A stretch of 64,000 nt of DNA from Kineococcus endophyticus (lineage in GTDB: Bacteria; Actinomycetota; Actinomycetes; Actinomycetales; Kineococcaceae). Shown here in pieces: positions 1 to 64,000 of this stretch. The notes below the pieces were generated by a model that was not told where the DNA came from, did not search any database, and saw only the letters and a program-made list of their open reading frames with translations. Each line of letters begins with the position of its first letter. Within the stretch, counting starts at the first letter, position 1. Position numbers and translations under genes: made by a program. The stretch spans positions 62,001 through 126,000 of the forward strand of contig NZ_JBFNQN010000009.1 in NCBI RefSeq assembly GCF_040796495.1, written 5' to 3'.

Positions 1-507
1 CCCACCGTCCTGGCGGCGGCGGCCGAACCGGACGAGGTGCTCGCGGTGCTGCGGGAGGTCGGTGCGGCCCCGGCGGCCGAGGGCCCCTCGGGTGAGCTCG
101 TCGTGCGCCGGCCCACGGTGGCCCGGACCGGGTCGACCCCGCCGCCGCGCCCCGTCACCGGGGAGCCGCCGCTGCCTGGTCCCTCGCTCGTGAACGCCGC
201 GGTGCAGACCCTGCGCGCCGGGGACGAGGACATCGCGGAGCTGGAGCGCAAGCGCGACCGGCACAAGCACGCCCCTGCCCTGCCGACGATGGACCCGACG
301 ACGTCGCTGTCGGTGCTGCGCGAGGCCGTGGCCCGGCGTCAACCCGTGTGGATCGGCTACGTCGACACCGCGGGAGCCGCGGGCCGTCACCTGGTCGACG
401 CGCTCGGCGTCGACGGAGGGAGGATCACGGCCTTCGACCACACCGAACGGACGGTGCGGTCCTTCTCCGTCCACCGGATCACCGGAGTGGTCCAGGCCGA
501 GCCGTGA
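1..507 (+). CDS. Helicase-associated protein, C-terminal part (cut by window edge)
   Basis: The reading frame is open from the first base, so the N-terminus lies upstream of the window. The visible 168 residues comprise a low-complexity linker, a charged stretch with ELERKRDRHKH, and a C-terminal domain with WIGYVDTAG, VDALGVDGGRITAFDH and FSVHRITGVV that resembles a WYL-type ligand-binding fold. In actinobacteria a large helicase-C-terminal/XPB-N-like protein ending this way usually sits just upstream of the XPB helicase, as it does here. Assignment is from this context plus the WYL-like end; the catalytic part cannot be seen. Confidence 0.6.
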   Translation, partial: PTVLAAAAEPDEVLAVLREVGAAPAAEGPSGELVVRRPTVARTGSTPPPRPVTGEPPLPGPSLVNAAVQTLRAGDEDIAELERKRDRHKHAPALPTMDPTTSLSVLREAVARRQPVWIGYVDTAGAAGRHLVDALGVDGGRITAFDHTERTVRSFSVHRITGVVQAEP

Positions 508-592
508 GCGTGAGGTGCGTGTCGGGGCCGTGGGCTAGCGTCGTGCCTCGAACCGGTTGACCCAGCGGACGAGACTCGGAGTGCGGACCACC

Positions 593-1360
593 ATGACTGA
601 CAGCGGGCAGGGCGACGGACAGCGCTCCTGGTGGGAGAAGCCGGACGCGGACCCCGCGCCGCAGGACCCCTACCGCCAGGGTGAGCAGCAGGGCTCGGGC
701 CAGGACGCGCACGACCCGTACCGCGCGGGCTCCTCGGGCGACGCCCCGACGCAGGCCCAGCCGACGGGCGCGGCGCCGACGGAGGGGCTGCCGCGCTACG
801 GCGAGTCCTCCGGGCAGCCGGCCTCCGGCCAGTCGTCCTACGGCCAGTCCGGGTACGACCAGTCCGGGTACGGCCAGGGCCAGTCCTCGGGCCAGCAGTA
901 CGGACAGCCCTACGGCCAGCAGTACGGCCAGCCGGCGTACGGCGCCCCGCAGCAGAACGAGCTGTACCCCGCGAGCGGGTCGTACGGCGGCTACGGCGCG
1001 CAGAGCTACAACCAGCAGTACCCGTCCTACGACGGGCCGAAGGTGACAGGCATGGCGCACGCCGTCTGCTGGACGGCGGTCGGCGGTCTGGTCCTGTTCT
1101 TCACCGGGCTCGGGTGGATCGCCGCCATCGTGGCGCTCGCCCTCACGCCGGGGGCACGCCGGGAGATCGTGGAGTCCGGAGGGACGAAGCGGGGCCTGGG
1201 GTACCTGCTGGCCGGGAAGATCTGCGCGTGGGTGAACATCGGGATCACGGTGCTGGCCATCCTCGCTGTGATCCTCGTCTTCGCCATCGGCATCGGGACC
1301 GCCAGCACGGGCGGCTCCTCGTTCGACAGCAACTCCGTGAGCGTGCTGTTCCAGCGATGA
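593..1360 (+). CDS. DUF4190-type membrane protein with Tyr/Gln/Gly-rich N-terminus
   Basis: The first ~155 residues are disordered and rich in Gly, Gln, Ser and Tyr (repeated YGQ, SGYGQ and QQYGQP units). They are followed by two hydrophobic segments around residues 160-185 and 205-240 with the GLGWIAAIVALAL / GYLLAGKICAWVNIGI pattern of the DUF4190 domain. I start at ATG 593; an in-frame upstream start at 557 would add 12 residues without a better ribosome site. Function is unknown. Such proteins are small membrane proteins with a cytosolic low-complexity arm. It lies between the helicase-associated gene and XPB, 37 bases before the latter. Confidence 0.75.
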   Translation: MTDSGQGDGQRSWWEKPDADPAPQDPYRQGEQQGSGQDAHDPYRAGSSGDAPTQAQPTGAAPTEGLPRYGESSGQPASGQSSYGQSGYDQSGYGQGQSSGQQYGQPYGQQYGQPAYGAPQQNELYPASGSYGGYGAQSYNQQYPSYDGPKVTGMAHAVCWTAVGGLVLFFTGLGWIAAIVALALTPGARREIVESGGTKRGLGYLLAGKICAWVNIGITVLAILAVILVFAIGIGTASTGGSSFDSNSVSVLFQR

Positions 1361-1397
1361 CCGGAAGTTCCCGAGCCCGCGCGGAGTTGACCACCAG

Positions 1398-3071
1398 GTG
1401 ACCGACGGACCCCTCATCGTCCAGAGCGACAAGACGCTGCTCCTGGAGGTCGACCACCCGCGGGCCGGGGCCTGCCGGGCGGCGATTGCCCCCTTCGCCG
1501 AGCTCGAACGGGCTCCCGAGCACGTCCACACCTACCGGCTGACCCCGCTGGGCCTGTGGAACGCGCGCGCGGCCGGGCACGACGCCGAGCAGGTCGTCGA
1601 CACCCTGCTGGAGTTCTCGCGCTACTCCGTCCCCCACGCACTGCTGGTCGACGTGGCCGAGACGATGGCCCGGTACGGACGCCTGCAGCTCGTGAAGGAC
1701 GAGACCGAGGGCCTGCTGCTGCGGGCCCTCGACGCCCCCGTCCTGGAGGAGGTGCTGCGCAACAAGAAGGCGTCGCCCCTGCTCGGCGACCGCCTCGCCC
1801 CCGACACCGTGCGCGTCCACCCGAGCGAGCGCGGGAACCTCAAGCAGGTGCTGCTGAAGCTGGGCTGGCCCGCCGAGGACCTCGCGGGCTACGTCGACGG
1901 CGAGGCGCACCCCATCGACCTCGCCCAGGACGGGTGGACGCTGCGTCCCTACCAAGACGAAGCGGTGCAGGGCTTCTGGCACGGCGGCTCCGGCGTCGTG
2001 GTCCTGCCCTGCGGGGCCGGCAAGACGATCGTCGGTGCGGGCGCCATGGCCCGGGCCCGCGCGACGACCCTCATCCTCGTGACGAACACCGTCTCGGCCC
2101 GGCAGTGGCGCGACGAGCTCATCAAGCGCACGTCGCTCACCGAGGACGAGATCGGTGAGTACTCGGGTGCCCGCAAGGAGATCCGGCCCGTGACGATCGC
2201 GACGTACCAGGTCGTGACGACGAAGCGGAAGGGCGTCTACCCGCACCTGGAGCTGTTCGACGCCCGCGACTGGGGCCTCATCGTCTACGACGAGGTGCAC
2301 CTGCTCCCCGCGCCGATCTTCCGCATGACGGCCGACCTGCAGGCCCGTCGCCGTCTCGGCCTGACCGCGACGCTCGTGCGTGAGGACGGCCGCGAGGGCG
2401 ACGTCTTCTCCCTCATCGGGCCCAAGCGGTACGACGCCCCGTGGAAGGACATCGAGGCGCAGGGCTACATCGCGCCGGCCGACTGCGTCGAGGTGCGCGT
2501 CACGCTCCCCGACTCCGAGCGGCTCGCGTACGCGACGGCCGAGGACGACGAGCGGTACCGGCTGTGCTCGACGTCGCCGGCGAAGTCGCGCGTGGTGGAG
2601 AAGCTCGTCGCCCAGCACCAGGGCGAGCCGACGCTCGTCATCGGCCAGTACATCGACCAGCTCGACGACCTCGGCGACCGCCTCGACGCGCCCGTCATCA
2701 AGGGCGACACCACGGTGAAGGAGCGCCAGCGCCTGTTCGAGGCGTTCCGCCAGGGCGAGATCAGCACCCTCGTCGTCAGCAAGGTGGCGAACTTCTCCAT
2801 CGACCTGCCCGAGGCCAAGGTCGCCATCCAGGTGTCCGGTTCCTTCGGGTCCCGCCAGGAGGAGGCCCAGCGCCTGGGCCGCGTGCTGCGCCCCAAGGGC
2901 GACCACGGGTCGGCGCGCTTCTACACCGTCGTCTCGCGCGACACGAAGGACCAGGACTTCGCCGCGCACCGGCAGCGGTTCCTGGCCGAGCAGGGGTACG
3001 CCTACCGGATCGTGGACGCCGACGACATCGACGGCGGGGTACCGGACGCGAACGGCGTCCTGCCGGACTGA
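1398..3071 (+). CDS. DNA repair helicase XPB
   Basis: A 557-residue SF2 helicase of the bacterial XPB/ERCC3 type. An N-terminal ~190-residue XPB-specific domain is followed by the ATPase. Walker A is CGAGKT (Lys209), Walker B is the DEVH box (Asp298), the XPB RED motif appears in LTATLVREDGREGD, and motif VI is EEAQRLGRVLR. It unwinds DNA 3'-5' and is thought to act in DNA repair in actinobacteria. Start is GTG 1398; the frame begins TDGPLIVQSDKTLLLEVDH, the usual family N-terminus. The upstream partial helicase-associated gene is a common neighbour. A strong hairpin follows the stop codon. Confidence 0.95.
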   Translation: MTDGPLIVQSDKTLLLEVDHPRAGACRAAIAPFAELERAPEHVHTYRLTPLGLWNARAAGHDAEQVVDTLLEFSRYSVPHALLVDVAETMARYGRLQLVKDETEGLLLRALDAPVLEEVLRNKKASPLLGDRLAPDTVRVHPSERGNLKQVLLKLGWPAEDLAGYVDGEAHPIDLAQDGWTLRPYQDEAVQGFWHGGSGVVVLPCGAGKTIVGAGAMARARATTLILVTNTVSARQWRDELIKRTSLTEDEIGEYSGARKEIRPVTIATYQVVTTKRKGVYPHLELFDARDWGLIVYDEVHLLPAPIFRMTADLQARRRLGLTATLVREDGREGDVFSLIGPKRYDAPWKDIEAQGYIAPADCVEVRVTLPDSERLAYATAEDDERYRLCSTSPAKSRVVEKLVAQHQGEPTLVIGQYIDQLDDLGDRLDAPVIKGDTTVKERQRLFEAFRQGEISTLVVSKVANFSIDLPEAKVAIQVSGSFGSRQEEAQRLGRVLRPKGDHGSARFYTVVSRDTKDQDFAAHRQRFLAEQGYAYRIVDADDIDGGVPDANGVLPD

Positions 3072-3084
3072 CCGGTCACGACGA

Positions 3085-3112
3085 ACGCCCCGGACCGTGC
3101 GGTCCGGGGCGT
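3085..3112. terminator. Perfect 12-bp hairpin between convergent genes
   Basis: Arms 3085-3096 and 3101-3112 pair perfectly (acgccccggacc with its complement) around a 4-base GTGC loop. It sits between the XPB stop and the convergent oxidoreductase stop, so it can end transcription from both sides. There is no U-tract, as is common in GC-rich actinobacteria. Confidence 0.8.
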
Positions 3113-3131
3113 CCTGCGTTCCGGGCGACCG

Positions 3132-4148
3132 TCAGCCGACGTCGACGAGCACCTTGCCGACGGCGCCCGCCTCGACGGCGTCGTGGGCCTTCGCCGTGTC
3201 CTGCAAGGTGAAGCGCGTCAGCGGCAGCCCGTGCTCCTCCCCCACCCCGAACGCGCCGTCGCGCACCGCGGCGGTGACGTCCTCAGCGGCCGCGGCGAGG
3301 GCGTCGGCCCCCATCGTGTACATGAGGATGAACTGCCACCGGGCGTTCGTCACCATGTTCGGGCGAACGTCGAGACGCACCTCGTCGCCGCCGTTGTTCG
3401 CGTAGACGGCGATGGAGGCGCGCGGACGGATCACCTGCGCGTCGAGTTCGGCGTTCTGCGCCGGGGCAACCTCGACGACGAGGTCGACGCCGTCGGGCGC
3501 GACCTCGCGGATCGCCGCGACCGGGTCGCCCTCGCGGTAGTTCACGACGTGGTGCGCGCCCGCGGACTGCGCCAGCGCGGCCTTCTCCGGGCCGCTGACG
3601 GTGGTGACGACGGTGGCGCCCGCCCAGCGGGCGAGCTGGATCGCCGCGTTCCCGACGGCCCCCGCTCCCCCGGCGACCAGGACCGTGCGGCCCGCCAGCG
3701 CCCCGGGGGCGAGGCGGTGGGGACCGTCCTCGGCGACGGTCAGCGCGCGGTGCGCGGTGACGGCCGGGACCCCCAGGGACGCGCCCACGTCGAAGGAGGC
3801 GCCGTCGGGCAGCCGGGTGACGCGCTCGGCGGGCAGGACGGTGAACTCCTGCGCGGTGCCGGTGGGCCGGTCCTGGGCGGCCATGCAGGTCCACACCCGG
3901 TCGCCCACCGCGAGGTCGGGGACGCCCGGCCCGACGGCGTCCACGATCCCCGCGCCGTCCTGGTTGGGTGTGGCCTCGGGGAAGGCCAGCGAGGCGGTGC
4001 CGCCGCTGCGGGACTTCCAGTCGGTGGGGTTCACGCCCGACACGACGACCTTGAGGCGCACCTCCCCGGCGTCGGGTTCGGGCACGGGGCGCTCCTCCAG
4101 GCGCAGGACGGAGGACGGGCCGGTCTCGGAGTACACGACAGCTCTCAC
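3132..4148 (-). CDS. NADPH:quinone oxidoreductase / zinc-free alcohol dehydrogenase
   Basis: A 338-residue medium-chain dehydrogenase/reductase of the quinone oxidoreductase type. The N-terminal GroES-like half begins RAVVYSETGPSSVLRLEE. It contains GVNPTDWKSRSG, a Rossmann segment VLVAGGAGAVGNAAIQLA (NADPH binding) and a C-terminal KAHDAVEAGAVGKVLVDVG. No zinc-binding cysteines are visible. It would reduce quinones or enones with NADPH in the cytoplasm. I chose GTG 4148, where family similarity begins; the longer open frame to 4259 would read through the terminator hairpin at 4211-4255 and is unlikely. Confidence 0.88.
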   Translation of the reverse strand: MRAVVYSETGPSSVLRLEERPVPEPDAGEVRLKVVVSGVNPTDWKSRSGGTASLAFPEATPNQDGAGIVDAVGPGVPDLAVGDRVWTCMAAQDRPTGTAQEFTVLPAERVTRLPDGASFDVGASLGVPAVTAHRALTVAEDGPHRLAPGALAGRTVLVAGGAGAVGNAAIQLARWAGATVVTTVSGPEKAALAQSAGAHHVVNYREGDPVAAIREVAPDGVDLVVEVAPAQNAELDAQVIRPRASIAVYANNGGDEVRLDVRPNMVTNARWQFILMYTMGADALAAAAEDVTAAVRDGAFGVGEEHGLPLTRFTLQDTAKAHDAVEAGAVGKVLVDVG

Positions 4149-4210
4149 GTGGGGGCGAACCCCGCGACCGCGCGTCCTGTTCCGCGTGCCGGCACTCGGG
4201 GGGGGGTGGC

Positions 4211-4255
4211 TCGTTGACGCAGCCGGCTCGTCTGATGAGCCGGCTGCGTCGACGA
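4211..4255 (-). terminator. 19-bp hairpin after the M3 peptidase gene
   Basis: Arms 4211-4229 and 4237-4255 pair over 19 bases with a single G-T wobble around a 7-base loop. On the minus strand this lies 41 bases past the peptidase stop codon and before the oxidoreductase start, so it separates the two transcription units. Confidence 0.8.
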
Positions 4256-4295
4256 GCACCCCTGCGGCGCTCCGGCCGGCGGGCGCGAGAACCCC

Positions 4296-6341
4296 TCAGG
4301 CCTCCGCGAGCTGCCGCCGCCGCAGCAGCGGCTCGATGCGCGCGTCCCGGCCGCGGAACTCCCGGTAGGCGGCGAGCGGGTCCACGCTGCCCCCGCGCGA
4401 GAGCACGGTGGCGCGGAACCGGTCACCGTTCTCGCGCCGCAGGCCGCCGTTCTCGGCGAACCACTCGACGGTGTCGGCGTCGAGCACCTCGCTCCACACG
4501 TAGGAGTAGTACCCGGCCGCGTAGCCCCCGCCGAACACGTGGTGGAAGTAGGTGCTGCGGTAGCGCGGCGGGACGGCGTCGAGCGCGACCCCGGCCTCGG
4601 CCAGCGCGGCGGCCTCGAAGCGGCCGACGTCGTCGGGTTCGGCGCCGTCGAAGGCCCCGGGGGCCACCCGGTGCCAGGCCATGTCGAGCAGCGCCGCGGC
4701 GAGGTACTCCGTCGTGCCGAACCCCTGGCCGTACGCGCGGGCGGCGCGCAGGCCCTCGGCGGCGCCCTCGGGCAGCGGTTCGCCCGTGTCGACGTGCCGG
4801 GCGTAGCGGGCCAGCACCTCGGGTTCGAACCCCCAGAACTCGTTGACCTGGGAGGGGAACTCGACGAAGTCGCGCGGGACGCTCGTCCCGGAGAACCGCG
4901 GGAAGTGCACGTCGGACAGCAACCCGTGCAGCGTGTGCCCGAACTCGTGGAACAGCGTCTCGACCTCGTCGACGGTGAGCAGCGCGGGGTCGCCCGCGGC
5001 GGGCTTGGCGACGTTGAGGCAGTTCACGACGACGGGACGTTCCCCGAGCAGCCGGGACTGCTCGACGAAGGAACTCATCCACGCCCCGCCGCGCTTGGAC
5101 GGCCGGGCGTAGGGGTCGAAGAGGTAGAGCCCGAGCGGGCCCGTGGCGTCGGCGACCTCGAACGCGCGCACGTCGGCCGAGGGCACGGGGACGTCCGTGC
5201 GCTCGGTGAACGTCAGGCCGTAGAGGGCGGTGGCCGTGGCGAAGACACCGTCGACGAGGACGCGTTCGAGCTCGAACCACGGCCGCAGGGCCTCGGTGTC
5301 GACGGCGTACCGCTCCCGGCGCAGGCGTTCGGCGTAGTAGGCCCAGTCCCAGGGTTCCAGCGGTCCGTCGTGACCGTCGGCGTGCAGGAGCTCGGTGAGT
5401 TCGGCCGCTTCGGTCCGCGCGTTCGCGACGGCCGCCGGGGCCAGCCGGCGCAGCATCCCGACGGCCGCCTCCACGTCTCCGGCCGTCTCGTCCGCCACGA
5501 CCCACGAGGCGTGGTCGGCGAACCCGAGCAGCACCGCCCGCTGCGCGCGCAGCCCGGCGATGCGCAGCAGCGTGGCCCGGGTGTCGTGCGGGCCACCCCG
5601 GCCGCCACGGCGCACCGATGCCTCGTGGACGAGGCGCCGGGTCTCCCTGCGGTGCAACGACTCCAGCACGGGCTGCCCCGACGGCAGACCGAGCGGCAGG
5701 AGGTACCCGCCGCGCTCGCCGGCGGCTGCGGCGGCCCGGGCCAGTTCGGCTGCCCCCAGGCCGTCGAGCTCCGCCGCGTCCGTGACGTGGACGGCGAGGT
5801 CGTTGGTGTCGGCCAGCAGTTCGACGTCGAAGGCGGTCGTCAGGCGCGACAGCTCCTCGTTCAGCTCGCGCAGCCGGGACTGACCCGCCTCGTCCAGGAG
5901 CGCGCCGGAGCGGGCCGCGTCGCGGTGCAGGCGGTCCAGCAGCCGCCGCTGCTCCTCGCCCAACCCGGCCGGCGGGTCCTCGTGCAGGGCGCGCACGCGC
6001 TCGACGAGCCGCGGGTCGAGCCGCACGGCGTCGTGGTGGGCGGCGAGCCGGGGGCTCCACTGCGCCTGCACGGCGCGCAGGTCGTCGTCGGCGTCGGTGC
6101 CGACGAGGTTGAAGAAGACGGCCTCGGCCCGGCCGAGGAGGCGGCCGGTGGACTCCAGGGCGTCGAGGAACTCGGCGGCCGGCAGCTCACGTGCGAACAG
6201 GGCGTCGAGTTCGTCGCGGTGGGCCTGGACCCCCGCCGCGAACGCCGGGGCGAAGTGCTCCGTGCGGATCCGGTCGAAGGGCGGCACGGCGAAGGGCAGG
6301 TCGCTCGGGGCGGCGAAGGGGTTCGACTCCGGCAGGTCCAT
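4296..6341 (-). CDS. M3 family zinc metallopeptidase (Dcp/oligopeptidase type)
   Basis: A 681-residue cytosolic peptidase of the thimet oligopeptidase/dipeptidyl carboxypeptidase family, with length normal for the family. The zinc motif HEFGHTLHG is present (His465, Glu466, His469), followed by EFPSQVNEFW, and near the C-terminus FGGGYAAGYYSYVWSEVL, the substrate-binding Tyr/Gly loop typical of M3 enzymes. It would degrade short peptides. Start ATG 6341 has AGGA eight bases upstream; an in-frame GTG at 6359 is less likely. It is divergent from phoX across a 226-bp regulatory interval. Confidence 0.93.
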   Translation of the reverse strand: MDLPESNPFAAPSDLPFAVPPFDRIRTEHFAPAFAAGVQAHRDELDALFARELPAAEFLDALESTGRLLGRAEAVFFNLVGTDADDDLRAVQAQWSPRLAAHHDAVRLDPRLVERVRALHEDPPAGLGEEQRRLLDRLHRDAARSGALLDEAGQSRLRELNEELSRLTTAFDVELLADTNDLAVHVTDAAELDGLGAAELARAAAAAGERGGYLLPLGLPSGQPVLESLHRRETRRLVHEASVRRGGRGGPHDTRATLLRIAGLRAQRAVLLGFADHASWVVADETAGDVEAAVGMLRRLAPAAVANARTEAAELTELLHADGHDGPLEPWDWAYYAERLRRERYAVDTEALRPWFELERVLVDGVFATATALYGLTFTERTDVPVPSADVRAFEVADATGPLGLYLFDPYARPSKRGGAWMSSFVEQSRLLGERPVVVNCLNVAKPAAGDPALLTVDEVETLFHEFGHTLHGLLSDVHFPRFSGTSVPRDFVEFPSQVNEFWGFEPEVLARYARHVDTGEPLPEGAAEGLRAARAYGQGFGTTEYLAAALLDMAWHRVAPGAFDGAEPDDVGRFEAAALAEAGVALDAVPPRYRSTYFHHVFGGGYAAGYYSYVWSEVLDADTVEWFAENGGLRRENGDRFRATVLSRGGSVDPLAAYREFRGRDARIEPLLRRRQLAEA

Positions 6342-6387
6342 GGACCGATCCTGCCCCACCCGCCGGCGCGGGAGGATCGCACCCCGG

Positions 6388-6406
6388 GAAGGTGAGGCTC
6401 ACCGTG
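6388..6406. promoter_or_regulatory. Candidate iron box (IdeR/DmdR/DtxR type)
   Basis: The core AGGTGAGGCTCACC (6390-6403) holds the perfect dyad GGTGAG-G-CTCACC. It matches 12 of 14 core positions of the actinobacterial iron-regulator consensus (TTAGGTTAGGCTAACCTAA); the outer TTA/TAA ends do not match. It lies between the M3 peptidase and phoX starts. PhoX-type phosphatases carry iron, which makes iron control plausible but unproven. Confidence 0.4.
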
Positions 6407-6415
6407 CTCGCAAGA

Positions 6416-6437
6416 GATCACGTCCCGTTCACCGCCA
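6416..6437 (+). promoter_or_regulatory. Candidate PHO box upstream of phoX
   Basis: Two abutting 11-base units, GATCACGTCCC and GTTCACCGCCA, resemble the 11-bp direct-repeat units bound by PhoP in Streptomyces (GTTCACC core). The second unit matches the core fully, the first at five of seven positions. The site ends 130 bases before the phoX start. Phosphate control of an alkaline phosphatase would be expected, but this is inferred from the motif alone. Confidence 0.4.
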
Positions 6438-6567
6438 CGCCACCGGGCAGACGGCTCAGACACCTCACAGCCTTCGTAGCGTCCGGCGTGCAGGGCCTGC
6501 CCGAGGGCCCGCACCACGCCCCGCCACGCCACCCGGAAGCCCCCCGGAACGCCCCGAGAGGACCCCC

Positions 6568-8574
6568 GTGACCACGGACGCCTGCCAGCCCACCCTGACG
6601 CTCCTGCCGTACGCCCCCGCCGGGCGCAGGAGCCCCATGACCTGCCACTACCGCTGCGCCACGTCCTGCGCCACGCCCGTGCAGAACCGTTCCGCGAACG
6701 CCTACTTCGGCGACGTCGTGCGGTCCGCGGTCTCCCGGCGCGGCGTCCTGGCCGGGCTGGTGGGCCTGGGGGTCGCCGGCGCCGCCGTGGCCGGGGCCCG
6801 TCCCGCGGCCGCCTCCCCGGGCGGCGGGGACGTGAACCTCCTGGCGGACCCCTTCGACCCCGGCCACGCGGTCGAGTTCGAGGTCATCGCGCCGGTGCCG
6901 GCCGAGGTCGACTCCTTCGCCGTCCCGGCGGGCTGGACGTGGGCGCCGCTCATCTCCTGGGGCGACCCGATCCTGCCCGGCGCGCCCGAGTTCGACCACG
7001 AGAACCAGAGCGAGGCGGCCCAGCTGGGGCAGTTCGGCTACAACAACGACTACACGACGATCGTCCCGCTGCAGGACCCGAACCGCGCCCTGCTGGTGTG
7101 CAACAACGAGTACACCAACGAGGAACTCATGTTCCGCGACTGGGTCGACTCCGACTCCGCCACCGAGGAGCAGTTGCGCATCTCCATCGCCGCGCACGGC
7201 ATGTCCGTCGTGGAGCTGCGCCGCGCCGGCGCGGACCAGCCCTGGGGCCACCTGCGCGAGTCGGTGTTCAACCGCCGCATCACCCCCTGGACGCCCATGG
7301 CGTTCACCGGCCCGGCCGCGGGCGCGAAGGCGTTGCGCACCAGCGCCGACCCGCAGGGACGGACCCCGGTCGGCACGTTCGGGAACTGCGCCGGCGGGAC
7401 GACGCCGTGGGGCACCGTGCTGTCGGGCGAGGAGAACTTCAACGGGTACTTCTCCTCCCCCGAGACCGAGGGCGGGCAGAGCGACCGCTACAGCGTCTAC
7501 GGCAGCAGCGGCCGCGGCTGGGAGCGCGTCGACCCGCGCTTCGGCGCCGGGACCGAACCGAACGAGGCGCACCGCTTCGGCTGGATCGTCGAGGTGGACC
7601 CGTCGGACCCGACGTCGACCCCGCGCAAGCACACCGCGATGGGCCGCATGAAGCACGAGGGCGCCACGGTCTCGCTGGCCGCGGACGGCCGCGCGGTCGC
7701 CTACATGGGCGACGACGAGCGGTTCGAGTACCTCTACAAGTTCGTCTCGAAGGAGACCTACCGGGAGGGCGACCGCGAGCACAACCTGCGCCTGCTCGAG
7801 GACGGCGACCTGTTCGTCGCGGTGTTCGAGGGCGACGGGATCGACGACGAGCGCTACGACGGCCGCGGCCGCTGGGTCGCCCTGACGCGGAACGGCCGCT
7901 CGGTCGTGCCGGGCATGTCGGTCGAGGAGGTCCTCGTGAACACCCGCGCCGCCGCCGACGTGGTGGGCGCCACGAAGATGGACCGCCCCGAGGACGTCGA
8001 GCGCAACCCCGTCAACGGCCGCGTCTACGTGGCGTGCACGAACAACACCCAGCGCGGCACGCTCGGGAAGACCGGCGTCGACGAGGCCAACCCGCGCCCC
8101 TTGAACAAGGACGGTCACGTGGTCGAGATCGTCGAGGCGCGCGACGACGCGGCCGCCACCGAGTTCGCCTGGAACCTCGTGCTCGTCTGCGGGGACCCGG
8201 AGGACCAGAGCACGTACTTCGGGGGTTTCGACCCCGCGCTGGTCTCGCCGATCTCCTGCCCGGACAACGTGGCGTTCGACACCACCGGCAACCTGTGGAT
8301 CTCGACCGACGGCAACACGCTGGGGTCCAACGACGGCCTGTTCGAGGTCGTCGTCGACGGCCCCGACCGCGGCCGGGTGCGGCAGTTCCTCTCGGTGCCC
8401 ACGGGCGCGGAGACCTGCGGGCCCGTCATCGCCGACGACGGCCGGACGGTGTTCGTCGCCGTGCAGCACCCGGGCGAGGTGGACGGCGCGACGATCGACG
8501 AGCCGGCGTCGACCTTCCCCTACGACGGGACGGGCCAGCCGCGTCCCTCGGTCGTCCAGGTCCGCAAGGACTGA
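6568..8574 (+). CDS. phoX: Tat-exported PhoX-family alkaline phosphatase
   Basis: A 668-residue PhoX (DUF839) phosphatase, predicted to release phosphate from organic esters outside the cell. The N-terminus carries the family's long Tat leader: MTCHYRC, then SRRGVLAGLVGLGVAG with the twin arginines at about 57-58 and an AAA cleavage region. The body contains FGNCAGGTTPWGTVLSGEEN, GRMKHEGATV, DRPEDVERNP and the C-terminal PADDG-like GPVIADDGRTVFVAVQHPG, all PhoX hallmarks; the family uses iron and calcium. GTG 6568 is preceded by GAGAGGA with six-base spacing, which supports this start over ATG 6637. Candidate iron and PHO boxes lie upstream. Confidence 0.92.
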   Translation: MTTDACQPTLTLLPYAPAGRRSPMTCHYRCATSCATPVQNRSANAYFGDVVRSAVSRRGVLAGLVGLGVAGAAVAGARPAAASPGGGDVNLLADPFDPGHAVEFEVIAPVPAEVDSFAVPAGWTWAPLISWGDPILPGAPEFDHENQSEAAQLGQFGYNNDYTTIVPLQDPNRALLVCNNEYTNEELMFRDWVDSDSATEEQLRISIAAHGMSVVELRRAGADQPWGHLRESVFNRRITPWTPMAFTGPAAGAKALRTSADPQGRTPVGTFGNCAGGTTPWGTVLSGEENFNGYFSSPETEGGQSDRYSVYGSSGRGWERVDPRFGAGTEPNEAHRFGWIVEVDPSDPTSTPRKHTAMGRMKHEGATVSLAADGRAVAYMGDDERFEYLYKFVSKETYREGDREHNLRLLEDGDLFVAVFEGDGIDDERYDGRGRWVALTRNGRSVVPGMSVEEVLVNTRAAADVVGATKMDRPEDVERNPVNGRVYVACTNNTQRGTLGKTGVDEANPRPLNKDGHVVEIVEARDDAAATEFAWNLVLVCGDPEDQSTYFGGFDPALVSPISCPDNVAFDTTGNLWISTDGNTLGSNDGLFEVVVDGPDRGRVRQFLSVPTGAETCGPVIADDGRTVFVAVQHPGEVDGATIDEPASTFPYDGTGQPRPSVVQVRKD

Positions 8575-8586
8575 ACGGAGCCGGCC

Positions 8587-8985
8587 TCAGCCGCCGGACC
8601 GGACCAGCCGCGTCAGCAGCCGGTCCAGCTCGGCGGCCGGGTCGGCCGTCAGCCCGCAGTGCACGGGCGAGGTCTGCAGCACCGTGGACCGGGGCGCCGT
8701 GAGCCAGCGGAACCGGGCCCCCTTGGCCTCCGTCGTCGCCGCCCCGGCGCGGGGGTCACCGGCGCACACCCCCTCCAGCGCCACGAGGTGGCGCCGCACC
8801 GCCGCCAGGTCGACCCCACCGGGCAGGGCGCGCAGCCGCTCCTCGTCGAGGTGGGTCCCCGCCACGAGGTGCTCGCGGGCGCGGCACCACAGCACCACGC
8901 CGGCGTTGAGGAACTCCCCCCGGTCCACGCGCGGCACCACGCGGACGACGGCGTACTCGAACACGTCCAACGTCGCCTCAGCCAC
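8587..8985 (-). CDS. DUF3037 protein
   Basis: A 132-residue protein with the DUF3037 pattern: FEYAVVRVVPRVDRGEFLNAGVVLWCR near the N-terminus and a C-terminal SPVHCGLTADPAAELDRLL. Biochemical function is unknown. Its start overlaps the end of the HipA-like kinase gene by 8 bases, implying translational coupling and a shared job. HipA-like kinase plus DUF3037 is a recurrent pair in bacteria. Confidence 0.8.
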   Translation of the reverse strand: MAEATLDVFEYAVVRVVPRVDRGEFLNAGVVLWCRAREHLVAGTHLDEERLRALPGGVDLAAVRRHLVALEGVCAGDPRAGAATTEAKGARFRWLTAPRSTVLQTSPVHCGLTADPAAELDRLLTRLVRSGG

Positions 8986-9772
8986 AGGACACCTCCGCCT
9001 GCGCGCGGTCGAGGTCGGCGCGCCAGCCGGTCGCGGCGAGCCGGCCGGTGAACCAGTCGAGGTAGGCCCGGCGCACGGCGGCCCCGTCGTCGAACCCCGG
9101 TTCGTCGTCCACCCACTCCGGTGGCACGGCGTCGACGGCCGCGGCGAGCACGTCCGGGGTGAGGGCGCCGGCGCACGCGGCGTCCACCGCGCCGAGGGGC
9201 GCCGCCGAGCGCAGCAGCAGGTGGTCCTCGACGTGCCGCAGCGGCCGGTCGACGCTGGCGGCGGCCCGCGCCCAGTCGTGGTGGAAGTACAGGGCCGCGC
9301 CGTGGTCGATGAGCCACGGCCGACCGCCCCACCACAGCGCGTTGGGGTTGCGCCAGGAGCGGTCGACGTTGAGGACGAAGGCGTCGAACCACAGCACCCT
9401 CGCGGCCCAGTCCGCCTCGACCGGGTCCACGGCCGGGTCGAAGGACAGCGCGCCGGGCAGGAAGTCCATCCCGAGGTTGGCCCCCGGGGACCGCAGCAGC
9501 AGGTCCTGCACCTCCTCGTCCGGTTCCCCGCGCCCGATGACGGGGTCGACGTCGGCCACGACGAGCTCGGGGACGTCGAGACCGAGGGCGCCCGCGAGCG
9601 CCGCGGCCAGGACCTCGGCGACGAGCACGCGCCGCCCCTGTCCGGCGCCGTGGAACTTCACGACGTAGGTGCCGTCGTCGTCGGCCTCGCACAGGCCCGG
9701 CATGCTCCCGCCCTCGCGCAGCGGGGTGACGTAGCGGGTGGCGGTGACACGGCGCAGAGCAGGGCGGAGCAC
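8978..9772 (-). CDS. HipA-like kinase
   Basis: A 264-residue protein with a HipA-like kinase core: YVVKFHGAG (ATP-binding strand with Lys), VLNVDRSWRNPNALWW (catalytic loop, with Asp and Asn) and PWLIDHGAALYF (metal-binding Asp of the DFG-like motif). It lacks the separate N-terminal HipA domain, so it is the short stand-alone type. The substrate is unknown. GTG 9772 has AGGA about eight bases upstream. It forms a two-gene operon with DUF3037. It could act as a toxin-like or regulatory kinase; there is no HipB-like DNA-binding partner here. Confidence 0.78.
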   Translation of the reverse strand: MLRPALRRVTATRYVTPLREGGSMPGLCEADDDGTYVVKFHGAGQGRRVLVAEVLAAALAGALGLDVPELVVADVDPVIGRGEPDEEVQDLLLRSPGANLGMDFLPGALSFDPAVDPVEADWAARVLWFDAFVLNVDRSWRNPNALWWGGRPWLIDHGAALYFHHDWARAAASVDRPLRHVEDHLLLRSAAPLGAVDAACAGALTPDVLAAAVDAVPPEWVDDEPGFDDGAAVRRAYLDWFTGRLAATGWRADLDRAQAEVSCG

Positions 9773-9890
9773 GCAGGCATCCTGCCAGCCGGGGGCACCG
9801 ACGGCGGGACCAGCGGATCTTCGCAGTTCCCCCCCACGGCTCCGGGCCGGCCCCCAGGACTCTCCCAGCCTGCGCGCGCACACTGGGCGG

Positions 9891-10610
9891 GTGAGATCCG
9901 CTGGTGCTGCGCCGGAAGCCCGTCTCCTGGTCGTCGACGACGAACCGAGCATCCGCGAACTGCTGGCCACGAGCCTGCGCTTCGCCGGGTTCGAGGTCGC
10001 CTCGGCCGCCGACGGCGCCGAGGCCCTGAAGCTGGCGGAGGACTTCCGCCCGGACCTCGTCGTGCTGGACGTCATGCTGCCGGACCTCGACGGTTTCACG
10101 GTGACGCGCAAGCTGCGCGAGCGCGGCCGGGCCATGCCGGTGCTGTTCCTCACCGCCCGCGACGACACCGCCGACAAGGTCGCCGGGCTCACGGTGGGCG
10201 GCGACGACTACGTCACCAAGCCGTTCAGCCTCGAGGAGGTCGTGGCCCGCATCCGCGCGGTGCTGCGGCGCACCGGGGCGGCGGCCGGCCCGGACACGGG
10301 CCGGCTCGTCTTCCACGACCTGGAGCTGGAGGAGGACTCCCACGAGGTCCGCCGCGGCGGCCGGGAGGTGGAGCTGTCCCCCACCGAGTTCAAGCTGCTG
10401 CGCTACCTCATGCTCAACCCGAACCGGGTGCTGTCGAAGGCGCAGATCCTCGACCACGTGTGGGACTACGACTTCAACGGCGAGGCCGGGATCGTGGAGT
10501 CCTACATCTCCTACCTGCGCCGCAAGCTCGACACCGAGGGCCTTGAACCGCTGATCCACACCAAGCGGGGCGTGGGCTACGTGCTCCGGGTCCCGCAGTC
10601 GGTGGGATGA
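9891..10610 (+). CDS. OmpR/PhoB-family response regulator (MprA/TrcR-like)
   Basis: A 239-residue regulator. The receiver domain (residues 12-125) has acidic Asp16/Asp17, phospho-acceptor Asp60 (VVLDVMLPD) and the VTKPF lysine. The C-terminal winged helix contains ELSPTEFKLLRYLMLNPNRVLS and the recognition region ESYISYLRRKLD. GTG 9891 is only six bases after a CACACT box, so the mRNA may be leaderless. It overlaps the histidine kinase by ATGA. Together with the downstream kinase and PDZ protease it resembles the mycobacterial mprA-mprB-pepD envelope-stress arrangement. Confidence 0.9.
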   Translation: MRSAGAAPEARLLVVDDEPSIRELLATSLRFAGFEVASAADGAEALKLAEDFRPDLVVLDVMLPDLDGFTVTRKLRERGRAMPVLFLTARDDTADKVAGLTVGGDDYVTKPFSLEEVVARIRAVLRRTGAAAGPDTGRLVFHDLELEEDSHEVRRGGREVELSPTEFKLLRYLMLNPNRVLSKAQILDHVWDYDFNGEAGIVESYISYLRRKLDTEGLEPLIHTKRGVGYVLRVPQSVG

Positions 10611-12187
10611 CCCGCGCCGGGACGCGCCTGCGGGCCGTCCGGACGCGGATCGCGGCCGCCGAGGACCGGCTGCCGCTCCAGGCGCGGCTGCTCGTCATCG
10701 TCGTCGTGCTGCTGTTCATGGCGATGACCCTGACGAGCCTGGTGTCCCTGACGCTGCTGCAGCAGAACCTGCGCAACCAGGTCGACACCGAGCTGCTGGT
10801 GCGGGGGAAGGCGACCGCGCAGCAGGCCTTCGCCACCTTCAACCAGGAGGCCGAGCGCAACCTCCTGCTCTCGGACTACTACGTCGTCTACACCGGCCTC
10901 GACGGCTCCGACCCCTACCCGGTGTGCGCGCGGTCGCAGGACGCCCAGGAGTGCCCGAAGGCGCCCGCGCTGCCGACGCTGACGTCGGCGTACGTGACGG
11001 CGCACGAGGGGCACCCCTTCACCGTGGCCGACTCCGACGACGGTGACCCCTGGCGGGTGCTGGTCTTCCCGGCCCGCGTCGAGGGGACCGACCGCGGGGT
11101 GAACATCGCCGTCGCGCTGCCCCTGACGGGGACCACCCGCACGGTGTCGGACTTCCGCACGATCGCCTTCGCCGTGTCCGCCGGCGTGCTCGTGCTGGGC
11201 GCCTTCTTCGCGGTCCTGGCGATCCGGCGCAGCTTCCGCCCGCTGGACGACATCGAGCGCACGGCGTCGGCCATCGCGGGCGGCGACCTGTCGCAGCGGG
11301 TGCCGGACGCCCCGGCGAGCACGGAGATCGGGCGGCTCTCGACGGCCCTGAACACGATGCTGTCCCAGATCGAGACGTCCTTCCGCGCGCAGGAGCGCTC
11401 CGAGGAGCAGATGCGCCGGTTCGTCGCCGACGCCAGCCACGAGCTGCGGACCCCGCTGGCGGCCATCCGCGGGTTCGCCGAGCTGTACCGCCAGGGCGCG
11501 GTCCGCGAGCCCGACGACGTGGCGCACGTCATGGGCCGCATCGAGGGCGAGTCCACCCGGCTCGGCCGGCTCGTGGAGGACCTGCTGGCCCTGGCTCGCC
11601 TCGACGAGGCCCAGCGGGCCCGCACGGCGCGCCGGGAACCGGTGGACCTGGTCGTGGTGGCCTCCGACGCCGTCCACGACGCCCGGGCGCTCGCCCCCGA
11701 CCGCACCGTCCGGCTCACGGGTCTGCGGCCGGACGAGGGGCCGGGGTCGGCCGTGGTCGTCGCCGACGAGGCGGGCATGCGCCAGGTGCTGACCAACCTG
11801 CTGGCCAACGCGGTCCACCACACCCCCGCCGGGACGGCCGTGGAGGTCGCGGTCGGCCGGGCCGCGGGCCCGTCGGGGCCCGAGTGCGTCGTCGAGGTGC
11901 GCGACCACGGTCCCGGGCTCACCCCCGACCAGGCGGACAAGGTGTTCGAGCGGTTCTACCGCGTCGACTCCTCACGCCGCCGCGGCACGGGTGGGGGCTC
12001 CGGGTTGGGCCTGGCCATCGTCGCGACGATCGTCGACCTGCACGGCGGGACCGTCACCGTGCTGCCCACCGAGGGCGGCGGCGCGACCTTCCGGCTGCGC
12101 TTCCGCGCGGCCCCCGAGGTCGGGGGGCCGGCCCCGGTCGACGACGAGGACGACGACGACGGCCCCGCCGACCCGATTCACAGCTAG
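10607..12187 (+). CDS. Membrane sensor histidine kinase (MprB-like)
   Basis: A 526-residue kinase. TM1 is around residues 25-50, then an extracytoplasmic sensor domain of ~140 residues with two cysteines (VCARSQDAQECP), TM2 around 185-207 and a HAMP domain. HisKA has the H-box DASHELRTPLAAIRG (His278). The HATPase domain has N-box NLLANAVHHTP, G1 DHGPGL and G2 GGGSGLGLAIV. The C-terminus is a short acidic tail. It starts inside the response regulator stop (ATGA), so the two are translationally coupled. It likely senses envelope damage and phosphorylates the upstream regulator. Confidence 0.93.
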   Translation: MTRAGTRLRAVRTRIAAAEDRLPLQARLLVIVVVLLFMAMTLTSLVSLTLLQQNLRNQVDTELLVRGKATAQQAFATFNQEAERNLLLSDYYVVYTGLDGSDPYPVCARSQDAQECPKAPALPTLTSAYVTAHEGHPFTVADSDDGDPWRVLVFPARVEGTDRGVNIAVALPLTGTTRTVSDFRTIAFAVSAGVLVLGAFFAVLAIRRSFRPLDDIERTASAIAGGDLSQRVPDAPASTEIGRLSTALNTMLSQIETSFRAQERSEEQMRRFVADASHELRTPLAAIRGFAELYRQGAVREPDDVAHVMGRIEGESTRLGRLVEDLLALARLDEAQRARTARREPVDLVVVASDAVHDARALAPDRTVRLTGLRPDEGPGSAVVVADEAGMRQVLTNLLANAVHHTPAGTAVEVAVGRAAGPSGPECVVEVRDHGPGLTPDQADKVFERFYRVDSSRRRGTGGGSGLGLAIVATIVDLHGGTVTVLPTEGGGATFRLRFRAAPEVGGPAPVDDEDDDDGPADPIHS

Positions 12188-12282
12188 GTTCCAGCCACCT
12201 CCGGGTCCACCTGCAGCGGAGTGTCCGAACCTCGAGGAGTAGACGAACCACTCGAGACGCGACCCGCAGAGGTGAGCAGAGG

Positions 12283-13773
12283 ATGAACGGCCCCCAGCGC
12301 CCCACCACCGACGGCACCGGACACCCCACGTCCGGGGCCCTGTCCACCCAGGCCCGCGGCGGCGACGGCCAGGGGTTCGGCGGCTACGGCCGCCCCGACG
12401 ACACCGGCGCCACCCAGCCGCAGCAGCCGTGGGACTGGAACAAGGGTCCCTACGGGCAGCAGACCGACCGCTCCTACGGCGGCTACGGCCAGCAGGACCC
12501 GTGGGCCACGCCCGGTGGCCCCACCCCTCCCGGCGGTGGCGGTGACGACCACGGCGGCGGCGGGGGCGGTGGCCGGCGCGGACCGCGCCGCTCCCCCGGC
12601 TGGCTCGGGGTCGCCGGTGTCGCGATCGCCAGCGCCCTCGTGGCCAGCGTCGTGACCGTGGGTGCCGTCGGCGCCTTCGGCCAGGACTCCTCGGGCGGGT
12701 CCGGCGGCGGGACGACCTCCTCCAGCAGCTCCTCGGGCGCCCCGATCCAGGGCGTCAGCGAGACGACGGTGAACTGGCAGGCCGTCGCCAGCGCGGTCGG
12801 GCCGAGCGTCGTCTCGGTCACCGTCACCGGGCAGACCGGCGAGGCGGAGGGGTCCGGCATCGTCTACGACGCCCAGGGCTTCGTCGTCACCAACAACCAC
12901 GTCGTCTCCGGCCTCGGCCAGGGCGCGAAGATCACGGTGACGTTGAACGACGGCCGGGAGTACCAGGCGACCATCAAGGGCACCGACCCCGCAACCGACC
13001 TCGCCGTCATCCAGCTCACGAACCCGCCGAGCGACCTCAAGGCCGCGACGTTCGCGGACTCCGACGACGTGGTCGCCGGCCAGGCCGTCATGGCCCTGGG
13101 GAACCCGCTCGGCCTGTCCGGCAGCGCCACGACGGGCATCGTGTCGGCCATCAACCGGCCGGTCATCACCCAGACCGAGGAGCAGTCGCAGTCGCAGGAC
13201 CCGTTCGGCCAGTTCGGCGGCGGTCAGCAGCAGCAGCAGACGACCGCGGAGACCGCCGCGACCAACGCCATCCAGACCGACGCGGCCATCAACCCCGGCA
13301 ACTCCGGAGGCGCGCTGCTGGACTCCTCGGGCAAGGTCATCGGGATCAACTCCTCGATCGCCTCGCTGAGCTCGTCCTCGTCCTCCTCCCAGTCGGGCAG
13401 CATCGGCCTCGGGTTCGCGATCCCGTCCAACGAGGTGAAGATGATCGCCGACCAGCTCATCAAGACCGGTTCGGCCCAGCACGCCTGGCTCGGCGTGAGC
13501 ATGTCCGAGCAGGCCGCGACGGCCACCGTCGGGGACGTGTCCCGCCAGGGCGCCCAGGTCGCCGACGTCTCGAGCGGGTCGCCCGCCGCGCAGGCCGGAC
13601 TGAAGGCCGGCGACATCATCACCGCCGTCGACGGTGTGACCGTCGACGGCGCCGACTCGCTCACCGCAGCGATCCGCGGCAAGGCCGTGGACAGCCAGGT
13701 GAAGCTCACCGTCGTCCGGGACGGCGCCGAGCAGACGCTCACGGCGACGCTCACGGCGCGCGCGGAGAACTGA
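12283..13773 (+). CDS. Membrane-anchored HtrA/PepD-like serine protease with PDZ domain
   Basis: A 496-residue protease. A Gly/Gln/Pro-rich cytosolic arm (1-104) leads to one TM segment (about 106-130) and then a trypsin-like domain with triad His206 (NNHVVSG), Asp239 (DPATDLAVIQL) and Ser341 (NPGNSGGALL). A C-terminal PDZ domain spans about 400-490 (GSPAAQAGLKAGDIITAVDG). A Ser/Gln-rich insert (about 300-325) precedes the serine. It would degrade or refold damaged extracytoplasmic proteins. ATG 12283 has AGAGGTGA upstream. It follows the two-component pair by 95 bases, as pepD follows mprAB in mycobacteria. Confidence 0.93.
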   Translation: MNGPQRPTTDGTGHPTSGALSTQARGGDGQGFGGYGRPDDTGATQPQQPWDWNKGPYGQQTDRSYGGYGQQDPWATPGGPTPPGGGGDDHGGGGGGGRRGPRRSPGWLGVAGVAIASALVASVVTVGAVGAFGQDSSGGSGGGTTSSSSSSGAPIQGVSETTVNWQAVASAVGPSVVSVTVTGQTGEAEGSGIVYDAQGFVVTNNHVVSGLGQGAKITVTLNDGREYQATIKGTDPATDLAVIQLTNPPSDLKAATFADSDDVVAGQAVMALGNPLGLSGSATTGIVSAINRPVITQTEEQSQSQDPFGQFGGGQQQQQTTAETAATNAIQTDAAINPGNSGGALLDSSGKVIGINSSIASLSSSSSSSQSGSIGLGFAIPSNEVKMIADQLIKTGSAQHAWLGVSMSEQAATATVGDVSRQGAQVADVSSGSPAAQAGLKAGDIITAVDGVTVDGADSLTAAIRGKAVDSQVKLTVVRDGAEQTLTATLTARAEN

Positions 13774-13803
13774 CCCGGTCCCCCCACCGGGTCCTCCCGC
13801 CGA

Positions 13804-13835
13804 GACCCCCGTCCCTCCAGCCAGGGGCGGGGGTC
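13804..13835. terminator. 13-bp hairpin after the HtrA-like gene
   Basis: Arms 13804-13816 and 13823-13835 pair with one G-T wobble around a six-base loop. It lies between the protease stop and the convergent DUF4031 gene. Confidence 0.7.
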
Positions 13836-13857
13836 CTCGCGTCCGGGCGGACGGCGA

Positions 13858-14430
13858 TCAGTCCGGCCGCAGCAGGGGGGCCCACCACGCGGTCGGCAGT
13901 GGACCGTCCGGCACGTCGAGGACGACGAGCCCGTCGTGCTCGAGCCGCACGCCCGCGTCCGACCGGGACCACCGGCGGCGGAAGCCGACCACGGACGCGG
14001 CCAAGGGCGCGGTGAGGAGGTCCAGCACGGGCAGGTCGCCGTCGTCCAGGACCAGCCGACCCCGTACGGTCCGCGCGACGCGGTGAGTGCCGTGGGGTGC
14101 GGGGACGCGCCGGGAGCGGACGACGTCGACGCGCTCGCCCGCGACGACGCCGGAGTGCACGACCTTCTCCCCCCGGCGCTTGGGGGTGCGCAGACCGGCG
14201 GCACGCACCCGCGCCAGCAGTTCGCGGGTGGTGACGAGTTCGGCGCCGAGGGCGACCGCCTCGGGGACGCGGTCGGCGGGGACGTCGTAGTGGTCGCCCT
14301 CGAAGGCGCGGCGCGGGACGCCGAGCCGGCGGGCGAAGGCGTGCAGCTCCTCCGGCGAGGTGTCGCTGGCCAGGTGCGACCACCACGTGCCGTGCGCGGG
14401 GATGCGCGCTGCGTCGACCAGGACGCTCAC
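13858..14430 (-). CDS. DUF4031-domain protein
   Basis: 190 residues. The first ~90 residues match the DUF4031 pattern (SVLVDAARIPAHGTWWSHL, FARRLGVPRRAFEGDHYDVP), a small domain of unknown function. The second half (about 95-190), with HRVARTVRGRLVLDDGDLP and a C-terminal WWAPLLRPD, is not a domain I recognise. Start is GTG 14430, followed by SVLVD, where the domain begins. It converges on the HtrA-like gene and diverges from the WXG100 gene. Confidence 0.65.
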   Translation of the reverse strand: MSVLVDAARIPAHGTWWSHLASDTSPEELHAFARRLGVPRRAFEGDHYDVPADRVPEAVALGAELVTTRELLARVRAAGLRTPKRRGEKVVHSGVVAGERVDVVRSRRVPAPHGTHRVARTVRGRLVLDDGDLPVLDLLTAPLAASVVGFRRRWSRSDAGVRLEHDGLVVLDVPDGPLPTAWWAPLLRPD

Positions 14431-14598
14431 GCGCAGGTCGTCCCGGGCTCCACAGGCCCCTGAGCGCCGACCGGGACCCGGTCCCTGTGGACGGTCGCGG
14501 GGTCCGTCGGTGCCACCGCCCTACGTTCGTCGGGAACCGGGGAGCCCGGTCCAGGAGCACGCACCGCGGGGGTCCGCGGGGCGAGGGAGGAGTCCATC

Positions 14599-14889
14599 AT
14601 GTCCCGGTTCGAGGTCGACAGCGCCCGCGTGGAGCAGGCGAGCACCGCGGTGGCCGCGTCCGCGACCAACCTGGCCGCCGAGGTCGACGGCATGATGCGG
14701 CACCTGCTCGACCTGGAGTCGTGCTGGAAGGGTCAGGCGGCCAGCGGGTTCCAGGCCCTGTCGGCGCAGTGGCGCGTCACCCAGGACCGCGTGCGCACCT
14801 CGCTGGAGGACATCCAGCGGGCCCTGGCGCAGGCCGGTCGTCAGTACGCGGACGTGGAATCGGCCAACGCCCGGATGTTCGCCTCCTGA
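14599..14889 (+). CDS. WXG100 family protein (ESX/type VII substrate type)
   Basis: A 96-residue helical-hairpin protein. It has SCWKGQAASGF with the central Trp-x-Gly turn and a C-terminal helix with QYADVESANARMF, close to the YxxxD/E secretion signal. Such proteins are exported by ESX systems as dimers. ATG 14599 has AGGGAGGAG eight bases upstream, and TACGTT at 14522-14527 is a candidate -10. No ESX machinery or partner gene is in the window, so it is an orphan here. It is followed by a perfect 16-bp terminator hairpin. Confidence 0.9.
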   Translation: MSRFEVDSARVEQASTAVAASATNLAAEVDGMMRHLLDLESCWKGQAASGFQALSAQWRVTQDRVRTSLEDIQRALAQAGRQYADVESANARMFAS

Positions 14890-14910
14890 GGGGTCGCCGT
14901 CCCCGGACGG

Positions 14911-14946
14911 ACGTGGGCCCCGCGCCGGGTGGCGCGGGGCCCACGT
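14911..14946. terminator. Perfect 16-bp hairpin after the WXG100 gene
   Basis: Arms 14911-14926 and 14931-14946 are exact complements (acgtgggccccgcgcc) around a GGGT loop. It is placed between the WXG100 stop and the small convergent gene ending at 14979. Confidence 0.85.
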
Positions 14947-14978
14947 CGGAGCCAGGCTCAGGGCCCGGCCGTCCAAGC

Positions 14979-15128
14979 TCAGGCGGCTCGCGAGAGCGGG
15001 GCGTGCGACCCGGGGATGCTCCAGCGCATCTCCAGGTGCGGGCGGCCCGACGCGTCGCGGACCATGACCCAGTGCACGGCGGGCTTCGCCGTCGCCTGGT
15101 CCGCGGCCTTCGTCTTGATGTCGATCAT
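14979..15128 (-). CDS. 49-residue small protein, conserved-looking, unknown function
   Basis: A short open frame below usual gene-calling cutoffs: MIDIKTKAADQATAKPAV..., with a middle segment HWVMVRDASGRPHLEMRW and a C-terminal IPGSHAPLSRAA. A near-perfect Shine-Dalgarno AGGAGG lies six bases before ATG 15128, and TAAGGT (minus strand, 15156-15161) is a candidate -10. There are no membrane segments or cysteines; the protein is basic. The strong ribosome site and Trp/Met-bearing, non-repetitive core argue that it is real. I do not recognise a family. It diverges from moaA across a region rich in TTCAC/GTGAA motifs. Confidence 0.72.
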   Translation of the reverse strand: MIDIKTKAADQATAKPAVHWVMVRDASGRPHLEMRWSIPGSHAPLSRAA

Positions 15129-15140
15129 GTGCCACCTCCT

Positions 15141-15162
15141 GTTCATCTGCAGTTCACCTTAG
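15141..15162 (+). promoter_or_regulatory. PHO-box-like 11-bp direct repeats
   Basis: GTTCATCTGCA and GTTCACCTTAG abut as two 11-base repeats with the GTTCAYC core of Streptomyces PhoP sites. The repeats overlap the candidate -10 and lie directly upstream of the ribosome site of the 49-residue gene. The dyad GTTCAC/GTGAAC is formed with 15170-15175. Confidence 0.45.
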
Positions 15163-15261
15163 CGGATGTGAACCACTTCGGAGCAACTCCTGACGCGCTT
15201 CACACGATGTGACCAACGGCACACGGTCCGCCGCGATGCGGAACCGCGCCCACGATCGACC

Positions 15262-15267
15262 TACCCT
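15262..15267 (+). promoter_or_regulatory. -10 box of a leaderless moaA promoter
   Basis: TACCCT followed by six bases and then the GTG start at 15274. There is no ribosome site, so transcription and translation probably begin at the same base. Confidence 0.6.
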
Positions 15268-15273
15268 GAACCC

Positions 15274-16392
15274 GTGACGACGGTCGACCTCGGTGTCCCC
15301 CGGCTTCGGCGGCCCACCGCCGCGGACGGTGCCGTCGACGGTGCGGGGGGCCTGCCGACCGACCGGCCGGCAACCCCGGACCTCCTCGACCGCCACGGCC
15401 GCACCGCGCGCGACCTGCGGGTCTCCCTGACCGACCGCTGCAACCTGCGCTGCCACTACTGCATGCCCCCCGAGGGCCTGCCCTGGCTCGAGGGCCCGGC
15501 CGTCCTCACCGACGATGAGGTCGTCCGGCTGGTCCGGCTGGCCGTGCGCGACCTCGGCGTCCACGAGGTCCGGTTCACCGGTGGTGAACCGTTGCTGCGC
15601 AAGGGACTCGAGGACATCGTGGCGGCGACGACCCGGATGCGGACCGCCGACGGCGGTCCGGTCCGCACGTCGCTGACCACCAACGGCATCGGGCTCGCCC
15701 GCCGGGCCGCGGCGCTGGCCGCCGCCGGGCTGACGCGCGTCAACGTCTCGCTCGACACCCTGCACGCCGACCGCTTCGCCGCCATCACGCGCCGGGACCG
15801 GCACCGGGACGTGCTCGCAGGCCTCGAGGCGGCCGCCAGCGCGGGGCTGGCCCCCGTCAAGGTGAACGCCGTCCTGCTGCGCGGCACGAACGACGACGAG
15901 GCCGCGGACCTGCTCCGGTGGGCGCTCGCCGCCGGGTACCGGCTGCGCTTCATCGAGCAGATGCCGCTGGACCCGCACGGGTCGTGGCAGCGGTCGCAGA
16001 TGGTCACCGCCGACGAGATCCTCGCTGCGCTGCAACGGGAGTTCCGCCTCGTGCCGCGTCCGGGCACAGCCCGCGGCGCCGCGCCGGCCGAGACGTGGGA
16101 CGTCGTGGACGCCGACGGGACGCGCCTCGGCGACGTCGGGGTCATCGCCTCGGTCACGCGGCCCTTCTGCGGGGACTGCGACCGCACGCGTCTGACGGCC
16201 GACGGCCAGGTGCGCACGTGCCTGTTCTCCACGACGGAGACCGACCTGCGCGACGCCCTGCGCTCCGGCGCCGACGACGCGGCCATCGGGAACCTGTGGC
16301 GCACCGCGATGTGGGGCAAGCTGCCCGGCCACGACATCGACGACCCGGGCTTCCTGCACCCCACCCGGCCGATGAGCGCGATCGGCGGCTGA
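15274..16392 (+). CDS. moaA: GTP 3',8-cyclase MoaA
   Basis: A 372-residue radical-SAM enzyme for the first step of molybdenum cofactor synthesis (GTP to 3',8-cyclo-7,8-dihydro-GTP). The N-terminal [4Fe-4S] motif is CNLRCHYC (Cys56, 60, 63). The C-terminal cluster motif is FCGDCDRTRLTADGQVRTC, and the conserved Gly-Gly end is SAIGG. A ~45-residue N-terminal extension precedes the catalytic core. The start GTG 15274 follows a TACCCT box by six bases. moaD follows within 45 bases; moaE is 4.7 kb away on the other strand. Confidence 0.96.
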   Translation: MTTVDLGVPRLRRPTAADGAVDGAGGLPTDRPATPDLLDRHGRTARDLRVSLTDRCNLRCHYCMPPEGLPWLEGPAVLTDDEVVRLVRLAVRDLGVHEVRFTGGEPLLRKGLEDIVAATTRMRTADGGPVRTSLTTNGIGLARRAAALAAAGLTRVNVSLDTLHADRFAAITRRDRHRDVLAGLEAAASAGLAPVKVNAVLLRGTNDDEAADLLRWALAAGYRLRFIEQMPLDPHGSWQRSQMVTADEILAALQREFRLVPRPGTARGAAPAETWDVVDADGTRLGDVGVIASVTRPFCGDCDRTRLTADGQVRTCLFSTTETDLRDALRSGADDAAIGNLWRTAMWGKLPGHDIDDPGFLHPTRPMSAIGG

Positions 16393-16433
16393 GCGTGACC
16401 GCCCCGCAGACCCGGCAGGAAGGTGAACAGCAG

Positions 16434-16691
16434 GTGAACGAGACGGAGACGCTGGACGTGCGCTGGTTCGCGGGAGCCGCGGCCGCCGCGGGCCGGGAGG
16501 AGGAGCGGGTCCCCCTCCCCGACGGCGGCACGCTCGGCGACCTCGTCCGGGTCCTGGGCGCTCGCGGTCCCGCCCTGGCCCGCGTGCTGGCCGCGAGCAG
16601 CTTCCTCGTCGACGGGGTGGCCGCCCGCGCCGAGGACGCCCTCGCGCCCGGCACCACCCTCGACGTCCTGCCCCCGTTCGCCGGCGGCTGA
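16434..16691 (+). CDS. moaD: Molybdopterin synthase sulfur carrier subunit (MoaD/ThiS)
   Basis: An 85-residue ubiquitin-fold carrier ending in PPFAGG; the terminal Gly-Gly is thiocarboxylated to donate sulfur to MoaE. GTG 16434 has AGGTGA seven bases upstream and gives the usual family length; an in-frame GTG at 16395 would add 13 residues. It is 41 bases downstream of moaA and probably co-transcribed. Confidence 0.85.
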   Translation: MNETETLDVRWFAGAAAAAGREEERVPLPDGGTLGDLVRVLGARGPALARVLAASSFLVDGVAARAEDALAPGTTLDVLPPFAGG

Positions 16692-16694
16692 GCC

Positions 16695-17366
16695 TCAGCG
16701 ACCGGCGAGCCGCGCGGTCGAGGAGACCAGGTGCACGCGCATGGCGGCCCGGGCGGTCTCGGCGTCGCCCCGCTGGACCGCGAGCACGACGGCCGCGTGC
16801 TCCGCGACGACCTCCTCCGCCCGGGGCGCGCCGGCGCGCAACCGGGCCGAGGGCATGGCGATCATCGGCTCCCCCAGCGTGCCGAGCAGCTCGCGCAGGT
16901 AGCGGTTCCCCGACGCCGTCGCCACGGCGAGGTGGAAGGCGAAGTCCGCCGCGACGGCGTCCGCCGGCCGGTCGGCGACGGCCCGGGCGAAGGCGTCCGC
17001 GGACCGGCGCACCGCGGCGAGCTGGTCGTCGTCGCGCCGCAGCGCCGCCAGCGCCGCGGCCTCGGTCTCCACGGCCGTGCGGAACTCCAGGAGCTCGACG
17101 CGTTCGGCCACCGAGCGCAGCCCGCCGACGTCGACGCCGAAGGACTCCGTGCTCGGCCGGGCCAGCACGAACGACCCGCGCCCGCGCAGGGTCTCCACCA
17201 GGCCCGCGGCCTGCAGCCGCGACATCGCCTCGCGCACCACCGTGCGCGACACCCCGAACTCCGCGACGAGCTCGCTCTCGGAGGGCACCGGCCGCCCCGG
17301 GGCGAGGTCGCCGTCGACGATCCGGGCGCGCAGCGCGTCGACGAGGGCCTGCGTGCGCGTGGTCAC
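16695..17366 (-). CDS. FadR-type GntR transcriptional regulator
   Basis: 223 residues. The N-terminal winged helix-turn-helix has PSESELVAEFGVSRTVVREAMSRL, and the C-terminal all-helical FCD ligand-binding domain has FHLAVATASGNRYL and EHAAVVLAVQRGD with metal-type His/Asp residues. It lies 7 bases downstream of the enolase-superfamily gene and is probably its co-transcribed regulator. Its likely operator is the ACAAGT-N6-ACTTGT dyad at 18538-18555. Confidence 0.9.
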   Translation of the reverse strand: MTTRTQALVDALRARIVDGDLAPGRPVPSESELVAEFGVSRTVVREAMSRLQAAGLVETLRGRGSFVLARPSTESFGVDVGGLRSVAERVELLEFRTAVETEAAALAALRRDDDQLAAVRRSADAFARAVADRPADAVAADFAFHLAVATASGNRYLRELLGTLGEPMIAMPSARLRAGAPRAEEVVAEHAAVVLAVQRGDAETARAAMRVHLVSSTARLAGR

Positions 17367-17373
17367 GGGCGGC

Positions 17374-18498
17374 TCACCGCGTCCCGAACTCCACGCGCTC
17401 GGTGGTCCACGCCCGCGCCTGCTCGGAGAAGGTGAACCCGAGACCGGGGCGGTCCGGCACGACCATGCGCCCGGCGACCGTCTCCAGCCGCTCCTCGAAC
17501 AACGGGTCCAGCCACTCGAAGTGCTCCACCCACGGTTCGCGCGGATAGGTCGCCGCGAGGTGCAGGTGGATCTCCATGGCGAAGTGGGGGGCGAGGTCGA
17601 GCCCGGCCTGGTCGGCCAGAGCAGCCAGCCGCAGGAACGGGGTGATGCCGCCGATGCGGGGCGCGTCGGGCTGCAGGACGTCGGCCGAGCGGTGCTCGAC
17701 GAGCTGCAGGTGCTCGGCCACGCTGGCGAGCATCTCCCCCGTCGCGACGGGGGTGTCCAGAGCGCGGGCGAGGTCGGCGTGCCCGACGGCGTCGTAGGCG
17801 TCGAGGGGTTCCTCGATCCAGACGAGGTCGAACTCCTCCAGGGCCCGGCCCATGCGCAGCGCGGTCCGCCGGTCCCACTGCTGGTTGGCGTCGACCATGA
17901 GCGGGACGTCGGGTCCGAGGTGCTCGCGGACGGCGGCGACCCGGCGCAGGTCCTCCCGGGTGTCCGGCTGGCCCACCTTGATCTTGATGCCGCCGATGCC
18001 GGCGGCCAGCGAGGCGTCGGCGCGCTCGAGCACCTCCGGCAGCGGGGTGTGCAGGAACCCGCCGGAGGTGTTGTAGGTGCGCACGGAGTCGCGGTGGGAG
18101 CCGAGCAGCTTGGACAGGGGCAGCCCGGCGCGCCGGGCCTTGAGGTCGTGCAGGGCGATGTCGAGCGCCGCGATGGCCTGCGTGGCCACGCCGCTGCGCC
18201 CGACCGACGCCCCGGCCCAGAGCAGCTTCGTCGCGACCTTGGCGATGTCGCTGGGGTCCTCCCCCAGCAGGTCGGCCGCGACCTCCTTGGCGTGCGCGTA
18301 CTGGGCCGGACCGCCCGCGCGCTTGGAGTAGCTGAACCCCGTCCCCTCGTGGCCGTCCTCCGTGCGGACCGCGGCGACGAGGACGACGACCTCGGTCATG
18401 GGCCGTTGCCGGCCGGTGAGGACCTTGGCGTCGCTGATCGGCTGCGCGAGCGGCAGTCTCAGCGTGGACAGTTCGACGTGCCGGATGCGGTCGGGCAC
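17374..18498 (-). CDS. Mandelate racemase/muconate lactonizing enzyme-family sugar-acid dehydratase
   Basis: A 374-residue enolase-superfamily enzyme. GIKIKVGQPD holds the KxK catalytic lysines. The metal ligands are in MVDANQQWD, WIEEPLD and ATGEM, and LAPHFAMEIHLHL holds the general-base histidine. These features fit an acid-sugar dehydratase (galactarate/talarate type), though the substrate is not certain. I start at GTG 18498, which has GGAGG five bases away. ATG 18534 is in frame, but it would put the operator-like dyad at 18538-18555 immediately before the start with no ribosome site. It is co-transcribed with the GntR gene. Confidence 0.85.
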   Translation of the reverse strand: MPDRIRHVELSTLRLPLAQPISDAKVLTGRQRPMTEVVVLVAAVRTEDGHEGTGFSYSKRAGGPAQYAHAKEVAADLLGEDPSDIAKVATKLLWAGASVGRSGVATQAIAALDIALHDLKARRAGLPLSKLLGSHRDSVRTYNTSGGFLHTPLPEVLERADASLAAGIGGIKIKVGQPDTREDLRRVAAVREHLGPDVPLMVDANQQWDRRTALRMGRALEEFDLVWIEEPLDAYDAVGHADLARALDTPVATGEMLASVAEHLQLVEHRSADVLQPDAPRIGGITPFLRLAALADQAGLDLAPHFAMEIHLHLAATYPREPWVEHFEWLDPLFEERLETVAGRMVVPDRPGLGFTFSEQARAWTTERVEFGTR

Positions 18499-18537
18499 CG
18501 TGACCTCCGGGGTGGGGCGGATGGACCCACTCATCCT

Positions 18538-18555
18538 ACAAGTAGTCCCACTTGT
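18538..18555. promoter_or_regulatory. Candidate GntR operator
   Basis: A perfect dyad ACAAGT-AGTCCC-ACTTGT, flanked by two TCCTAC direct repeats (18534-18539 and 18555-18560). It overlaps the monooxygenase stop codon and sits 40 bases before the dehydratase start, the right place for autoregulation by the GntR protein encoded downstream. Confidence 0.5.
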
Positions 18556-18556
18556 C

Positions 18557-20008
18557 CTACGAGAAGGGCGCGGGGTGGAACGTGCCGTTGCGCCGCCGGA
18601 ACTCGCTCGCCGTGTCCGGCCACAGCAGCGTGAGCCGACCGCTGCGCGCGTCGACGTACCAGCTCGAGCAGCCACCCCGCAGCCACACCGAGTCCGCCGC
18701 CATCGCGTCGACCTCCTCGGTGTAGCGGCGCTGCGCCGGCAGGCTCACCTCCAGGGGACGCGCCGTCGCCGCGAGGTGGTCCAGCGCCCCGAGCAGGTAC
18801 CCGACCTGGCTCTCGATGACGTGGACGGCGGAGTTGTGCCCCAGGCTCGCGTTCGGGCCGTCGAGGACGAACAGGTTCGGGAACCCGTGCACGACCGTCG
18901 AGGCGTGCGAGACCATCCCGCCCTCCCACGCCTGGGCGAGCGTGCGCCCGTCCCGGCCCGTGACCCGGGCCGCGTAGGGCTGCACGGTGGAGTGGAAACC
19001 CGTCGCGAGCACGAGCACGTCGAGCGCGTGCCGCCGCCCGTCCGCCGTCGTGACCGACCCGGGCGCGACCGAGCGCACGGCCGACGGCACGAGCCGCACG
19101 TCGGGGCGCCCCAGCGCGGGGTAGAACTCGTCCGAGAGCAGGACGCGCTTGCAGCCGATCTCGTAGTCCGGGGTCAGCGCGGCCCGCAACCCGGGATCGG
19201 TCACCTGCGCCTGCAGGTGCTCCGTCGCGCTGCGGCGCAAGGCCTCCAGCGCACCGGGGTCGAGGCGGCGGGCGGCCAGCCCCCGTTCCATGTCGGTGAA
19301 GACGTCCTCCCGCAGCCGCCGGGCCGTCTCCGGGTCGCGGGCGAAACCCGCCCGTTCGGCGGGACTGAACGGGCGGTCCCCGCGCGGGACGATCCACGCG
19401 GCGCTGCGCTGGAACACGTCGACGTGGGCGGCCCGGCCCGCGAGTTCCGGCACGACCTGGACGGCCGAGGCGCCCGTCCCGACCACCCCGACGCGGCGGC
19501 CGGTGAGGTCGAGCCCGTGGTCCCACCGGGAGGTGTGGACGACGGGCCCACCGAACTCCCCCAGCCCGGGGACGTCGGGGATCCGAGGCTCGGTGAGCCG
19601 GCCGGCGGCCAGGACGAGGACGCGCGCCCGCACCGGCCCGGTCGACGTCGTCAGCGACCAGTGCTCGCCGCGCGCGTCCCAGGCGGCGTCGAGGACCTCG
19701 CACCCCAGCCGCAGGTGGTCGGTCACCTCGCGGGCGCACGCGCGCAGGTACCGCTGCACCTCGGCGCCGGGCGCGAACACGCGCGACCACCCGGGGTCGG
19801 GGGCGAAGGAGAACGAGTACAGGTGCGACGGGACGTCGCACGCGACACCCGGGTAGGTGTTGTCGCGCCAGGTGCCCCCCACGTCGTCGGCGCGTTCGAG
19901 GACGACGAAGCTCTCCCGGCCCCGGCGCGCCAGCTGGATCGCTGTGCCCAGGCCGGCGAACCCCGCACCGACGACCGCCACGTCCAGCACGGGAGCCGCG
20001 TGCGTCAC
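18557..20008 (-). CDS. Flavin-containing (Baeyer-Villiger-type) monooxygenase
   Basis: A 483-residue FAD/NADPH monooxygenase. FAD motif GAGFAGLGTAIQLA is at about 14-27, followed by GGTWRDNTYPGVACD. The BVMO fingerprint FGGPVVHTSRWD is at about 155-166, and the NADPH motif GVVGTGASAVQVVPEL follows. It would insert oxygen next to a ketone or oxidise N/S centres; the substrate is unknown. Its ATG overlaps the stop of the CofH-like gene (ATGA), so the two are translationally coupled. Confidence 0.9.
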   Translation of the reverse strand: MTHAAPVLDVAVVGAGFAGLGTAIQLARRGRESFVVLERADDVGGTWRDNTYPGVACDVPSHLYSFSFAPDPGWSRVFAPGAEVQRYLRACAREVTDHLRLGCEVLDAAWDARGEHWSLTTSTGPVRARVLVLAAGRLTEPRIPDVPGLGEFGGPVVHTSRWDHGLDLTGRRVGVVGTGASAVQVVPELAGRAAHVDVFQRSAAWIVPRGDRPFSPAERAGFARDPETARRLREDVFTDMERGLAARRLDPGALEALRRSATEHLQAQVTDPGLRAALTPDYEIGCKRVLLSDEFYPALGRPDVRLVPSAVRSVAPGSVTTADGRRHALDVLVLATGFHSTVQPYAARVTGRDGRTLAQAWEGGMVSHASTVVHGFPNLFVLDGPNASLGHNSAVHVIESQVGYLLGALDHLAATARPLEVSLPAQRRYTEEVDAMAADSVWLRGGCSSWYVDARSGRLTLLWPDTASEFRRRNGTFHPAPFS

Positions 20009-21027
20009 GCCGGCGCGAGGTCGCCGTAGCGGGTCGTGCGCTGCCGCAGGGGACGGCCCACCCGCTCCGCGAGCGCCGCGGCGGCCTCGCGCGTCAACGT
20101 CGTCCCGGCCTCCTGACCCGCGGCCGGGTCGAGCGTCCCGTCGAGGAGCAGTCCGCCGAGGTCGTCGGCGCCCCCGCGCAGCAGGTCGGCGACGAGGTCG
20201 ACCGGGTGCTTGGGCCAGGCGGCCTGCACGTGGTCGACGCTGCCGTCGAGCAGCAACCGGGCGACGGCGTGCAGCGCGCGGGTCGCCCGCGCCGACGGCG
20301 GCGACAGCGGCGAGGGCATGGCGATGAACTCGGTGACACCGCCCGTGCTCGCGGCGACGTCGGCCAGCAGCCGCAGGTGCGCGACCTGCTGCGCGGGCGT
20401 CTCCGGACCACCGTGGACGAGCGTGGACGTCGACGTCAGCCCGACCTCGTGCGCCGTGCGCAGCACCTCGACCCAGGTGGCCACCGGCAGGTCGGGCACC
20501 CCGCCGTTGAGCTCGGCGCGGACGGCGTCGTCGAGGACCTTGGCCGCCGTGCCGGGCACCGACCCGAGCCCGGCCTCGCGCGCCGCGACCAGGAAATCCC
20601 GGGGCGTGGACCCGCGCCGGGCGGCGGCGTCGAGGACCTCCGGGACGCGGAAGGCGTGCAGGTGCACGCCCGGCGTTCCGGCGCCGGCGGTCACGGCCCG
20701 CACGAGGTCCAGGTAGCCCTCGGGCCCGGCCTGCGCGGGCACCGGCCCCTGGACGCAGACCTCGGTCGCCCCCAGCTGCACCGCCTCGGCGACGAGCTCG
20801 CGGACGTGGGCGGGGTCGGCGCCGACGCGGGTGCCGTCGAGGTTGCGGTTGACGACGAACGTCACGGCGTCCCCGACGCGGCGGCGGCGCAGGTCGTCGG
20901 CGAGCGCCGCGAGCGCCTCGAGGTCGTCGCCGTCGGCCCCCAGGAGGGCCACCGCCTGCTCGTCGGTGAGGGCACCGGGCGAGGAGGACGCCGCGGCGAG
21001 GGCCTGCTGGAGGAGCGGGTCTGGCAC
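20005..21027 (-). CDS. CofH-like protein lacking the radical-SAM cysteine motif
   Basis: 340 residues that align through most of their length with CofH, the second subunit of FO synthase. It keeps VTFVVNRN, GATEVCVQG, VHLHAFRVPEVL, EAGLGSVPGTAAKVLDDAVR, HEVGLTSTSTLVHGGPETP, GGVTEFIAMPSP and GRPLRQRTTRYGDL. CofH normally has a CxxxCxxC cluster-binding segment after NRN. Here NRN runs into LDGTRVGADPAHV and then the next helix, so about 20-25 residues and all three cysteines are gone. It cannot bind the SAM cluster in the usual way. GTG 21027 follows a TAGCCT box by six bases, and the gene is coupled to the monooxygenase by ATGA. Confidence 0.85.
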   Translation of the reverse strand: MPDPLLQQALAAASSSPGALTDEQAVALLGADGDDLEALAALADDLRRRRVGDAVTFVVNRNLDGTRVGADPAHVRELVAEAVQLGATEVCVQGPVPAQAGPEGYLDLVRAVTAGAGTPGVHLHAFRVPEVLDAAARRGSTPRDFLVAAREAGLGSVPGTAAKVLDDAVRAELNGGVPDLPVATWVEVLRTAHEVGLTSTSTLVHGGPETPAQQVAHLRLLADVAASTGGVTEFIAMPSPLSPPSARATRALHAVARLLLDGSVDHVQAAWPKHPVDLVADLLRGGADDLGGLLLDGTLDPAAGQEAGTTLTREAAAALAERVGRPLRQRTTRYGDLAPA

Positions 21028-21033
21028 CGACCG

Positions 21034-21039
21034 AGGCTA
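21034..21039 (-). promoter_or_regulatory. -10 box of a leaderless promoter for the CofH-like gene
   Basis: TAGCCT on the minus strand, six bases before GTG 21027. It lies in the 16-base gap after moaE, so this gene may have its own start in addition to read-through. Confidence 0.5.
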
Positions 21040-21043
21040 ACCC

Positions 21044-21496
21044 TCAGGGGCAGGCGACCCACTCGGAGGTGCCGTCGGCGAAGTGCTGGTGCTTCCAGAC
21101 CGGCAGCCGGTCCTTCACCTCGTCGACGAGCCGCGCGCACGCGGCGAACGCCTCCCCGCGGTGGGCGGCCGAGACCGCGACGGCGAAGGCGACGTCCCCG
21201 ACCGCCAGGTGCCCGACGCGGTGCCCGACGGCGACGGCGTCCACCTCGCAGCCGGCGACGACCTCGGCGACGACGTCGCGCAGGACGTCGGGGGCACTGG
21301 GGTGGCCCACGTACTCCAGCTCGCGCACCGACCGGCCGTGGTCGTGGTCGCGCACGACGCCCGCGAAGGTGACGACGGCCCCGGCCGCGGCGTCCCCCAC
21401 GAGCGCGGCGTGCTCGGCCACGTCGAGCGGCTCGGGTCCCACGGCGGTCCGCACGACGCGGCGGGCGGGCGCGGTGAGGCGGGTGGGTACGTGCAC
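21044..21496 (-). CDS. moaE: Molybdopterin synthase catalytic subunit MoaE
   Basis: 150 residues. It has GAVVTFAGVVRDHDHGRSV, LEYVGHPSAPDVL, AVGHRVGHLAVGDVAFAVAVS and the C-terminal active-site segment DRLPVWKHQHF, whose lysine is catalytic. It forms the molybdopterin synthase heterotetramer with MoaD, converting cyclic pyranopterin to molybdopterin. GTG 21496 follows TACCCT by six bases. The open frame extends upstream to 21604, but that part has no similarity. It lies away from moaA-moaD and heads the operon with the CofH-like and monooxygenase genes. Confidence 0.93.
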   Translation of the reverse strand: MHVPTRLTAPARRVVRTAVGPEPLDVAEHAALVGDAAAGAVVTFAGVVRDHDHGRSVRELEYVGHPSAPDVLRDVVAEVVAGCEVDAVAVGHRVGHLAVGDVAFAVAVSAAHRGEAFAACARLVDEVKDRLPVWKHQHFADGTSEWVACP

Positions 21497-21502
21497 GCCG
21501 TC

Positions 21503-21508
21503 AGGGTA
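21503..21508 (-). promoter_or_regulatory. -10 box of a leaderless moaE promoter
   Basis: TACCCT on the minus strand, six bases before GTG 21496, the same hexamer and spacing as at moaA. Confidence 0.55.
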
Positions 21509-21545
21509 GGTCCCGTCCGGGGCAGGTGTTCCGGAAGGAGGGCCC

Positions 21546-22229
21546 GTGGGAGAGGATCGCCCGGTGACGCACGTGAGCGGCTGGCGGGTCGTCGTCCCCG
21601 TCAAGGGCGGCGACGAGGCGAAGACGCGGCTGGCGCTGCCGCGCCGGCAACGTCAGGAGCTGGCGCTGGCGATGGCGCTGGACTGCCTGACGGTGTGCCG
21701 CGACACCCCCGGGGTGGGCCTGGTCGTCTGCGTCAGCGACGACCCCGACGTGCTGCGGGCCGCCCGTGCCGCGGGGGTGAGCACCGTCAGTCCCGGACGG
21801 CCGGGGCTGACCGTGGCCGTGGCCGCCGGGCTGGCCAGCCTCGAACGCGGCCCGACGGCCGTGCTGCTCGGAGACCTGCCCGCCCTGCGGTCCCAGGACC
21901 TGCAGCAGGCGCTCGCCCGGGCGCTGACGGTCCCCGGTCCCGCGCTGGTCGCCGACGCGGCGGGGTCGGGCAGCGTCCTGCTCACCGACCCCGACGGCGA
22001 CGTCCCGCACCACTTCGGGCCGGACTCGGCCCGCCGCCACGTCGAAGCCGGGGCGGTCGCGCTGGGCGACCCGCTGCCGTCGCTGCGCCGGGACGTCGAC
22101 ACCGTCGAGGACCTGCGCACGGCCCTGGCCCTCGGCGTCGGCCCGCACACGCGCGCGGCCCTGGCGCACGACGTGCCGGCCCTCCCCACGACCGACCGTC
22201 CGGCGGACTGCGCCGCACCCCGCTGCTGA
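21546..22229 (+). CDS. cofC: 2-phospho-L-lactate (or phosphoenolpyruvate) guanylyltransferase
   Basis: A 227-residue nucleotidyltransferase with the CofC/FbiD pattern: VVVPVKGGDEAKTRLALP, the N-terminal nucleotide-binding loop; VLLGDLPALRSQDL, the metal-binding Asp; and LVADAAGSGSVLL, then HHFGPDSARRHVEAGA. It makes the GDP-activated side-chain donor for coenzyme F420. GTG 21546 has AAGGAGG with five-base spacing. cofG follows 21 bases downstream. It is divergent from moaE, with the two starts only 49 bases apart. Confidence 0.92.
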   Translation: MGEDRPVTHVSGWRVVVPVKGGDEAKTRLALPRRQRQELALAMALDCLTVCRDTPGVGLVVCVSDDPDVLRAARAAGVSTVSPGRPGLTVAVAAGLASLERGPTAVLLGDLPALRSQDLQQALARALTVPGPALVADAAGSGSVLLTDPDGDVPHHFGPDSARRHVEAGAVALGDPLPSLRRDVDTVEDLRTALALGVGPHTRAALAHDVPALPTTDRPADCAAPRC

Positions 22230-22250
22230 GAGCTGGAGACACCACACCCC

Positions 22251-23576
22251 GTGAGCGCCACACCCCTGCCCGACCCCGCACCCGCCCGGACCCGGCACGC
22301 CGCCCCACCCGAACCCGCCCCCTCGGCCGACGAGCTGGCGCGCGCCCTGGCGGCCGCGGCGCGCAGCGGCCCCGACGGCTGGGACGACGGGGGCGCGGAA
22401 CGCGAGTCCGCCCGCGTCCTGCTGCACGCGCGCGGCGACGACCTCGAGCAGCTGTGCGCGCTGGCGCGGCCCGTCCGGGACGAGGCCATGCGCCGCGCCG
22501 GACGTCCGGGGACCATCACCTACTCGCGCAAGGTGTTCGTGCCCATCACGCGGTTGTGCCGGGACCGCTGCCACTACTGCACGTTCGCGACCGTCCCGGG
22601 CCGGTTGCCCGTGCTCTTCCTGTCCGAGGAGGACGTGCTCGCCATCGCCCGCGAGGGGGCCGCGATGGGCTGCAAGGAAGCCCTCTTCACCCTCGGCGAC
22701 GCCCCCGAGGACCGCTGGCCGGCGGCCCGCGCGTGGCTGTCCGAGCGGGGTTTCTCCTCGACGCTGGAGTACGTGCAGCACCTGGCCCGCCGGGTGCTCG
22801 ACGAGACCGGGCTGCTGCCCCACCTGAACCCCGGCGTCATGTCGTTCGAGGCGCTCACGGCCTCCCGCCCGCTCGCGCCGTCGATGGGCATGATGCTCGA
22901 GACGACGTCCCGGCGGTTGTGGGAGGAACCCGGTCAGGTCCACCACGGCTCCCCCGACAAGGACCCCGAGCTGCGGATGCGGGTGCTGCGCGACGCCGGC
23001 CGGGCGCGCGTCCCGTTCACCAGCGGGGTGCTGCTGGGCATCGGGGAGACGTCCGCCGAGCGCGTCGACTCGCTCCTGGCCCTGCGCGACGTCGCCCGCG
23101 AGACCGGCGGCATCCAGGAGGTCATCGTCCAGAACTTCCGGGCGAAGGACGACACCGCGATGCGCGGTGAGGCCGACCTGGAGCACCCCGAGTACGTCGC
23201 CACGATCGCGGTCGCGCGGCTGCTCCTGGGGGCGGACGTGTCGTTGCAGGCCCCGCCGAACCTGTCCGAACCCGGTCAGCGCGAACAGCTCCTGGCCGCG
23301 GGGGTCGACGACTGGGGCGGGGTCTCCCCCCTCACCCCCGACCACGTCAACCCCGAACGCCCGTGGCCGCAGCTCGACGACCTGGCCGCGACGACGCGCG
23401 CGGCGGGTTTCCGGCTGGCCGAACGGCTGACCGCCCACCCGCGGTTCGTCCTGGACGCCCTGGCGGGCGGCGACACGTGGATCGCGCCGGAACTGCACGC
23501 CGCCGTGGCCGCCCTCGCCGACCCCGCGACGGGGCTGGCGCGCGAGTCCGCGGTTCCCGTCGGACGCGCCGCGTGA
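22251..23576 (+). CDS. cofG: FO synthase subunit CofG
   Basis: A 441-residue radical-SAM protein corresponding to the N-terminal half of actinobacterial FbiC. The cluster motif is [10 protein letters not shown]. It also has [50 protein letters not shown] and [14 protein letters not shown]. CofG acts with CofH to form FO, the F420 chromophore. In most actinobacteria CofG and CofH are fused as FbiC; here the frame stops after CofG. It overlaps the next gene by GTGA. Confidence 0.92.
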
Positions 23577-24166
23577 GCGCCGAGGTCCCGCCGCCCACCG
23601 ACGCCGAGGTGCGGATGGCGCGGTTCGTGGGCGAGCAGCTCGTCCCCGACGGCCGCCCGCAGATCGACGAGTTCCTCAACCGCGACGAGACGCTGTCCCT
23701 CGACGTGCTGACGGCGCTCGACGCGCCCGCGCCGGGGTTCACCTCCGTGTCCACGCTGTCGATGCACCGCTCGCCGAACCTCGTCTCGGGCACCGACGTG
23801 CGCGTCGAACTCGTCACCGTGCTGGAGCACGTGGAGGAACGGCTGGCGACGGGGCTGCTCGTGGCCTCGGCGTTCGCCGCGCTGGGTGAACCGTGGCCGC
23901 TGTCACCGTCGACGGTGTTCCCGGGGATCGTCGCCGACCTGCTCGGCGGCCGCACCGAGCACCTGCTGTTCACCGCTCCCGGGAACTTCCCGCGGCTGTC
24001 GCGGTACCGGCTCGAACCCGGGGTCGACGTGCACTGGCTGCAGGCCGTGCCCGTCCACGAGAGCGAACGCCGGTTCCTGCTGGAGCACGGGCTGGATGCG
24101 CTGGAGGAACGGTTCGAGACCGCCGAGGTGCCGTTCTACGACATCACGCGCGACGCCGTCGTCTGA
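23573..24166 (+). CDS. Suppressor-of-fused domain protein
   Basis: A 197-residue single-domain SUFU-like protein of a kind widespread in bacteria. It has [79 protein letters not shown] and a C-terminal [16 protein letters not shown]. Bacterial SUFU proteins are often immunity or adaptor proteins, and no polymorphic toxin is adjacent. Start GTG 23573 overlaps the cofG stop (GTGA). Confidence 0.8.
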
Positions 24167-24170
24167 CGCC

Positions 24171-24548
24171 TCACCGCAGCAAGCGGTCGGGAGCCTTCGC
24201 CGCCCACGCGTCCTGGACGGCCACCTCGAGGTCGGTGTCCGCGACGTCGTCGAGCGCGACGAGGTAGGCGGCGTAGCCGTGGAAGTGCTCCATGTCGAAC
24301 AACCCCGGGGTCCCCTGGGAGAGGACGGCACCCTTCTCCTGCAGGTCCGCGCAGGCCAGGGCGAGGACGGGCCCGGCGGTCGGCTCGATCCCCGCGGCCG
24401 CGAACCGCTTGCGGTCGGCTCCGGTGAAGGGCCGCTCCCACGCGAACGCCTTGCCCGCGACGTTCCACACGCGCGTCCCGCGCCGGTCGGTCTCGGTCAC
24501 CTCGGCCAGCCCGACCGCCACCCGCGCCACGTCGTCGTAGGTCGCCAT
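24171..24548 (-). CDS. MmcQ/YjbR-family protein
   Basis: A 125-residue protein of the MmcQ/YjbR fold (double-wing DNA-binding-like). It has WNVAGKAFAWERPF, GPVLALACADLQEKGAVL, FDMEHFHGYAAYLVALDDV and a C-terminal DAWAAKAPDRLL. The role of the family is unclear. A TAGCGT box lies seven bases before ATG 24548, so it may be leaderless. The giant palindrome begins 22 bases upstream. Confidence 0.85.
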   Translation of the reverse strand: MATYDDVARVAVGLAEVTETDRRGTRVWNVAGKAFAWERPFTGADRKRFAAAGIEPTAGPVLALACADLQEKGAVLSQGTPGLFDMEHFHGYAAYLVALDDVADTDLEVAVQDAWAAKAPDRLLR

Positions 24549-24570
24549 CCCCCGCACGCTAGCCGCCCCT

Positions 24571-24642
24571 CCCGCGTGGAAAACACTCTTTCCGCCCTTC
24601 TCCATCGATGGAGAAGGGCGGAAAGAGTGTTTTCCACGCGGG
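24571..24642. repeat. Perfect 72-bp palindrome
   Basis: Bases 24571-24606 are the exact reverse complement of 24607-24642, with no spacer (centre ATCGAT). The arms contain the AT-richer GGAAAACACTCTTTCC. Pairing continues imperfectly to 24563-24650 with one mismatch. As DNA it could extrude a cruciform; as RNA it would form one very long hairpin. It lies between mmcQ and groEL and is separate from the groEL terminator. It encodes nothing. Confidence 0.95.
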
Positions 24643-24664
24643 AAGGGCGGGGCCGGGAACGCCA

Positions 24665-24698
24665 CGAGGGCGGCCTCCCGAACGGGAGACCGCCCTCG
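24665..24698 (-). terminator. groEL terminator hairpin
   Basis: Arms 24665-24679 and 24684-24698 pair over 15 positions with one mismatch around a GAAC loop. It lies 33 bases past the groEL stop. Confidence 0.75.
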
Positions 24699-24730
24699 CG
24701 GGTGGTGCTGGTGCTACGGAGAGGCGGGAC

Positions 24731-26695
<1,965 letters not shown>

Positions 26696-26899
26696 TCAGA
26701 GTCCGCGCACGCTCTCGGCCTGCGGACCCTTCTGCCCCTGGCCGACCTCGAACTCGACCCGCTGCCCCTCCTCGAGGGACCGGTAGCCGTCCGCGACGAT
26801 GGCGGAGTAGTGGACGAACACGTCGGCACCACCGTCGTCGACGGTGATGAAGCCGTATCCCTTCTCGGCGTTGAACCACTTCACGGTGCCCTGAGCCAT
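26696..26899 (-). CDS. Cold-shock protein (CspA family)
   Basis: A 67-residue OB-fold RNA chaperone: [18 protein letters not shown] with RNP1 KGYGFI, RNP2 VFVHYS, and a C-terminal [10 protein letters not shown]. It has the size and sequence of actinobacterial CspA proteins. ATG 26899 has AGGAGAAGG upstream. The distance to the likely promoter (-10 TAATCT at 27049-27054) gives a leader of about 140 bases, as is typical for cold-shock genes. Confidence 0.96.
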
Positions 26900-27048
26900 T
26901 GCCTTCTCCTGGTGCTGCAGCGAGCGGAAGACGCCTCCGGCGCGCGCCGGACACGGGTCTCACGCTGCCCGCGGCCACGAGGCCGTGGGCCAGGTCCGAT
27001 GTGCGCTCCCGGGGAGGGTGTGCTCCTCGAACTGATCGACCGAGGCTC

Positions 27049-27079
27049 AGATTAGTGCCGGGAGGGGCGCGTGTTACAA
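27049..27079 (-). promoter_or_regulatory. Candidate csp promoter
   Basis: On the minus strand TTGTAA (27074-27079) and TAATCT (27049-27054) are spaced by 19 bases. The perfect dyad AGGTTC-TGT-GAACCT (27079-27093) abuts the -35 box and could bind a regulator. The leader to the ATG is about 140 bases. Confidence 0.5.
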
Positions 27080-27135
27080 GGTTCTGTGAACCTCGTCTTC
27101 ACGGAAAGGTCACGACGGGCGCCGGCGCGGGAGCG

Positions 27136-27330
27136 TCACAGGACGCCGTCGAGCACTCCCAGGACGGGCTGCAGGACCGAGCGCAGGGCCAGCACGACCC
27201 CGGTGGCGACGGCCGCGGCCACCAGGAGCCAGACGAGGACGAGCACCGCCACCCCGGCGGGCCCCCGGCGCGTGCGGTGGGCGCCGCGACGCGCGGCGAG
27301 CTGGCGGGGGCGGTGGCCCCGACCGCTCAG
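27136..27330 (-). CDS. Small basic membrane protein, probable CTG start
   Basis: A 64-residue frame with an Arg/His-rich N-terminus (GRGHRPRQLAARRGAHRTRR) and one TM segment VAVLVLVWLLVAAAVATGVVLAL, ending QPVLGVLDGVL. No ATG, GTG or TTG lies near the N-terminus. The only sensible start is CTG 27330, which overlaps the DUF3263 stop as CTGA, mirroring the ATGA/GTGA couplings elsewhere in the window. The position normally holds a LytR_C-type membrane protein next to DUF3263 in actinobacteria; here no such domain follows. It is uncertain because of the start. Confidence 0.45.
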   Translation of the reverse strand: MSGRGHRPRQLAARRGAHRTRRGPAGVAVLVLVWLLVAAAVATGVVLALRSVLQPVLGVLDGVL

Positions 27331-27680
27331 GGCTGCACGCCCAGACGACGGGCCGACCGCGCACGCTGGCGGCTCGACCGCATGCGGCGCAGGCGCTTGA
27401 CGAGCATCGGGTCGTGCGCCAGGGCCGCCGGGGAGTCGATGAGGGCGTTCAGCAGCTGGTAGTAGCGCGTCGGGGAGAGGTCGAAGAGCTCGCGCACGGC
27501 CTGCTCCTTGGCGCCGGCGTACTTCCACCACTGGCGCTCGAAGGCGAGGATCTCGGCGTCGCGGCGGGTCAGGCCCTCGGGCAGTTCGCTCGCCCCGCCC
27601 GGCCCCTCCTGCGCGTGGTCCCCCGTGTGCACGTCGGCCTCGATGCGTGCCGTCGCGTCCCAGCGCTCCACGGTGTCCAC
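27327..27680 (-). CDS. DUF3263 protein
   Basis: 117 residues. The DUF3263 helical domain covers about 38-105: [43 protein letters not shown] and [18 protein letters not shown]. The HTH-like layout and basic end suggest nucleic-acid binding, but the function is unknown. It is divergent from ung, as in many actinobacteria. GTG 27680 is the furthest upstream start that keeps a ribosome-like GAGAGGG close by. Confidence 0.88.
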
Positions 27681-27798
27681 CCCTCTCGACCGAGCCCCCG
27701 AACGGCAGCTCGCGGGGCGAGTCTAGGCAGGGCATCACACGCGTGTCATTCTCCTCCGTCCGCGCGCCGGGGACCGCGCGCCGCGGGTCCGGCCTGGG

Positions 27799-27804
27799 TA
27801 CCGT
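27799..27804 (+). promoter_or_regulatory. -10 box of a leaderless ung promoter
   Basis: TACCGT, seven bases before GTG 27812, with no ribosome site between. Confidence 0.5.
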
Positions 27805-27811
27805 CCCACGC

Positions 27812-28534
27812 GTGACTGCCGACCCAGCCGCCTCACGGACCCCCCCGGTCTTCCCCGCGACGGCCGCCGACCCGGCCGGTCTCGGCCTCGACGACCTCGA
27901 CCCCGGCTGGGCCCGGGCCCTGGCTCCCGTGCGCGCCGACCTGGAGCGCATCTCCGCCTCCCTGGCCGACGACGCCGGCTGGCTGCCCGCGCCGGGAGAC
28001 GTCCTGCGCGCCTTCCGCCAGCCGTTCGACGGGGTGCGGGTGCTGCTCGTCGGCCAGGACCCCTACCCGACGGCCGGCCACCCGGTCGGGCTGAGCTTCG
28101 CCGTCGAACCGCACGTGCGGCCGTTGCCGCGCAGCCTGGTCAACATCGGCCGCGAGCTGCGCGACGACGTGGGCGTCCGGCCCCCCGAGCACGGGGACCT
28201 GTCGTCGTGGACGGACTCCGGTGTCCTCCTGCTCAACCGCGTCCTCACCGTCCGCGCGGGCAGCTCGGGCTCGCACCGCCGCCTGGGCTGGCAGGCCGTC
28301 ACCGACGCCGCCGTCCGCGCCCTCGCCACGCGGGGCGGTCCGCTCGTCGCGCTGTTGTGGGGAAAGGACGCGCAGCAGGTGCAGCCGCTGCTCGACGGGG
28401 TGCCCGTCGTCGCGGGCGTGCACCCCAGCCCCCTGTCCGCCTCGCGCGGGTTCTTCGGCTCCCGCCCCTTCAGCCGCGTCGACGCGCTGCTGCGCGAGGC
28501 CGGCGGGGACGGGATCGACTGGCGCCTCGCCTGA
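27812..28534 (+). CDS. ung: Uracil-DNA glycosylase (family 1)
   Basis: A 240-residue enzyme that excises uracil from DNA. Motif A is [19 protein letters not shown] (catalytic Asp83). [12 protein letters not shown] forms the uracil pocket, LLWGKDAQ follows, and motif [19 protein letters not shown] holds the DNA-intercalation loop (His204). GTG 27812 is chosen because TACCGT lies seven bases upstream and the N-terminus then has normal family length. Confidence 0.95.
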
Positions 28535-28625
28535 CCGGCCGCCCGTGGTAGGGAACGTTGCCTCCCGGCGGCGAGGCACGGCGACCCCGTGCACGGACCG
28601 GGGTGTCGTGGGGCACGATCGGCCC

Positions 28626-29699
28626 ATGACCTCCCCCACGGTGCAGCGCAGCCCCTTCGGCCGGACCCGGCGCGGCGAGCCGGTCGAGCGGTGGGAGCTG
28701 CGACTCCCCTCCGGCGCGTCGGCGGCCGTCCTGACCCGCGGGGCCACGCTGCAGCAGGTCCGCGTCCCCGACGCCGCGGGCGAGATCGGTGACGTCGTCG
28801 TCGCACTCCCGGACGTCGCCGCCTACGAGGCCGCCGACGGCTACCCCGGCGCGAGCGTGGGTCGCGTCGCGAACCGGCTCGCGGGCGGACGGTTCACCCT
28901 CGACGGCACCCGCTACGACGTCCCGACCAACGACGGCCCGAACGCCCTGCACGGCGGAGTCGAGGGTTTCGACCAGCGCGTCTGGACCGCGGAGGAGACC
29001 GAGGTCGACGGGGTTCCGGCGGTGCGGTTCTCCCTGACGAGCCCCGACGGCGACATGGGGTTCCCCGGCACGCTCGAGGTGTCCTGCACGTACTCCCTGC
29101 GTCAGGACGGGGACGCGGTCACCCTGCGCCTGGACCACCACGCCACCACCGACGCGCCGACGCCGGTGAACCTCACGAACCACGCCTACTTCGCCCTCGA
29201 CGGCGCCGGCTCCGTGGAGGACCACGTCGCGCAGGTGGCGGCCACCCGCTACCTGCCCGTGGACGCGAACCTCATCCCGACCGGCGAGCTGGCCCCGACC
29301 GCGGGCACGCCGTTCGACTTCTCCTCCCCCACCCGCATCGGCGAGCACCTGCGCGACGCCGACGAGCAGCTCCTGCGCGCGGGGGGCTACGACCACTGCC
29401 TCGTCCTGGACGAGCCAGGCTCGTTCCGCGAGGTCGCCTCGGTGCGCGGGCCGCGGTCGGGCCGCACCGTGCGGGTCCGCACCGACCTGCCGGGGCTGCA
29501 GTTCTACTCGGGGAACTTCCTCACCGGCGCGTGGCGCACGCTCGAGGGCCGGCCCGTCCGGCAGGGCGACGCGCTGTGCCTGGAGACGCAACTGCTGCCG
29601 GACGCGGTGAACCAGCCCGCGCTGGCGGAACTGGGCGACCCGGTGCTGCGTCCGGGGGCGGAGTTCGCCACGACGACGGAGTACGTGTTCTCCGCCTGA
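28626..29699 (+). CDS. galM: Aldose 1-epimerase (galactose mutarotase)
   Basis: A 357-residue mutarotase interconverting alpha and beta hexose anomers. The family signatures are present: GRVANRLAGGRFTLDG, NDGPNALHGGVEGFDQRVW (active-site His), TNHAYFALDGAG (second His), GYDHCLVLD and LPGLQFYSGNFL. The catalytic Glu is in CLETQLLPDAVNQP. ATG 28626 follows a CACGAT box by six bases (possible leaderless start). A perfect 13-bp terminator follows. Confidence 0.93.
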   Translation: MTSPTVQRSPFGRTRRGEPVERWELRLPSGASAAVLTRGATLQQVRVPDAAGEIGDVVVALPDVAAYEAADGYPGASVGRVANRLAGGRFTLDGTRYDVPTNDGPNALHGGVEGFDQRVWTAEETEVDGVPAVRFSLTSPDGDMGFPGTLEVSCTYSLRQDGDAVTLRLDHHATTDAPTPVNLTNHAYFALDGAGSVEDHVAQVAATRYLPVDANLIPTGELAPTAGTPFDFSSPTRIGEHLRDADEQLLRAGGYDHCLVLDEPGSFREVASVRGPRSGRTVRVRTDLPGLQFYSGNFLTGAWRTLEGRPVRQGDALCLETQLLPDAVNQPALAELGDPVLRPGAEFATTTEYVFSA

Positions 29700-29717
29700 C
29701 CTGCCCGAGGAACGCGA

Positions 29718-29747
29718 ACGCCCGCCCCGGGAGACCGGGGCGGGCGT
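29718..29747. terminator. Perfect 13-bp hairpin between galM and the SDR gene
   Basis: Arms 29718-29730 and 29735-29747 (acgcccgccccgg and its complement) with a GAGA loop, between convergent stop codons. Confidence 0.85.
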
Positions 29748-29762
29748 CGGCGGGCGGGCGCG

Positions 29763-30524
29763 TCAGTTGATGTGCTTGCCGCCGTCGACCTGGTAGCTGG
29801 CGCCGGTGACGAACCCGGCCTCCTCGGACAGCAGGAACGCCACCATGGCGGCGATGTCGGCCGGCGTCCCGACGCGGCCGACGGGGATGCCCGCGGACAT
29901 CGCGGCCTTGCGCTCGTCGGTCAGCGTGCCGCCCATGATGTCGGTGTCGATGGGGCCGGGCAGGATCGCGTTGGCGGTGATGCCGTGCGGCCCGAGTTCG
30001 CGGGCCGCGCCGCGGGTCAGCCCGAGGACCGCGGCCTTGGCCGCGGCGTAGGAGCTCTTGGAGAACGTCCCGCCCCCGTCGACCGCGGTGATCGAGGACG
30101 TGTTGACGATGCGCCCCACCCCGACCTCCATCATCCGGCGGGCCGCGGCCTGGATCATCAGCAGCGACCCGGTGGCGTTGACGGCCATCGTCCGGTTCCA
30201 GCCCTCGAGCGTGAGCTCCATGAGCGGCGTGGGGTCGGCGATGCCGGCGAGGTTGACGAGGCCGACGACCGGCGGCAGCGAGGCGTCGAACTGCGTGAAC
30301 GCGTCCGCGACGGAGTCGGGCGAGGCGATGTCGGTGACGACGCCGTGGACCTGCGCGCCGGCGTCGGTCAGTTCACGGGTGATCTCCTCGACGCCGGTCG
30401 CGGAGATGTCGACGAGGCCGAGGCTCCAGCCGTCCTGCGCGAGGCGGCGGGCCACGACGCGGCCGATGCCGCGGGGGGCGCCGACGCCGGTGACGACGGC
30501 CGTGCGGCGGGTGGGGAACTCCAT
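29763..30524 (-). CDS. Short-chain dehydrogenase/reductase
   Basis: A 253-residue classical SDR. The cofactor loop is TGVGAPRGIG near the N-terminus, followed by NLAGIA, the catalytic Ser in VNTSSITAV and YxxxK in SSYAAAKAA. The C-terminal is FVTGASYQVDGGKHIN. ATG 30524 has AGGAGA six bases upstream. It follows the ACS-family MFS transporter by 38 bases, so it probably oxidises or reduces the imported (sugar-)acid. The set is probably controlled by the GntR protein upstream. Confidence 0.92.
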   Translation of the reverse strand: MEFPTRRTAVVTGVGAPRGIGRVVARRLAQDGWSLGLVDISATGVEEITRELTDAGAQVHGVVTDIASPDSVADAFTQFDASLPPVVGLVNLAGIADPTPLMELTLEGWNRTMAVNATGSLLMIQAAARRMMEVGVGRIVNTSSITAVDGGGTFSKSSYAAAKAAVLGLTRGAARELGPHGITANAILPGPIDTDIMGGTLTDERKAAMSAGIPVGRVGTPADIAAMVAFLLSEEAGFVTGASYQVDGGKHIN

Positions 30525-30562
30525 GGTGGTCTCCTGGGGTCGGGCTCGGGGTCGGGGTCGGA

Positions 30563-31903
30563 TCAGCGGACGGCGTCGGCCGTGGTCGCGGGGGCGTCGG
30601 CGGGGGCGGTGCGCAGGAACCTCGTGCCCAGCAGGAACAGTGCCCCCAGGACGGCCATCCCCGCCAGGGCGAACAGGCCCGCGGTGGTGGAGTCGAACGT
30701 CTCCTCGGCCCAGACGCGGATGTTCGGGGCGATGAACCCGCCGAGGTTCCCGAGGCCGTTGATGAGACCGAACCCGGCCGCCAGCGCGGCCCCGCTGAGG
30801 TAGCGGGTGGGCAGGGTCCAGAACAGCGGCTGGCACGTGACGAAACCGACGGCCGCGACGCACAGGGCGACGATCGCGACGACGGCGTTCTCCGCGACGG
30901 CCGAGACGGCGATGCCGATGCCGGACAGGACGAGCAGCGCGGCACCGATCTCGCGGTGCTTGCCGCTGCGGTCGGCGAACCGGGGCAGGACGGCGATGGT
31001 GACGAACGCGCACGCCCACGGGATGGACGTGAGCAGCCCGACCTGGAACCCGACGTCGCGGCCGGTGATGCTCGCGACCTGCGTCGGCAGGAAGAACGTC
31101 AGGCCGTAGACCGCGGCCTGGATGCACAGGCAGATCAGGCAGAAGTACAGGACGCGGGGGTTCAGCAGCGCCTTGGCCCAGCCCTGGTGCCCGCCCACGG
31201 CGGCGCGGTCGGCGTTGTCGGCCTCGAGCCGCGCGAGCAGGGCGTCGCGCTCGGCGGCCGGCATCCAGGCGGCCTTCTCGGGCCGGTCGGTCAGGTAGAA
31301 CACCGCGACGATCCCGACGAGGACCGCGATGACGCCCTCGACCATGAACAGCCACTGGTACCCGGCCAGGCCCGCGACCCCGTCGAGTTCGAGGAGCCCG
31401 CCCGAGAGCGGGCCGCCGACGATGTTGGCCAGCGGCAGGCCCATCTGGAACAGGCCGGTCGCGAACGCGCGCCGGTCCTCGGGGAACCAGTACGTGAGGT
31501 ACAGCAGGACGCCGGGGAAGAACCCGGCCTCGGCGACACCGAGGAGGAACCGCAGGACGTAGAACATCGTCTCGCCCTGCACGAACATGAACGCGGTCGC
31601 GATGATGCCCCAGGTCACCATGATCCGGGCCATCCACCAGCGCGCGCCGACCTTGTGCATGATGAGGTTGCTGGGCACTTCGAAGACGGCGTAACCGACG
31701 AAGAACAGGCCCGCGCCGAGGGCGTACGCGGCGGCGGACAGGCCGATGTCGGCCTCGAGCTCCTCCTTGGCGAACCCGACGTTGCTGCGGTCGAGGAACG
31801 CGATCACGTACATCAACAGCAGGAACGGGATGAGCCGCTTGACCGAGCGGCGGACGGCGGAGTCGACCAGCACGGTCTGCTCCGGGGTGACGGGTGCGGT
31901 CAC
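30563..31903 (-). CDS. MFS transporter, anion:cation symporter (ACS) family
   Basis: 446 residues with about 12 TM segments. The ACS signature is near the N-terminus: LLLMYVIAFLDRSNVGFA, then GYAVFEVPSNLIMHKVGARWW and GVAEAGFFPGVLLYLTYWFP. The family carries carboxylates such as tartrate, phthalate, galactonate or hexuronates. GTG 31903 has AGGAGCAGG upstream. The 128-bp gap before it, toward the GntR gene, is AT-richer, with ATCC-AATA-GGAT (31976-31987) as a possible operator. It is co-directional with SDR. Confidence 0.9.
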   Translation of the reverse strand: MTAPVTPEQTVLVDSAVRRSVKRLIPFLLLMYVIAFLDRSNVGFAKEELEADIGLSAAAYALGAGLFFVGYAVFEVPSNLIMHKVGARWWMARIMVTWGIIATAFMFVQGETMFYVLRFLLGVAEAGFFPGVLLYLTYWFPEDRRAFATGLFQMGLPLANIVGGPLSGGLLELDGVAGLAGYQWLFMVEGVIAVLVGIVAVFYLTDRPEKAAWMPAAERDALLARLEADNADRAAVGGHQGWAKALLNPRVLYFCLICLCIQAAVYGLTFFLPTQVASITGRDVGFQVGLLTSIPWACAFVTIAVLPRFADRSGKHREIGAALLVLSGIGIAVSAVAENAVVAIVALCVAAVGFVTCQPLFWTLPTRYLSGAALAAGFGLINGLGNLGGFIAPNIRVWAEETFDSTTAGLFALAGMAVLGALFLLGTRFLRTAPADAPATTADAVR

Positions 31904-32031
31904 TACCTGCTCCTGATGACGTCTTCGTTCACAGAGGGTCCTGTCGGACGGTCCTCACCGTCCGCCGGAAGGAAACATCCAATAGGATCTAGGTGTCAAC
32001 CCGACGTCGTGTCGTAGCACTGGTCGTGACC

Positions 32032-32745
32032 CTAGGAGTCGTGCGCCCCGCGGTGGCCGACGGCGGCGCTGTCGGCGAGGGCCCGCGAGCGCACGGCCTC
32101 GAGGTGTTCGCGCATGAGGTCCGCCGCGGCGTCACCGTCCCGCGCTCGCAGGGCTCGCAGCAGCGCCCCGTGCTCCTCGATCGCCGTCTCGGCGTCGGTC
32201 ACGCCGTCCCCCACCAGCCGCAGCCGGAACCGCTGCACCTGCCCGTTGAGGGCCTCGAAGGCGTCGGCGAGGAACGTGTTGCCGCCCGCGCGGTTCAGCA
32301 GCCGGTGGAACTCGTTGTCGGCCCGGTGGTAGTCCTGGTAGTCCGCGAAGGACGGCCCCTTGGGGGCTGCCTCCATGCGCCGCACCGTGTCCTGGAGGCG
32401 GTCGAGCAGGGCGTCGTCTACGCGCGCCGCCGCGGCGGCCGCGTTGTGGCACTCCAGGAGCAGCCGCGCGTCCATGAGCTCCTCGACCTCGGCCGGCGTG
32501 AGCAGCCCCGCGACCCGGTACCCGCGCATCGCGACGCGCTCGACCAGCCCCGTCCGCTCGATGCGGGCCATCGCCTCGCGCACGGGGGTCGGCGAGACGC
32601 CCAGCTCGCGGGCCAGGCCGTCGATGCTCAGGGGTTCCCCCGGCCCGGCGTGGCCGTCCATGAGCCAGGCGAGCAGCGAGGAGTGCACCGAGTCGGCCAG
32701 CGATTCCCGGGCAGGGGCGGTCGGCGGGACGGTGCGGGGGGCCAC
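32032..32745 (-). CDS. GntR-family regulator (FCD type)
   Basis: 237 residues. The N-terminal wHTH has LSIDGLARELGVSPTPVREAMARIERTGLVERV. The FCD domain has LMDARLLLECHNAAAAAARVDD, DYHRADNEFHRLLNRAGGN and EEHGALLRALRARDGDAAADLMREHL. GTG 32745 lies six bases after TACGAT and so is probably leaderless; the long open frame upstream is spurious. It probably represses the downstream MFS-SDR pair in the absence of an acid substrate. Confidence 0.9.
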   Translation of the reverse strand: MAPRTVPPTAPARESLADSVHSSLLAWLMDGHAGPGEPLSIDGLARELGVSPTPVREAMARIERTGLVERVAMRGYRVAGLLTPAEVEELMDARLLLECHNAAAAAARVDDALLDRLQDTVRRMEAAPKGPSFADYQDYHRADNEFHRLLNRAGGNTFLADAFEALNGQVQRFRLRLVGDGVTDAETAIEEHGALLRALRARDGDAAADLMREHLEAVRSRALADSAAVGHRGAHDS

Positions 32746-32751
32746 CGCCGG

Positions 32752-32757
32752 ATCGTA
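32752..32757 (-). promoter_or_regulatory. -10 box of a leaderless GntR promoter
   Basis: TACGAT on the minus strand, six bases before GTG 32745. Confidence 0.5.
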
Positions 32758-32777
32758 ACGGCCCGCTCCGCGGGGGC

Positions 32778-33689
32778 TCAGAAGGAGGACAGCAGGTCCG
32801 CCACGACCGGCCGACGGTCGTCGGCGAGCGCCACGAGGTGCAGGGCCAGCGGCGGGAGGTCGTGCAGCGGGACGAAGACGATGTCGTCGGACCGGTGCGC
32901 GGCCGCCACGGTCGCGGACGTGATCGCCATGGCGCGGCCCGTCGCCACGACGGCGAGCATCTCCTCCACCGTCGTCGCGGGAGGGCCCACCACCACCGGG
33001 GACGCCCCGGACGGGCGCGGGTCGACGAGCCAGACGTCCCGGTCGCTGCCGGCGTCGACGATGGGTTCGTCGTCGAGGTCGGCGATGGACAGCGCCTCGA
33101 CCCCCGTGAGCCGGTGCCCGCGGGCGAAGACCGCCACCCGGTCGACGTCGCTGACGTGCGCGGTGCGCAGGCGAGGGTCGGGGTCCTGGCCCGGGGCGAG
33201 GTGGAGGAAGACGACGTCGACGCTGCCGTCGGACAGGTCGTGCACCTCCCGGCCCCACGGGACGTGCCGCAGCACGACGTCCAGCTGCGGGCTCTCCTGC
33301 GCGGCCTCGACCAGCCGGGTCGAGACCCAGCGCGGCGTCGACGTGCCGATGCCGACGGTGAGGCGTTCGCGCTCCCCCGCCTCGGCGATGCGGCGGGCCC
33401 GCGCCAGGGCCCGGTCCAGGACCTCGGTGACGTGGGCGGCGTCGGCCAGCAGCGCCTGGCCGCTGGGCGTCAGCGCCGATCCCTCGCGGGCCACGCCCCG
33501 GGCGTCGCGGACGACGAGGCGCCCGCCGACGAGGGCTTCCATCCGGGCGATCGCCTGGCTCAGGGCCGGCTGGGAGACCTGCAGCGACGCCGCCGCCGTG
33601 GTGAAGCTGCGCTCGCGGGCGACGGCCATGAGGTAGCGCAACGACCTCGCGTCGAGTTCGCCCGACCCCCGTCCCGCCCGCGCATCCAC
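32778..33689 (-). CDS. LysR-family regulator
   Basis: 303 residues. The HTH comprises LDARSLRYLMAVARERSFTTAAASLQVSQPALSQAIARMEALVGGRL. A type-2 periplasmic-binding-like effector domain follows (LTVGIGTSTPRWV, DVVLRHVPWG, DVVFLHLAPGQDPDPRL). GTG 33689 is the start that places the HTH normally. It is divergent from the adenosine-deaminase/monooxygenase/permease operon, with 66 bases between, so it is the likely regulator of that operon. Confidence 0.92.
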   Translation of the reverse strand: MDARAGRGSGELDARSLRYLMAVARERSFTTAAASLQVSQPALSQAIARMEALVGGRLVVRDARGVAREGSALTPSGQALLADAAHVTEVLDRALARARRIAEAGERERLTVGIGTSTPRWVSTRLVEAAQESPQLDVVLRHVPWGREVHDLSDGSVDVVFLHLAPGQDPDPRLRTAHVSDVDRVAVFARGHRLTGVEALSIADLDDEPIVDAGSDRDVWLVDPRPSGASPVVVGPPATTVEEMLAVVATGRAMAITSATVAAAHRSDDIVFVPLHDLPPLALHLVALADDRRPVVADLLSSF

Positions 33690-33700
33690 GGCCCTGATCT

Positions 33701-33723
33701 TCGCAGAACAACCGCTTGTGCGA
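33701..33723. promoter_or_regulatory. Candidate LysR operator
   Basis: The dyad TCGCA-N13-TGCGA sits in the 66-bp divergent region. It includes the T-N11-A spacing expected of LysR boxes and is 20 bases upstream of the leaderless -10 of the deaminase gene. Confidence 0.45.
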
Positions 33724-33743
33724 CACGGTGCCCCCTGCCCGCA

Positions 33744-33749
33744 TACGTT
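33744..33749 (+). promoter_or_regulatory. -10 box of a leaderless promoter for the deaminase operon
   Basis: TACGTT, six bases before GTG 33756. Confidence 0.5.
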
Positions 33750-33755
33750 GGCGAG

Positions 33756-34784
33756 GTGCCGTCCACCCGGTCGCTGACCGCGCTGCCCAAGGTCCACGTC
33801 CACGCGCACCTCGACGGTTCCTACCCCCGGGACGCGGTGCTCGCGCTGGCCCGGCGGCGCGGGGTCGACCTCGACCCCGAGCGCGACCTGCCGGAACGCA
33901 CCGGCGCACCGGGCGGTCCCGGCGGCTGGCGCGACGTGTGGGAGTTCTTCGAGGCCTACGGTCGCGTCCCGGCCCTCGTCGCCGACCTCGACGACCTCGC
34001 CGAACTGTGCGGGGCCCTCGTCGCGCAGGAGGCCGCCGAGGGCGTCGTCTACCTCGAACCCGCCGTCGAACCGCAGTTGTACGCGCCCCGGCTGGGCAGC
34101 CTGCGCGACGTCACCCGCGTCGTGCTGGAGGCCTTCGCCGACGCTGCGACGCGGCACGGCGTGGAGGTCGGGGCGCTGCTCACGGTGAACACCGACCAGG
34201 ACGAACCCATCGCCGGCGACCTCACCGACGTCGCCGTGGAGTTCGCCGGTGCGGGCGTGACCGCCTTCGGCACCGCGGGTTTCGAGGAACCCTCGGGCCT
34301 GCACCGCTTCGCCGCCCACGCCGGCCGGGCCCGCGCCGCGGGGTTGCCCGTCGTGGCCCACGCCGGGCAGACCGGCGGCTGGGAGTGCGTCGCGGAGGCG
34401 GTGGACGTCCTGGGCGCCACCCGGATCTCCCACGGGGTGCGGTCGGTCGAGAACCCGGAGTTCGTCCGCCGGCTCGTCGAGTCGGGCATCGTCCTGGACG
34501 TCGCCCCCGTCTCGAACGTCGCGCTGGGGATCGTGCCGGACCTCGCTGCGCACCCGGCGCCCGTCCTGCACCGCGCGGGCGTGGGGGTGACCCTGAACGC
34601 CGACGACCAGCTCTGGTTCGGCCGCAGCGTCACCGACCAGTACGCCGTGGCGCGCGACGTCTGGGGGTTCTCCGACGCCGACCTCGCGGCGCTGGCCGGC
34701 CACGGGTTGCGGGTGGAGGGGATGAGCGCGCGGACCCGGCAGGTGTTCGGGGCCGGGCTCGCGGCGTGGCTGGACGACGCGTGA
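33756..34784 (+). CDS. Adenosine-deaminase-family metal-dependent deaminase
   Basis: A 342-residue TIM-barrel deaminase. Zinc ligands are in LPKVHVHAHLDGS (N-terminal), VVAHAGQTG, ISHGVRS and VTLNADDQLWFG (C-terminal DD). LDVAPVSNVALG gives the active-site loop. It is slightly divergent from true adenosine deaminases (HVHAH rather than HxELHxH-type surroundings), so it may act on another aminopurine or amino-heterocycle. It overlaps the next gene by GTGA. The operon context (oxygenase, NCS1 permease) suggests nitrogen-heterocycle catabolism. Confidence 0.85.
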   Translation: MPSTRSLTALPKVHVHAHLDGSYPRDAVLALARRRGVDLDPERDLPERTGAPGGPGGWRDVWEFFEAYGRVPALVADLDDLAELCGALVAQEAAEGVVYLEPAVEPQLYAPRLGSLRDVTRVVLEAFADAATRHGVEVGALLTVNTDQDEPIAGDLTDVAVEFAGAGVTAFGTAGFEEPSGLHRFAAHAGRARAAGLPVVAHAGQTGGWECVAEAVDVLGATRISHGVRSVENPEFVRRLVESGIVLDVAPVSNVALGIVPDLAAHPAPVLHRAGVGVTLNADDQLWFGRSVTDQYAVARDVWGFSDADLAALAGHGLRVEGMSARTRQVFGAGLAAWLDDA

Positions 34785-36151
34785 GCCTGCTGCTGTCCGC
34801 GTTCGAGATCAACGGCCCGAACCTCACGAGCCAGGGGTTGTGGGCCCACCCCGAGCAGGACACCGTCCGCTACACCGACCTCGACCACTGGCTCGACCTC
34901 GCCCGGACGCTGGAGGAGGGCGGGTTCGACCTGCTGTTCCTCGCCGACTCCCCCGGGTACCCGGTGCTCGGCGGGACGACGCCCGACGTGACGTTCGAGC
35001 AGGCCGTGGAGATGCCCACGAACGACCCGCTGCTGCTCGTGCCCGCGATGGCCGCGGTGACCCGGCGGCTGGGTTTCGCGGTGACGGCCTCGACGACGTT
35101 CGAGGGCCCGTACTCGAACGCCCGGCGGTTCGCGACGCTGGACCACCTGACCCGCGGCCGCATCGGGTGGAACGTCGTGACGACGTCGTCGGCCGTCGTG
35201 AGCGACCTGCACGGGACCGCGCCGCTGCCGGCCCACGACATCCGCTACGACGTGGCCGACGAGCACCTCGAGCTGAGCTACCGGCTGCTGGAGGGCGGCT
35301 GGGAGGACGGCGCCGTCGTCGGCGACAAGCAGGCCCGGCGCTACGCCGACCCGCGCCGCGTCCACGAGGTGCACCACGACGGCCGCTGGTTCTCCAGCCA
35401 CGGCTACTTCAAGGTCGAGCCGTCACCGCAGCGCACGCCCGTCCTGTTCCAGGCCGGCGCCAGCGAGCGGGGCCGGGAGTTCGCCGCCACCCACGCCGAG
35501 GTGGTCTTCGTCCAGGGCCGCGACGCGGCGGGGGTGCGCCGGCAGGTCCAGGACGTCCACGCGCGGGCCGAGCGCCACGGCCGGCCCCGGGGGTCGGTGC
35601 GCACCCTGGCCGGGCTCACGGTCGTGCTGGGACGCGACCGCGCGCACGCCCGGGACCGGCTCGAGCGGTACCTGTCGTGGGTCCACGACGACGCCGCCCG
35701 GGCCTACTTCGCGTCCATGACGGGCGTGGACCTGCGGGCGCTGGACCAGCGCGCCGACCTCGGGACCGTCAGCACCGAGGGCGGCCGGACCCAGGTCGAG
35801 CGCTACCGCGGGGAGACCGTGGCCCGGGCCACGGCGGACTTCCTGCGCTTCGGGATGCGCGAGTTCGTGCTCACGGGTTCGGTCACCGAGGTCGCCGACG
35901 ACGTCGAACGGCTCGTCGAGGAGACCGGGGTCGACGGGTTCAACGTCACGCCGTTCCTCGTGCCGGGCTCCTACGTCGAGTTCTGCGCCGAGCTGGTGCC
36001 GGAGCTGCGGCGCCGGGGTCTCGTGGACCAGCCCCGCGCGCGTGAGGAAAGCCTTACGCTGCGTGAGGTGATCTTCGGTGCGGGCCGCACGAGGCTGCCC
36101 GCCGACCACCCGGCGGCACGGTTCCGCCGGTCGTCCCGAGAGGCTGGGTGA
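34781..36151 (+). CDS. LLM-class FMN-dependent monooxygenase (NtaA/SnaA/DszA type)
   Basis: A 456-residue reduced-flavin monooxygenase. It has LWAHPEQDTVRYTDLDHW, LLFLADSPGYP, DHLTRGRIGWNVVTTSS, the phosphate-binding TPVLFQAGASERGREFAA, and a C-terminal DGFNVTPFLVPGSYVEFC. The family oxidises C-N, C-S or chelator substrates using FMNH2 or F420-type hydride supply from a partner reductase; no reductase lies adjacent. GTG 34781 overlaps the deaminase stop. The open frame upstream of it is a shadow. Confidence 0.9.
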   Translation: MSLLLSAFEINGPNLTSQGLWAHPEQDTVRYTDLDHWLDLARTLEEGGFDLLFLADSPGYPVLGGTTPDVTFEQAVEMPTNDPLLLVPAMAAVTRRLGFAVTASTTFEGPYSNARRFATLDHLTRGRIGWNVVTTSSAVVSDLHGTAPLPAHDIRYDVADEHLELSYRLLEGGWEDGAVVGDKQARRYADPRRVHEVHHDGRWFSSHGYFKVEPSPQRTPVLFQAGASERGREFAATHAEVVFVQGRDAAGVRRQVQDVHARAERHGRPRGSVRTLAGLTVVLGRDRAHARDRLERYLSWVHDDAARAYFASMTGVDLRALDQRADLGTVSTEGGRTQVERYRGETVARATADFLRFGMREFVLTGSVTEVADDVERLVEETGVDGFNVTPFLVPGSYVEFCAELVPELRRRGLVDQPRAREESLTLREVIFGAGRTRLPADHPAARFRRSSREAG

Positions 36152-36197
36152 GCGGACCGGTGGTCCTGCACGGGAGCACGAGCGGCGGGCGGTCGCG

Positions 36198-37652
36198 GTG
36201 AGCGAGGTGCCCGCGACCCCGCAGACCCGCGTCGGCGGCGTCGACGTCGAGCTCAACGGCGTGAACGCCGTGGGCGAGGACGAGCGGCACGGCCGGCCCC
36301 GGGACCTGTTCTGGCCCTGGTTCGCCGCGAACGTCTCCGTCCTGGCCGTCAGCTACGGCTCCTTCGTCCTCGGCTTCGGCATCTCGTTCTGGCAGGCGAC
36401 GCTCGTCTCGGTGGCCGGGGTGTTCCTGTCCTACGTCGTCGTCGGGCTCGTCGCGATCGCCGGCAAGCGCGGATCGGCGCCCACGATGACGTTGTCCCGC
36501 GCGGCCTTCGGGGTGCACGGCAACCGGCTACCCTCCCTCGTGTCCTGGCTGCTGACGCTGGGCTGGGAGACCTCGCTGGCCGCCGTCGCCGTCCTGGCGA
36601 CCGCGACCGTCCTGGACCGCCTCGGTGCCGGCGGTGGGACGGGCACCAAGCTCGTCGCGCTCGTCGTCGTCGTCGGGCTCATCGTCCTCGGCGGCACGCT
36701 GGGGTTCCGCGTCATCATGCGGATGCAGCGCTGGATCACGGTCGTGACCGCCGTCCTGACGGTGGCCTACATCGCCTTCGCGGCCCCCTCGATCGACCTC
36801 GACACGGTGCTGGCCCTACCCGCCGGGGACGCCGCCGCCGTCGTCGGCGCGTTCACCATGGTCATGACGGGGTTCGGCCTGGGCTGGGCCAACGCCGCGG
36901 CCGACTACTCCCGCTACCTGCCGCGCGACGCCTCCAGCCGCGGCGTCGTGTTCTGGACCACGCTGGGCTCCTCCCTCGGCCCGGCCGTCCTGCTGGTCTT
37001 CGGCGCGCTCATCGTCGGCTCGCAGCCCGGGCTGAACGACAGCGTGGCCAAGGACCCGGTCGGGGCGCTCACGGGCATCCTGCCGACCTGGTTCCTCGTG
37101 CCGTTCGTGGTCGTCGCGGTCCTCGGCCTCGTCGGCGGGGCCGTCATGGACATCTACTCCTCGGGCCTGGCGCTGCTCAACGTCGGCCTGCGCGTGCCGC
37201 GGCCGGTCGCCGTCCTCGTCGACGGCGCGCTCATGGTCGCCGGCGCCGTCTACATCGCCTTCTTCTCGGCCGACTTCCTCGTCCCGTTCCAGGGGTTCCT
37301 CATCACCCTGGGCGTGCCGATCGCGGCGTGGGCGGGGATCTTCCTCGCCGACCTCGCCACCCGGCGGACCGGGTACGCCGAGGACGAGCTGCTCGACGCC
37401 CGCGGGCGGTACGGCGCGGTGCGGCCCCTGGCCCTCGGGACGATGCTCGTGGCGACCGTCGTGGGCTGGGGCCTGGTCACCAACAGCGGCGCGAGCTGGC
37501 TGGCGTGGCAGGGCTACCTGCTCGGGCCGATCGGCGGCCGCGAGGGCGAGTGGGCCTACGCCAACATCGGCGTCCTGCTCGCGCTCGTCCTCGGGTTCGT
37601 CTCCGTCGCCGCGTTCGGCCGCGGTGAGGTGCGGCGGCAGGAGCGCCGCTGA
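36198..37652 (+). CDS. NCS1-family nucleobase (cytosine-type) permease
   Basis: 484 residues with about 12 TM segments. NCS1 signatures: FAANVSVLAVSYGSFVLGFGISFWQA, SRAAFGVHGNRLPS, GFGLGWANAAADYSRYLPR and a C-terminal region with FLITLGVPIAAWAGIFLADL. It would import a nucleobase or hydantoin-like ring compound, supplying the deaminase and monooxygenase upstream. GTG 36198 is chosen as the start closest to the conserved N-terminus (SEVPATPQTRVGGVDVELNG); it is 46 bases after the monooxygenase stop. Confidence 0.88.
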   Translation: MSEVPATPQTRVGGVDVELNGVNAVGEDERHGRPRDLFWPWFAANVSVLAVSYGSFVLGFGISFWQATLVSVAGVFLSYVVVGLVAIAGKRGSAPTMTLSRAAFGVHGNRLPSLVSWLLTLGWETSLAAVAVLATATVLDRLGAGGGTGTKLVALVVVVGLIVLGGTLGFRVIMRMQRWITVVTAVLTVAYIAFAAPSIDLDTVLALPAGDAAAVVGAFTMVMTGFGLGWANAAADYSRYLPRDASSRGVVFWTTLGSSLGPAVLLVFGALIVGSQPGLNDSVAKDPVGALTGILPTWFLVPFVVVAVLGLVGGAVMDIYSSGLALLNVGLRVPRPVAVLVDGALMVAGAVYIAFFSADFLVPFQGFLITLGVPIAAWAGIFLADLATRRTGYAEDELLDARGRYGAVRPLALGTMLVATVVGWGLVTNSGASWLAWQGYLLGPIGGREGEWAYANIGVLLALVLGFVSVAAFGRGEVRRQERR

Positions 37653-37691
37653 CCGCCGCCGGACGACGAGTCCCCACCACCCCGACGGGCG

Positions 37692-38195
37692 TCAGGCGCG
37701 CTGGACGGTGACCTTCGGCGGCGTCTGCAACGTCTGGGCGATGACGCAGTAGCGCTCGGCCAGCGTGATCATCTTCTGCTCCGTGGCCTCGTCGGCGTCG
37801 GAGGTGAAGTCGAACGTGATCGTCACGTCCGTGATGCCGACGGGGACCTCGCGGGAGACGCCGAGGGTGCCGCGGGCGTCCCAGTGCGCCTCGGCCGTCA
37901 CCGACGCGTTCCGCAGCTCCACGCCCATGGCGGTCGCGACGCTGCGCAGCGTCACACCGGCGCACGCGGCGACGGCCTCGCAGAGCATGTCGGCCGAGCA
38001 GGCCTCGGTGCCGTCACCCCCGGCGGCGGGGTGCAGCCCCGCGCGGGTCGTCCCGGCGAACCCGTCGACCGAGACCCCGATGGACTGCCCGTCGAGCACC
38101 GCGACGGCCTTGGCCGGCACCAGCGCCTTCGCCGGATCCTCCCGGTAGGAGTCCTTCAACGGCTTCTGCAGGGCCCTCAGTTCGGTCGAATCCAC
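37692..38195 (-). CDS. OsmC/Ohr-family protein
   Basis: A 167-residue OsmC-fold protein with both family cysteines: ACSADMLCEAVAACAGVTL and LAERYCVIAQTL. It is likely a thiol-dependent hydroperoxide-handling protein. GTG 38195 lies six bases after TAAGCT on the minus strand, again a leaderless pattern. It is divergent from the next gene across 79 bases. Confidence 0.9.
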   Translation of the reverse strand: MDSTELRALQKPLKDSYREDPAKALVPAKAVAVLDGQSIGVSVDGFAGTTRAGLHPAAGGDGTEACSADMLCEAVAACAGVTLRSVATAMGVELRNASVTAEAHWDARGTLGVSREVPVGITDVTITFDFTSDADEATEQKMITLAERYCVIAQTLQTPPKVTVQRA

Positions 38196-38201
38196 CGGCG
38201 A

Positions 38202-38207
38202 AGCTTA
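38202..38207 (-). promoter_or_regulatory. -10 box of a leaderless osmC-type promoter
   Basis: TAAGCT on the minus strand, six bases before GTG 38195. Confidence 0.5.
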
Positions 38208-38274
38208 GGCCCGGAGGTGGTCCGACCCGCAACCTCCCCGCTCCTCGCGCGGACGGCCCGCCACACTGGGCGGC

Positions 38275-38907
38275 GTGAAGTGGACCACCGCCCTGAAGAC
38301 CCTCGAGGACGTCGCCGACCGCTGCGCGCACGTGCACCGCCAGCCCGCGGGCATCGTGACCCTGCGGGTGGGCGAGGCGTGGGTGTTCGGCCCCCTGCTC
38401 GGCCCGCGCCGCGACGACCTGCCCGACGACGCCGTCCGGGTGGCCCTCGTGACGAACGCGGCGGAGGCCGACTGCGCGGCCGGCACCCGACCGCCCGCGG
38501 CAGGCCACTGGCTCGCCGCGTCGGGGCTGGAGACGAAACCCGTGGTCCTGTGGTTCCGGTCGGGCGAGGCGCCCGTGTGGAACCACGTCGTCGAGCGGCC
38601 CGTGCGGTTCTGGACGGCGCAGGACGGCCTCGACCACGACGTCCTCGTGCAGCTGCGCGCCGGGGACGGGGAGTCGTTGCGACCGGCGGCCCCCTCCCCC
38701 GCCGACCTCGTCGAGCGACTCGGGAGGGAACTGCACGTGAGCCGGGAGGCGTTGCGCCGCAGCGCGGTCGAGTACGACGACAAGCGGTGGGCGCCCGGGT
38801 CGCCGAAGAAGCGCGGCGACGCGCTGGCCGACGCGGCCCTGGGGTTCCTCGCCGTCCAGGACGCCCTGGACCCCGTGGACACCGCCGGGGATACCCTCCC
38901 CGGATGA
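38275..38907 (+). CDS. Conserved actinobacterial protein (DUF7711-like)
   Basis: 210 residues: KWTTALKTLEDVADRCAHVH, EAWVFGPLLGPRRDDLPDDAVRVALVT, HWLAASGLETKPVVLWFRSGEAPVWNHVVERP and REALRRSAVEYDDKRWAPGSPKK. The VFGxxLGPxxD...VALV segment looks like a degenerate nucleotidyltransferase core, but catalytic residues are not convincing. I associate it with an uncharacterised actinobacterial family; the name is from memory. GTG 38275 follows CACACT by seven bases. It overlaps the next gene by ATGA. Confidence 0.65.
   Translation: MKWTTALKTLEDVADRCAHVHRQPAGIVTLRVGEAWVFGPLLGPRRDDLPDDAVRVALVTNAAEADCAAGTRPPAAGHWLAASGLETKPVVLWFRSGEAPVWNHVVERPVRFWTAQDGLDHDVLVQLRAGDGESLRPAAPSPADLVERLGRELHVSREALRRSAVEYDDKRWAPGSPKKRGDALADAALGFLAVQDALDPVDTAGDTLPG
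38892..38897 (+). promoter_or_regulatory. -10-like box inside the upstream gene, before the DUF1737 gene
   Basis: TACCCT, six bases before ATG 38904. It would allow separate leaderless expression from within the preceding coding region. Confidence 0.4.
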
Positions 38908-39101
38908 GCGAGGAGAAGCTGAGCTACCGCCTGCTGACCGGCCCCGACGACCGCTCGTTCTGCGAGAAGGTCAGCGCCGCCCTCGCCGACGGGTACGTGC
39001 TGTTCGGCAGCCCCTCGGTCACCACGACCGAGGGTCGGACGGTCGCCGCGCAGGCCGTGGTCCTCCCCCACGTCCTCGCCCAGGTGAGGCCAGAGGGCTG
39101 A
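38904..39101 (+). CDS. DUF1737 small protein
   Basis: 65 residues: LSYRLLTGPDDRSFCEKVSAAL, then GYVLFGSPSVTTTEGRTVAAQAVVLP. This is the DUF1737 pattern, a small beta-rich domain of unknown function. ATG 38904 overlaps the preceding stop (ATGA). It ends 47 bases before the SAM riboswitch. Confidence 0.85.
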   Translation: MSEEKLSYRLLTGPDDRSFCEKVSAALADGYVLFGSPSVTTTEGRTVAAQAVVLPHVLAQVRPEG

Positions 39102-39148
39102 CGCTCGCGGGGCCGGACCACGGCGCGGCCGGTGCTAGGGTCTGGACA

Positions 39149-39250
39149 GGTCATGAGTGACAGCGACAAGCCCTGGCTCGCTGTCCGGCAACCCTCCTCC
39201 GCGGTGGGGTGCCCCAGGTGAGGACCTGGCCGGACGACCCCGTCCGGCAA
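39149..39250 (+). promoter_or_regulatory. SAM-IV riboswitch
   Basis: The leader of the methionine importer carries the conserved SAM-IV elements in order: GGTCATGAGTG closing with GAGGACC (P1, GGTC 39149-39152 with GACC 39223-39226), an internal hairpin, the core CCGGCAACCCTCC, then CGCGGTGGGGTGCCCC. The downstream hairpin CCGGACG-ACCC-CGTCCGG (39230-39247) is the expected 3' element. High SAM would shut off methionine uptake. The start of metQ is about 80 bases further on. Confidence 0.92.
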
Positions 39251-39326
39251 GCGCGGATCAACGGACCCCGTCGATCACGGAGTGCTGCGAGCCGCGCGCC
39301 CGCCGAACGACTCCCGGAGTGATCGC

Positions 39327-40274
39327 GTGTCCAACGCCCCCGCCCTGCCCGACAAGCCCAAGCGCCGTGGCCTCCTCGTCGGCGTCGTCGCCGCGGTCGT
39401 CGTGGTCGTCGTGGTCGTCGCCCTCGTCCTGGGCAACCGAGACGACACCACGACCACCGCGGCCGCCGGCGGCGGCGAGGCGAAGACCGTCAAGATCGGT
39501 GTCGCCGACGCGTCGCTGAAGTACTGGACGACGTACAAGGAGCTCGCGAAGTCGCAGCTGAACGTCGACGTCGAACTGGTCAACTTCTCCGACTACAGCC
39601 AGCCGAACCCGGCGCTGTCGCAGGACCAGCTGGACCTCAACCAGTTCCAGCACATCCAGTACCTCGCGAACTACAACGTCACCTCCGGTGACGACCTGCA
39701 GCCCATCGGGGCGACGGCCGTGTACCCGCTGCCGCTGTACTCGCTCACCGCGAAGTCCACCGGTGAACTGCCCGCCGACGCGAAGGTCGCCATCCCGAAC
39801 GACGCGATCAACGAGGCGCGCGGCCTGCTCGTGCTGCAGAGCGCCGGCCTGGTGACGCTGAAGAACGGCGGGACCGCGTTCTCCAAGGTCAGCGACATCG
39901 AGTCGGCCAAGGTCGAGGTGACGACCGTCGCCGCCGACCAGACCGCCTCGGCCCTGCAGTCCGGTTCCGTGGTCGCCGCGATCGTCAACAACAACTACGC
40001 CACCAAGGCCAAGCTGCCGACGAGCGACATCATCGTCAAGGACGACCCCAGCGACCCCGCCGCGGCCCCCTACGTCAACATCTTCACCTCCCGCAAGGCG
40101 GACACGGGCAACGAGACGTACCTCAAGCTCGCGCAGCTGTGGCACGACCCGGCCGTGCAGGAGGTGTTCCTGGAGGAGAACCCGGGCGCGGTCGTCCAGG
40201 ACACCTCCGCGGCGGACCTGCAGAAGGAACTGACCGAGGTCGAGGCCGACGCGAAGGCCGCCTCGGGCAAGTGA
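39327..40274 (+). CDS. metQ: Methionine ABC transporter substrate-binding protein MetQ
   Basis: A 315-residue NlpA/MetQ-family binding protein. After a basic N-terminus there is one long hydrophobic segment rich in valine (about 16-37) and no lipobox cysteine, so it is probably held by an uncleaved TM anchor rather than as a lipoprotein. The binding domain has KTVKIGVADASLKYW, LNQFQHIQYLANYN, AIPNDAINEARGLLVLQSAGLV and IVNNNYA. GTG 39327 has GGAG eight bases upstream. It sits in a GTGA-overlapping operon with metN, controlled by the SAM-IV element. Confidence 0.92.
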   Translation: MSNAPALPDKPKRRGLLVGVVAAVVVVVVVVALVLGNRDDTTTTAAAGGGEAKTVKIGVADASLKYWTTYKELAKSQLNVDVELVNFSDYSQPNPALSQDQLDLNQFQHIQYLANYNVTSGDDLQPIGATAVYPLPLYSLTAKSTGELPADAKVAIPNDAINEARGLLVLQSAGLVTLKNGGTAFSKVSDIESAKVEVTTVAADQTASALQSGSVVAAIVNNNYATKAKLPTSDIIVKDDPSDPAAAPYVNIFTSRKADTGNETYLKLAQLWHDPAVQEVFLEENPGAVVQDTSAADLQKELTEVEADAKAASGK

Positions 40275-41299
40275 GCACGCTCATCTCGCTGACGGACGTC
40301 AGCAAGACCTTCGACCGTCGTGGCGGCAGCACCGTCACGGCGGTCGACGGCGTCTCCCTCGACGTCGCCGAGGGCGAGGTCCTCGCCGTCATCGGGTACT
40401 CCGGCGCCGGGAAGTCCACCCTGGTCCGGCTCATCAACGCGCTCGAGAAGCCGACGTCGGGCAGCGTCCGCGTCGCCGGCCAGGACCTGACGACGCTGTC
40501 GGAGGGGGAACTGCGCTCGGCGCGTTCCCGCATCGGCATGATCTTCCAGCAGTTCAACCTGTTCCGGTCCCGGACCGTCGCCGGGAACGTCGCGTACCCG
40601 CTGAAGGTCGCGGGAGTCGCGAAGGCCGAGCGCGACCGGCGCACCGCCGAACTGCTCGACTTCGTCGGCCTGCTCGACCGCGCGCACGCCTACCCCGAGC
40701 AGTTGTCGGGCGGGCAGAAGCAGCGGGTCGGCATCGCCCGCGCCCTCGCGACGAACCCGCCGCTGCTGCTGTGCGACGAGGCGACGAGCGCGCTGGACCC
40801 CGAGACGACGACCGAGGTGCTGTCGCTGCTGCGACGCGTCAACACCGAACTCGGCGTCACCATCGTCGTCATCACCCACGAGATGGAGGCCGTCCGGCAG
40901 ATCGCCGACCGCGTCGCCGTGATGGAACAGGGCCGGGTCGTCGAGGTCGGGGACGTCTACGACGTCTTCTCGTACCCGAAGACCCCTGCGGCGCAGCGCT
41001 TCGTGCGCAGCGCGACGCACGACCGCCCCTCGGCCGACACGGTCGCGCGGTTGCGGTCCCACCACCCGGGCCGCCTCGTGAGCGTCCGCATCACCGACGA
41101 GCCCGGCCTGCAGCAGCGCATCGACTCCGCCTTCCGGCAGCAGGGGGTCACCGCCGAACTCGTGTACGGCGGGGTCTCGGAGATCCGCGAGCGCCGGGTG
41201 GGTTCGCTCACCTACGAACTGACCGGTGCCCCCGGATCCGTCGAGGCGGCGCTCTCGGCGTTGCAGTCGGCCGGCATCCACACGGACGAGGAGGCCTGA
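40271..41299 (+). CDS. metN: Methionine ABC transporter ATP-binding protein MetN
   Basis: 342 residues. ABC domain: Walker A GYSGAGKST, Q-loop FQQFNLFRSRT, signature LSGGQKQRVGIARAL, Walker B LLLCDEATSALD, and the H-loop in ITHEME. The C-terminal NIL domain (about 265-342) is the regulatory methionine-binding domain of MetN. GTG 40271 overlaps the metQ stop. Confidence 0.95.
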   Translation: MSTLISLTDVSKTFDRRGGSTVTAVDGVSLDVAEGEVLAVIGYSGAGKSTLVRLINALEKPTSGSVRVAGQDLTTLSEGELRSARSRIGMIFQQFNLFRSRTVAGNVAYPLKVAGVAKAERDRRTAELLDFVGLLDRAHAYPEQLSGGQKQRVGIARALATNPPLLLCDEATSALDPETTTEVLSLLRRVNTELGVTIVVITHEMEAVRQIADRVAVMEQGRVVEVGDVYDVFSYPKTPAAQRFVRSATHDRPSADTVARLRSHHPGRLVSVRITDEPGLQQRIDSAFRQQGVTAELVYGGVSEIRERRVGSLTYELTGAPGSVEAALSALQSAGIHTDEEA

Positions 41300-41301
41300 G
41301 C

Positions 41302-41967
41302 GTGGACTTCAGCGGATTCCTCGAAACGATCGACGTCTTCAAGACCGCGATCTGGCAGACCCTGCTCATGTCGGTCGTCTCGCTCATCGCCTCCGGCGTG
41401 ATCGGGCTCGTCCTCGGCACGGCGCTGTACGCCACCCGGCCGGGGAACCTGTACGGCAACCGGTTCGTGTTCGGGGTGATCGGGTTCGTCGTGAACCTCG
41501 TCCGCCCGATCCCGTTCGTCATCTTCCTCGCGGCGATCACCCCCCTGCAGATCGCCGCCGTGGGGACGACGATCGGCACCTCGGCGGTCACGTTCGCCAT
41601 CTCGCTGGCGGCGGCGTTCGCCGTGGCCCGGATCGTCGAACAGAGCCTCGTCGGTGTCGACCCCGGTGTCGTGGAGGCCGCCCGCGCCGTCGGCGCGTCC
41701 CGGATGTCCATCCTCGTCGGCGTCGTCATCCCCGAGGGGCTCGGGCCGCTCATCCTCGGCTACACGTTCATCTTCATCGGGATCGTGGACATGACGGCGC
41801 AGGCCGGTCTGGTCGGCGGCGGTGGGCTCGGGGACTACGCCATCAGCTACGGCAAGCAGCAGTACGACTACGGGATCATCTACGTCGCCGTGGCCGCCAT
41901 CATCGTCATCGTGCAGGTGGGCCAGGTCGTCGGCAACCGCCTCGCGCGCGGGGTCATGCGGCGCTGA
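41302..41967 (+). CDS. metI: Methionine ABC transporter permease MetI
   Basis: A 221-residue permease with five to six TM segments and the EAA loop EAARAVGASRMSILVGVVIPEGLGP. The end is GGGGLGDYAISYGKQQYDYGI, which is characteristic of MetI. GTG 41302 has GGAGG upstream and begins two bases after the metN stop. A 17-bp terminator hairpin follows. Confidence 0.94.
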   Translation: MDFSGFLETIDVFKTAIWQTLLMSVVSLIASGVIGLVLGTALYATRPGNLYGNRFVFGVIGFVVNLVRPIPFVIFLAAITPLQIAAVGTTIGTSAVTFAISLAAAFAVARIVEQSLVGVDPGVVEAARAVGASRMSILVGVVIPEGLGPLILGYTFIFIGIVDMTAQAGLVGGGGLGDYAISYGKQQYDYGIIYVAVAAIIVIVQVGQVVGNRLARGVMRR

Positions 41968-41979
41968 CCCAGCACCGGC

Positions 41980-43767
41980 TCACGGCGCCGGGTCCGGCCG
42001 ACCGGCCGGGCCCGGCGCCGTCGTCGTGCGGGGCCCCTTCCCCGCCGCCCGGCCCGCCGGGCGATCCGACGGCGCGTCCTGGGCCGCCGCCCGCGGGGCG
42101 GGCTCCGGACCGGCAGGGTGGGGTTCGACGGGCTTCGCGGGCACGGGCTTCGGAGGCACTGGCTCCGGGTTCGCCGACGTCTGCGGAACCGGTTTCCTCG
42201 CGGCCGGGTCCTCCGCAGCCGGTTTCTGCGGAGCCGGTTTCTGCGGAGCCGGCTTCTGCGGAGCCGGCTTCTGCGGAGCCGACTCCCGAGGAGCCGGTGC
42301 CCGCCCGATCGGACCCGGCTGCCCCGTGCTCGGGGTCGAGGGTTCCGAGGGCTCGCCCGTGGTGCCGCCGGTCTCCGGGACCACGACGCCGGTGGGCGTC
42401 CCCGTCGCGGCCACGGGGGTCTCGGGGACCGTGGCCGGGGACGTGGCCGGGGACGTGGCCGGGGACGTGGTGACGCTCGCGGCCGGAACGTCCGTGGGCG
42501 TCCCCCCGGGGGCGAGCGGCGCCCCCGAGGGCGTCGGCACGCCCGTCGGGACTGCGCGGGACGGGGAGACCGGGGCGGTCGTGGGGACCGGACCCGGCCG
42601 CGCACCGGCACCGTCGTCGGTCGACGTGGCGGTCCGCGACCCCACGACCGGTGCCGGAGCCACGGCCTGCGCCCCGCCCGCTCCGACGCCCACCCCCACA
42701 CCTGCCGCCAGCACCACGCTCAGGACGTGACCGCCGGAGGTCTGCGCGACGGTCGAGGCCGTCGAGAGCGCCTGCGCGGGAACGGCGCCGAGACCGGGGA
42801 GCGCGGCGAGCAGGGTGGCGGGGCCGGCCACGAGACGGAGCCGCCCGATGCCCACCGAGAGGAACGCGCGCACGACGTCGGGGTCGAACTGCCCCCCGGC
42901 GCAGCGCGTGATCTCCTGGCGGGCCTGCCTGGCCGACAGGGGCTTCTCGTACGAGCGCGCCGAGGTGATGACGTCGTAGGTGTCCGCCACCGCGATGACG
43001 CGCGCGGCCAGGGAGACGTCGGTGCCGGCGAGTCCACGCGGGTACCCGCCTCCGTCCCAGCGTTCGTGGTGCTGCTCGACCCCGTCGAGCCAGTCCCCCA
43101 GCCAGCCGCGCAACGGTTCGACGAGCCGGCCACCGTGCGCGGGGTGCCCCTGCAGCACGGCCCACTCCTGCTCGCTCGGCCGGCCCGCGCCGTTGATGAC
43201 CTCCACGGGCACCCCGACCTTGCCGACGTCGTGCAGCAGGGCGGCCCAACTGAGCCGGGCGACGTCGTCCCGGGACAGGCCCAGTTCGCGCCCGATGAGG
43301 GCGGCGTACGCCTGGACGCGCTCACCGTGGGCGCGCGTGCGGTCGTCGTGGGCGGCCAGGGCACCGACGAGGCCGAGCACGAGGTGGGCCGGGTCGCCGG
43401 CGGGCACCCGGCCGTCCCGCAGGTTCTGGGGGGACCAGGTACGGCGGGCCACGGCGAACCGGCTCGGGACGCGGTCGGGCAGCACGAGGCTCAGGCGCAG
43501 CAGCGACGCCAGCGGGAGCAACCTGCGCAGGTGGCGGGCGCAGACCACGAGCACCGCGGAGGAGACGGCGACGACGGCGAGCAGCCAGACGGCGGCCGGG
43601 ACCCCGAGGTGCCGCGGCGGGACCCAGTGCGCCGCAGCGGCTCCCACCGCGGCGGCGAAGACGACCGGCCCGAGGGCGACGACGGCCCGCACGAGGAGGG
43701 CGAGCACCGGACGCGGGCGCCACGTCGCGCCGTCGCCGTCGTAGTTCTGGGTGGGGCCACTGGACAC
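41980..43767 (-). CDS. HD-GYP domain protein with repetitive Pro-rich tail
   Basis: 595 residues. TM segments lie in the first ~75 residues. The HD-GYP domain is at about 125-300: LLHDVGKVGVP (HD metal ligands), HHERWDGGGYPRGLAG (GYP motif) and IAVADTYDVITSARSY. It would hydrolyse cyclic di-nucleotides such as c-di-GMP. A further hydrophobic segment (about 335-370) could be a TM, placing the last ~220 Pro/Ala/Thr-rich residues, including SPAT and APQKP repeats, outside the cell. The tail resembles a wall-spanning stalk. The last codons overlap the metI terminator hairpin. Confidence 0.88.
   Translation of the reverse strand: MSSGPTQNYDGDGATWRPRPVLALLVRAVVALGPVVFAAAVGAAAAHWVPPRHLGVPAAVWLLAVVAVSSAVLVVCARHLRRLLPLASLLRLSLVLPDRVPSRFAVARRTWSPQNLRDGRVPAGDPAHLVLGLVGALAAHDDRTRAHGERVQAYAALIGRELGLSRDDVARLSWAALLHDVGKVGVPVEVINGAGRPSEQEWAVLQGHPAHGGRLVEPLRGWLGDWLDGVEQHHERWDGGGYPRGLAGTDVSLAARVIAVADTYDVITSARSYEKPLSARQARQEITRCAGGQFDPDVVRAFLSVGIGRLRLVAGPATLLAALPGLGAVPAQALSTASTVAQTSGGHVLSVVLAAGVGVGVGAGGAQAVAPAPVVGSRTATSTDDGAGARPGPVPTTAPVSPSRAVPTGVPTPSGAPLAPGGTPTDVPAASVTTSPATSPATSPATVPETPVAATGTPTGVVVPETGGTTGEPSEPSTPSTGQPGPIGRAPAPRESAPQKPAPQKPAPQKPAPQKPAAEDPAARKPVPQTSANPEPVPPKPVPAKPVEPHPAGPEPAPRAAAQDAPSDRPAGRAAGKGPRTTTAPGPAGRPDPAP
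41983..42020. terminator. metQNI terminator overlapping the HD-GYP 3' end
   Basis: Arms 41983-41999 and 42004-42020 pair over 17 positions with one G-T wobble around a GACC loop. It lies 15 bases past the metI stop and within the last coding triplets of the convergent HD-GYP gene. Confidence 0.65.
42218..42277 (-). repeat. Four 15-bp tandem repeats encoding APQKP
   Basis: Four 15-base units (GCCGGTTTCTGCGGA with one C/T change in the last two) that code on the minus strand for the pentapeptide APQKP. A separate set of three 12-bp units at 42431-42466 codes for SPAT. Confidence 0.9.
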
Positions 43768-43856
43768 GGCGAGAGCGTCGGCCCACCCACCCGCCGCATT
43801 GAGGAGCGAGTCCCGTCATTCACCCGACCGGTCGTGCGCCGGGGACACCACCGCCC

Positions 43857-44765
43857 TCAGGGACACACCACCCGCCAGACGTCGGCGTGCATCTCGAAGC
43901 GCTCCGACGTCTGGTGGTCGGTGACCTCACCGTCGGAGTTCAGCCGGAACGTGCCCGACTCGGCGGTGATCTCGACGACCTTCCCGGCCGCCGTCGTGAC
44001 GTCCTGGCGTTCGACGTGCACCCCGCGGCGCAGCCCCGCCGCGAACCCGAGCCGGGCCAGCGGACCCGTGGACGTGCTCACCACGACGTCGGCCACCCCG
44101 TCGTGCGGGTCGGCGCCGGGCACGAGCGGGGCGCCGCCGCCGATCGTCCCGCCGATGCCGATGCCCACCATGAGGACGGGTTCGGGACCCGGCGCCACGA
44201 CGTTCCCGTCGACCTCGACGCGCAGCCGGAACCCCCGGCCCGCGCTGATCCCCGCCCACGCGGCCCCCACGGGGTACGCGAGCGCCTTCAGCCCCTTCTT
44301 CAGCCGCTGCGCCTTGGCGGTGGCGGACGCGCCGATCCCGGCGTGGACGGTGTTGACGGTGATGCGGTCGTGGGAGTCGACGAGCAGTTCGAGCCCGCGC
44401 GGCCGGCCCGTGGTGACGAGCCGGGCGGCGGCGACGGGGTCGAGCGGGAGCCGCAGCGAGCGCGCCAGGTCGTTGCCCGTGCCGAGCGGCACGATGCCCA
44501 GGGGGCCGACCTCCCACGTCTGCCGCGCGTCCCACAGCAGTTGCAACGCGGCGTGCAGCGAGCCGTCCCCGCCCATGAGGACGACGCGGCGCCCGTCCGC
44601 GCCCAGGAGGGCCTCGCGCAGCTCGTCGAGGCTGCCGGTGCGGCGCAGTTCGACGTCGCCGGCCCGGCCCAGTTCCCCGACGACCGCGTCGACGGCGTCG
44701 GCCCTGGCGGATCCGGCCCCCGCGTTGACGAGGGCGAGGAAGCTCTGGTCGTCCTGGTCGCTCAC
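43857..44765 (-). CDS. Diacylglycerol/lipid kinase family protein
   Basis: A 302-residue DAGK-catalytic-domain protein (YegS/DgkB type). LALVNAGAGSARAD is at the N-terminus, with the nucleotide motif MGGDGSLHAAL and IVPLGTGNDLARSL. The C-terminal domain has GIGIGGTIGGGAPLVPGADPHDG and LRRGVHVERQDVT. It would phosphorylate diacylglycerol or a related lipid. GTG 44765 is chosen because homology begins SDQDDQSFLALVN. It lies 49 bases after the amidohydrolase stop on the same strand. Confidence 0.9.
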   Translation of the reverse strand: MSDQDDQSFLALVNAGAGSARADAVDAVVGELGRAGDVELRRTGSLDELREALLGADGRRVVLMGGDGSLHAALQLLWDARQTWEVGPLGIVPLGTGNDLARSLRLPLDPVAAARLVTTGRPRGLELLVDSHDRITVNTVHAGIGASATAKAQRLKKGLKALAYPVGAAWAGISAGRGFRLRVEVDGNVVAPGPEPVLMVGIGIGGTIGGGAPLVPGADPHDGVADVVVSTSTGPLARLGFAAGLRRGVHVERQDVTTAAGKVVEITAESGTFRLNSDGEVTDHQTSERFEMHADVWRVVCP

Positions 44766-44814
44766 GCGGGGGTCAACGCCCGGCACGCCCACCGGGTGCC
44801 GCCCGTGGCGCGGG

Positions 44815-46077
44815 TCACAGGGGGTTCCAGGTGCCGTCGTGGCCGAGGACCTCGCCCCGGCCGTCCCACCGGTAGACCGACCGGCCGCCGAGGACGACGT
44901 GCAGCGCGCGGGACATGACGTCGAGGGGGTCGCCGGACCAGACGACGACGTCCCCGTCGAGGCCGGGGGCCAGCGACCCCACGCGGTCGTCCAGGCCCAG
45001 GATGCGCGCGGGGTTGAGGGTCAGGGCGCGCAACGCCTCGTCGGGGTCCATCCCCTCCTTGACCGCGAAGGCCGCCGAGACGGGCAGGTACTGGATCGGC
45101 ACCACGGGGTGGTCGGTCGTCAGCGCGACCTGCAGCCCGGCGCCGGCGAGCAGGCCCGGCACCGCGAGCGAGCGGTTGCGCAGCTCCGGCTTCGAGCGCG
45201 ACGTGAGCAGCGGCCCGACGACGGCGGGCAGCCCGCGCTCGCGCAGCAGGTCCAGGACGAGGTGCCCCTCGGTGACGTGGTTGAGGACGAGCCGGTAACC
45301 GAACTCGTCGGCGAGGCGGACCGCGGTGGCGATGTCGTCGGCGCGGTGGGCGTGCTGGTGCCACAGCAGCTCCCCGGCCAGCACGCGGGCCAGGACCTCC
45401 GCGTCCCGGTCCGTCCCCGTCACCGGGCCCGGCTCCCCGCCGTCGGCCTGCGCACGGTCCCGCTCGAGGGTGAAGCGCTGCGCCGCAGCGAAGGCGTCGC
45501 GCAGCGCGGCCGCGACACCCATCCGCGTCCCCGGCCCCTTCCCGCCCGAGGAGTTCTTCTTGGGGTTCTCCCCCAGCGCGCTCTTCACGCCCAGCGGCGC
45601 GCGCAGCAGCATCGCGTCGACCGTGGGACCCCAGGTCTTCAGCGCGCTCGTCTGGCCCCCGACGACTCCGGCGGACCCCGGCAGCACGGCGACCGTCGTG
45701 ACGCCCGCACCGAGGGCGTCGGCGAACCCCCGGTCGGCGGGGTCGACGCCGTCCCACGTCCGCAGCCGGGCGCCGCGGGGTTCGCCCTTCTCGTTGACAT
45801 CGGCGCCGTGCCACCCCTCGCCCTCGGCGTGCACGCCGAGGTGGGTGTGGGGGTCGACGAAGCCCGGCAGGACCCAGCGGCCGGTGGCGTCGACGACGGG
45901 CACGCCCGCGGGCACCGGGACGTCGGGGCCGACGGCGACGATGCGCCCGTCCCGGACGAGGACCGTCCCGCGGACGGAGCCACCGCGCCACCGCGGGTCG
46001 AGGGTGCGGACGTCCCCGCCGACGACGGCGACGTCACGCGACCTGGTCCGGTCCTGGGGGGCGCTCACGGCGGTCAC
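44815..46077 (-). CDS. Amidohydrolase
   Basis: A 420-residue metal-dependent amidohydrolase. WVLPGFVDPHTHLGVHAEG gives the HxH zinc pair, VKSALGENPKKN the bridging lysine region, LLWHQHAHRADDI and LVLNHVTEGH two further ligand histidines, and LTTDHPVVPIQYL the catalytic Asp. The C-terminal segment GLDDRVGSLAPGLDGDVVVWSGDP is the standard small beta domain. The sequence is close to imidazolonepropionase-like or dihydroorotase-like cyclic amidases, but the substrate is unknown. Confidence 0.9.
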   Translation of the reverse strand: MTAVSAPQDRTRSRDVAVVGGDVRTLDPRWRGGSVRGTVLVRDGRIVAVGPDVPVPAGVPVVDATGRWVLPGFVDPHTHLGVHAEGEGWHGADVNEKGEPRGARLRTWDGVDPADRGFADALGAGVTTVAVLPGSAGVVGGQTSALKTWGPTVDAMLLRAPLGVKSALGENPKKNSSGGKGPGTRMGVAAALRDAFAAAQRFTLERDRAQADGGEPGPVTGTDRDAEVLARVLAGELLWHQHAHRADDIATAVRLADEFGYRLVLNHVTEGHLVLDLLRERGLPAVVGPLLTSRSKPELRNRSLAVPGLLAGAGLQVALTTDHPVVPIQYLPVSAAFAVKEGMDPDEALRALTLNPARILGLDDRVGSLAPGLDGDVVVWSGDPLDVMSRALHVVLGGRSVYRWDGRGEVLGHDGTWNPL

Positions 46078-46131
46078 TGTCGCAGCCCCGCGGTGGTGGC
46101 GCCCGCCGGTGGTCGGCGTCGGGCGGGTCGC

Positions 46132-46758
46132 TCAGGCGGTGGCGCTGCCGGCGAGCGCGTCCTCCACGGCCCGCAGGGCCTGCCGGACGAGCCACCGCTC
46201 GGCGCGGGCGGAGTCCCACCCGCGGTCGTGCACGAGCAGCGCGTAGCCGCGAAAGCCGAAGTAGAACCACAGGACGTCGAGGACCTCGCGGTGGGCCCCG
46301 GGGTGGTCGGTCAGGTCGAGGATGCGGCGCACGCAGCGGTCGACGTCGGCCTCGTACACGCGCCGGACCTCCAGCAACCGGGCGGCGACGGCGGGTTCGT
46401 GCGGGGCGGTGGCCAGGACGACCTCGATGACGTCGCCCCACTCGTCGCGCACGCGGCCGACCCCGGCGGACAGCTCGGCCAGGACGTCCTCGACGCGCTC
46501 GCAGCGGGCGACCCCCTCGAGCGCCTCCCGCACCGCCGGCGTCGTCGACCACTCCTGCACGAGTTCGAACAGCAACCCCTGCTTGCCACCCGTCGTGGCG
46601 TAGACCGTGGCCGGGGCGACGCCGGCGACGCGGGCGATCTGCTCGACCGTCGTGGTGAAGTAGCCCTGCTCGGCGAACAGCGTCCGGGCCGCGGCGACGA
46701 CGGCGCTGCGCTTGGCGCGGGCGACCTCGGCGCGGCGGCCGTCGGGCGGCAGGGGCAC
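46132..46758 (-). CDS. TetR-family regulator
   Basis: 208 residues. The HTH is AAARTLFAEQGYFTTTVEQIARVAGVAPATVYATTGGKQGLL, followed by a helical ligand domain. GTG 46758 follows TAACCT by seven bases (leaderless). It is divergent from the FAD-linked oxidase, and the shared 148-bp region holds a perfect 11-3-11 palindrome, its likely operator. Confidence 0.9.
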   Translation of the reverse strand: MPLPPDGRRAEVARAKRSAVVAAARTLFAEQGYFTTTVEQIARVAGVAPATVYATTGGKQGLLFELVQEWSTTPAVREALEGVARCERVEDVLAELSAGVGRVRDEWGDVIEVVLATAPHEPAVAARLLEVRRVYEADVDRCVRRILDLTDHPGAHREVLDVLWFYFGFRGYALLVHDRGWDSARAERWLVRQALRAVEDALAGSATA

Positions 46759-46765
46759 GTCCAAG

Positions 46766-46771
46766 AGGTTA
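46766..46771 (-). promoter_or_regulatory. -10 box of a leaderless TetR promoter
   Basis: TAACCT on the minus strand, seven bases before GTG 46758. Confidence 0.55.
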
Positions 46772-46823
46772 CCCGACGCACCGATCCGTTGCGCCGCAGC
46801 CGGACCTGACGTGACGTGACGGT

Positions 46824-46848
46824 TTCGCCGGAGTTGCACTCCGGCGAA
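46824..46848. promoter_or_regulatory. Perfect 11-3-11 palindrome, candidate TetR operator
   Basis: TTCGCCGGAGT-TGC-ACTCCGGCGAA, an exact 11-bp inverted repeat, placed between the divergent TetR and FAD-oxidase genes. Length and symmetry fit a TetR dimer site. Confidence 0.65.
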
Positions 46849-46906
46849 GTCGTCGGCGAGGATCGCGCACGGCTGGGTCACAGCCGCCGGGGGGGAGGAC
46901 GGACGC

Positions 46907-48322
46907 GTGCGGATCGGGGTCGCGGAGACGGTCGTCCGGGGGCTGCGCGGTCGCGTCCCCGACGAGCGCGTCGTCCACGCCCCCGAAGCCCTCGACGTGG
47001 CCTGCCGCGTGCTCAACGCCGCCGTCGGGACCCGCCCCGCCGTCCTCGTGCGCTGCCGGGACGCCGCCGACGTGCAGCTCGCCGTCCGGGCCGCCCGTGA
47101 CACCGGGCTGCCGCTGTCCGTGCTCGGCCGGGGCCACGACTGGGCCGGGCGCTCCCTCGTCGCCGACGGGCTCGTCCTGGACGTGCGGGACCTGCGCTCG
47201 GTCGTGGTCGACCCCGGGACGCGGACCGCGCGGGTGGGCGGCGGGGTGAGCAGCCTCGACGTCGCCGCGGCGAGCGCCGTCCACGGACTCGCCCCCGTCA
47301 CGGGGTGGCGCGGGGACGCCGGTCTCGTCGGCCTCAGCCTCGGCGGCGGGTACGGGCCGCTGGCCGGACGGGCGGGGCTGGCCGCCGACAACCTGCTCGG
47401 CGCGCTCGTCGTGCTCGCCGACGGCACGTGCGTGGACACCGACGAGGACCCGGACCTGCTCTGGGCGTTGCGGGGCGGGGGCGGCAACTTCGGCGTCGTC
47501 GTGCAGGCCCGGTTCGCGCTGCACCCCCTGCGGGTGCTGGTCGGCGGGACGACCGTGTACCCGTGGACGCAGGCACCCACCGTGCTCGCGGGCCTGTCGG
47601 ACCTCCTGGCCGCCGCGCCGGACGAGCTGACCGTGCGCTCCGGGGTGCGCCGGGACCGCACCGGGGAGCCCGTCGTCGTCGTCCAGCCCGTCTGGTCCGG
47701 CGACCCCGCGGCCTGGACCTCCCGGCCCGGCCCCGTGCCGGAGCTGGCCGCTCTCGGCACGCCCTCCTGCAGCGACGTCGCACCCGTGACGCTCACGTCC
47801 CTGCTCGGCGACGAGGACCGCGCCCTCCCGGCCGCCGGAGCACGTCGGCACGAACTGGTGCGCACCCGCACGCTGGACCGGCTCGACGCCGCCGCGGCGA
47901 AGGCGCTGCTGGAGGCCGGGACGGCCCTGACGTCCCCCCACTCGCGCGTGTGGCTGCACCACTTCCACGGCGCCGCCGACCGCGTCGACCCCGCCTCCTC
48001 CGCCCTGCCGCTGCGCCGCCCACACCTGGTCGCCGAGATCGTCGCCGGCTGGGAGGAGGCCGGTCGCGGGGCGCTGCACCGGGCATGGGCGGACCGCGCC
48101 AGTTCCCGGCTGTCCTGGACGGCGCTGGGCGGTGGGAACGTCAACCTGCTGTGCTGCGAGGAACCCGACCGGATCGCCGACGCCTACGGACCCAACGCCG
48201 TGCGGCTGCTCGAGTTGAAGACGCGGTACGACCCCGACGACGTCTTCCGTGCCACCCCTCTGCCCACCCAGGAGCCGGTCGACCCTGTGTGTCGTCTGGA
48301 GGTGAGCCAGGAACAGGGTTAG
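46907..48322 (+). CDS. FAD-linked oxidase (PCMH/BBE type)
   Basis: 471 residues with a vanillyl-alcohol-oxidase-type FAD domain: LSVLGRGHDWAGRSL (the His is the usual covalent flavin attachment position), then GWRGDAGLVGLSLGGGYGPLAGRAGLAADNL and RGGGGNFGVV. The C-terminal BBE end has NLLCCEEPDRIADAYGPNAVRLLELKTRYDPDDVF. It would oxidise an alcohol or sugar with O2. GTG 46907 has GGAGGA eight bases upstream. Probably repressed by the divergent TetR protein. Confidence 0.88.
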   Translation: MRIGVAETVVRGLRGRVPDERVVHAPEALDVACRVLNAAVGTRPAVLVRCRDAADVQLAVRAARDTGLPLSVLGRGHDWAGRSLVADGLVLDVRDLRSVVVDPGTRTARVGGGVSSLDVAAASAVHGLAPVTGWRGDAGLVGLSLGGGYGPLAGRAGLAADNLLGALVVLADGTCVDTDEDPDLLWALRGGGGNFGVVVQARFALHPLRVLVGGTTVYPWTQAPTVLAGLSDLLAAAPDELTVRSGVRRDRTGEPVVVVQPVWSGDPAAWTSRPGPVPELAALGTPSCSDVAPVTLTSLLGDEDRALPAAGARRHELVRTRTLDRLDAAAAKALLEAGTALTSPHSRVWLHHFHGAADRVDPASSALPLRRPHLVAEIVAGWEEAGRGALHRAWADRASSRLSWTALGGGNVNLLCCEEPDRIADAYGPNAVRLLELKTRYDPDDVFRATPLPTQEPVDPVCRLEVSQEQG

Positions 48323-48352
48323 CCTCGGGCCCACGCTGACGAGGAGGTCACG

Positions 48353-48727
48353 ATGGCTGAGCCCGACGTCCCCCGCGGGACCGCGCCCGACCCGTACGAG
48401 GAGGTGCGGACCTCCCCGGAGTTCCAGGCACTGCGCCGCCGCTTCCGCCGGTTCGTGCTCCCCCTGGCCGCGCTGTTCCTCGTCTGGTACGCGGTCTACG
48501 TGCTGCTGGCCGACTACGCGCACGGGTTCATGAGCACCCGGCTGGGCGACTCGAACATCACCGTCGGCCTGCTGTTCGGCCTCGGGCAGTTCGTGTCCAC
48601 GTTCGTCATCACGACGGTGTACGTCCGCTGGGCGAACCGCCGGTTCGACCCGGCCGCGCAGGCCCTGCGGGAGCGGGTCGAGAACGCGTCCCTCCAGAGC
48701 ACCCACGACCGGGAGGCCCGTCCGTGA
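48353..48727 (+). CDS. DUF485 membrane protein
   Basis: 124 residues with two TM segments and the DUF485 pattern: EFQALRRRFRRFVLPLAALFLVWYAVYVLLADYA, then NITVGLLFGLGQFVSTFVITTVYVRWANRRFDP. It commonly precedes acetate/carboxylate symporters and is thought to support them. ATG 48353 has GAGGAGG upstream. It overlaps the symporter by GTGA. Confidence 0.93.
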   Translation: MAEPDVPRGTAPDPYEEVRTSPEFQALRRRFRRFVLPLAALFLVWYAVYVLLADYAHGFMSTRLGDSNITVGLLFGLGQFVSTFVITTVYVRWANRRFDPAAQALRERVENASLQSTHDREARP

Positions 48728-50343
48728 CCGACATCGGCGAACCCCTCGTCAACATCGCCATCTTCGCCGCGTTCGTCGTGGTGACCCTCGCGGTCGTCCT
48801 GCGCGCGAGCAGGAACAACAGGACGGCGGCGGACTTCTACGCCGGCGGGCGCTCGTTCACCGGGCCGCAGAACGGTGTCGCCATCGCCGGGGACTACCTC
48901 TCGGCGGCGAGCTTCCTCGGGATCGCCGGGGCGATCGCCGTGTACGGGTACGACGGTTTCCTCTACTCCATCGGGTTCCTCGTCGCGTGGCTGGTCGCGC
49001 TGCTGCTCGTGGCCGAACTGCTGCGCAACACCGGCCGGTTCACGATGGCCGACGTCCTGAGCTTCCGGCTCAAGGAACGGCCGGTGCGCCTGGCCGCGGC
49101 CGTCTCGACGCTGGCGGTGTCGTTCTTCTACCTGCTCGCGCAGATGGCCGGGGCCGGCGGGCTCGTCGCGCTGCTGCTCGGGATCGACTCCGCCGCAGGA
49201 CAGAACGTCGTCATCGCCGTCGTCGGCGCACTGATGATCCTCTACGTCCTCATCGGCGGGATGAAGGGCACGACGTGGGTGCAGATCATCAAGGCCTGCC
49301 TGCTCGTCGCCGGGGCCGGGGCGATGACGGTGTGGGTGCTGGCGCGCTACGGGTTCAACCTCTCCGACCTGCTCGGTGCGGCCGTCGCCGCGCCCGGTTC
49401 CGCCGGGGAGGCGCTGCTCGGGCCGGGGGCGCAGTACGGCGCGACCGGGACCTCGCAGCTGAACTTCCTCTCGCTCTCGCTCGCGCTCGTCCTCGGCACG
49501 GCCGGTCTGCCGCACGTCCTCATGCGGTTCTACACCGTGCCCACGTCGAAGGAGGCCCGCCGCAGCGTCGTGTGGGCCATCTGGATCATCGGGTTCTTCT
49601 ACCTGTTCACCCTCGTCCTCGGGTACGGCGCCGGCGCCCTCGTCGGCAAGGAGGCGATCCTCGCCGCCCCCGGCAAGGTGAACTCCGCGGCGCCGCTGCT
49701 GGCCTACGAACTCGGCGGGACGATCCTGCTGGGCGTCATCGCGGCCGTCGCGTTCGCGACGATCCTCGCCGTCGTCGCGGGGCTGGCGATCACCGCCAGC
49801 GCCTCCTTCGCGCACGACGTCTACGCCTCGGTCATCAAGCGGGGGAAGGTCGAACCCGGCGCCGAGGTCCGGGTCGCCCGGATCACCGTCGTCGTCATCG
49901 GCGCCGTCGCGATCGTCGGCGGGATCTTTGCCAACGGCCAGAACGTGGCGTTCCTCGTGGCGCTCGCCTTCGCCGTGGCCGCCAGCGCGAACCTGCCGAC
50001 GATCCTCTACTCGCTGTTCTGGCCGCGGTTCACGACCCGCGGGGCGCTGTGGAGCATGTACGGCGGGCTGGTCTCCTGCCTCGTCCTCATCGCCTCCTCC
50101 CCCGTCGTGTCCGGGAAGGTCGACCCGGCCACGGGGGCCTCGCTGTCCATGATCCGCGACACCTCGGTCGACTTCTCCTGGTTCCCGCTCGAGAACCCGG
50201 GTCTGGTGACGATCCCGCTCGCGTTCTTCCTCGGCTGGCTCGGGTCGGTCACCGGCAGGGAGCGCGGGAACGAGCGGCGGGCCGCGGAGATGGAGGTCCG
50301 CAGCCTCACCGGCGCGGGGGCGGAGAAGGCGGTGGAGCACTGA
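48724..50343 (+). CDS. Sodium:solute symporter, ActP-like
   Basis: 539 residues with about 13 TM segments of the SSS family: DFYAGGRSFTGPQNGVAIAGDYLSAASFLGIAGAIAVYGYDG (ActP signature), LAQMAGAGGLVALLLGI, GGMKGTTWVQIIKACLL and TAGLPHVLMRFYTVP. It likely takes up acetate or another short monocarboxylate. Start GTG 48724 overlaps the DUF485 stop. No acetyl-CoA synthetase gene is adjacent. Confidence 0.92.
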   Translation: MTDIGEPLVNIAIFAAFVVVTLAVVLRASRNNRTAADFYAGGRSFTGPQNGVAIAGDYLSAASFLGIAGAIAVYGYDGFLYSIGFLVAWLVALLLVAELLRNTGRFTMADVLSFRLKERPVRLAAAVSTLAVSFFYLLAQMAGAGGLVALLLGIDSAAGQNVVIAVVGALMILYVLIGGMKGTTWVQIIKACLLVAGAGAMTVWVLARYGFNLSDLLGAAVAAPGSAGEALLGPGAQYGATGTSQLNFLSLSLALVLGTAGLPHVLMRFYTVPTSKEARRSVVWAIWIIGFFYLFTLVLGYGAGALVGKEAILAAPGKVNSAAPLLAYELGGTILLGVIAAVAFATILAVVAGLAITASASFAHDVYASVIKRGKVEPGAEVRVARITVVVIGAVAIVGGIFANGQNVAFLVALAFAVAASANLPTILYSLFWPRFTTRGALWSMYGGLVSCLVLIASSPVVSGKVDPATGASLSMIRDTSVDFSWFPLENPGLVTIPLAFFLGWLGSVTGRERGNERRAAEMEVRSLTGAGAEKAVEH

Positions 50344-50434
50344 GCGGGCGACGGCTACGACGCTGAAACGTCTCAGGGCAACGTGGGGATCGTCACGCAT
50401 CGTGAACGTGACTACGGAGCGTGTTTGAGGGATG

Positions 50435-50464
50435 GTTTCGTTCGCCCGAACGGGTGAGCGAAAC
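50435..50464. terminator. 13-bp hairpin in the 200-bp gap after the symporter
   Basis: Arms 50435-50447 and 50452-50464 pair over 13 positions with two G-T wobbles around GAAC. It could end the symporter transcript or act in the leader of the next exported-protein gene. The rest of the gap (50344-50543) also holds the 12-bp palindrome CCGTCGCGACGG (50468-50479). Confidence 0.45.
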
Positions 50465-50543
50465 GCGCCGTCGCGACGGTGCGTGCGTGGTGGTCCGCCC
50501 CCCGGGTCCACCCCCACCCGTCCCTCTCGAGCTCTGAGGACCC

Positions 50544-51575
50544 ATGACCCCACGTCTCCCCCGCACCACTCTCCTCCCCCTCGCGGCCGTCGTCGCGCTC
50601 GCCCTCCCCTTCACCGCGACCGTCGAGCCGGCGTCCGCTGCGTCCCGGGAAGCGGTCACGATGCCGGCCGGCGGTCCCTTCAGCGCCGGCACCGCCTGGC
50701 GGCTCGACGTCCGCGACGCCCCGGTCGCCGACCGCTCCCGCGGCATGGTCGCGAACGTCGCGCGTCAGACGGCCGAACGGTACGGCGGGGTCGCCGCCTT
50801 CAACGTCGACCAGTACACGACGAGCTTCTACACCGTCCCGGCCGGCCAGCGGCGCGTCGACGTGAAGTGGACCAACTGCCAGTCCATGTCCTTCACCCCC
50901 ACCGGCCTGCTCGGCAGCGGCGGGCAGTTCTCGGACGTCCCGGTGCCGGCGGACGCGGTCCCGGCCGCCGGGAACGACGGCCAGCTGACGGTGTACTCCC
51001 CGTCCACCGACCAGCTCTGGGAGTTCTGGCAGGCCGAGCGCGTCGGTTCCCACTGGCAGGCCTGCTGGGGCGGGCGCATCGACCACGTCTCCCGCAGTCA
51101 GGGACGCTTCTCGGGCACCTTCGGCGCCAGTGCCAGCGGCCTGGCCGTCTCGGGCGGGACCATCGGCATCGACGAGGTGCGCCGCGGGTCCATCGACCAC
51201 GCGATCGCCCTGTCGCTGCCTGAGATGGGCCGGGGCACGAGCTACCCCGCCTCGCGCGGCGACGGCTGGGTGAAGGGGGGCGACAGCATCCCCACCGGCA
51301 CGCGGCTGCGGCTGCCGGCCTCGGTCGACGTGGACGCCCTGGGCCTGCACCCGGTGGCGCGCATGGTGGCCGTGGCGGCGCAGAAGTACGGCTTCATCGT
51401 CACCGACACCGGCGGTTGCACCTCCGTCGTCGCCGAGAGCCCCGCCGCCGTGGAGGCGAAGACCGGGAAGGACCCCTGGGACCAGCTGCTCGACGGGACC
51501 CCCAACTACAGCGTCATGGCCGGGTTCCCCTGGAAGTCGTTGCAGGCGCTGCCGAAGGACTACGGCAAGCCCTGA
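50544..51575 (+). CDS. Exported protein, four-member paralogue family (copy A)
   Basis: 343 residues. A Sec signal peptide (LPLAAVVALALPFTA... then AAS) covers about the first 33 residues. The mature family domain has FSAGTAWRLDV, RYGGVAAFNVDQY, VKWTNCQS, YSPSTDQLWEFWQAE, WQACWGGRIDHVS, FGASASGLAVSGGT, RRGSIDHAIAL, TRLRLPASVDVDALGL, AAQKYGFIVTD and an end QALPKDYGKP. Three cysteines are shared with copies B and D. I do not recognise a named family or an active site. It converges on rsmI and starts the glycan-like cluster. Confidence 0.85.
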   Translation: MTPRLPRTTLLPLAAVVALALPFTATVEPASAASREAVTMPAGGPFSAGTAWRLDVRDAPVADRSRGMVANVARQTAERYGGVAAFNVDQYTTSFYTVPAGQRRVDVKWTNCQSMSFTPTGLLGSGGQFSDVPVPADAVPAAGNDGQLTVYSPSTDQLWEFWQAERVGSHWQACWGGRIDHVSRSQGRFSGTFGASASGLAVSGGTIGIDEVRRGSIDHAIALSLPEMGRGTSYPASRGDGWVKGGDSIPTGTRLRLPASVDVDALGLHPVARMVAVAAQKYGFIVTDTGGCTSVVAESPAAVEAKTGKDPWDQLLDGTPNYSVMAGFPWKSLQALPKDYGKP

Positions 51576-51584
51576 TCCGGCGGG

Positions 51585-52448
51585 TCAGCCCCTCCGACGC
51601 GCCACGACCTCGTCGTACAGCGTGCGGGAGGGGACCCCACCGCGGTCGGCCGTCACCCTGACGGCGTCCTTGAGCCGGTAGCCGGACGAGACGAGCGCGA
51701 GGACCTCCTCGACGAGTTCACCCGGCTGCCGGCTCGGAGCACCGGAGGACCCGGCGACCACCAGGCAGACCTCGCCCCGGACCTCCTCCGCGGCGGCCCA
51801 CGCGGCCAGCTCCCCCAGGGGCCCCCGCACGACCTCCTCGTACGTCTTCGTCAGCTCCCGGCAGACGGCGGCACTGCGGTCGGGCCCGAAGGCGTCCGCC
51901 ATCGCGGCGAGCGTGGTGGCCGTCCGGTGCGGGGACTCGAAGAAGACGAGCGTGCGCTCGTCGGCGGCCAGCGCCGCGAAGGTGCGGCTGCGCTCCCCCG
52001 GCTTGCGCGGCGCGAAGCCCTCGAAGGCGAAGCGGTCGCTCGGCAGCCCCGAGACCGCGAGCGCCGTCAGCACCGCCGACGGCCCGGGGACGACCGTGAC
52101 CGGGAGCTCGGCGTCCACGCACGCTCGGACGAGCCGGTAGCCGGGGTCGGAGACCGACGGCATGCCGGCGTCGGTCACCAGGGCGACGGTCGCCCCCGAG
52201 CGCACGAGGTCCACCAGCTCCGGGGTCCGCTCGACCTCGTTGTGCTCGTGGTAGCTCAGGACCTTGCCCTGCGGGGCGATCCCGAGCGTCGATGCGAGCC
52301 GGCGCAGGCGGCGGGTGTCCTCGGCCGCGACGACGTCGGCGGTGGTCAGCAGGTCCACCAGGCGCGTCGTCGCGTCGCCGGCGTTGCCGATGGGCGTCCC
52401 CGCGAGCACGAGACGACCCGGGGTCCGCTGCGCATCCACCCGCGCCAT
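51585..52448 (-). CDS. rsmI: 16S rRNA (cytidine-1402-2'-O)-methyltransferase RsmI
   Basis: A 287-residue tetrapyrrole-methylase-fold enzyme: LVLAGTPIGNAGDATTR, AAEDTRRLRRL, LSYHEHNE, LVTDAGMPSVSDPGYRLVRAC, VPGPSAVLTALAVSGLPSDRFAFEGF and FFESPHRTATTL. It 2'-O-methylates C1402 of 16S rRNA with SAM. ATG 52448 begins the family's normal N-terminus. It is a housekeeping gene flanked by the glycan-like cluster. Confidence 0.96.
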   Translation of the reverse strand: MARVDAQRTPGRLVLAGTPIGNAGDATTRLVDLLTTADVVAAEDTRRLRRLASTLGIAPQGKVLSYHEHNEVERTPELVDLVRSGATVALVTDAGMPSVSDPGYRLVRACVDAELPVTVVPGPSAVLTALAVSGLPSDRFAFEGFAPRKPGERSRTFAALAADERTLVFFESPHRTATTLAAMADAFGPDRSAAVCRELTKTYEEVVRGPLGELAAWAAAEEVRGEVCLVVAGSSGAPSRQPGELVEEVLALVSSGYRLKDAVRVTADRGGVPSRTLYDEVVARRRG

Positions 52449-52477
52449 CGTGCCGCACGGGGTCGCCCCCGCCCGCC

Positions 52478-54664
52478 TCAGGTCCGCGGCAGGTAGGGCA
52501 CGAAGGCGTCGGCGAGGCGCCGCGCCGCGGTCGCGCTGAGGTGGCTGTGGTCGCGGTAGACGAGTGTGTCCCCCAGGACGACGGGGCAGCTCCCCTCGCT
52601 GCACAGCCAGCTCGTGGAGTCGGCGTAGGCCGCCCCGAGGTCGGCTGCGGCGCGTTCCACCGCCTCCCGGCGACGCGGGTGGTTGAGCGCACGGGCCTCC
52701 TCGACGGCGCAGGCCGAGGCGTCGTCGAGGTGCCGTGCGACGCAGCGCGGCACGTCGTCACCGGGGTAGGGGGTGTCGCCCAGGACGAGGACGGCGCTGC
52801 CGCTCGAGCGCAGGTCCTCCACCGTGCTGCGGACACCGCGGTCCCAGGCCGCCACCGCCGCGTCCTCGTCGCCGGTCGCGTCCGAGGAGACGATGCCGGA
52901 CGTGACGACGAGGTCGGGACGGAGGACGCCCACCTCGGCCACGACGGCGTCCCGCCAGGCGTAGCACTCGTGGTAGTCGCGGCCGAGGCTGGACTGCACG
53001 ACGTCGAGGTCGTAGACGGGGCACCCCGACTTGGTGAAGCTCAGGACCCGGTACCCCTGCGAACGGCCGACCTCGTCGAGGGCCGGCAGCCACTGGTAGG
53101 CGTGGGAGTCGCCGACGAGGACGAGGGTGCGCGAGGCGGTGACGTCGCCGAAGGCGCAGGCCGCCCCCGGCGTCGGCCGCGGTGCGGTCTCCTCGAACCC
53201 GACGTGGCAGCTGACGCCGTCGACGGGACTGGCAGACGGCTTGTCCTCCGACGCACCGTCGAGACCGGGGGCGAGGTTGGCCGGGACGGCGCGTGCGACG
53301 AGCCCGGCGTTCAGGGTGGCGACGCTCCCGTCACCCGCCAGGACAGGGGCCGCCGCGGCCGGTCCGTCACCACGGGTGGTGGTGGACGTGGCCGAGGCCA
53401 GACCCGTGACGGCCAGCAGGAGGACCGAGGCGACGGCGGCCGCAGCCAGGGGGCGCACCCGCCCGCGCAACCGGGGGCTGCGCCGGGACGGGTCCTCCAC
53501 CAGCACGAGGGTCGCCTGCGCCAGGGCGAGCGTGGCGGCCGCGACGACCAGCCCGACGACGAGGGAGGGCTCGAGGTCCAGGACCGCGGGGACCAGCAGC
53601 AGCGCCGGCCAGTGCCAGAGGTACCAGCCGTAGGAGACCCGGCCGATGCGCTGCGCTGCAGGGCGTCCGAGGAGGTGCCGCTCGACCGGGGTGGCCCCGG
53701 GACTCCCGGCGAGGATCACCAGCGCCGTCCCGAGCACGGGCAGCAGCGCCGTGGGACCGGGGAAGCGGGTGCCGTCGTCGTAGAGGACCGCGGAGGCCAC
53801 GACGCAGGCGAGGCCGACGGCCGCGGCCCCGGAGAGGACGAGGCCCACCACCGGCAGGTCCCGGACGGCGCGGACGCGACGGACGAGCGCCGGGCCGGCG
53901 AAGGCGACGACGGCGCCCGCCCCCAGTTCCCAGGCGCGAGCGGGCAGCAGGAAGTACGCGTAGGGCTGGGCGACGTCGAGGAGCCAGGCGCTGCAGAGGA
54001 AGGAGAGCAGGCTCAGGACGCCGGTGGCGACGGCCGCCACGAGTCGGGGCCGCGCGGTCCCGCGCGCCACCGAGCGTGTCACGCGTGCCCCGAGCCACCA
54101 CACCAGCAGCAGGACCACCGGCCACAGGGCGTAGAACTGCTCCTCCACGCCGAGCGACCAGTAGTGCTGCAGCACGGACGGTTCCGCGTTGGCCTGGTAG
54201 TCCACCCCCTGGAGGGCGAGCCGGACGTTCATGGCGAAGAGGGCCGTCCACCGGGCGTCGGCGAAGGTCGCGCGCGTCTCCACGGGCGGCAGCAGCAGCC
54301 AGCTCACCACGACGGTGACCAGCAGCACGAGCAGTGAGAGCGGCAGGAGGCGCCGGACACGACGGCCGTAGAAGGCGGCCAGGGACAGCCGCCCGGTCCG
54401 TTCCAGCTCCGACACCAGGTGGGTCGTGATGAGGAAGCCCGAGATGACGAAGAAGACGTCGACGCCGACGAAACCGCCGGTCAGCCCGGGGACGCCTGCG
54501 TGGTACAAGACGACCAGGAGCACGGCGACGGCACGCAGGCCCTCGATGTCGGGCCGGAACTTCCGCCCCGCGGCGGCCTCGGGGACGCCGCCCACGGTCA
54601 CGCCCAGTCCCGACGTCGACGTCGCCTGGGCGGTCCCGCCAGGTCGGCGCACCAGGTCAGCCAC
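52478..54664 (-). CDS. Membrane O-acyltransferase with C-terminal SGNH domain (OafA/YrhL type)
   Basis: 728 residues. The acyltransferase-3 domain has about ten TM segments: RPDIEGLRAVAVLLVVLYHAG (catalytic-type His), VGVDVFFVISGFLIT, YWSLGVEEQFYALWPV and GRVSYGWYLWHWP. The extracytoplasmic SGNH hydrolase/transferase domain (about 490-728) has VLVGDSHAYQWLPAL (nucleophile Ser) and RDHSHLS (Asp-x-x-His). It O-acylates surface glycans or glycolipids. GTG 54664 is my best start; the frame is open to ATG 54700. Divergent from copy B. Confidence 0.88.
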   Translation of the reverse strand: MADLVRRPGGTAQATSTSGLGVTVGGVPEAAAGRKFRPDIEGLRAVAVLLVVLYHAGVPGLTGGFVGVDVFFVISGFLITTHLVSELERTGRLSLAAFYGRRVRRLLPLSLLVLLVTVVVSWLLLPPVETRATFADARWTALFAMNVRLALQGVDYQANAEPSVLQHYWSLGVEEQFYALWPVVLLLVWWLGARVTRSVARGTARPRLVAAVATGVLSLLSFLCSAWLLDVAQPYAYFLLPARAWELGAGAVVAFAGPALVRRVRAVRDLPVVGLVLSGAAAVGLACVVASAVLYDDGTRFPGPTALLPVLGTALVILAGSPGATPVERHLLGRPAAQRIGRVSYGWYLWHWPALLLVPAVLDLEPSLVVGLVVAAATLALAQATLVLVEDPSRRSPRLRGRVRPLAAAAVASVLLLAVTGLASATSTTTRGDGPAAAAPVLAGDGSVATLNAGLVARAVPANLAPGLDGASEDKPSASPVDGVSCHVGFEETAPRPTPGAACAFGDVTASRTLVLVGDSHAYQWLPALDEVGRSQGYRVLSFTKSGCPVYDLDVVQSSLGRDYHECYAWRDAVVAEVGVLRPDLVVTSGIVSSDATGDEDAAVAAWDRGVRSTVEDLRSSGSAVLVLGDTPYPGDDVPRCVARHLDDASACAVEEARALNHPRRREAVERAAADLGAAYADSTSWLCSEGSCPVVLGDTLVYRDHSHLSATAARRLADAFVPYLPRT

Positions 54665-54981
54665 GGGCCGGCCCCTGCTGTGCGGGCACCCGGACGCCAC
54701 TGGACGCGGGCAGCAGGCAACCCCTCAAGACCATCCGCATGGGACGCAGAGTAGCGACTTCTAGACGCCCCGTGGCGCCGTGTGAGCTACCGCACCTCCC
54801 CGGGGCCGCCGGGCGTCGCGGCGACACGGCAGGGCGCCGTCGTGTCCCGTCACCTGGCGTCACGGGGGCAGGCGCGCCTGGTGCACACGAGTGCTCTGCG
54901 CGGAGGGCGACTGAAGGTCCGGCCCGGGTGTCCCGATGGGTTCAGTGCTGCCCGAACCCTGTCGTCACTGGAGGCCTGCTC

Positions 54982-56532
54982 ATGCTCCGCCGTCTGCCCG
55001 TCGCGCTCACGCTCGCCACGTCCGCCGTCGTCGCCCTCTCCGCGAGCGCCGCCACCAGTGCCATCGCCGCCCCCGCCGCATCCGTTACAAGCACCACGGA
55101 GAGCGCGGTCCTGGCCCGCACGATGCCGGCCGGCGGGGTGTTCTCGCAGGGCACCGCGTGGCGTCTGGACGTCAGCAAGGCCCCCAAGAACGCCAACTCC
55201 GCCGCCATGGTCAAGAACGTGGCGGCGCAGACCGCGGCGCAGTACGGCGGCGTCGCGGCCTTCAACGCCTACCAGTACTCCACGAGCGTGTACACGGTCT
55301 CGTCGAGCACCCCCAAGGTGGACGTCAAGTGGAACAACTGCCAGGGCAAGTCGTGGACCCCGGCTGGACTGCTGGGTCCCGGTGGGCAGTTCACGCAGGT
55401 GCCGATCCCGGTCGACGCCGTGCCCGCCAAGGGCAGCGACAGCCAGCTGACCATCTACTCCCCCAGCACCGACCAGCTGTGGGAGTTCTGGGTGACCAAG
55501 AAGGTCGACGGTGTCTGGAGCGCCTGCTGGGGCGGGCGCATCGACGGGGTCTCCTACAGCCAGGGGTACTTCCAGGACGGATTCGGGGCCAGCGCGAGCG
55601 GGCTCGCCGTGGCGGGCGGGACCGTCGGCATCAAGGACGTGCAGTCCGGCGCGATCGACCACGCCCTCGCGCTGCACATCCCCACCCCCGGGACGTGGAA
55701 GGAGTTCAGCTACCCCGCGCAGCGCAGTGACGGCTACGACACGTCGGCGGCGCGCGTCCCGGAGGGAACGCGTCTGCGTCTCGACCCGAGCATCGACGTC
55801 GACTCCCTCGCCCTGCACCCCGTCGCGAAGATGATCGCCAAGGCGGCGCAGAAGTACGGCTTCATCGTGACCGACAAGGCCGGCTGCACCGCTGTCGTCG
55901 CCGAGAGCCCTGCCGCGGCGATCGCGGCGACCGGCGTGGACCCGTGGAAGGCCCTGCTGGGCAGCACCCCCAGCTACTCGGTGATGAAGAACTTCCCCTG
56001 GGACAAGCTCCAGGCGCTGCCGAAGGACTACGGCAAGCCGTCTGCGCCCACCGGTGCCGGTGACGGCGCCACGCCCACCCCGACGACCACCGTCGGCCCG
56101 ATCAGCAAGTACGCCTCGGACACCGCCTACCGCGTGCTGCGCAACGGGTGGGGGCCGGTCGAGAAGGACCGCAGCAACGGCGAGCAGGCCGCCGGGGACG
56201 GCAAGGCGCTGAAGGTCGGCGGGACCACCTACGCCAAGGGTTTCGGGGTCCACGCCTCCTCCGAGATCGTCGTGCCGGTCAACGGCGCCAAGACCTTCTC
56301 CTCGAAGGTCGGGCTCGACGCCGAGGTCGGGACGCGCGGCAGCGTGCAGTTCCAGGTGTGGAACGGCGGCAAGAAGCTCGCGGACAGCGGACTCGTCCGC
56401 GGCGGAGAGGCCGCTCGCACGATCGTGGCCGACGTGAGCGGGGTGTCCGAGATCCGCCTCGTGGTCACCGACGGCGGCAACGGCGTCTCGGGCGACCACG
56501 CCGACTGGGCGAACGCGGGCTTCTCGTCCTGA
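54982..56532 (+). CDS. Exported paralogue family protein with NPCBM domain (copy B)
   Basis: 516 residues. A signal peptide (1-~35) precedes the ~320-residue family domain with all signature blocks (WRLDVSKAP, QYGGVAAFNAYQY, VKWNNCQGK, STDQLWEFW, ACWGGRIDGVS, GAIDHALAL, DKAGCTAVVAESPAA, LPKDYGKP). After a Thr/Pro linker it adds a C-terminal NPCBM carbohydrate-binding domain (YRVLRNGWGPVEKDRS, YAKGFGVHASSEIVV, VGLDAEVGTRGSVQFQVW, DHADWANAGF). ATG 54982 has GGAGG eight bases away. The NPCBM fusion is the best clue that the family acts on glycans. Confidence 0.88.
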   Translation: MLRRLPVALTLATSAVVALSASAATSAIAAPAASVTSTTESAVLARTMPAGGVFSQGTAWRLDVSKAPKNANSAAMVKNVAAQTAAQYGGVAAFNAYQYSTSVYTVSSSTPKVDVKWNNCQGKSWTPAGLLGPGGQFTQVPIPVDAVPAKGSDSQLTIYSPSTDQLWEFWVTKKVDGVWSACWGGRIDGVSYSQGYFQDGFGASASGLAVAGGTVGIKDVQSGAIDHALALHIPTPGTWKEFSYPAQRSDGYDTSAARVPEGTRLRLDPSIDVDSLALHPVAKMIAKAAQKYGFIVTDKAGCTAVVAESPAAAIAATGVDPWKALLGSTPSYSVMKNFPWDKLQALPKDYGKPSAPTGAGDGATPTPTTTVGPISKYASDTAYRVLRNGWGPVEKDRSNGEQAAGDGKALKVGGTTYAKGFGVHASSEIVVPVNGAKTFSSKVGLDAEVGTRGSVQFQVWNGGKKLADSGLVRGGEAARTIVADVSGVSEIRLVVTDGGNGVSGDHADWANAGFSS

Positions 56533-56548
56533 GCTGGAGCGGGTGGGG

Positions 56549-57646
56549 TCAGGCGGGCGAGGAGGCGGTGTCCCCGTCCCCGGGTGACCGCAGCCGCGGC
56601 CAGCGCGCGCCGAGCACGAGGGCTCGCCCCCAGGCCGACCGGCGCGCGAGCAGTTCCACGAGGATCCCCACGGCGATGCCCGCGCACAGGCCGAGCAGCA
56701 CGTTCACCGTGACGCTCGTGATGCCGAGGCGCTCGAGGACCATCCGCGCGGCGGACGTCCCGAAGACGTGGCAGGTGTAGATGGAGAACGAGAACCCACC
56801 GATGACCGCGAGGGGTTTGACGGTCCGCCGCACGAGGAGCAGCGACAGGCAGGCGGTCACCCCGAGGGCGGAACTCAGGAGCGCGTGCCGTTCAGGCAGG
56901 CGGTCGACCCAGCCCTGCAGCCCGAACTGCGACCAGACGCCGAGTGCGACGGCGAGCGCGACGACACCGCCGCGCACGGGCAGCGGCGCACTGCGGAAGG
57001 AGAAACGCCGCGCCGCGACGCCGGCCAGCACGAAGGGCAGGAGGAACAGGGCGTCGCGCAGTCCGAGGAGGTTCGTCGGCGTGGGCACCACGGCATCGGC
57101 GACCACCGCCGCGACCACCGCGGCCACCATCGGCAGACGCCTGTCGAGGAGGCCGAAGCGGTCCGCGAGGCCGAGCAGGACGAAGACCCAGAAGATCGCC
57201 TCGAGGAACCAGAAGTGGGCCACGGGCAGGACGTGCCAGAGGTACCAGGGAGTTTGGCCGACGCCGTTCACCCCGCCGTCGGTCGCCTCCCCGGCCGAAC
57301 CGCGCACGAGGGCGAAGACGGTTCCGACGACCAGCATGGGCACGAGGAGACGGCGGGCCTTGCCCTGGACGAACTGCGGCCAGCCGTCCCGCAGGGGTCG
57401 CATGGCGTAGACGTAGCCCGACAGGAAGCTGAACAGGGGCATGCGCACGTACACGACCGAGTCGACCAGGTAGGACCATGGGTTGTCCGGCGGGAGGCGG
57501 AGTCCGTCCCCCGGCCCGCCACCACGGACGTGGTAGAGGACGACGAGGAGGCAGGCGAGGCCGCGCAGGGTGTCGACGGACGCGTCGCGCCCCGGCGGGA
57601 CGACGAGCAGGCGCCCGGTGGCGCGCATCTTCTCGGCAACGGTCAC
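56549..57646 (-). CDS. Acyltransferase-3 family membrane protein
   Basis: 365 residues with about ten TM segments: RDASVDTLRGLACLLVVLYHV, VRMPLFSFLSGYVYAM, HFWFLEAIFWVFVLLGL and GGFSFSIYTCHVFGTSAARMVL. No SGNH domain. The family transfers acyl groups to surface carbohydrates. GTG 57646 has GGAGG six bases upstream. Convergent with copy B and divergent from the asparagine-synthetase-like gene. Confidence 0.88.
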   Translation of the reverse strand: MTVAEKMRATGRLLVVPPGRDASVDTLRGLACLLVVLYHVRGGGPGDGLRLPPDNPWSYLVDSVVYVRMPLFSFLSGYVYAMRPLRDGWPQFVQGKARRLLVPMLVVGTVFALVRGSAGEATDGGVNGVGQTPWYLWHVLPVAHFWFLEAIFWVFVLLGLADRFGLLDRRLPMVAAVVAAVVADAVVPTPTNLLGLRDALFLLPFVLAGVAARRFSFRSAPLPVRGGVVALAVALGVWSQFGLQGWVDRLPERHALLSSALGVTACLSLLLVRRTVKPLAVIGGFSFSIYTCHVFGTSAARMVLERLGITSVTVNVLLGLCAGIAVGILVELLARRSAWGRALVLGARWPRLRSPGDGDTASSPA

Positions 57647-57796
57647 GGGGGCCTCCGGGTCGGGTCGATGTCGACGTCATTCCGGGCACCGTCGCCTCCG
57701 GGCGCGAAGCTACACCACCCTGACGGCGCACAACCAGCGCCGAGAGTGACGACGCATCACGGACCGCTTCGCCCGACACGCCGTGAAACACGCTGT

Positions 57797-57802
57797 TAAC
57801 GT
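57797..57802 (+). promoter_or_regulatory. -10 box of a leaderless promoter
   Basis: TAACGT, six bases before ATG 57809. Confidence 0.55.
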
Positions 57803-57808
57803 GCGCCC

Positions 57809-59266
57809 ATGGAGCTCAACGACCAGTTCCTCGTCTCGGCAGGTGCACGGCCGCACCCCGACGGGTGGCTGGTGGCGCAGGCCGGCCGGTGGACCCTCGC
57901 GAGCAGCCCCACCCTCCCGGTCACCCCCCTCCTCGACGAGCACGGGGCGACGGCGGGCTGGCTGCTGGGGTGGGTCGTGGCGCCGGACGGGGAGTTCCTG
58001 CACCAGCGCCCCACCCTCCCCCTGGGCGAGGTCGTGGCCCCCGACGGTGACGTCGAGGAACGTCTGTACCGCTTCGCGGGTCGCTGGGCGTGCGTGCTGC
58101 TGTCGGGCCGCCCGCGGGTCCACCTGGACCCGGCCGGGTCGCTGGCTGCGGTGTACTCCGAGCAGGAGGAAGCGGTCGCGTCCACCACGACGGTCCTCCA
58201 CCACGGCGACCGCGCACTCGGCGAGCGGTTCGGGCGTCGGACGTTGCCGCCGGGCCAGTTCTTCCCCGCCGGCCTGACCAACGAGCCCAAGGTGCACCGG
58301 GTCCTGCCGAACCACCTGCTCGACCTCGAGACCTGGCAGACGCGGCGGCACTGGCCGCCGGCCCCCGTCGAGCGGGTCGACGACCGCGACACCGAGGCGG
58401 TGGCCGACCGGCAGCGCGCCATCGCCGACGGCGTGCGGCTCACCATCGAGTCGATCGCCGCGCACCACCGCGTCCTGCTCCCGCTCACGGCCGGTCGCGA
58501 CAGCCGACTGCTCGCCGCTGCGGCTCACCGCGTGCTGGACCGGTGCACCTTCGTCGTGTTCGCCTACGACGACCAGCGCGCCTCGGACCTGGCCTTCGCG
58601 CGCGGGGCCGCGCGCAGGTTCGACCTCGACCTGCGGGTCCTGCCGCCCGAACCCGTCGACGAGCGGGCGGCGCGCACCTACCTCGACCGGGTCGGGTACG
58701 ACGCCAACGAGGGGAAGGCCGGCGACTTCATGCTCGCCGCCGGACGACTCCCCCTCGACCACGCGTGGCTGACCGGTTTCGCCGCAGAGGTGGGTCGCGG
58801 CGAGTACTGGAAGGCGAGCGACCTGCCGCGCAACCCCTCGGCGGACGAACTCGTGCAGCTGGTGCGGTTGCGCCCCGAGCCCGCGTACCGCGACGCGCTG
58901 GAGACGTGGCGAGCCGGGACCCCGCACCAGGACGTCGAGGAGCTGCTCGACCTCGCCTACCTCGAGATGCGGGTGGGGTGCTGGGCCAGCCCGCAGCTGT
59001 ACGGCGCCGCGCCCTTCACCCTGAGCACGATCCCGGTCAACCGACGGGACGTCTTCAGCGCGATGCTGCAGCTGCCGACCGCCCTGCGCGCCGCCCAGCG
59101 GACGGCGCCGGCTGCGACGGCTCTGAACTGGCCCGAGCTCGCGCGGCTGCCGTACGGCCGGGCTCCGGGCCTGCGCGGTGCGCCGGACGCCCTGGCCCGC
59201 GGAGCCCAGCGGGTGCGCGACGGGGCCGCGCTGGGCACCCGGCTGCGCAGGGCGCTGCGGCGCTGA
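57809..59266 (+). CDS. Asparagine-synthetase-like protein without glutaminase cysteine
   Basis: 485 residues. The N-terminal ~190 residues have the scaffold of a glutamine amidotransferase domain (GWLVAQAGRWTLASSP, RLYRFAGRWACVLLSGRP) but begin MELNDQ, lacking the Cys2 nucleophile. The second half is a PP-loop ATP pyrophosphatase domain: VLLPLTAGRDSRLLAAAA (variant SGGxDS), FVVFAYDDQRASDLAFARGAARRF and GFAAEVGRGEYW. It could form an amide on a glycan or peptide using ammonia or an amine. ATG 57809 follows TAACGT by six bases (leaderless). Confidence 0.8.
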   Translation: MELNDQFLVSAGARPHPDGWLVAQAGRWTLASSPTLPVTPLLDEHGATAGWLLGWVVAPDGEFLHQRPTLPLGEVVAPDGDVEERLYRFAGRWACVLLSGRPRVHLDPAGSLAAVYSEQEEAVASTTTVLHHGDRALGERFGRRTLPPGQFFPAGLTNEPKVHRVLPNHLLDLETWQTRRHWPPAPVERVDDRDTEAVADRQRAIADGVRLTIESIAAHHRVLLPLTAGRDSRLLAAAAHRVLDRCTFVVFAYDDQRASDLAFARGAARRFDLDLRVLPPEPVDERAARTYLDRVGYDANEGKAGDFMLAAGRLPLDHAWLTGFAAEVGRGEYWKASDLPRNPSADELVQLVRLRPEPAYRDALETWRAGTPHQDVEELLDLAYLEMRVGCWASPQLYGAAPFTLSTIPVNRRDVFSAMLQLPTALRAAQRTAPAATALNWPELARLPYGRAPGLRGAPDALARGAQRVRDGAALGTRLRRALRR

Positions 59267-59282
59267 CCGGTGCCCTGGGCTC

Positions 59283-60569
59283 TCAGCCGGCGGTGGCGCT
59301 GGAGCCGCTCGGCGACGGGCTCGGACGGGGTTTGCCCCAGTCCTGCGGCAGGACTTCGAGCTGGTCCCACGGGAACCCCTTGAGCACCTCGTAGGGCGGT
59401 ACCCCCCGCATGGTCCGCTGCCAGAAGTCCGGGTCGTCCGCCACGGGCTGACCGATCTGGCCGCCGACGTTCACCGCCCCGGCCTGGTCGGTGACGATGA
59501 ACCCGTACTGCTGGGCGGCGCGGGCGACCATCTCGCCCAGGGGCGTCAGGCCGAGCGAGTCGACGTCCACGTCCGCCGGCAGCCGCAGTCGGATGCCCTC
59601 CGGGAGGGCGTGCTCGGCGTCGTTGTGCCCGTCGCTGCGCTGCGCCGGCCAGCTCACGTCGTCCCACTTCGCGGGGGACACGATGGCGAGGCCGAGCGCG
59701 TGGTCGATGCGGCCGCGCCGCACGTCGTCGACCCACACCGTGCCGGCCGACATGGCCAGCCCACTGCCGCTGGCTCCGAACCCGTTGCGGAAGTAGCCCC
59801 GGCTCTTGGACACGTCGTCGATGCGTCCGCCCCAGCACGCGGCCCACCCCGTGTCGGTCTTCTTGACGCGCCACAGCTCCCACAACTGGTCGGTGCTGGG
59901 CGAGTAGATCGTGAGCTGCCCGTCGCTGCCGGGGGACGGGCGGGCGTCCGGGGGGATGGGCACGTCGGTGAACTGGCCGTCCTCGCCGAGCAGCCCGTCG
60001 GGGGTCCACGTCTTCTTCTGGCAGTTGTCCCACGTGACGTCCACCGTCGGCTGGCCGGCCGGGACGGTGTACCAGGAGGCCGTGAAGCGGTCCACGTTGA
60101 AGGCCGCCACGCCGCCCCAGTGCGCGTCGACCTGCTCGACCAGGCCCCGGACCATGGCTGCGGAGTCACGGTTGACGGGCGCGTCGGTCACCGGGGTGCG
60201 CCACACGCTGCGCGGACCGAACGGGTAGTCCGCCGCGACCTGCGGTGTCCCGGTCGGGGGCGCTCCCCCCTCGTCGCGGCTGCCGCGCTGCACCCAGGCG
60301 AGCACGGCCAGCACCAGCACCAGGGCCGCGGCGACGAGGACGAGCCATGCGCGTCGGCGTCGGTTCCACCGGGAGGCCGGACGCGGGGCGTCGGGCGCTT
60401 GGGCGTCCAGGGCGATCTCCTCGTCTCGGCGGCGGTGAGGGTCCCGGTGGCGGTCGGGCCCGCAGCGGTGGCCGGGTCCCGCCTCGGCACCGAGGGTCTC
60501 GTCGTCACGTGACGTGCCGACACTGGGCCGACCGGGCACCGGACGGACCAGCGAGCGCCAGTACACCAC
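59283..60569 (-). CDS. Membrane-anchored paralogue family protein (copy C)
   Basis: 428 residues. An Arg/Asp-rich cytosolic segment (~70 residues) and one TM helix (AWLVLVAAALVLVLAVLAWV) replace the signal peptide. The family domain follows: YPFGPRSVWRTPV, HWGGVAAFNVDRF, TWDNCQKKTWTPDG, STDQLWELW, ACWGGRIDDVS, RRGRIDHALGLAI, WPAQRSDG, AAQQYGFIVTDQAG, LPQDWGKP. Unlike A, B and D it lacks the third cysteine (QAGAVNV in place of KAGC). The Ser/Pro tail is short. GTG 60569 is the longest start; the true one is uncertain. Divergent from copy D. Confidence 0.8.
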   Translation of the reverse strand: MVYWRSLVRPVPGRPSVGTSRDDETLGAEAGPGHRCGPDRHRDPHRRRDEEIALDAQAPDAPRPASRWNRRRRAWLVLVAAALVLVLAVLAWVQRGSRDEGGAPPTGTPQVAADYPFGPRSVWRTPVTDAPVNRDSAAMVRGLVEQVDAHWGGVAAFNVDRFTASWYTVPAGQPTVDVTWDNCQKKTWTPDGLLGEDGQFTDVPIPPDARPSPGSDGQLTIYSPSTDQLWELWRVKKTDTGWAACWGGRIDDVSKSRGYFRNGFGASGSGLAMSAGTVWVDDVRRGRIDHALGLAIVSPAKWDDVSWPAQRSDGHNDAEHALPEGIRLRLPADVDVDSLGLTPLGEMVARAAQQYGFIVTDQAGAVNVGGQIGQPVADDPDFWQRTMRGVPPYEVLKGFPWDQLEVLPQDWGKPRPSPSPSGSSATAG

Positions 60570-60802
60570 GCTCGGTGAAGGTCACCCGCTGGTCGAGGTG
60601 GGTGCCCCCGTCCGCGCCGGCTGCGGGCGCTGTGTCACGCAGGGTCGCGACAGCCGGTCCAGGGCCCTTCCGACCGGGTGAAGGCGCCGCCCGATCAGGC
60701 GCCGACCTCTTGCAGGGCAGCACGGGACGACCGATGCCTGGTGTGCGGTCCAGACGAACGGGACCGCGTCCCGCAGTCCCGTCGACGCTCCGAGGAGTCC
60801 CG

Positions 60803-61903
60803 ATGACCCGCACGCCCCGCCGCCTGGCCGCGGCGATCGCCGCCACGGCCGTCCTGGCCGGAGGCGTCGTCACCGCGACGAGCGCGAGCGCCGCCGACGG
60901 CCGCGTCTCCCTCGGCCGTCGCGCGCTGTCGCCCAACGCTGCCCAGAACCTGCTCGCGGACTTCCGCGGTCCCGTGGGTACTCCGTTCGGCGCCACGAGC
61001 GCCTGGAAGCAGGACGTCACCGGCGCTCCGCTGCACCAGAACTCGGCGGCGATGGTGGCGAACGTGGCCGACCAGGCCGCGAAGTACTACGGCGGGGTCG
61101 CGGCGTTCAACGCCTACCGCTACAGCACGAGCGTCTACACGGTTCCCGCCGGAACCCCCAAGGTGGACGTCCGCTGGCACAACTGCCAGAAGAAGAACTA
61201 CACCCCTGGCGGCCTGACGGGAGCGGGCGGGCAGTTCACCCAGGTCCCCATCCCGGCGGACGCCGTGCCGGCTCCCGGCACCGACGGCGAACTGACCGTC
61301 TACTCCCCCGGGACCGACCAGCTGTGGGAGTTCTGGCAGGCGAAGAAGGTGGACGGCACCTGGCAGGCGTGCTGGGGCGGACGCATCGACAAGGTCTCCA
61401 GCGACCCGGGCTACTTCTCGGGCGGCTTCGGCGCCAGTGCCAGCGGGATGGCCATCGTCGGCGGGACCATCGGCATCAAGGAGGCGCAGGCCGGCAGCAT
61501 CGAGCACGCCCTCGCCCTGGCGATCCCCGCACCGGGCAACTGGAACGAGACCAGCTGGCCCGCTCAGCGCAGCGACGGGTACGACAAGTCCGCCGGACGC
61601 GTCCCCGAGGGCACGCGCCTGCGGTTGGACCCCAGCATCGACGTCGACAAGCTCAAGCTGACGCCGATCGCGAAGATGGTCGCCAAGGCCGCCCAGAAGT
61701 ACGGGTTCATCGTCACCGACAAGGCCGGCTGCGTCGCCGTCACCGCCGAGAGCCCCGCCGCCACCATCGCCGCCACGGGGGTCGACCCGTGGAAGGCCCT
61801 GATGCAGGGGAAGCCGGACTACCTGATCATGAAGGACTTCCCCTGGGACAAGTTGCAGGCCCTGCCCAAGGACTACGGCAAGCCCGCCAACCCCAAGCGG
61901 TGA
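60803..61903 (+). CDS. Exported paralogue family protein (copy D)
   Basis: 366 residues. Signal peptide (LAAAIAATAVLAGGVVTATSASAA), then a ~30-residue spacer and the family domain: SAWKQDVTGAPLHQNSAAM, YYGGVAAFNAYRY, RWHNCQKKNYTPGG, LWEFWQAKKVDG, ACWGGRIDKVS, SIEHALALAIP (Glu-His in place of Asp-His), TRLRLDPSIDVDKLKL, DKAGCVAV and LPKDYGKP. It is closest to copy B by eye. ATG 60803 has GAGGAG six bases upstream. The 233-bp divergent gap to copy C holds no gene and probably both promoters. Confidence 0.87.
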   Translation: MTRTPRRLAAAIAATAVLAGGVVTATSASAADGRVSLGRRALSPNAAQNLLADFRGPVGTPFGATSAWKQDVTGAPLHQNSAAMVANVADQAAKYYGGVAAFNAYRYSTSVYTVPAGTPKVDVRWHNCQKKNYTPGGLTGAGGQFTQVPIPADAVPAPGTDGELTVYSPGTDQLWEFWQAKKVDGTWQACWGGRIDKVSSDPGYFSGGFGASASGMAIVGGTIGIKEAQAGSIEHALALAIPAPGNWNETSWPAQRSDGYDKSAGRVPEGTRLRLDPSIDVDKLKLTPIAKMVAKAAQKYGFIVTDKAGCVAVTAESPAATIAATGVDPWKALMQGKPDYLIMKDFPWDKLQALPKDYGKPANPKR

Positions 61904-61951
61904 CCGCGCCGGTCACCGACGATCTGTGACCCTCTGACGTACTCGCGGTAG

Positions 61952-61989
61952 CCTCCCGCTCGGAACGAAGCACGACCCCGAGCGGGAGG
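61952..61989 (+). promoter_or_regulatory. 12-bp inverted repeat covering the ribosome site of the next gene
   Basis: CCTCCCGCTCGG (61952-61963) pairs perfectly with CCGAGCGGGAGG (61978-61989). The right arm contains most of the Shine-Dalgarno GGGAGGA that serves GTG 61997. A -10-like TAGCCT (61949-61954) overlaps the left arm, so the repeat could be an operator, or an mRNA hairpin if transcription starts further upstream, or a terminator for copy D. Confidence 0.45.
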
Positions 61990-61996
61990 ACCCCCG

Positions 61997-62536
61997 GTGA
62001 GCAGATCGTGGTGGCGCGAGTGGCTCGACCTGACCCGCAGCGACCTGCCCCTGAACCGGCCCTCCCGTGAGTCGATCGCCACGATGGCCATCTGGCGCTT
62101 CGGGCAGGTCCTGCACGACCGCCCCGGCGCGGCCGCCTTCGCCCTGCGCCGCGTGCACGGCGTGGTCGACCAGCTGTGGACGCGGAACACCATCGGGGCC
62201 GAACTGCCGCGCAGCGTCGTCGTCGGTCCCGGGATGAAGCTCCCCCACGCGGGACGGGGCGTCATCGTGCACCCCGACGCCCGCATCGGCGCGAACGTCA
62301 CGCTCCACCACCGCGTGACGATCGGCGTGCGGAACAACGCGCGACCGCCCCACATCGGAGACGGCGTCTACCTCGGTGCCGGCGCTGCGGTCCTCGGCCC
62401 CGTCGACCTCGGGCCCGGCTGCAAGGTGGGGGCCAACGCGGTCGTCGTCAAGGACGTCGAGGCCGGGGCGACGGTCGTCGCCCCTCCGGTGCGGGTCCTG
62501 TCCGGGGCGCAGAGCACCCCCTCCCGACCCGCCTGA
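61997..62536 (+). CDS. Serine-acetyltransferase-like hexapeptide acyltransferase
   Basis: 179 residues. A short N-terminal helical region (WWREWLDLTRSDLPLN, IATMAIWRFGQVLH) is followed by a left-handed beta-helix: GPGMKLPHAGRGVIVHPDARIGANVTLHHRVTIGV (with the active-site HH), then PHIGDGVYLGAGAAVLGPV and GCKVGANAVVVKDV. The form is that of the CysE/WcaB-type acetyltransferases found in exopolysaccharide clusters, so glycan acetylation is more likely than cysteine synthesis here. GTG 61997 has GGAGGA with six-base spacing. Confidence 0.88.
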   Translation: MSRSWWREWLDLTRSDLPLNRPSRESIATMAIWRFGQVLHDRPGAAAFALRRVHGVVDQLWTRNTIGAELPRSVVVGPGMKLPHAGRGVIVHPDARIGANVTLHHRVTIGVRNNARPPHIGDGVYLGAGAAVLGPVDLGPGCKVGANAVVVKDVEAGATVVAPPVRVLSGAQSTPSRPA

Positions 62537-62634
62537 CGACGCGCGCCCGGTCGGGCGTGACGACAGTCACTCGTTGTTGTTCACCCGTGAGCCGACTGTG
62601 TACCTTCTCAGCAGCCTCACGACAAGGAGAACCG

Positions 62635-63702
62635 GTGACCCGTCACGCCCAGCAGGTTAGGTACGACTGGGTCGACACCGCCCGCGGAGCGAGCATCCTG
62701 CTCGTCATCACCTACCACGCGGCACTCTTCGCCGCCTCGGTCGGCTTGGAGTCGAACGCCTGGAACGTCGTCAACGGCGCTACGCGGGTGATCCGGATGC
62801 CGCTCTTCTTCTTCATCAGCGGCCTCCTCGCGAGCAGCGCACTGGCCCGCCCCTGGATGCCGACCCTTCGGCGCAGGGTGGCAGGCAACCTGTACCTGTA
62901 CGTCCTGTGGGCCACACTGGCGTTCGTCCTCTTCAGCCTCGTGCCCTACGAACGGCAGGGCGCCCCGCGGGGGGCCTGGCACTGGGTGGAGTCCACCTTC
63001 ACCCAGCCGCAAAACGGCCTGTGGTACCTCCTGGCCCTGGCTCTCTTCACCCTGGCGGCAAAGGCGCTCAATCGGTTCTCGACCTTGGCGGTGCTCGTGC
63101 CGGCCGCGCTGTTGTCCGCGGTGGCCGGGACCGACCTGGTCCCCAGCAGCTTCGTGTGGAACAACTGCCTCGTCCTCTTCGTGTTCTTCCTGGCGGGCAG
63201 CAGGCTCAGGTCCCAGACGCTGGGCCGGATTCCCCGCCTTGGGCGACTCTCGATCGCCCTCCCCCTCGCTTCGGTGGTGGGTGTCGTCGCACTCGTCGCG
63301 GCAAAGCTCGACGTTCTGGACGTGGCCGGGGTTCGGTTCGCCCTGGGCGCAGCGGCAGTTCTTGCGGGACTGAGTTTCTCAGCGTCGATCGCTTCGAGCC
63401 GCTTCGGCCGGTTCCTCGCGACGGTGGGCCGCGACACGCTCGGTGTCTACGTAACCCACGAGATGTTGCTCGCGTTGTTGGTGCTCCCCATGGCGGGCCT
63501 CGCCAGCAGCCCTTGGGTCGACGCGGCTCGATGGTTCGCTCCTCCCGTCCTCGTGGTGGTGGGAACTGCCGCCGCCCTGGCCCTGCGCAAGCCGTTGTCC
63601 AAGGTGCCAGGTCTTCTGGCCGCGCCGACCTTCCTGACGGGACCTCAGCGTCCCGGCGGAGAGACGGTGGGACGGAAGACGGACCTGCAGCCGGTGCGTT
63701 GA
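62635..63702 (+). CDS. Acyltransferase-3 family membrane protein
   Basis: 355 residues with about ten TM segments: RYDWVDTARGASILLVITYHAALFA, VIRMPLFFFISGLLASSALARPW, QNGLWYLLALALF, LVLFVFFLAGSRLRS and GRDTLGVYVTHEMLLALLVLP. Third acyltransferase of the cluster. GTG 62635 has AAGGAGA five bases upstream, and TACCTT (62602-62607) is a candidate -10. By eye the codon use is somewhat less GC-extreme than its neighbours, hinting at later acquisition. Confidence 0.87.
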   Translation: MTRHAQQVRYDWVDTARGASILLVITYHAALFAASVGLESNAWNVVNGATRVIRMPLFFFISGLLASSALARPWMPTLRRRVAGNLYLYVLWATLAFVLFSLVPYERQGAPRGAWHWVESTFTQPQNGLWYLLALALFTLAAKALNRFSTLAVLVPAALLSAVAGTDLVPSSFVWNNCLVLFVFFLAGSRLRSQTLGRIPRLGRLSIALPLASVVGVVALVAAKLDVLDVAGVRFALGAAAVLAGLSFSASIASSRFGRFLATVGRDTLGVYVTHEMLLALLVLPMAGLASSPWVDAARWFAPPVLVVVGTAAALALRKPLSKVPGLLAAPTFLTGPQRPGGETVGRKTDLQPVR

Positions 63703-64000
63703 CGAGGACACCCGCCCCGAAGGCGAGCCGCCCGTCTCGGGTCGTCGATTGCGTGTGCACTGACCTCGACATCGTCTGCCAACACCTGACGACGGTGCCG
63801 GCTCTGGATTGATTGCAAGACCGCTGTCCCAGGGGCGGCTCCGGGCATGCTGGTGACGACGCCACGTTCGCAGGAACAGCCGAGACGATCGCGGTCGTCG
63901 GAGGTGCGCCACCACTCAGGTCGACCGGTGACGACCGGCATGAGAGCTCGCGTCCGGCACCGACGGCCACCGGGGCGAGCAGGTGGCCAGTCGCTGCGTC
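63703..64000. other. Terminal 298-bp stretch with no supported gene
   Basis: Open frames here are short, overlap on both strands and have no recognisable motifs or ribosome sites. Composition is visibly less GC-rich than the rest of the window. No terminator, tRNA or repeat is evident. Confidence 0.5.

Follow-up and report, generated by a model that had tools for sequence, protein, structure and literature searches.

Five copies of an exported domain

The window, that is, the whole stretch of 64,000 nucleotides of Kineococcus endophyticus DNA analysed here, carries four open reading frames, A to D, with a common domain of about 300 residues. Copy A (50544..51575, + strand) consists of a putative signal peptide and the core domain (residues 44-343), as judged from sequence inspection and BLASTP. 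Copy B (54982..56532, +) extends this arrangement of putative signal peptide and core domain (52-353) by a linker and an NPCBM/NEW2 carbohydrate-binding module at residues 376-514 (56107..56523, +; PF08305, E 8.5e-44). Copy C (59283..60569, - strand) has an N-terminal transmembrane anchor ahead of its core domain (115-414), and copy D (60803..61903, +), which was also modelled structurally, again combines a putative signal peptide with the core domain. All pairs are 50-73% identical and find each other by BLASTP with E 1.5e-110 or better, so the exported family of four that a first-pass annotation had placed at these positions is confirmed. Its count holds for the window; a fifth copy, E, in which the domain is accompanied by three NPCBM modules, lies about 5 kb beyond the window end (window-equivalent 68905-71628). 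The Pfam scan scores NPCBM at 149.3 bits in B and 424.3 bits in E against a curated cut-off of 23.9, and finds none in A, C and D.

The domain was described by a set of invariant sequence blocks. While it is indeed common to all copies, several of the blocks vary: C reads WGGVAAFN, QQYGFIVTD and LPQDWGKP, A reads IDHAI, and D reads GTDQLWEFW and IEHAL. The proposed differences in display, from A to D a signal peptide, a signal peptide plus NPCBM, a transmembrane anchor and a signal peptide, are reproduced by inspection of the sequences, on which all our export calls are based. A, B, D and E have hydrophobic, signal-peptide-like N-termini, and C has a charged tail followed by a strong transmembrane segment.

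Copy C forms a lineage of its own (clade support 1.0), and three further Kineococcus species have orthologues of it. In C, the GTG start puts about 70 residues ahead of the transmembrane segment; the K. vitellinus orthologue, whose start was assigned by our own script, has about 14 there. The true start of C may therefore lie further downstream.

A Wzx/Wzy locus and its steady neighbours

Five further genes are interspersed with the copies or follow them within the window: an acyltransferase-3 fused to an SGNH domain (52478..54601, -), a second acyltransferase-3 (56549..57646, -), a protein of 57809..59266 (+), a hexapeptide-repeat transferase (61997..62536, +) and a third acyltransferase-3 (62635..63702, +). 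Pfam agrees with the earlier assignment of three membrane acyltransferases (three Acyl_transf_3 matches) and one hexapeptide transferase; the nearest NCBIfam models of the latter are EpsC and CysE (serine O-acetyltransferase), both under cut-off. The label asparagine-synthetase-like for 57809..59266 finds no backing, the best Pfam match being QueC (E 0.25) and the best PDB match a designed protein (E 0.006).

Downstream of the window, Pfam identifies Wzx (Polysacc_synt_3, 2e-81), a Wzz-like protein (E 6.5e-5, narrowly below its curated cut-off), Wzy (Wzy_C, 3.6e-17), WecG (2.4e-59) and a priming sugar transferase (Bac_transf, 2.1e-26); a PMT-type transferase gene is present as well. We assign the region to the Wzx/Wzy type of exopolysaccharide (EPS) locus. 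The Pfam scan covered 14 neighbours, 5 of them inside the window and 9 beyond its end, and found no phage structural gene among them. The host is a soil actinobacterium.

Is this setting typical of the family? Of the 42 family loci, 24 contain a Wzy homologue; counted by genome, 23 of 34 have one within about 10 kb. Many of the 18 loci that have none are on short contigs. Wzy is found in 20 of the 28 long loci and in none of 20 control stretches (Fisher 1.9e-7, a figure that ignores the kinship of the loci and the multiplicity of genes tested). Wzz (18/28), WecG (17/28) and two hexapeptide transferases (17/28 each) are likewise seen in none of the 20 controls. Within the 24 Wzy loci a family gene directly adjoins Wzy in nine and is at most three genes away in 20. 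Of 56 family clusters, 15 have the priming transferase PF02397 no more than 15 kb away, where 1.7 would be expected. Genomes hold up to six family copies.

The acyltransferase-3 genes, which the first-pass annotation had regarded as regular partners, behave differently. They are enriched, with 8 of 56 clusters having one within 15 kb (1.9 expected), yet these clusters are few. In two sets of Pfam-scanned neighbours they account for 4 of 114 and at most 1 of 103 (the latter bound reflecting their absence from the 25 families listed in that set), where Wzy accounts for 9 and 8. Homologues of the three acyltransferase-3 genes in the window occur, in the order given above, in 0, 2 and 2 of the 42 loci, and those of the hexapeptide transferase and of the 57809..59266 protein in 18 and 1. 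The steady neighbours are Wzy, Wzz, WecG and hexapeptide transferases. Glycan genes thus recur around family members elsewhere, and the proposal of an exported family in a surface-glycan system stands in a wider form than claimed, but not in its acyltransferase-3-centred form. That the family belongs to an EPS system is well supported, and its EPS-locus setting spans phyla.

Partner modules and phage relatives

The core domain is covered by no Pfam or NCBIfam model, and a PDB sequence search gave no significant match to a solved structure. Carbohydrate-binding modules are fused to as many as 22 of 75 members. The commonest is malectin with 16; NPCBM is present in five, and one member has an F5/8 type C module.

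The domain is also present in 69 Gordonia phage records, mostly within annotated tail proteins. The cluster phrog_17388, 'minor tail protein', is matched by D (E 6.6e-16) and A (E 4.7e-13). Structural comparison points the same way: TMq reaches 0.69-0.70 for two predicted viral proteins, among them A0A411B1R7 of Gordonia phage Guillaume (0.70), and 0.54-0.61 for three more. The phage minor tail proteins thus share the domain by sequence and by model, but are encoded among phage structural genes and have other N- and C-terminal parts.

Fold and conserved residues

Two AlphaFold2 (AF2) models, one of them of copy D, reached pLDDT values of 93.6 and 92.3. Foldseek found no significant match for either in the PDB (best E 1.1). 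The best weak fold hits of both models, with VIA Z 2.6-3.8, include five lytic transglycosylase entries and two small barrel proteins; such scores are low, and according to the tool a Z below 8 may reflect merely a common arrangement. For each model, transglycosylase entries appear in the top five of these weak hits, and their alignments extend over almost the entire model (147-178 residues), at an rmsd of 5.8-6.6 Å. The five entries are MltA of A. baumannii (7esj, Z 3.5, 173 residues) and of E. coli (2pi8, Z 3.0, 173 residues; 2pic, Z 2.6, 147 residues), together with 3czb (Z 3.8, 178 residues) and 2pnw (Z 3.5, 170 residues), titled putative transglycosylase from Caulobacter and membrane-bound lytic murein transglycosylase from Agrobacterium, both of which we take to be of MltA type. 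MltA, lytic transglycosylase family 2, presumably corresponds to GH102 in CAZy. Baseplate chains of diffocin (Z 3.6) and of a cyanophage (Z 3.1) score at a similar level.

The two small barrel proteins, 4jp6 (Z 3.3 over 90 residues) and 3sul (Z 2.8 over 92), belong to the barwin and cerato-platanin type, by fold name presumably double-psi barrels. The long ranges spanned by so few aligned residues suggest that pieces from both ends of the model are matched. At about 120 residues these proteins would have no room for an inserted domain, and they did not appear in PDB sequence searches up to E 10. A middle segment, taken separately, aligns with NTF2-like folds, which would be in keeping with an inserted domain. 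A published account (PMC8562663) describes MltA as a double-psi barrel to which N- and C-terminal segments both contribute, a second domain lying between these segments.

In sequence no relation to MltA was detected. Neither MltA nor 3D was matched in Pfam by nine proteins up to E 10, a search whose filters remove most hits above 0.1. In hhalign profile comparisons, E. coli MltA, the 3D region of that protein and barrels of RlpA type scored no higher than seven unrelated E. coli proteins; the probability of 0.1 for MltA is at control level, in what is, with a single-sequence target, a weak test. No known structure, and hence no unrelated known enzyme, matches the domain clearly. The models may have an MltA-like fold.

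Four positions stand out in a conservation set of 72 divergent sequences from actinobacteria, Massilia, viral contigs and phages. In copy D (all + strand) they are Asp161 (model position 117; codon 61283..61285; Asp in 72/72), Glu176 (model 132; 61328..61330; Glu in 64, Asp in 8), His235 (model 191; 61505..61507; His in 72/72) and Asp306 (model 262; 61718..61720; Asp in 71, Glu in 1). In a separate set the histidine is absent from 1 of 24 aligned sequences, a viral-contig relative (L125). The acidic residues are kept in all of these sequences and the histidine in all but one, down to roughly 20-25% identity, and two aligned Gordonia phage proteins retain Asp, Asp in place of Glu, His and the second Asp. 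By eye, the motif around the near-invariant Asp suits Asp317 of MltA, a substrate-binding residue, and does not suit Asp328, the catalytic one (E. coli precursor numbering). Judged by motif, this is a difference from MltA, as is the EPS-locus setting. The conserved residues could alternatively bind a metal or ligand.

A possible glycan-cleaving function

What could such a domain do? We give even chances to an exported, EPS-processing family of Wzx/Wzy loci whose core domain cleaves the glycan chain with an MltA-like architecture. Relatives near the polymerase in many bacteria and in phage tail proteins make a so far unrecognised coat-trimming or coat-cutting enzyme probable. What we infer beyond this concerns catalysis, substrate, fold and the division of labour among the copies. 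The domain would most likely be a hydrolase, a lyase or a lytic transglycosylase whose groove is bounded, as in MltA, by a double-psi β-barrel split in sequence and by a β-domain inserted into that barrel; the conserved Asp, Glu/Asp, His and Asp are the candidate cleaving residues. Phages would reuse the domain in their tails, presumably to pass through such glycans. More tentative, and possible rather than probable, is the broader claim of a new polysaccharide-cleaving superfamily, with MltA-like split barrel and Asp/Glu/His/Asp site, that would be the standard Wzx/Wzy EPS depolymerase of actinobacteria and some Massilia and the same catalytic module as in tail depolymerases of phages infecting the same host group.

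PelA, PgaB, AlgL and BcsZ are enzymes of other families from Gram-negative systems such as alginate, Pel, PNAG, cellulose and Psl. They resemble the family in export, in a gene within the EPS locus and, presumably, in glycan cleavage; the family differs in its Wzx/Wzy-type locus, its mostly actinobacterial distribution and its copy number. Several papers treat glycan-cleaving hydrolases and lyases whose genes lie within exopolysaccharide operons (PMC9894940, PMC8829089, PMC5933820, PMC9075953). The family shares with these a gene inside the EPS locus and export, the latter by inspection.

A non-catalytic, lectin-like matrix or anchoring protein is rather unlikely, even though the EPS-locus setting, the varied display and copy expansion, the lectin-type partner modules, the phage tail homologues and the lack of a clear enzyme fold match would all agree with it. 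C would then hold EPS on the cell, A, B, D and E would cross-link the matrix, and phages would bind the coat. However, some members already bear separate binding modules, the usual arrangement beside a catalytic domain, and acidic and histidine residues kept at such divergence would be unusual in a pure binding domain. The weak resemblance to lytic transglycosylases and the tail location in phages of a walled host might instead indicate an enzyme with peptidoglycan as its substrate, which would clear space for the EPS machine or prepare anchoring sites and, in phages, help to penetrate the wall. We regard this as improbable: no sequence relation to MltA or RlpA was detected, and a matrix substrate agrees better with the recurrent EPS neighbours, with as many as six copies in a genome and with the secreted forms that bear carbohydrate-binding modules. 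Still more doubtful is a transferase or ligase that works on the end of the completed EPS chain, rather than inside it, and couples the polymer to the cell wall or to a protein of the surface: Wzy and Wzz nearby, one membrane-anchored lineage and the PMT-type transferase gene would fit, but a membrane donor would be hard to use for copies that are secreted and have linkers and carbohydrate-binding modules, and a ligase seems unsuited to phage tails. The first-pass view of the family as key player of an acylation machine, suggested by the three interspersed acyltransferase-3 genes and their enrichment, deserves almost no credence when so few loci and neighbours contain such genes.

If the glycan-cleaving reading is true, actinobacterial Wzx/Wzy EPS loci would have a dedicated processing enzyme, for which a non-exhaustive search of the open-access literature gave no example. 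The proximity of a polymerase homologue in the genomes counted above and the 69 phage records make the family a concrete candidate for chain-length setting, release and matrix turnover, and also for the way Gordonia phages pass the host coat. Active members would constitute a new class of EPS-degrading enzymes and give a function to phage tail proteins currently labelled by position alone.

Under this glycan-cleaving reading, the anchored copy C would act on emerging or cell-bound chains, and the secreted copies A, B, D and E, some with NPCBM, on the released matrix, where they would trim chains, set their length or free cells. An anchored copy is not what lies at the polymerase in the locus of the window: C is about 12 kb from Wzy, and E, a secreted copy, is the nearest. 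In other loci, judged by eye, the copy closest to Wzy appears anchored in at least 8 of 24 and signal-peptide-like in at least 4 (L037, L039, L063 and L070).

Copies of the family and their display

The first-pass annotation had described four exported paralogues, and all were recovered at the positions it gave, at 50544 (A), 54982 (B), 59283-60569 on the minus strand (C) and 60803 (D). They have a domain of about 300 residues in common, with 50–73% identity, and are displayed as proposed, with signal-peptide-like starts (by inspection) in A, B and D, a transmembrane anchor in C and a C-terminal NPCBM domain in B. A search of the whole genome at E <= 1 raises the number of copies to five, and their genes extend over about 21 kb. 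The additional one, copy E, bears three NPCBM domains and lies about 5 kb beyond the window. From its GTG start, copy C would have about 70 residues ahead of the transmembrane segment. Since the orthologue in K. vitellinus, as called, starts about 14 residues ahead of this segment, the true start of C may lie downstream of the GTG.

K. vitellinus also provides the nearest relative of copy D (86% identical). In a tree of 33 domains, calculated without one of the four copies of genome G006, C and its orthologues from three other Kineococcus species form one fully supported clade. Copies A, B, D and E stand apart from it, in a group made up of Kineococcus sequences alone (support 0.97).

Many other family copies bear long N-terminal extensions. 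Among 75 proteins scanned with Pfam (66 of the 69 family genes called in the 42 public-genome loci L035-L076, the five copies of the window locus, two phage and two viral-contig proteins), carbohydrate-binding modules appear as malectin in 16, NPCBM in five and F5/8 type C in one; outside named records the genes were called by a simple script, and starts may be misplaced. The NCBIfam model GlucurArabfur matches 14 of the 75 members. We suspect the malectin part as the cause, as the 14 come close to the 16 members with malectin, and did not use this match.

An exopolysaccharide locus and its counterparts

The window cuts the locus, which continues for about 20 kb (window-equivalent 64294-84765, stretches L006/L007). 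Downstream follow, in order, genes for a Wzx flippase and a PMT-type mannosyltransferase, a core-2-branching-type gene, copy E, a Wzz-like gene that scores just below the Pfam cut-off, and Wzy. After Wzy come a second hexapeptide transferase and a run of other genes, among them those for glycosyltransferases, WecG/TagA and a priming sugar transferase. This is a Wzx/Wzy-type exopolysaccharide (EPS) locus. The system is accessory within Kineococcus: besides the window's own, 5 of 10 genomes of the genus have a match, one of them as fragments at contig ends only.

How regular is this company elsewhere? Across 31 genomes selected because they carry the family, 56 clusters were counted among the matches listed, a number that contig breaks inflate, and 59 of the 94 counted copies sit in multi-copy clusters. 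This tally leaves out the split match G460:C110:5307, genome G319, whose hits are identical to those of G451, acyltransferase-3 (AT3) matches below the cut-off together with the weakest matches listed, and fragmentary or weak matches to PF02397. A PF02397 priming transferase lies within 15 kb of 15 of the 56 clusters, where gene numbers and genome sizes would predict 1.7. Two sets of neighbours from 23 of the 42 loci were scanned with Pfam (103 of 111 and 114 of 122). At the head of both stand glycosyltransferases (families 2 and 4) and hexapeptide transferases, along with Wzy_C (eight and nine proteins) and WecG (five and six). The set of 103 is also rich in ATP synthase genes, which are plain chromosomal neighbours.

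Homologues of genes from the window locus were also counted. Wzy is found in 24 of the 42 loci, WecG in 20 and Wzz in 19 or 20 (two runs whose search sets differ); of the two hexapeptide transferases, one is present in 18 and the other in 20. None of these five genes has a hit in 20 control stretches of 20 kb from the same genome set, a comparison in which the controls were hand-picked at round coordinates and the family loci, drawn from related species, are not independent of one another. Some glycosyltransferase queries match one or two of the controls, and the query for the AT3 fused to an SGNH domain matches one. Within the 24 Wzy loci the family gene directly adjoins Wzy in nine and is at most three genes off in 20. 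That the family belongs to the EPS system appears very probable to us.

The partners that had been proposed from the window alone fare differently. A tie to AT3 has some backing from the cluster count, with AT3 within 15 kb of 8 of the 56 clusters vs 1.9 expected from gene numbers and genome sizes, but AT3 makes up only 4 of 114 neighbours, is not among the 25 families listed for the set of 103, and the three AT3 genes of the window have homologues in none, two and two of the 42 loci; we have demoted it accordingly. The 'asparagine-synthetase-like' gene, also put forward as a partner, has a homologue in one of the 42 family loci.

Distribution of the family

Searches with a single protein detected the family in 13 of 59 genomes, and a profile search found it or a more distant relative in 71 of 394 genomes of the class, the window's own counted in both. 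A scan of public genomes with copy D as the sole query returned no relative; relatives came with an alignment-based pattern, which gave 42 loci in 34 genomes, the latter number relying on organism labels assigned by hand. The hosts include Pseudokineococcus, Nocardioides, Mobilicoccus, Austwickia, Arsenicicoccus, Agilicoccus, Propionibacteriaceae, Solirubrobacterales and two Massilia.

Two contigs filed as Candidatus Melainabacteria (L040 and L052, isolate BOG_genome_mining.24) contain members 57% and 55% identical to D and are possibly actinobacterial contigs in a mixed bin. The Massilia pair (L066/L075) comprises Massilia sp. CF038, in which the family gene is intact and lies near Wzx-, glycosyltransferase- and hexapeptide-type genes, and Massilia sp. 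H-1, in which stops fall inside the matched stretch. The presence of the family in Massilia suggests a transfer between phyla. A distant family domain at G043:C1:2310114-2310941 is part of a much longer open frame of 1132 aa with a different architecture; the nearest PF02397 gene is about 118 kb away.

Relatives in phages

In sequence searches the core domain is covered by no Pfam or NCBIfam model and has no significant match in the PDB. Among Pfam, NCBIfam, PHROGs and PDB, the one convincing answer came from phrog_17388, a 'minor tail protein' (6.6e-16 against copy D). By tblastn the domain occurs in 69 Gordonia phage records, and among the matches listed (40 of the 69) 31 are annotated as minor tail protein and nine as hypothetical. 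In Gordonia phage Posh the family gene stands one gene after another minor tail gene, and in phage Trax it comes after the gene for the major tail protein. Phage tails are the usual place of depolymerases. Predicted viral structures align with the model of D as well, two at TMq 0.69-0.70 and three at 0.54-0.61.

On viral contig L123, an ORF at 1455-5936 encodes about 1490 residues with a distant family domain near the C-terminus and a large unassigned region ahead of it. A fusion to a polysaccharide lyase, suggested by eye, was dropped when Pfam and PDB sequence searches gave it no support.

Conserved residues

Of the 72 members aligned, 39 are core sequences and 29 are distant actinobacterial ones; two more come from phages and two from viral contigs. 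The core consists of the four window copies and 35 of the 42 public-genome loci; left out were L035 as near-identical, five loci whose matched stretch is interrupted by stops (L045, L047, L065, L075, L076), and L059 for no stated reason. The distant set holds 29 of 34 stretches, without L078, L079, L080 and L082 (core family or repeats) and a fragment of L027. In the numbering of the D model, Asp117 and His191 (Asp161 and His235 of copy D) are invariant, as are Pro209, Ala210, Gly226 and Gly257. Position 132 (Glu176 of D) is Glu in 64 and Asp in eight members, and Asp262 (Asp306 of D) is Asp in 71 and Glu in one. A 24-sequence alignment with seven more viral-contig relatives keeps both Asp invariant and retains the Glu/Asp; the His is absent in one viral-contig relative, L125.

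Comparison of the fold

Structure prediction, which the first-pass annotation had proposed along with fold comparison, yielded two confident AlphaFold2 models: copy D (pLDDT 93.6, pTM 0.91) and a compact viral-contig relative 22% identical to it (pLDDT 92.3, pTM 0.90). They are not fully independent, as their alignments have some sequences in common. Foldseek found no significant match in the PDB for either model, and a second aligner gave weak hits, every Z low.

With D these hits include the MltA lytic transglycosylases 7esj (Z 3.5, 173 residues) and 2pi8 (Z 3.0, 173), a cyanophage baseplate chain (Z 3.1) and cerato-platanin 3sul (Z 2.8, 92). The relative's model aligns with the putative transglycosylase 3czb (Z 3.8, 178), the lytic murein transglycosylase 2pnw (Z 3.5, 170), MltA 2pic (Z 2.6, 147) and the barwin-like 4jp6 (Z 3.3, 90), while NTF2-like chains align solely mid-chain, in residues 58-143. 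Between them, the five best hits of each list (from 565 and 470 aligned chains, of 350,542) include five transglycosylase entries from four species, which by our own estimate, not a computation, is above chance. The segment pattern of the models also resembles that of MltA, whose barrel, according to an excerpt of PMC8562663, is built from pieces of both chain ends with a separate domain between them.

Profile comparison by hhalign gave the family no signal against RlpA-type barrels and MltA beyond that of seven unrelated control proteins from E. coli; we therefore make no claim of common descent with MltA. Local 3D proteins were of no use for comparison, as a scan of 60 genomes of the class found no PF06725 match in any of them. 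Given the low Z values and the lack of a profile relation to MltA or RlpA, we describe the core domain as having a predicted, unproven MltA-like architecture and do not place the family under MltA.

A diffocin baseplate domain (8v3w chain H, 332-462) reaches Z 3.6 with both models, level with the transglycosylases. Given the phage tail homologues, it may be a distant relation.

A possible role in cleaving exopolysaccharide

The EPS setting, the export, the binding modules, the acidic/His set and the presence in phages at the place of depolymerases together point to the simplest reading, that the family would be EPS-cleaving enzymes. Cleavage of EPS with an MltA-like architecture, taken as a joint claim, seems to us about an even bet.

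Depolymerases of EPS loci are as a kind already known. EPS gene clusters often contain hydrolase or lyase genes (PMC9075953, in part), and PelA produces a secreted low-molecular-weight form of Pel (excerpt of PMC9894940). With such enzymes the family shares setting and export, and it has binding modules and a conserved acidic/His set. A title-level survey of the open-access literature returned no description of the family, of a fold like this one acting in EPS loci, or of a domain shared in this way with phage tails. At the same level, nothing on the family surfaced for Kineococcus EPS, Gordonia tail depolymerases, NPCBM or malectin with Wzy, double-psi barrels with EPS, or MltA with EPS and phage tails; PMC12419801, in its consulted portion, deals with a different superfamily.

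If the family does cleave EPS, anchored copies would act on cell-bound chains and secreted copies in the matrix. Judged by eye, at least eight loci (L036, L047, L050, L053, L054, L056, L057, L061) have a copy with a transmembrane segment or lipobox closest to Wzy, and in at least four (L037, L039, L063, L070) the closest copy has a signal-peptide-like start. We dropped the idea that the polymerase always has an anchored copy beside it: it fits at least eight of the 24 Wzy loci but not the window locus, where the anchored C lies about 12 kb from Wzy and the secreted E is the copy closest to it.
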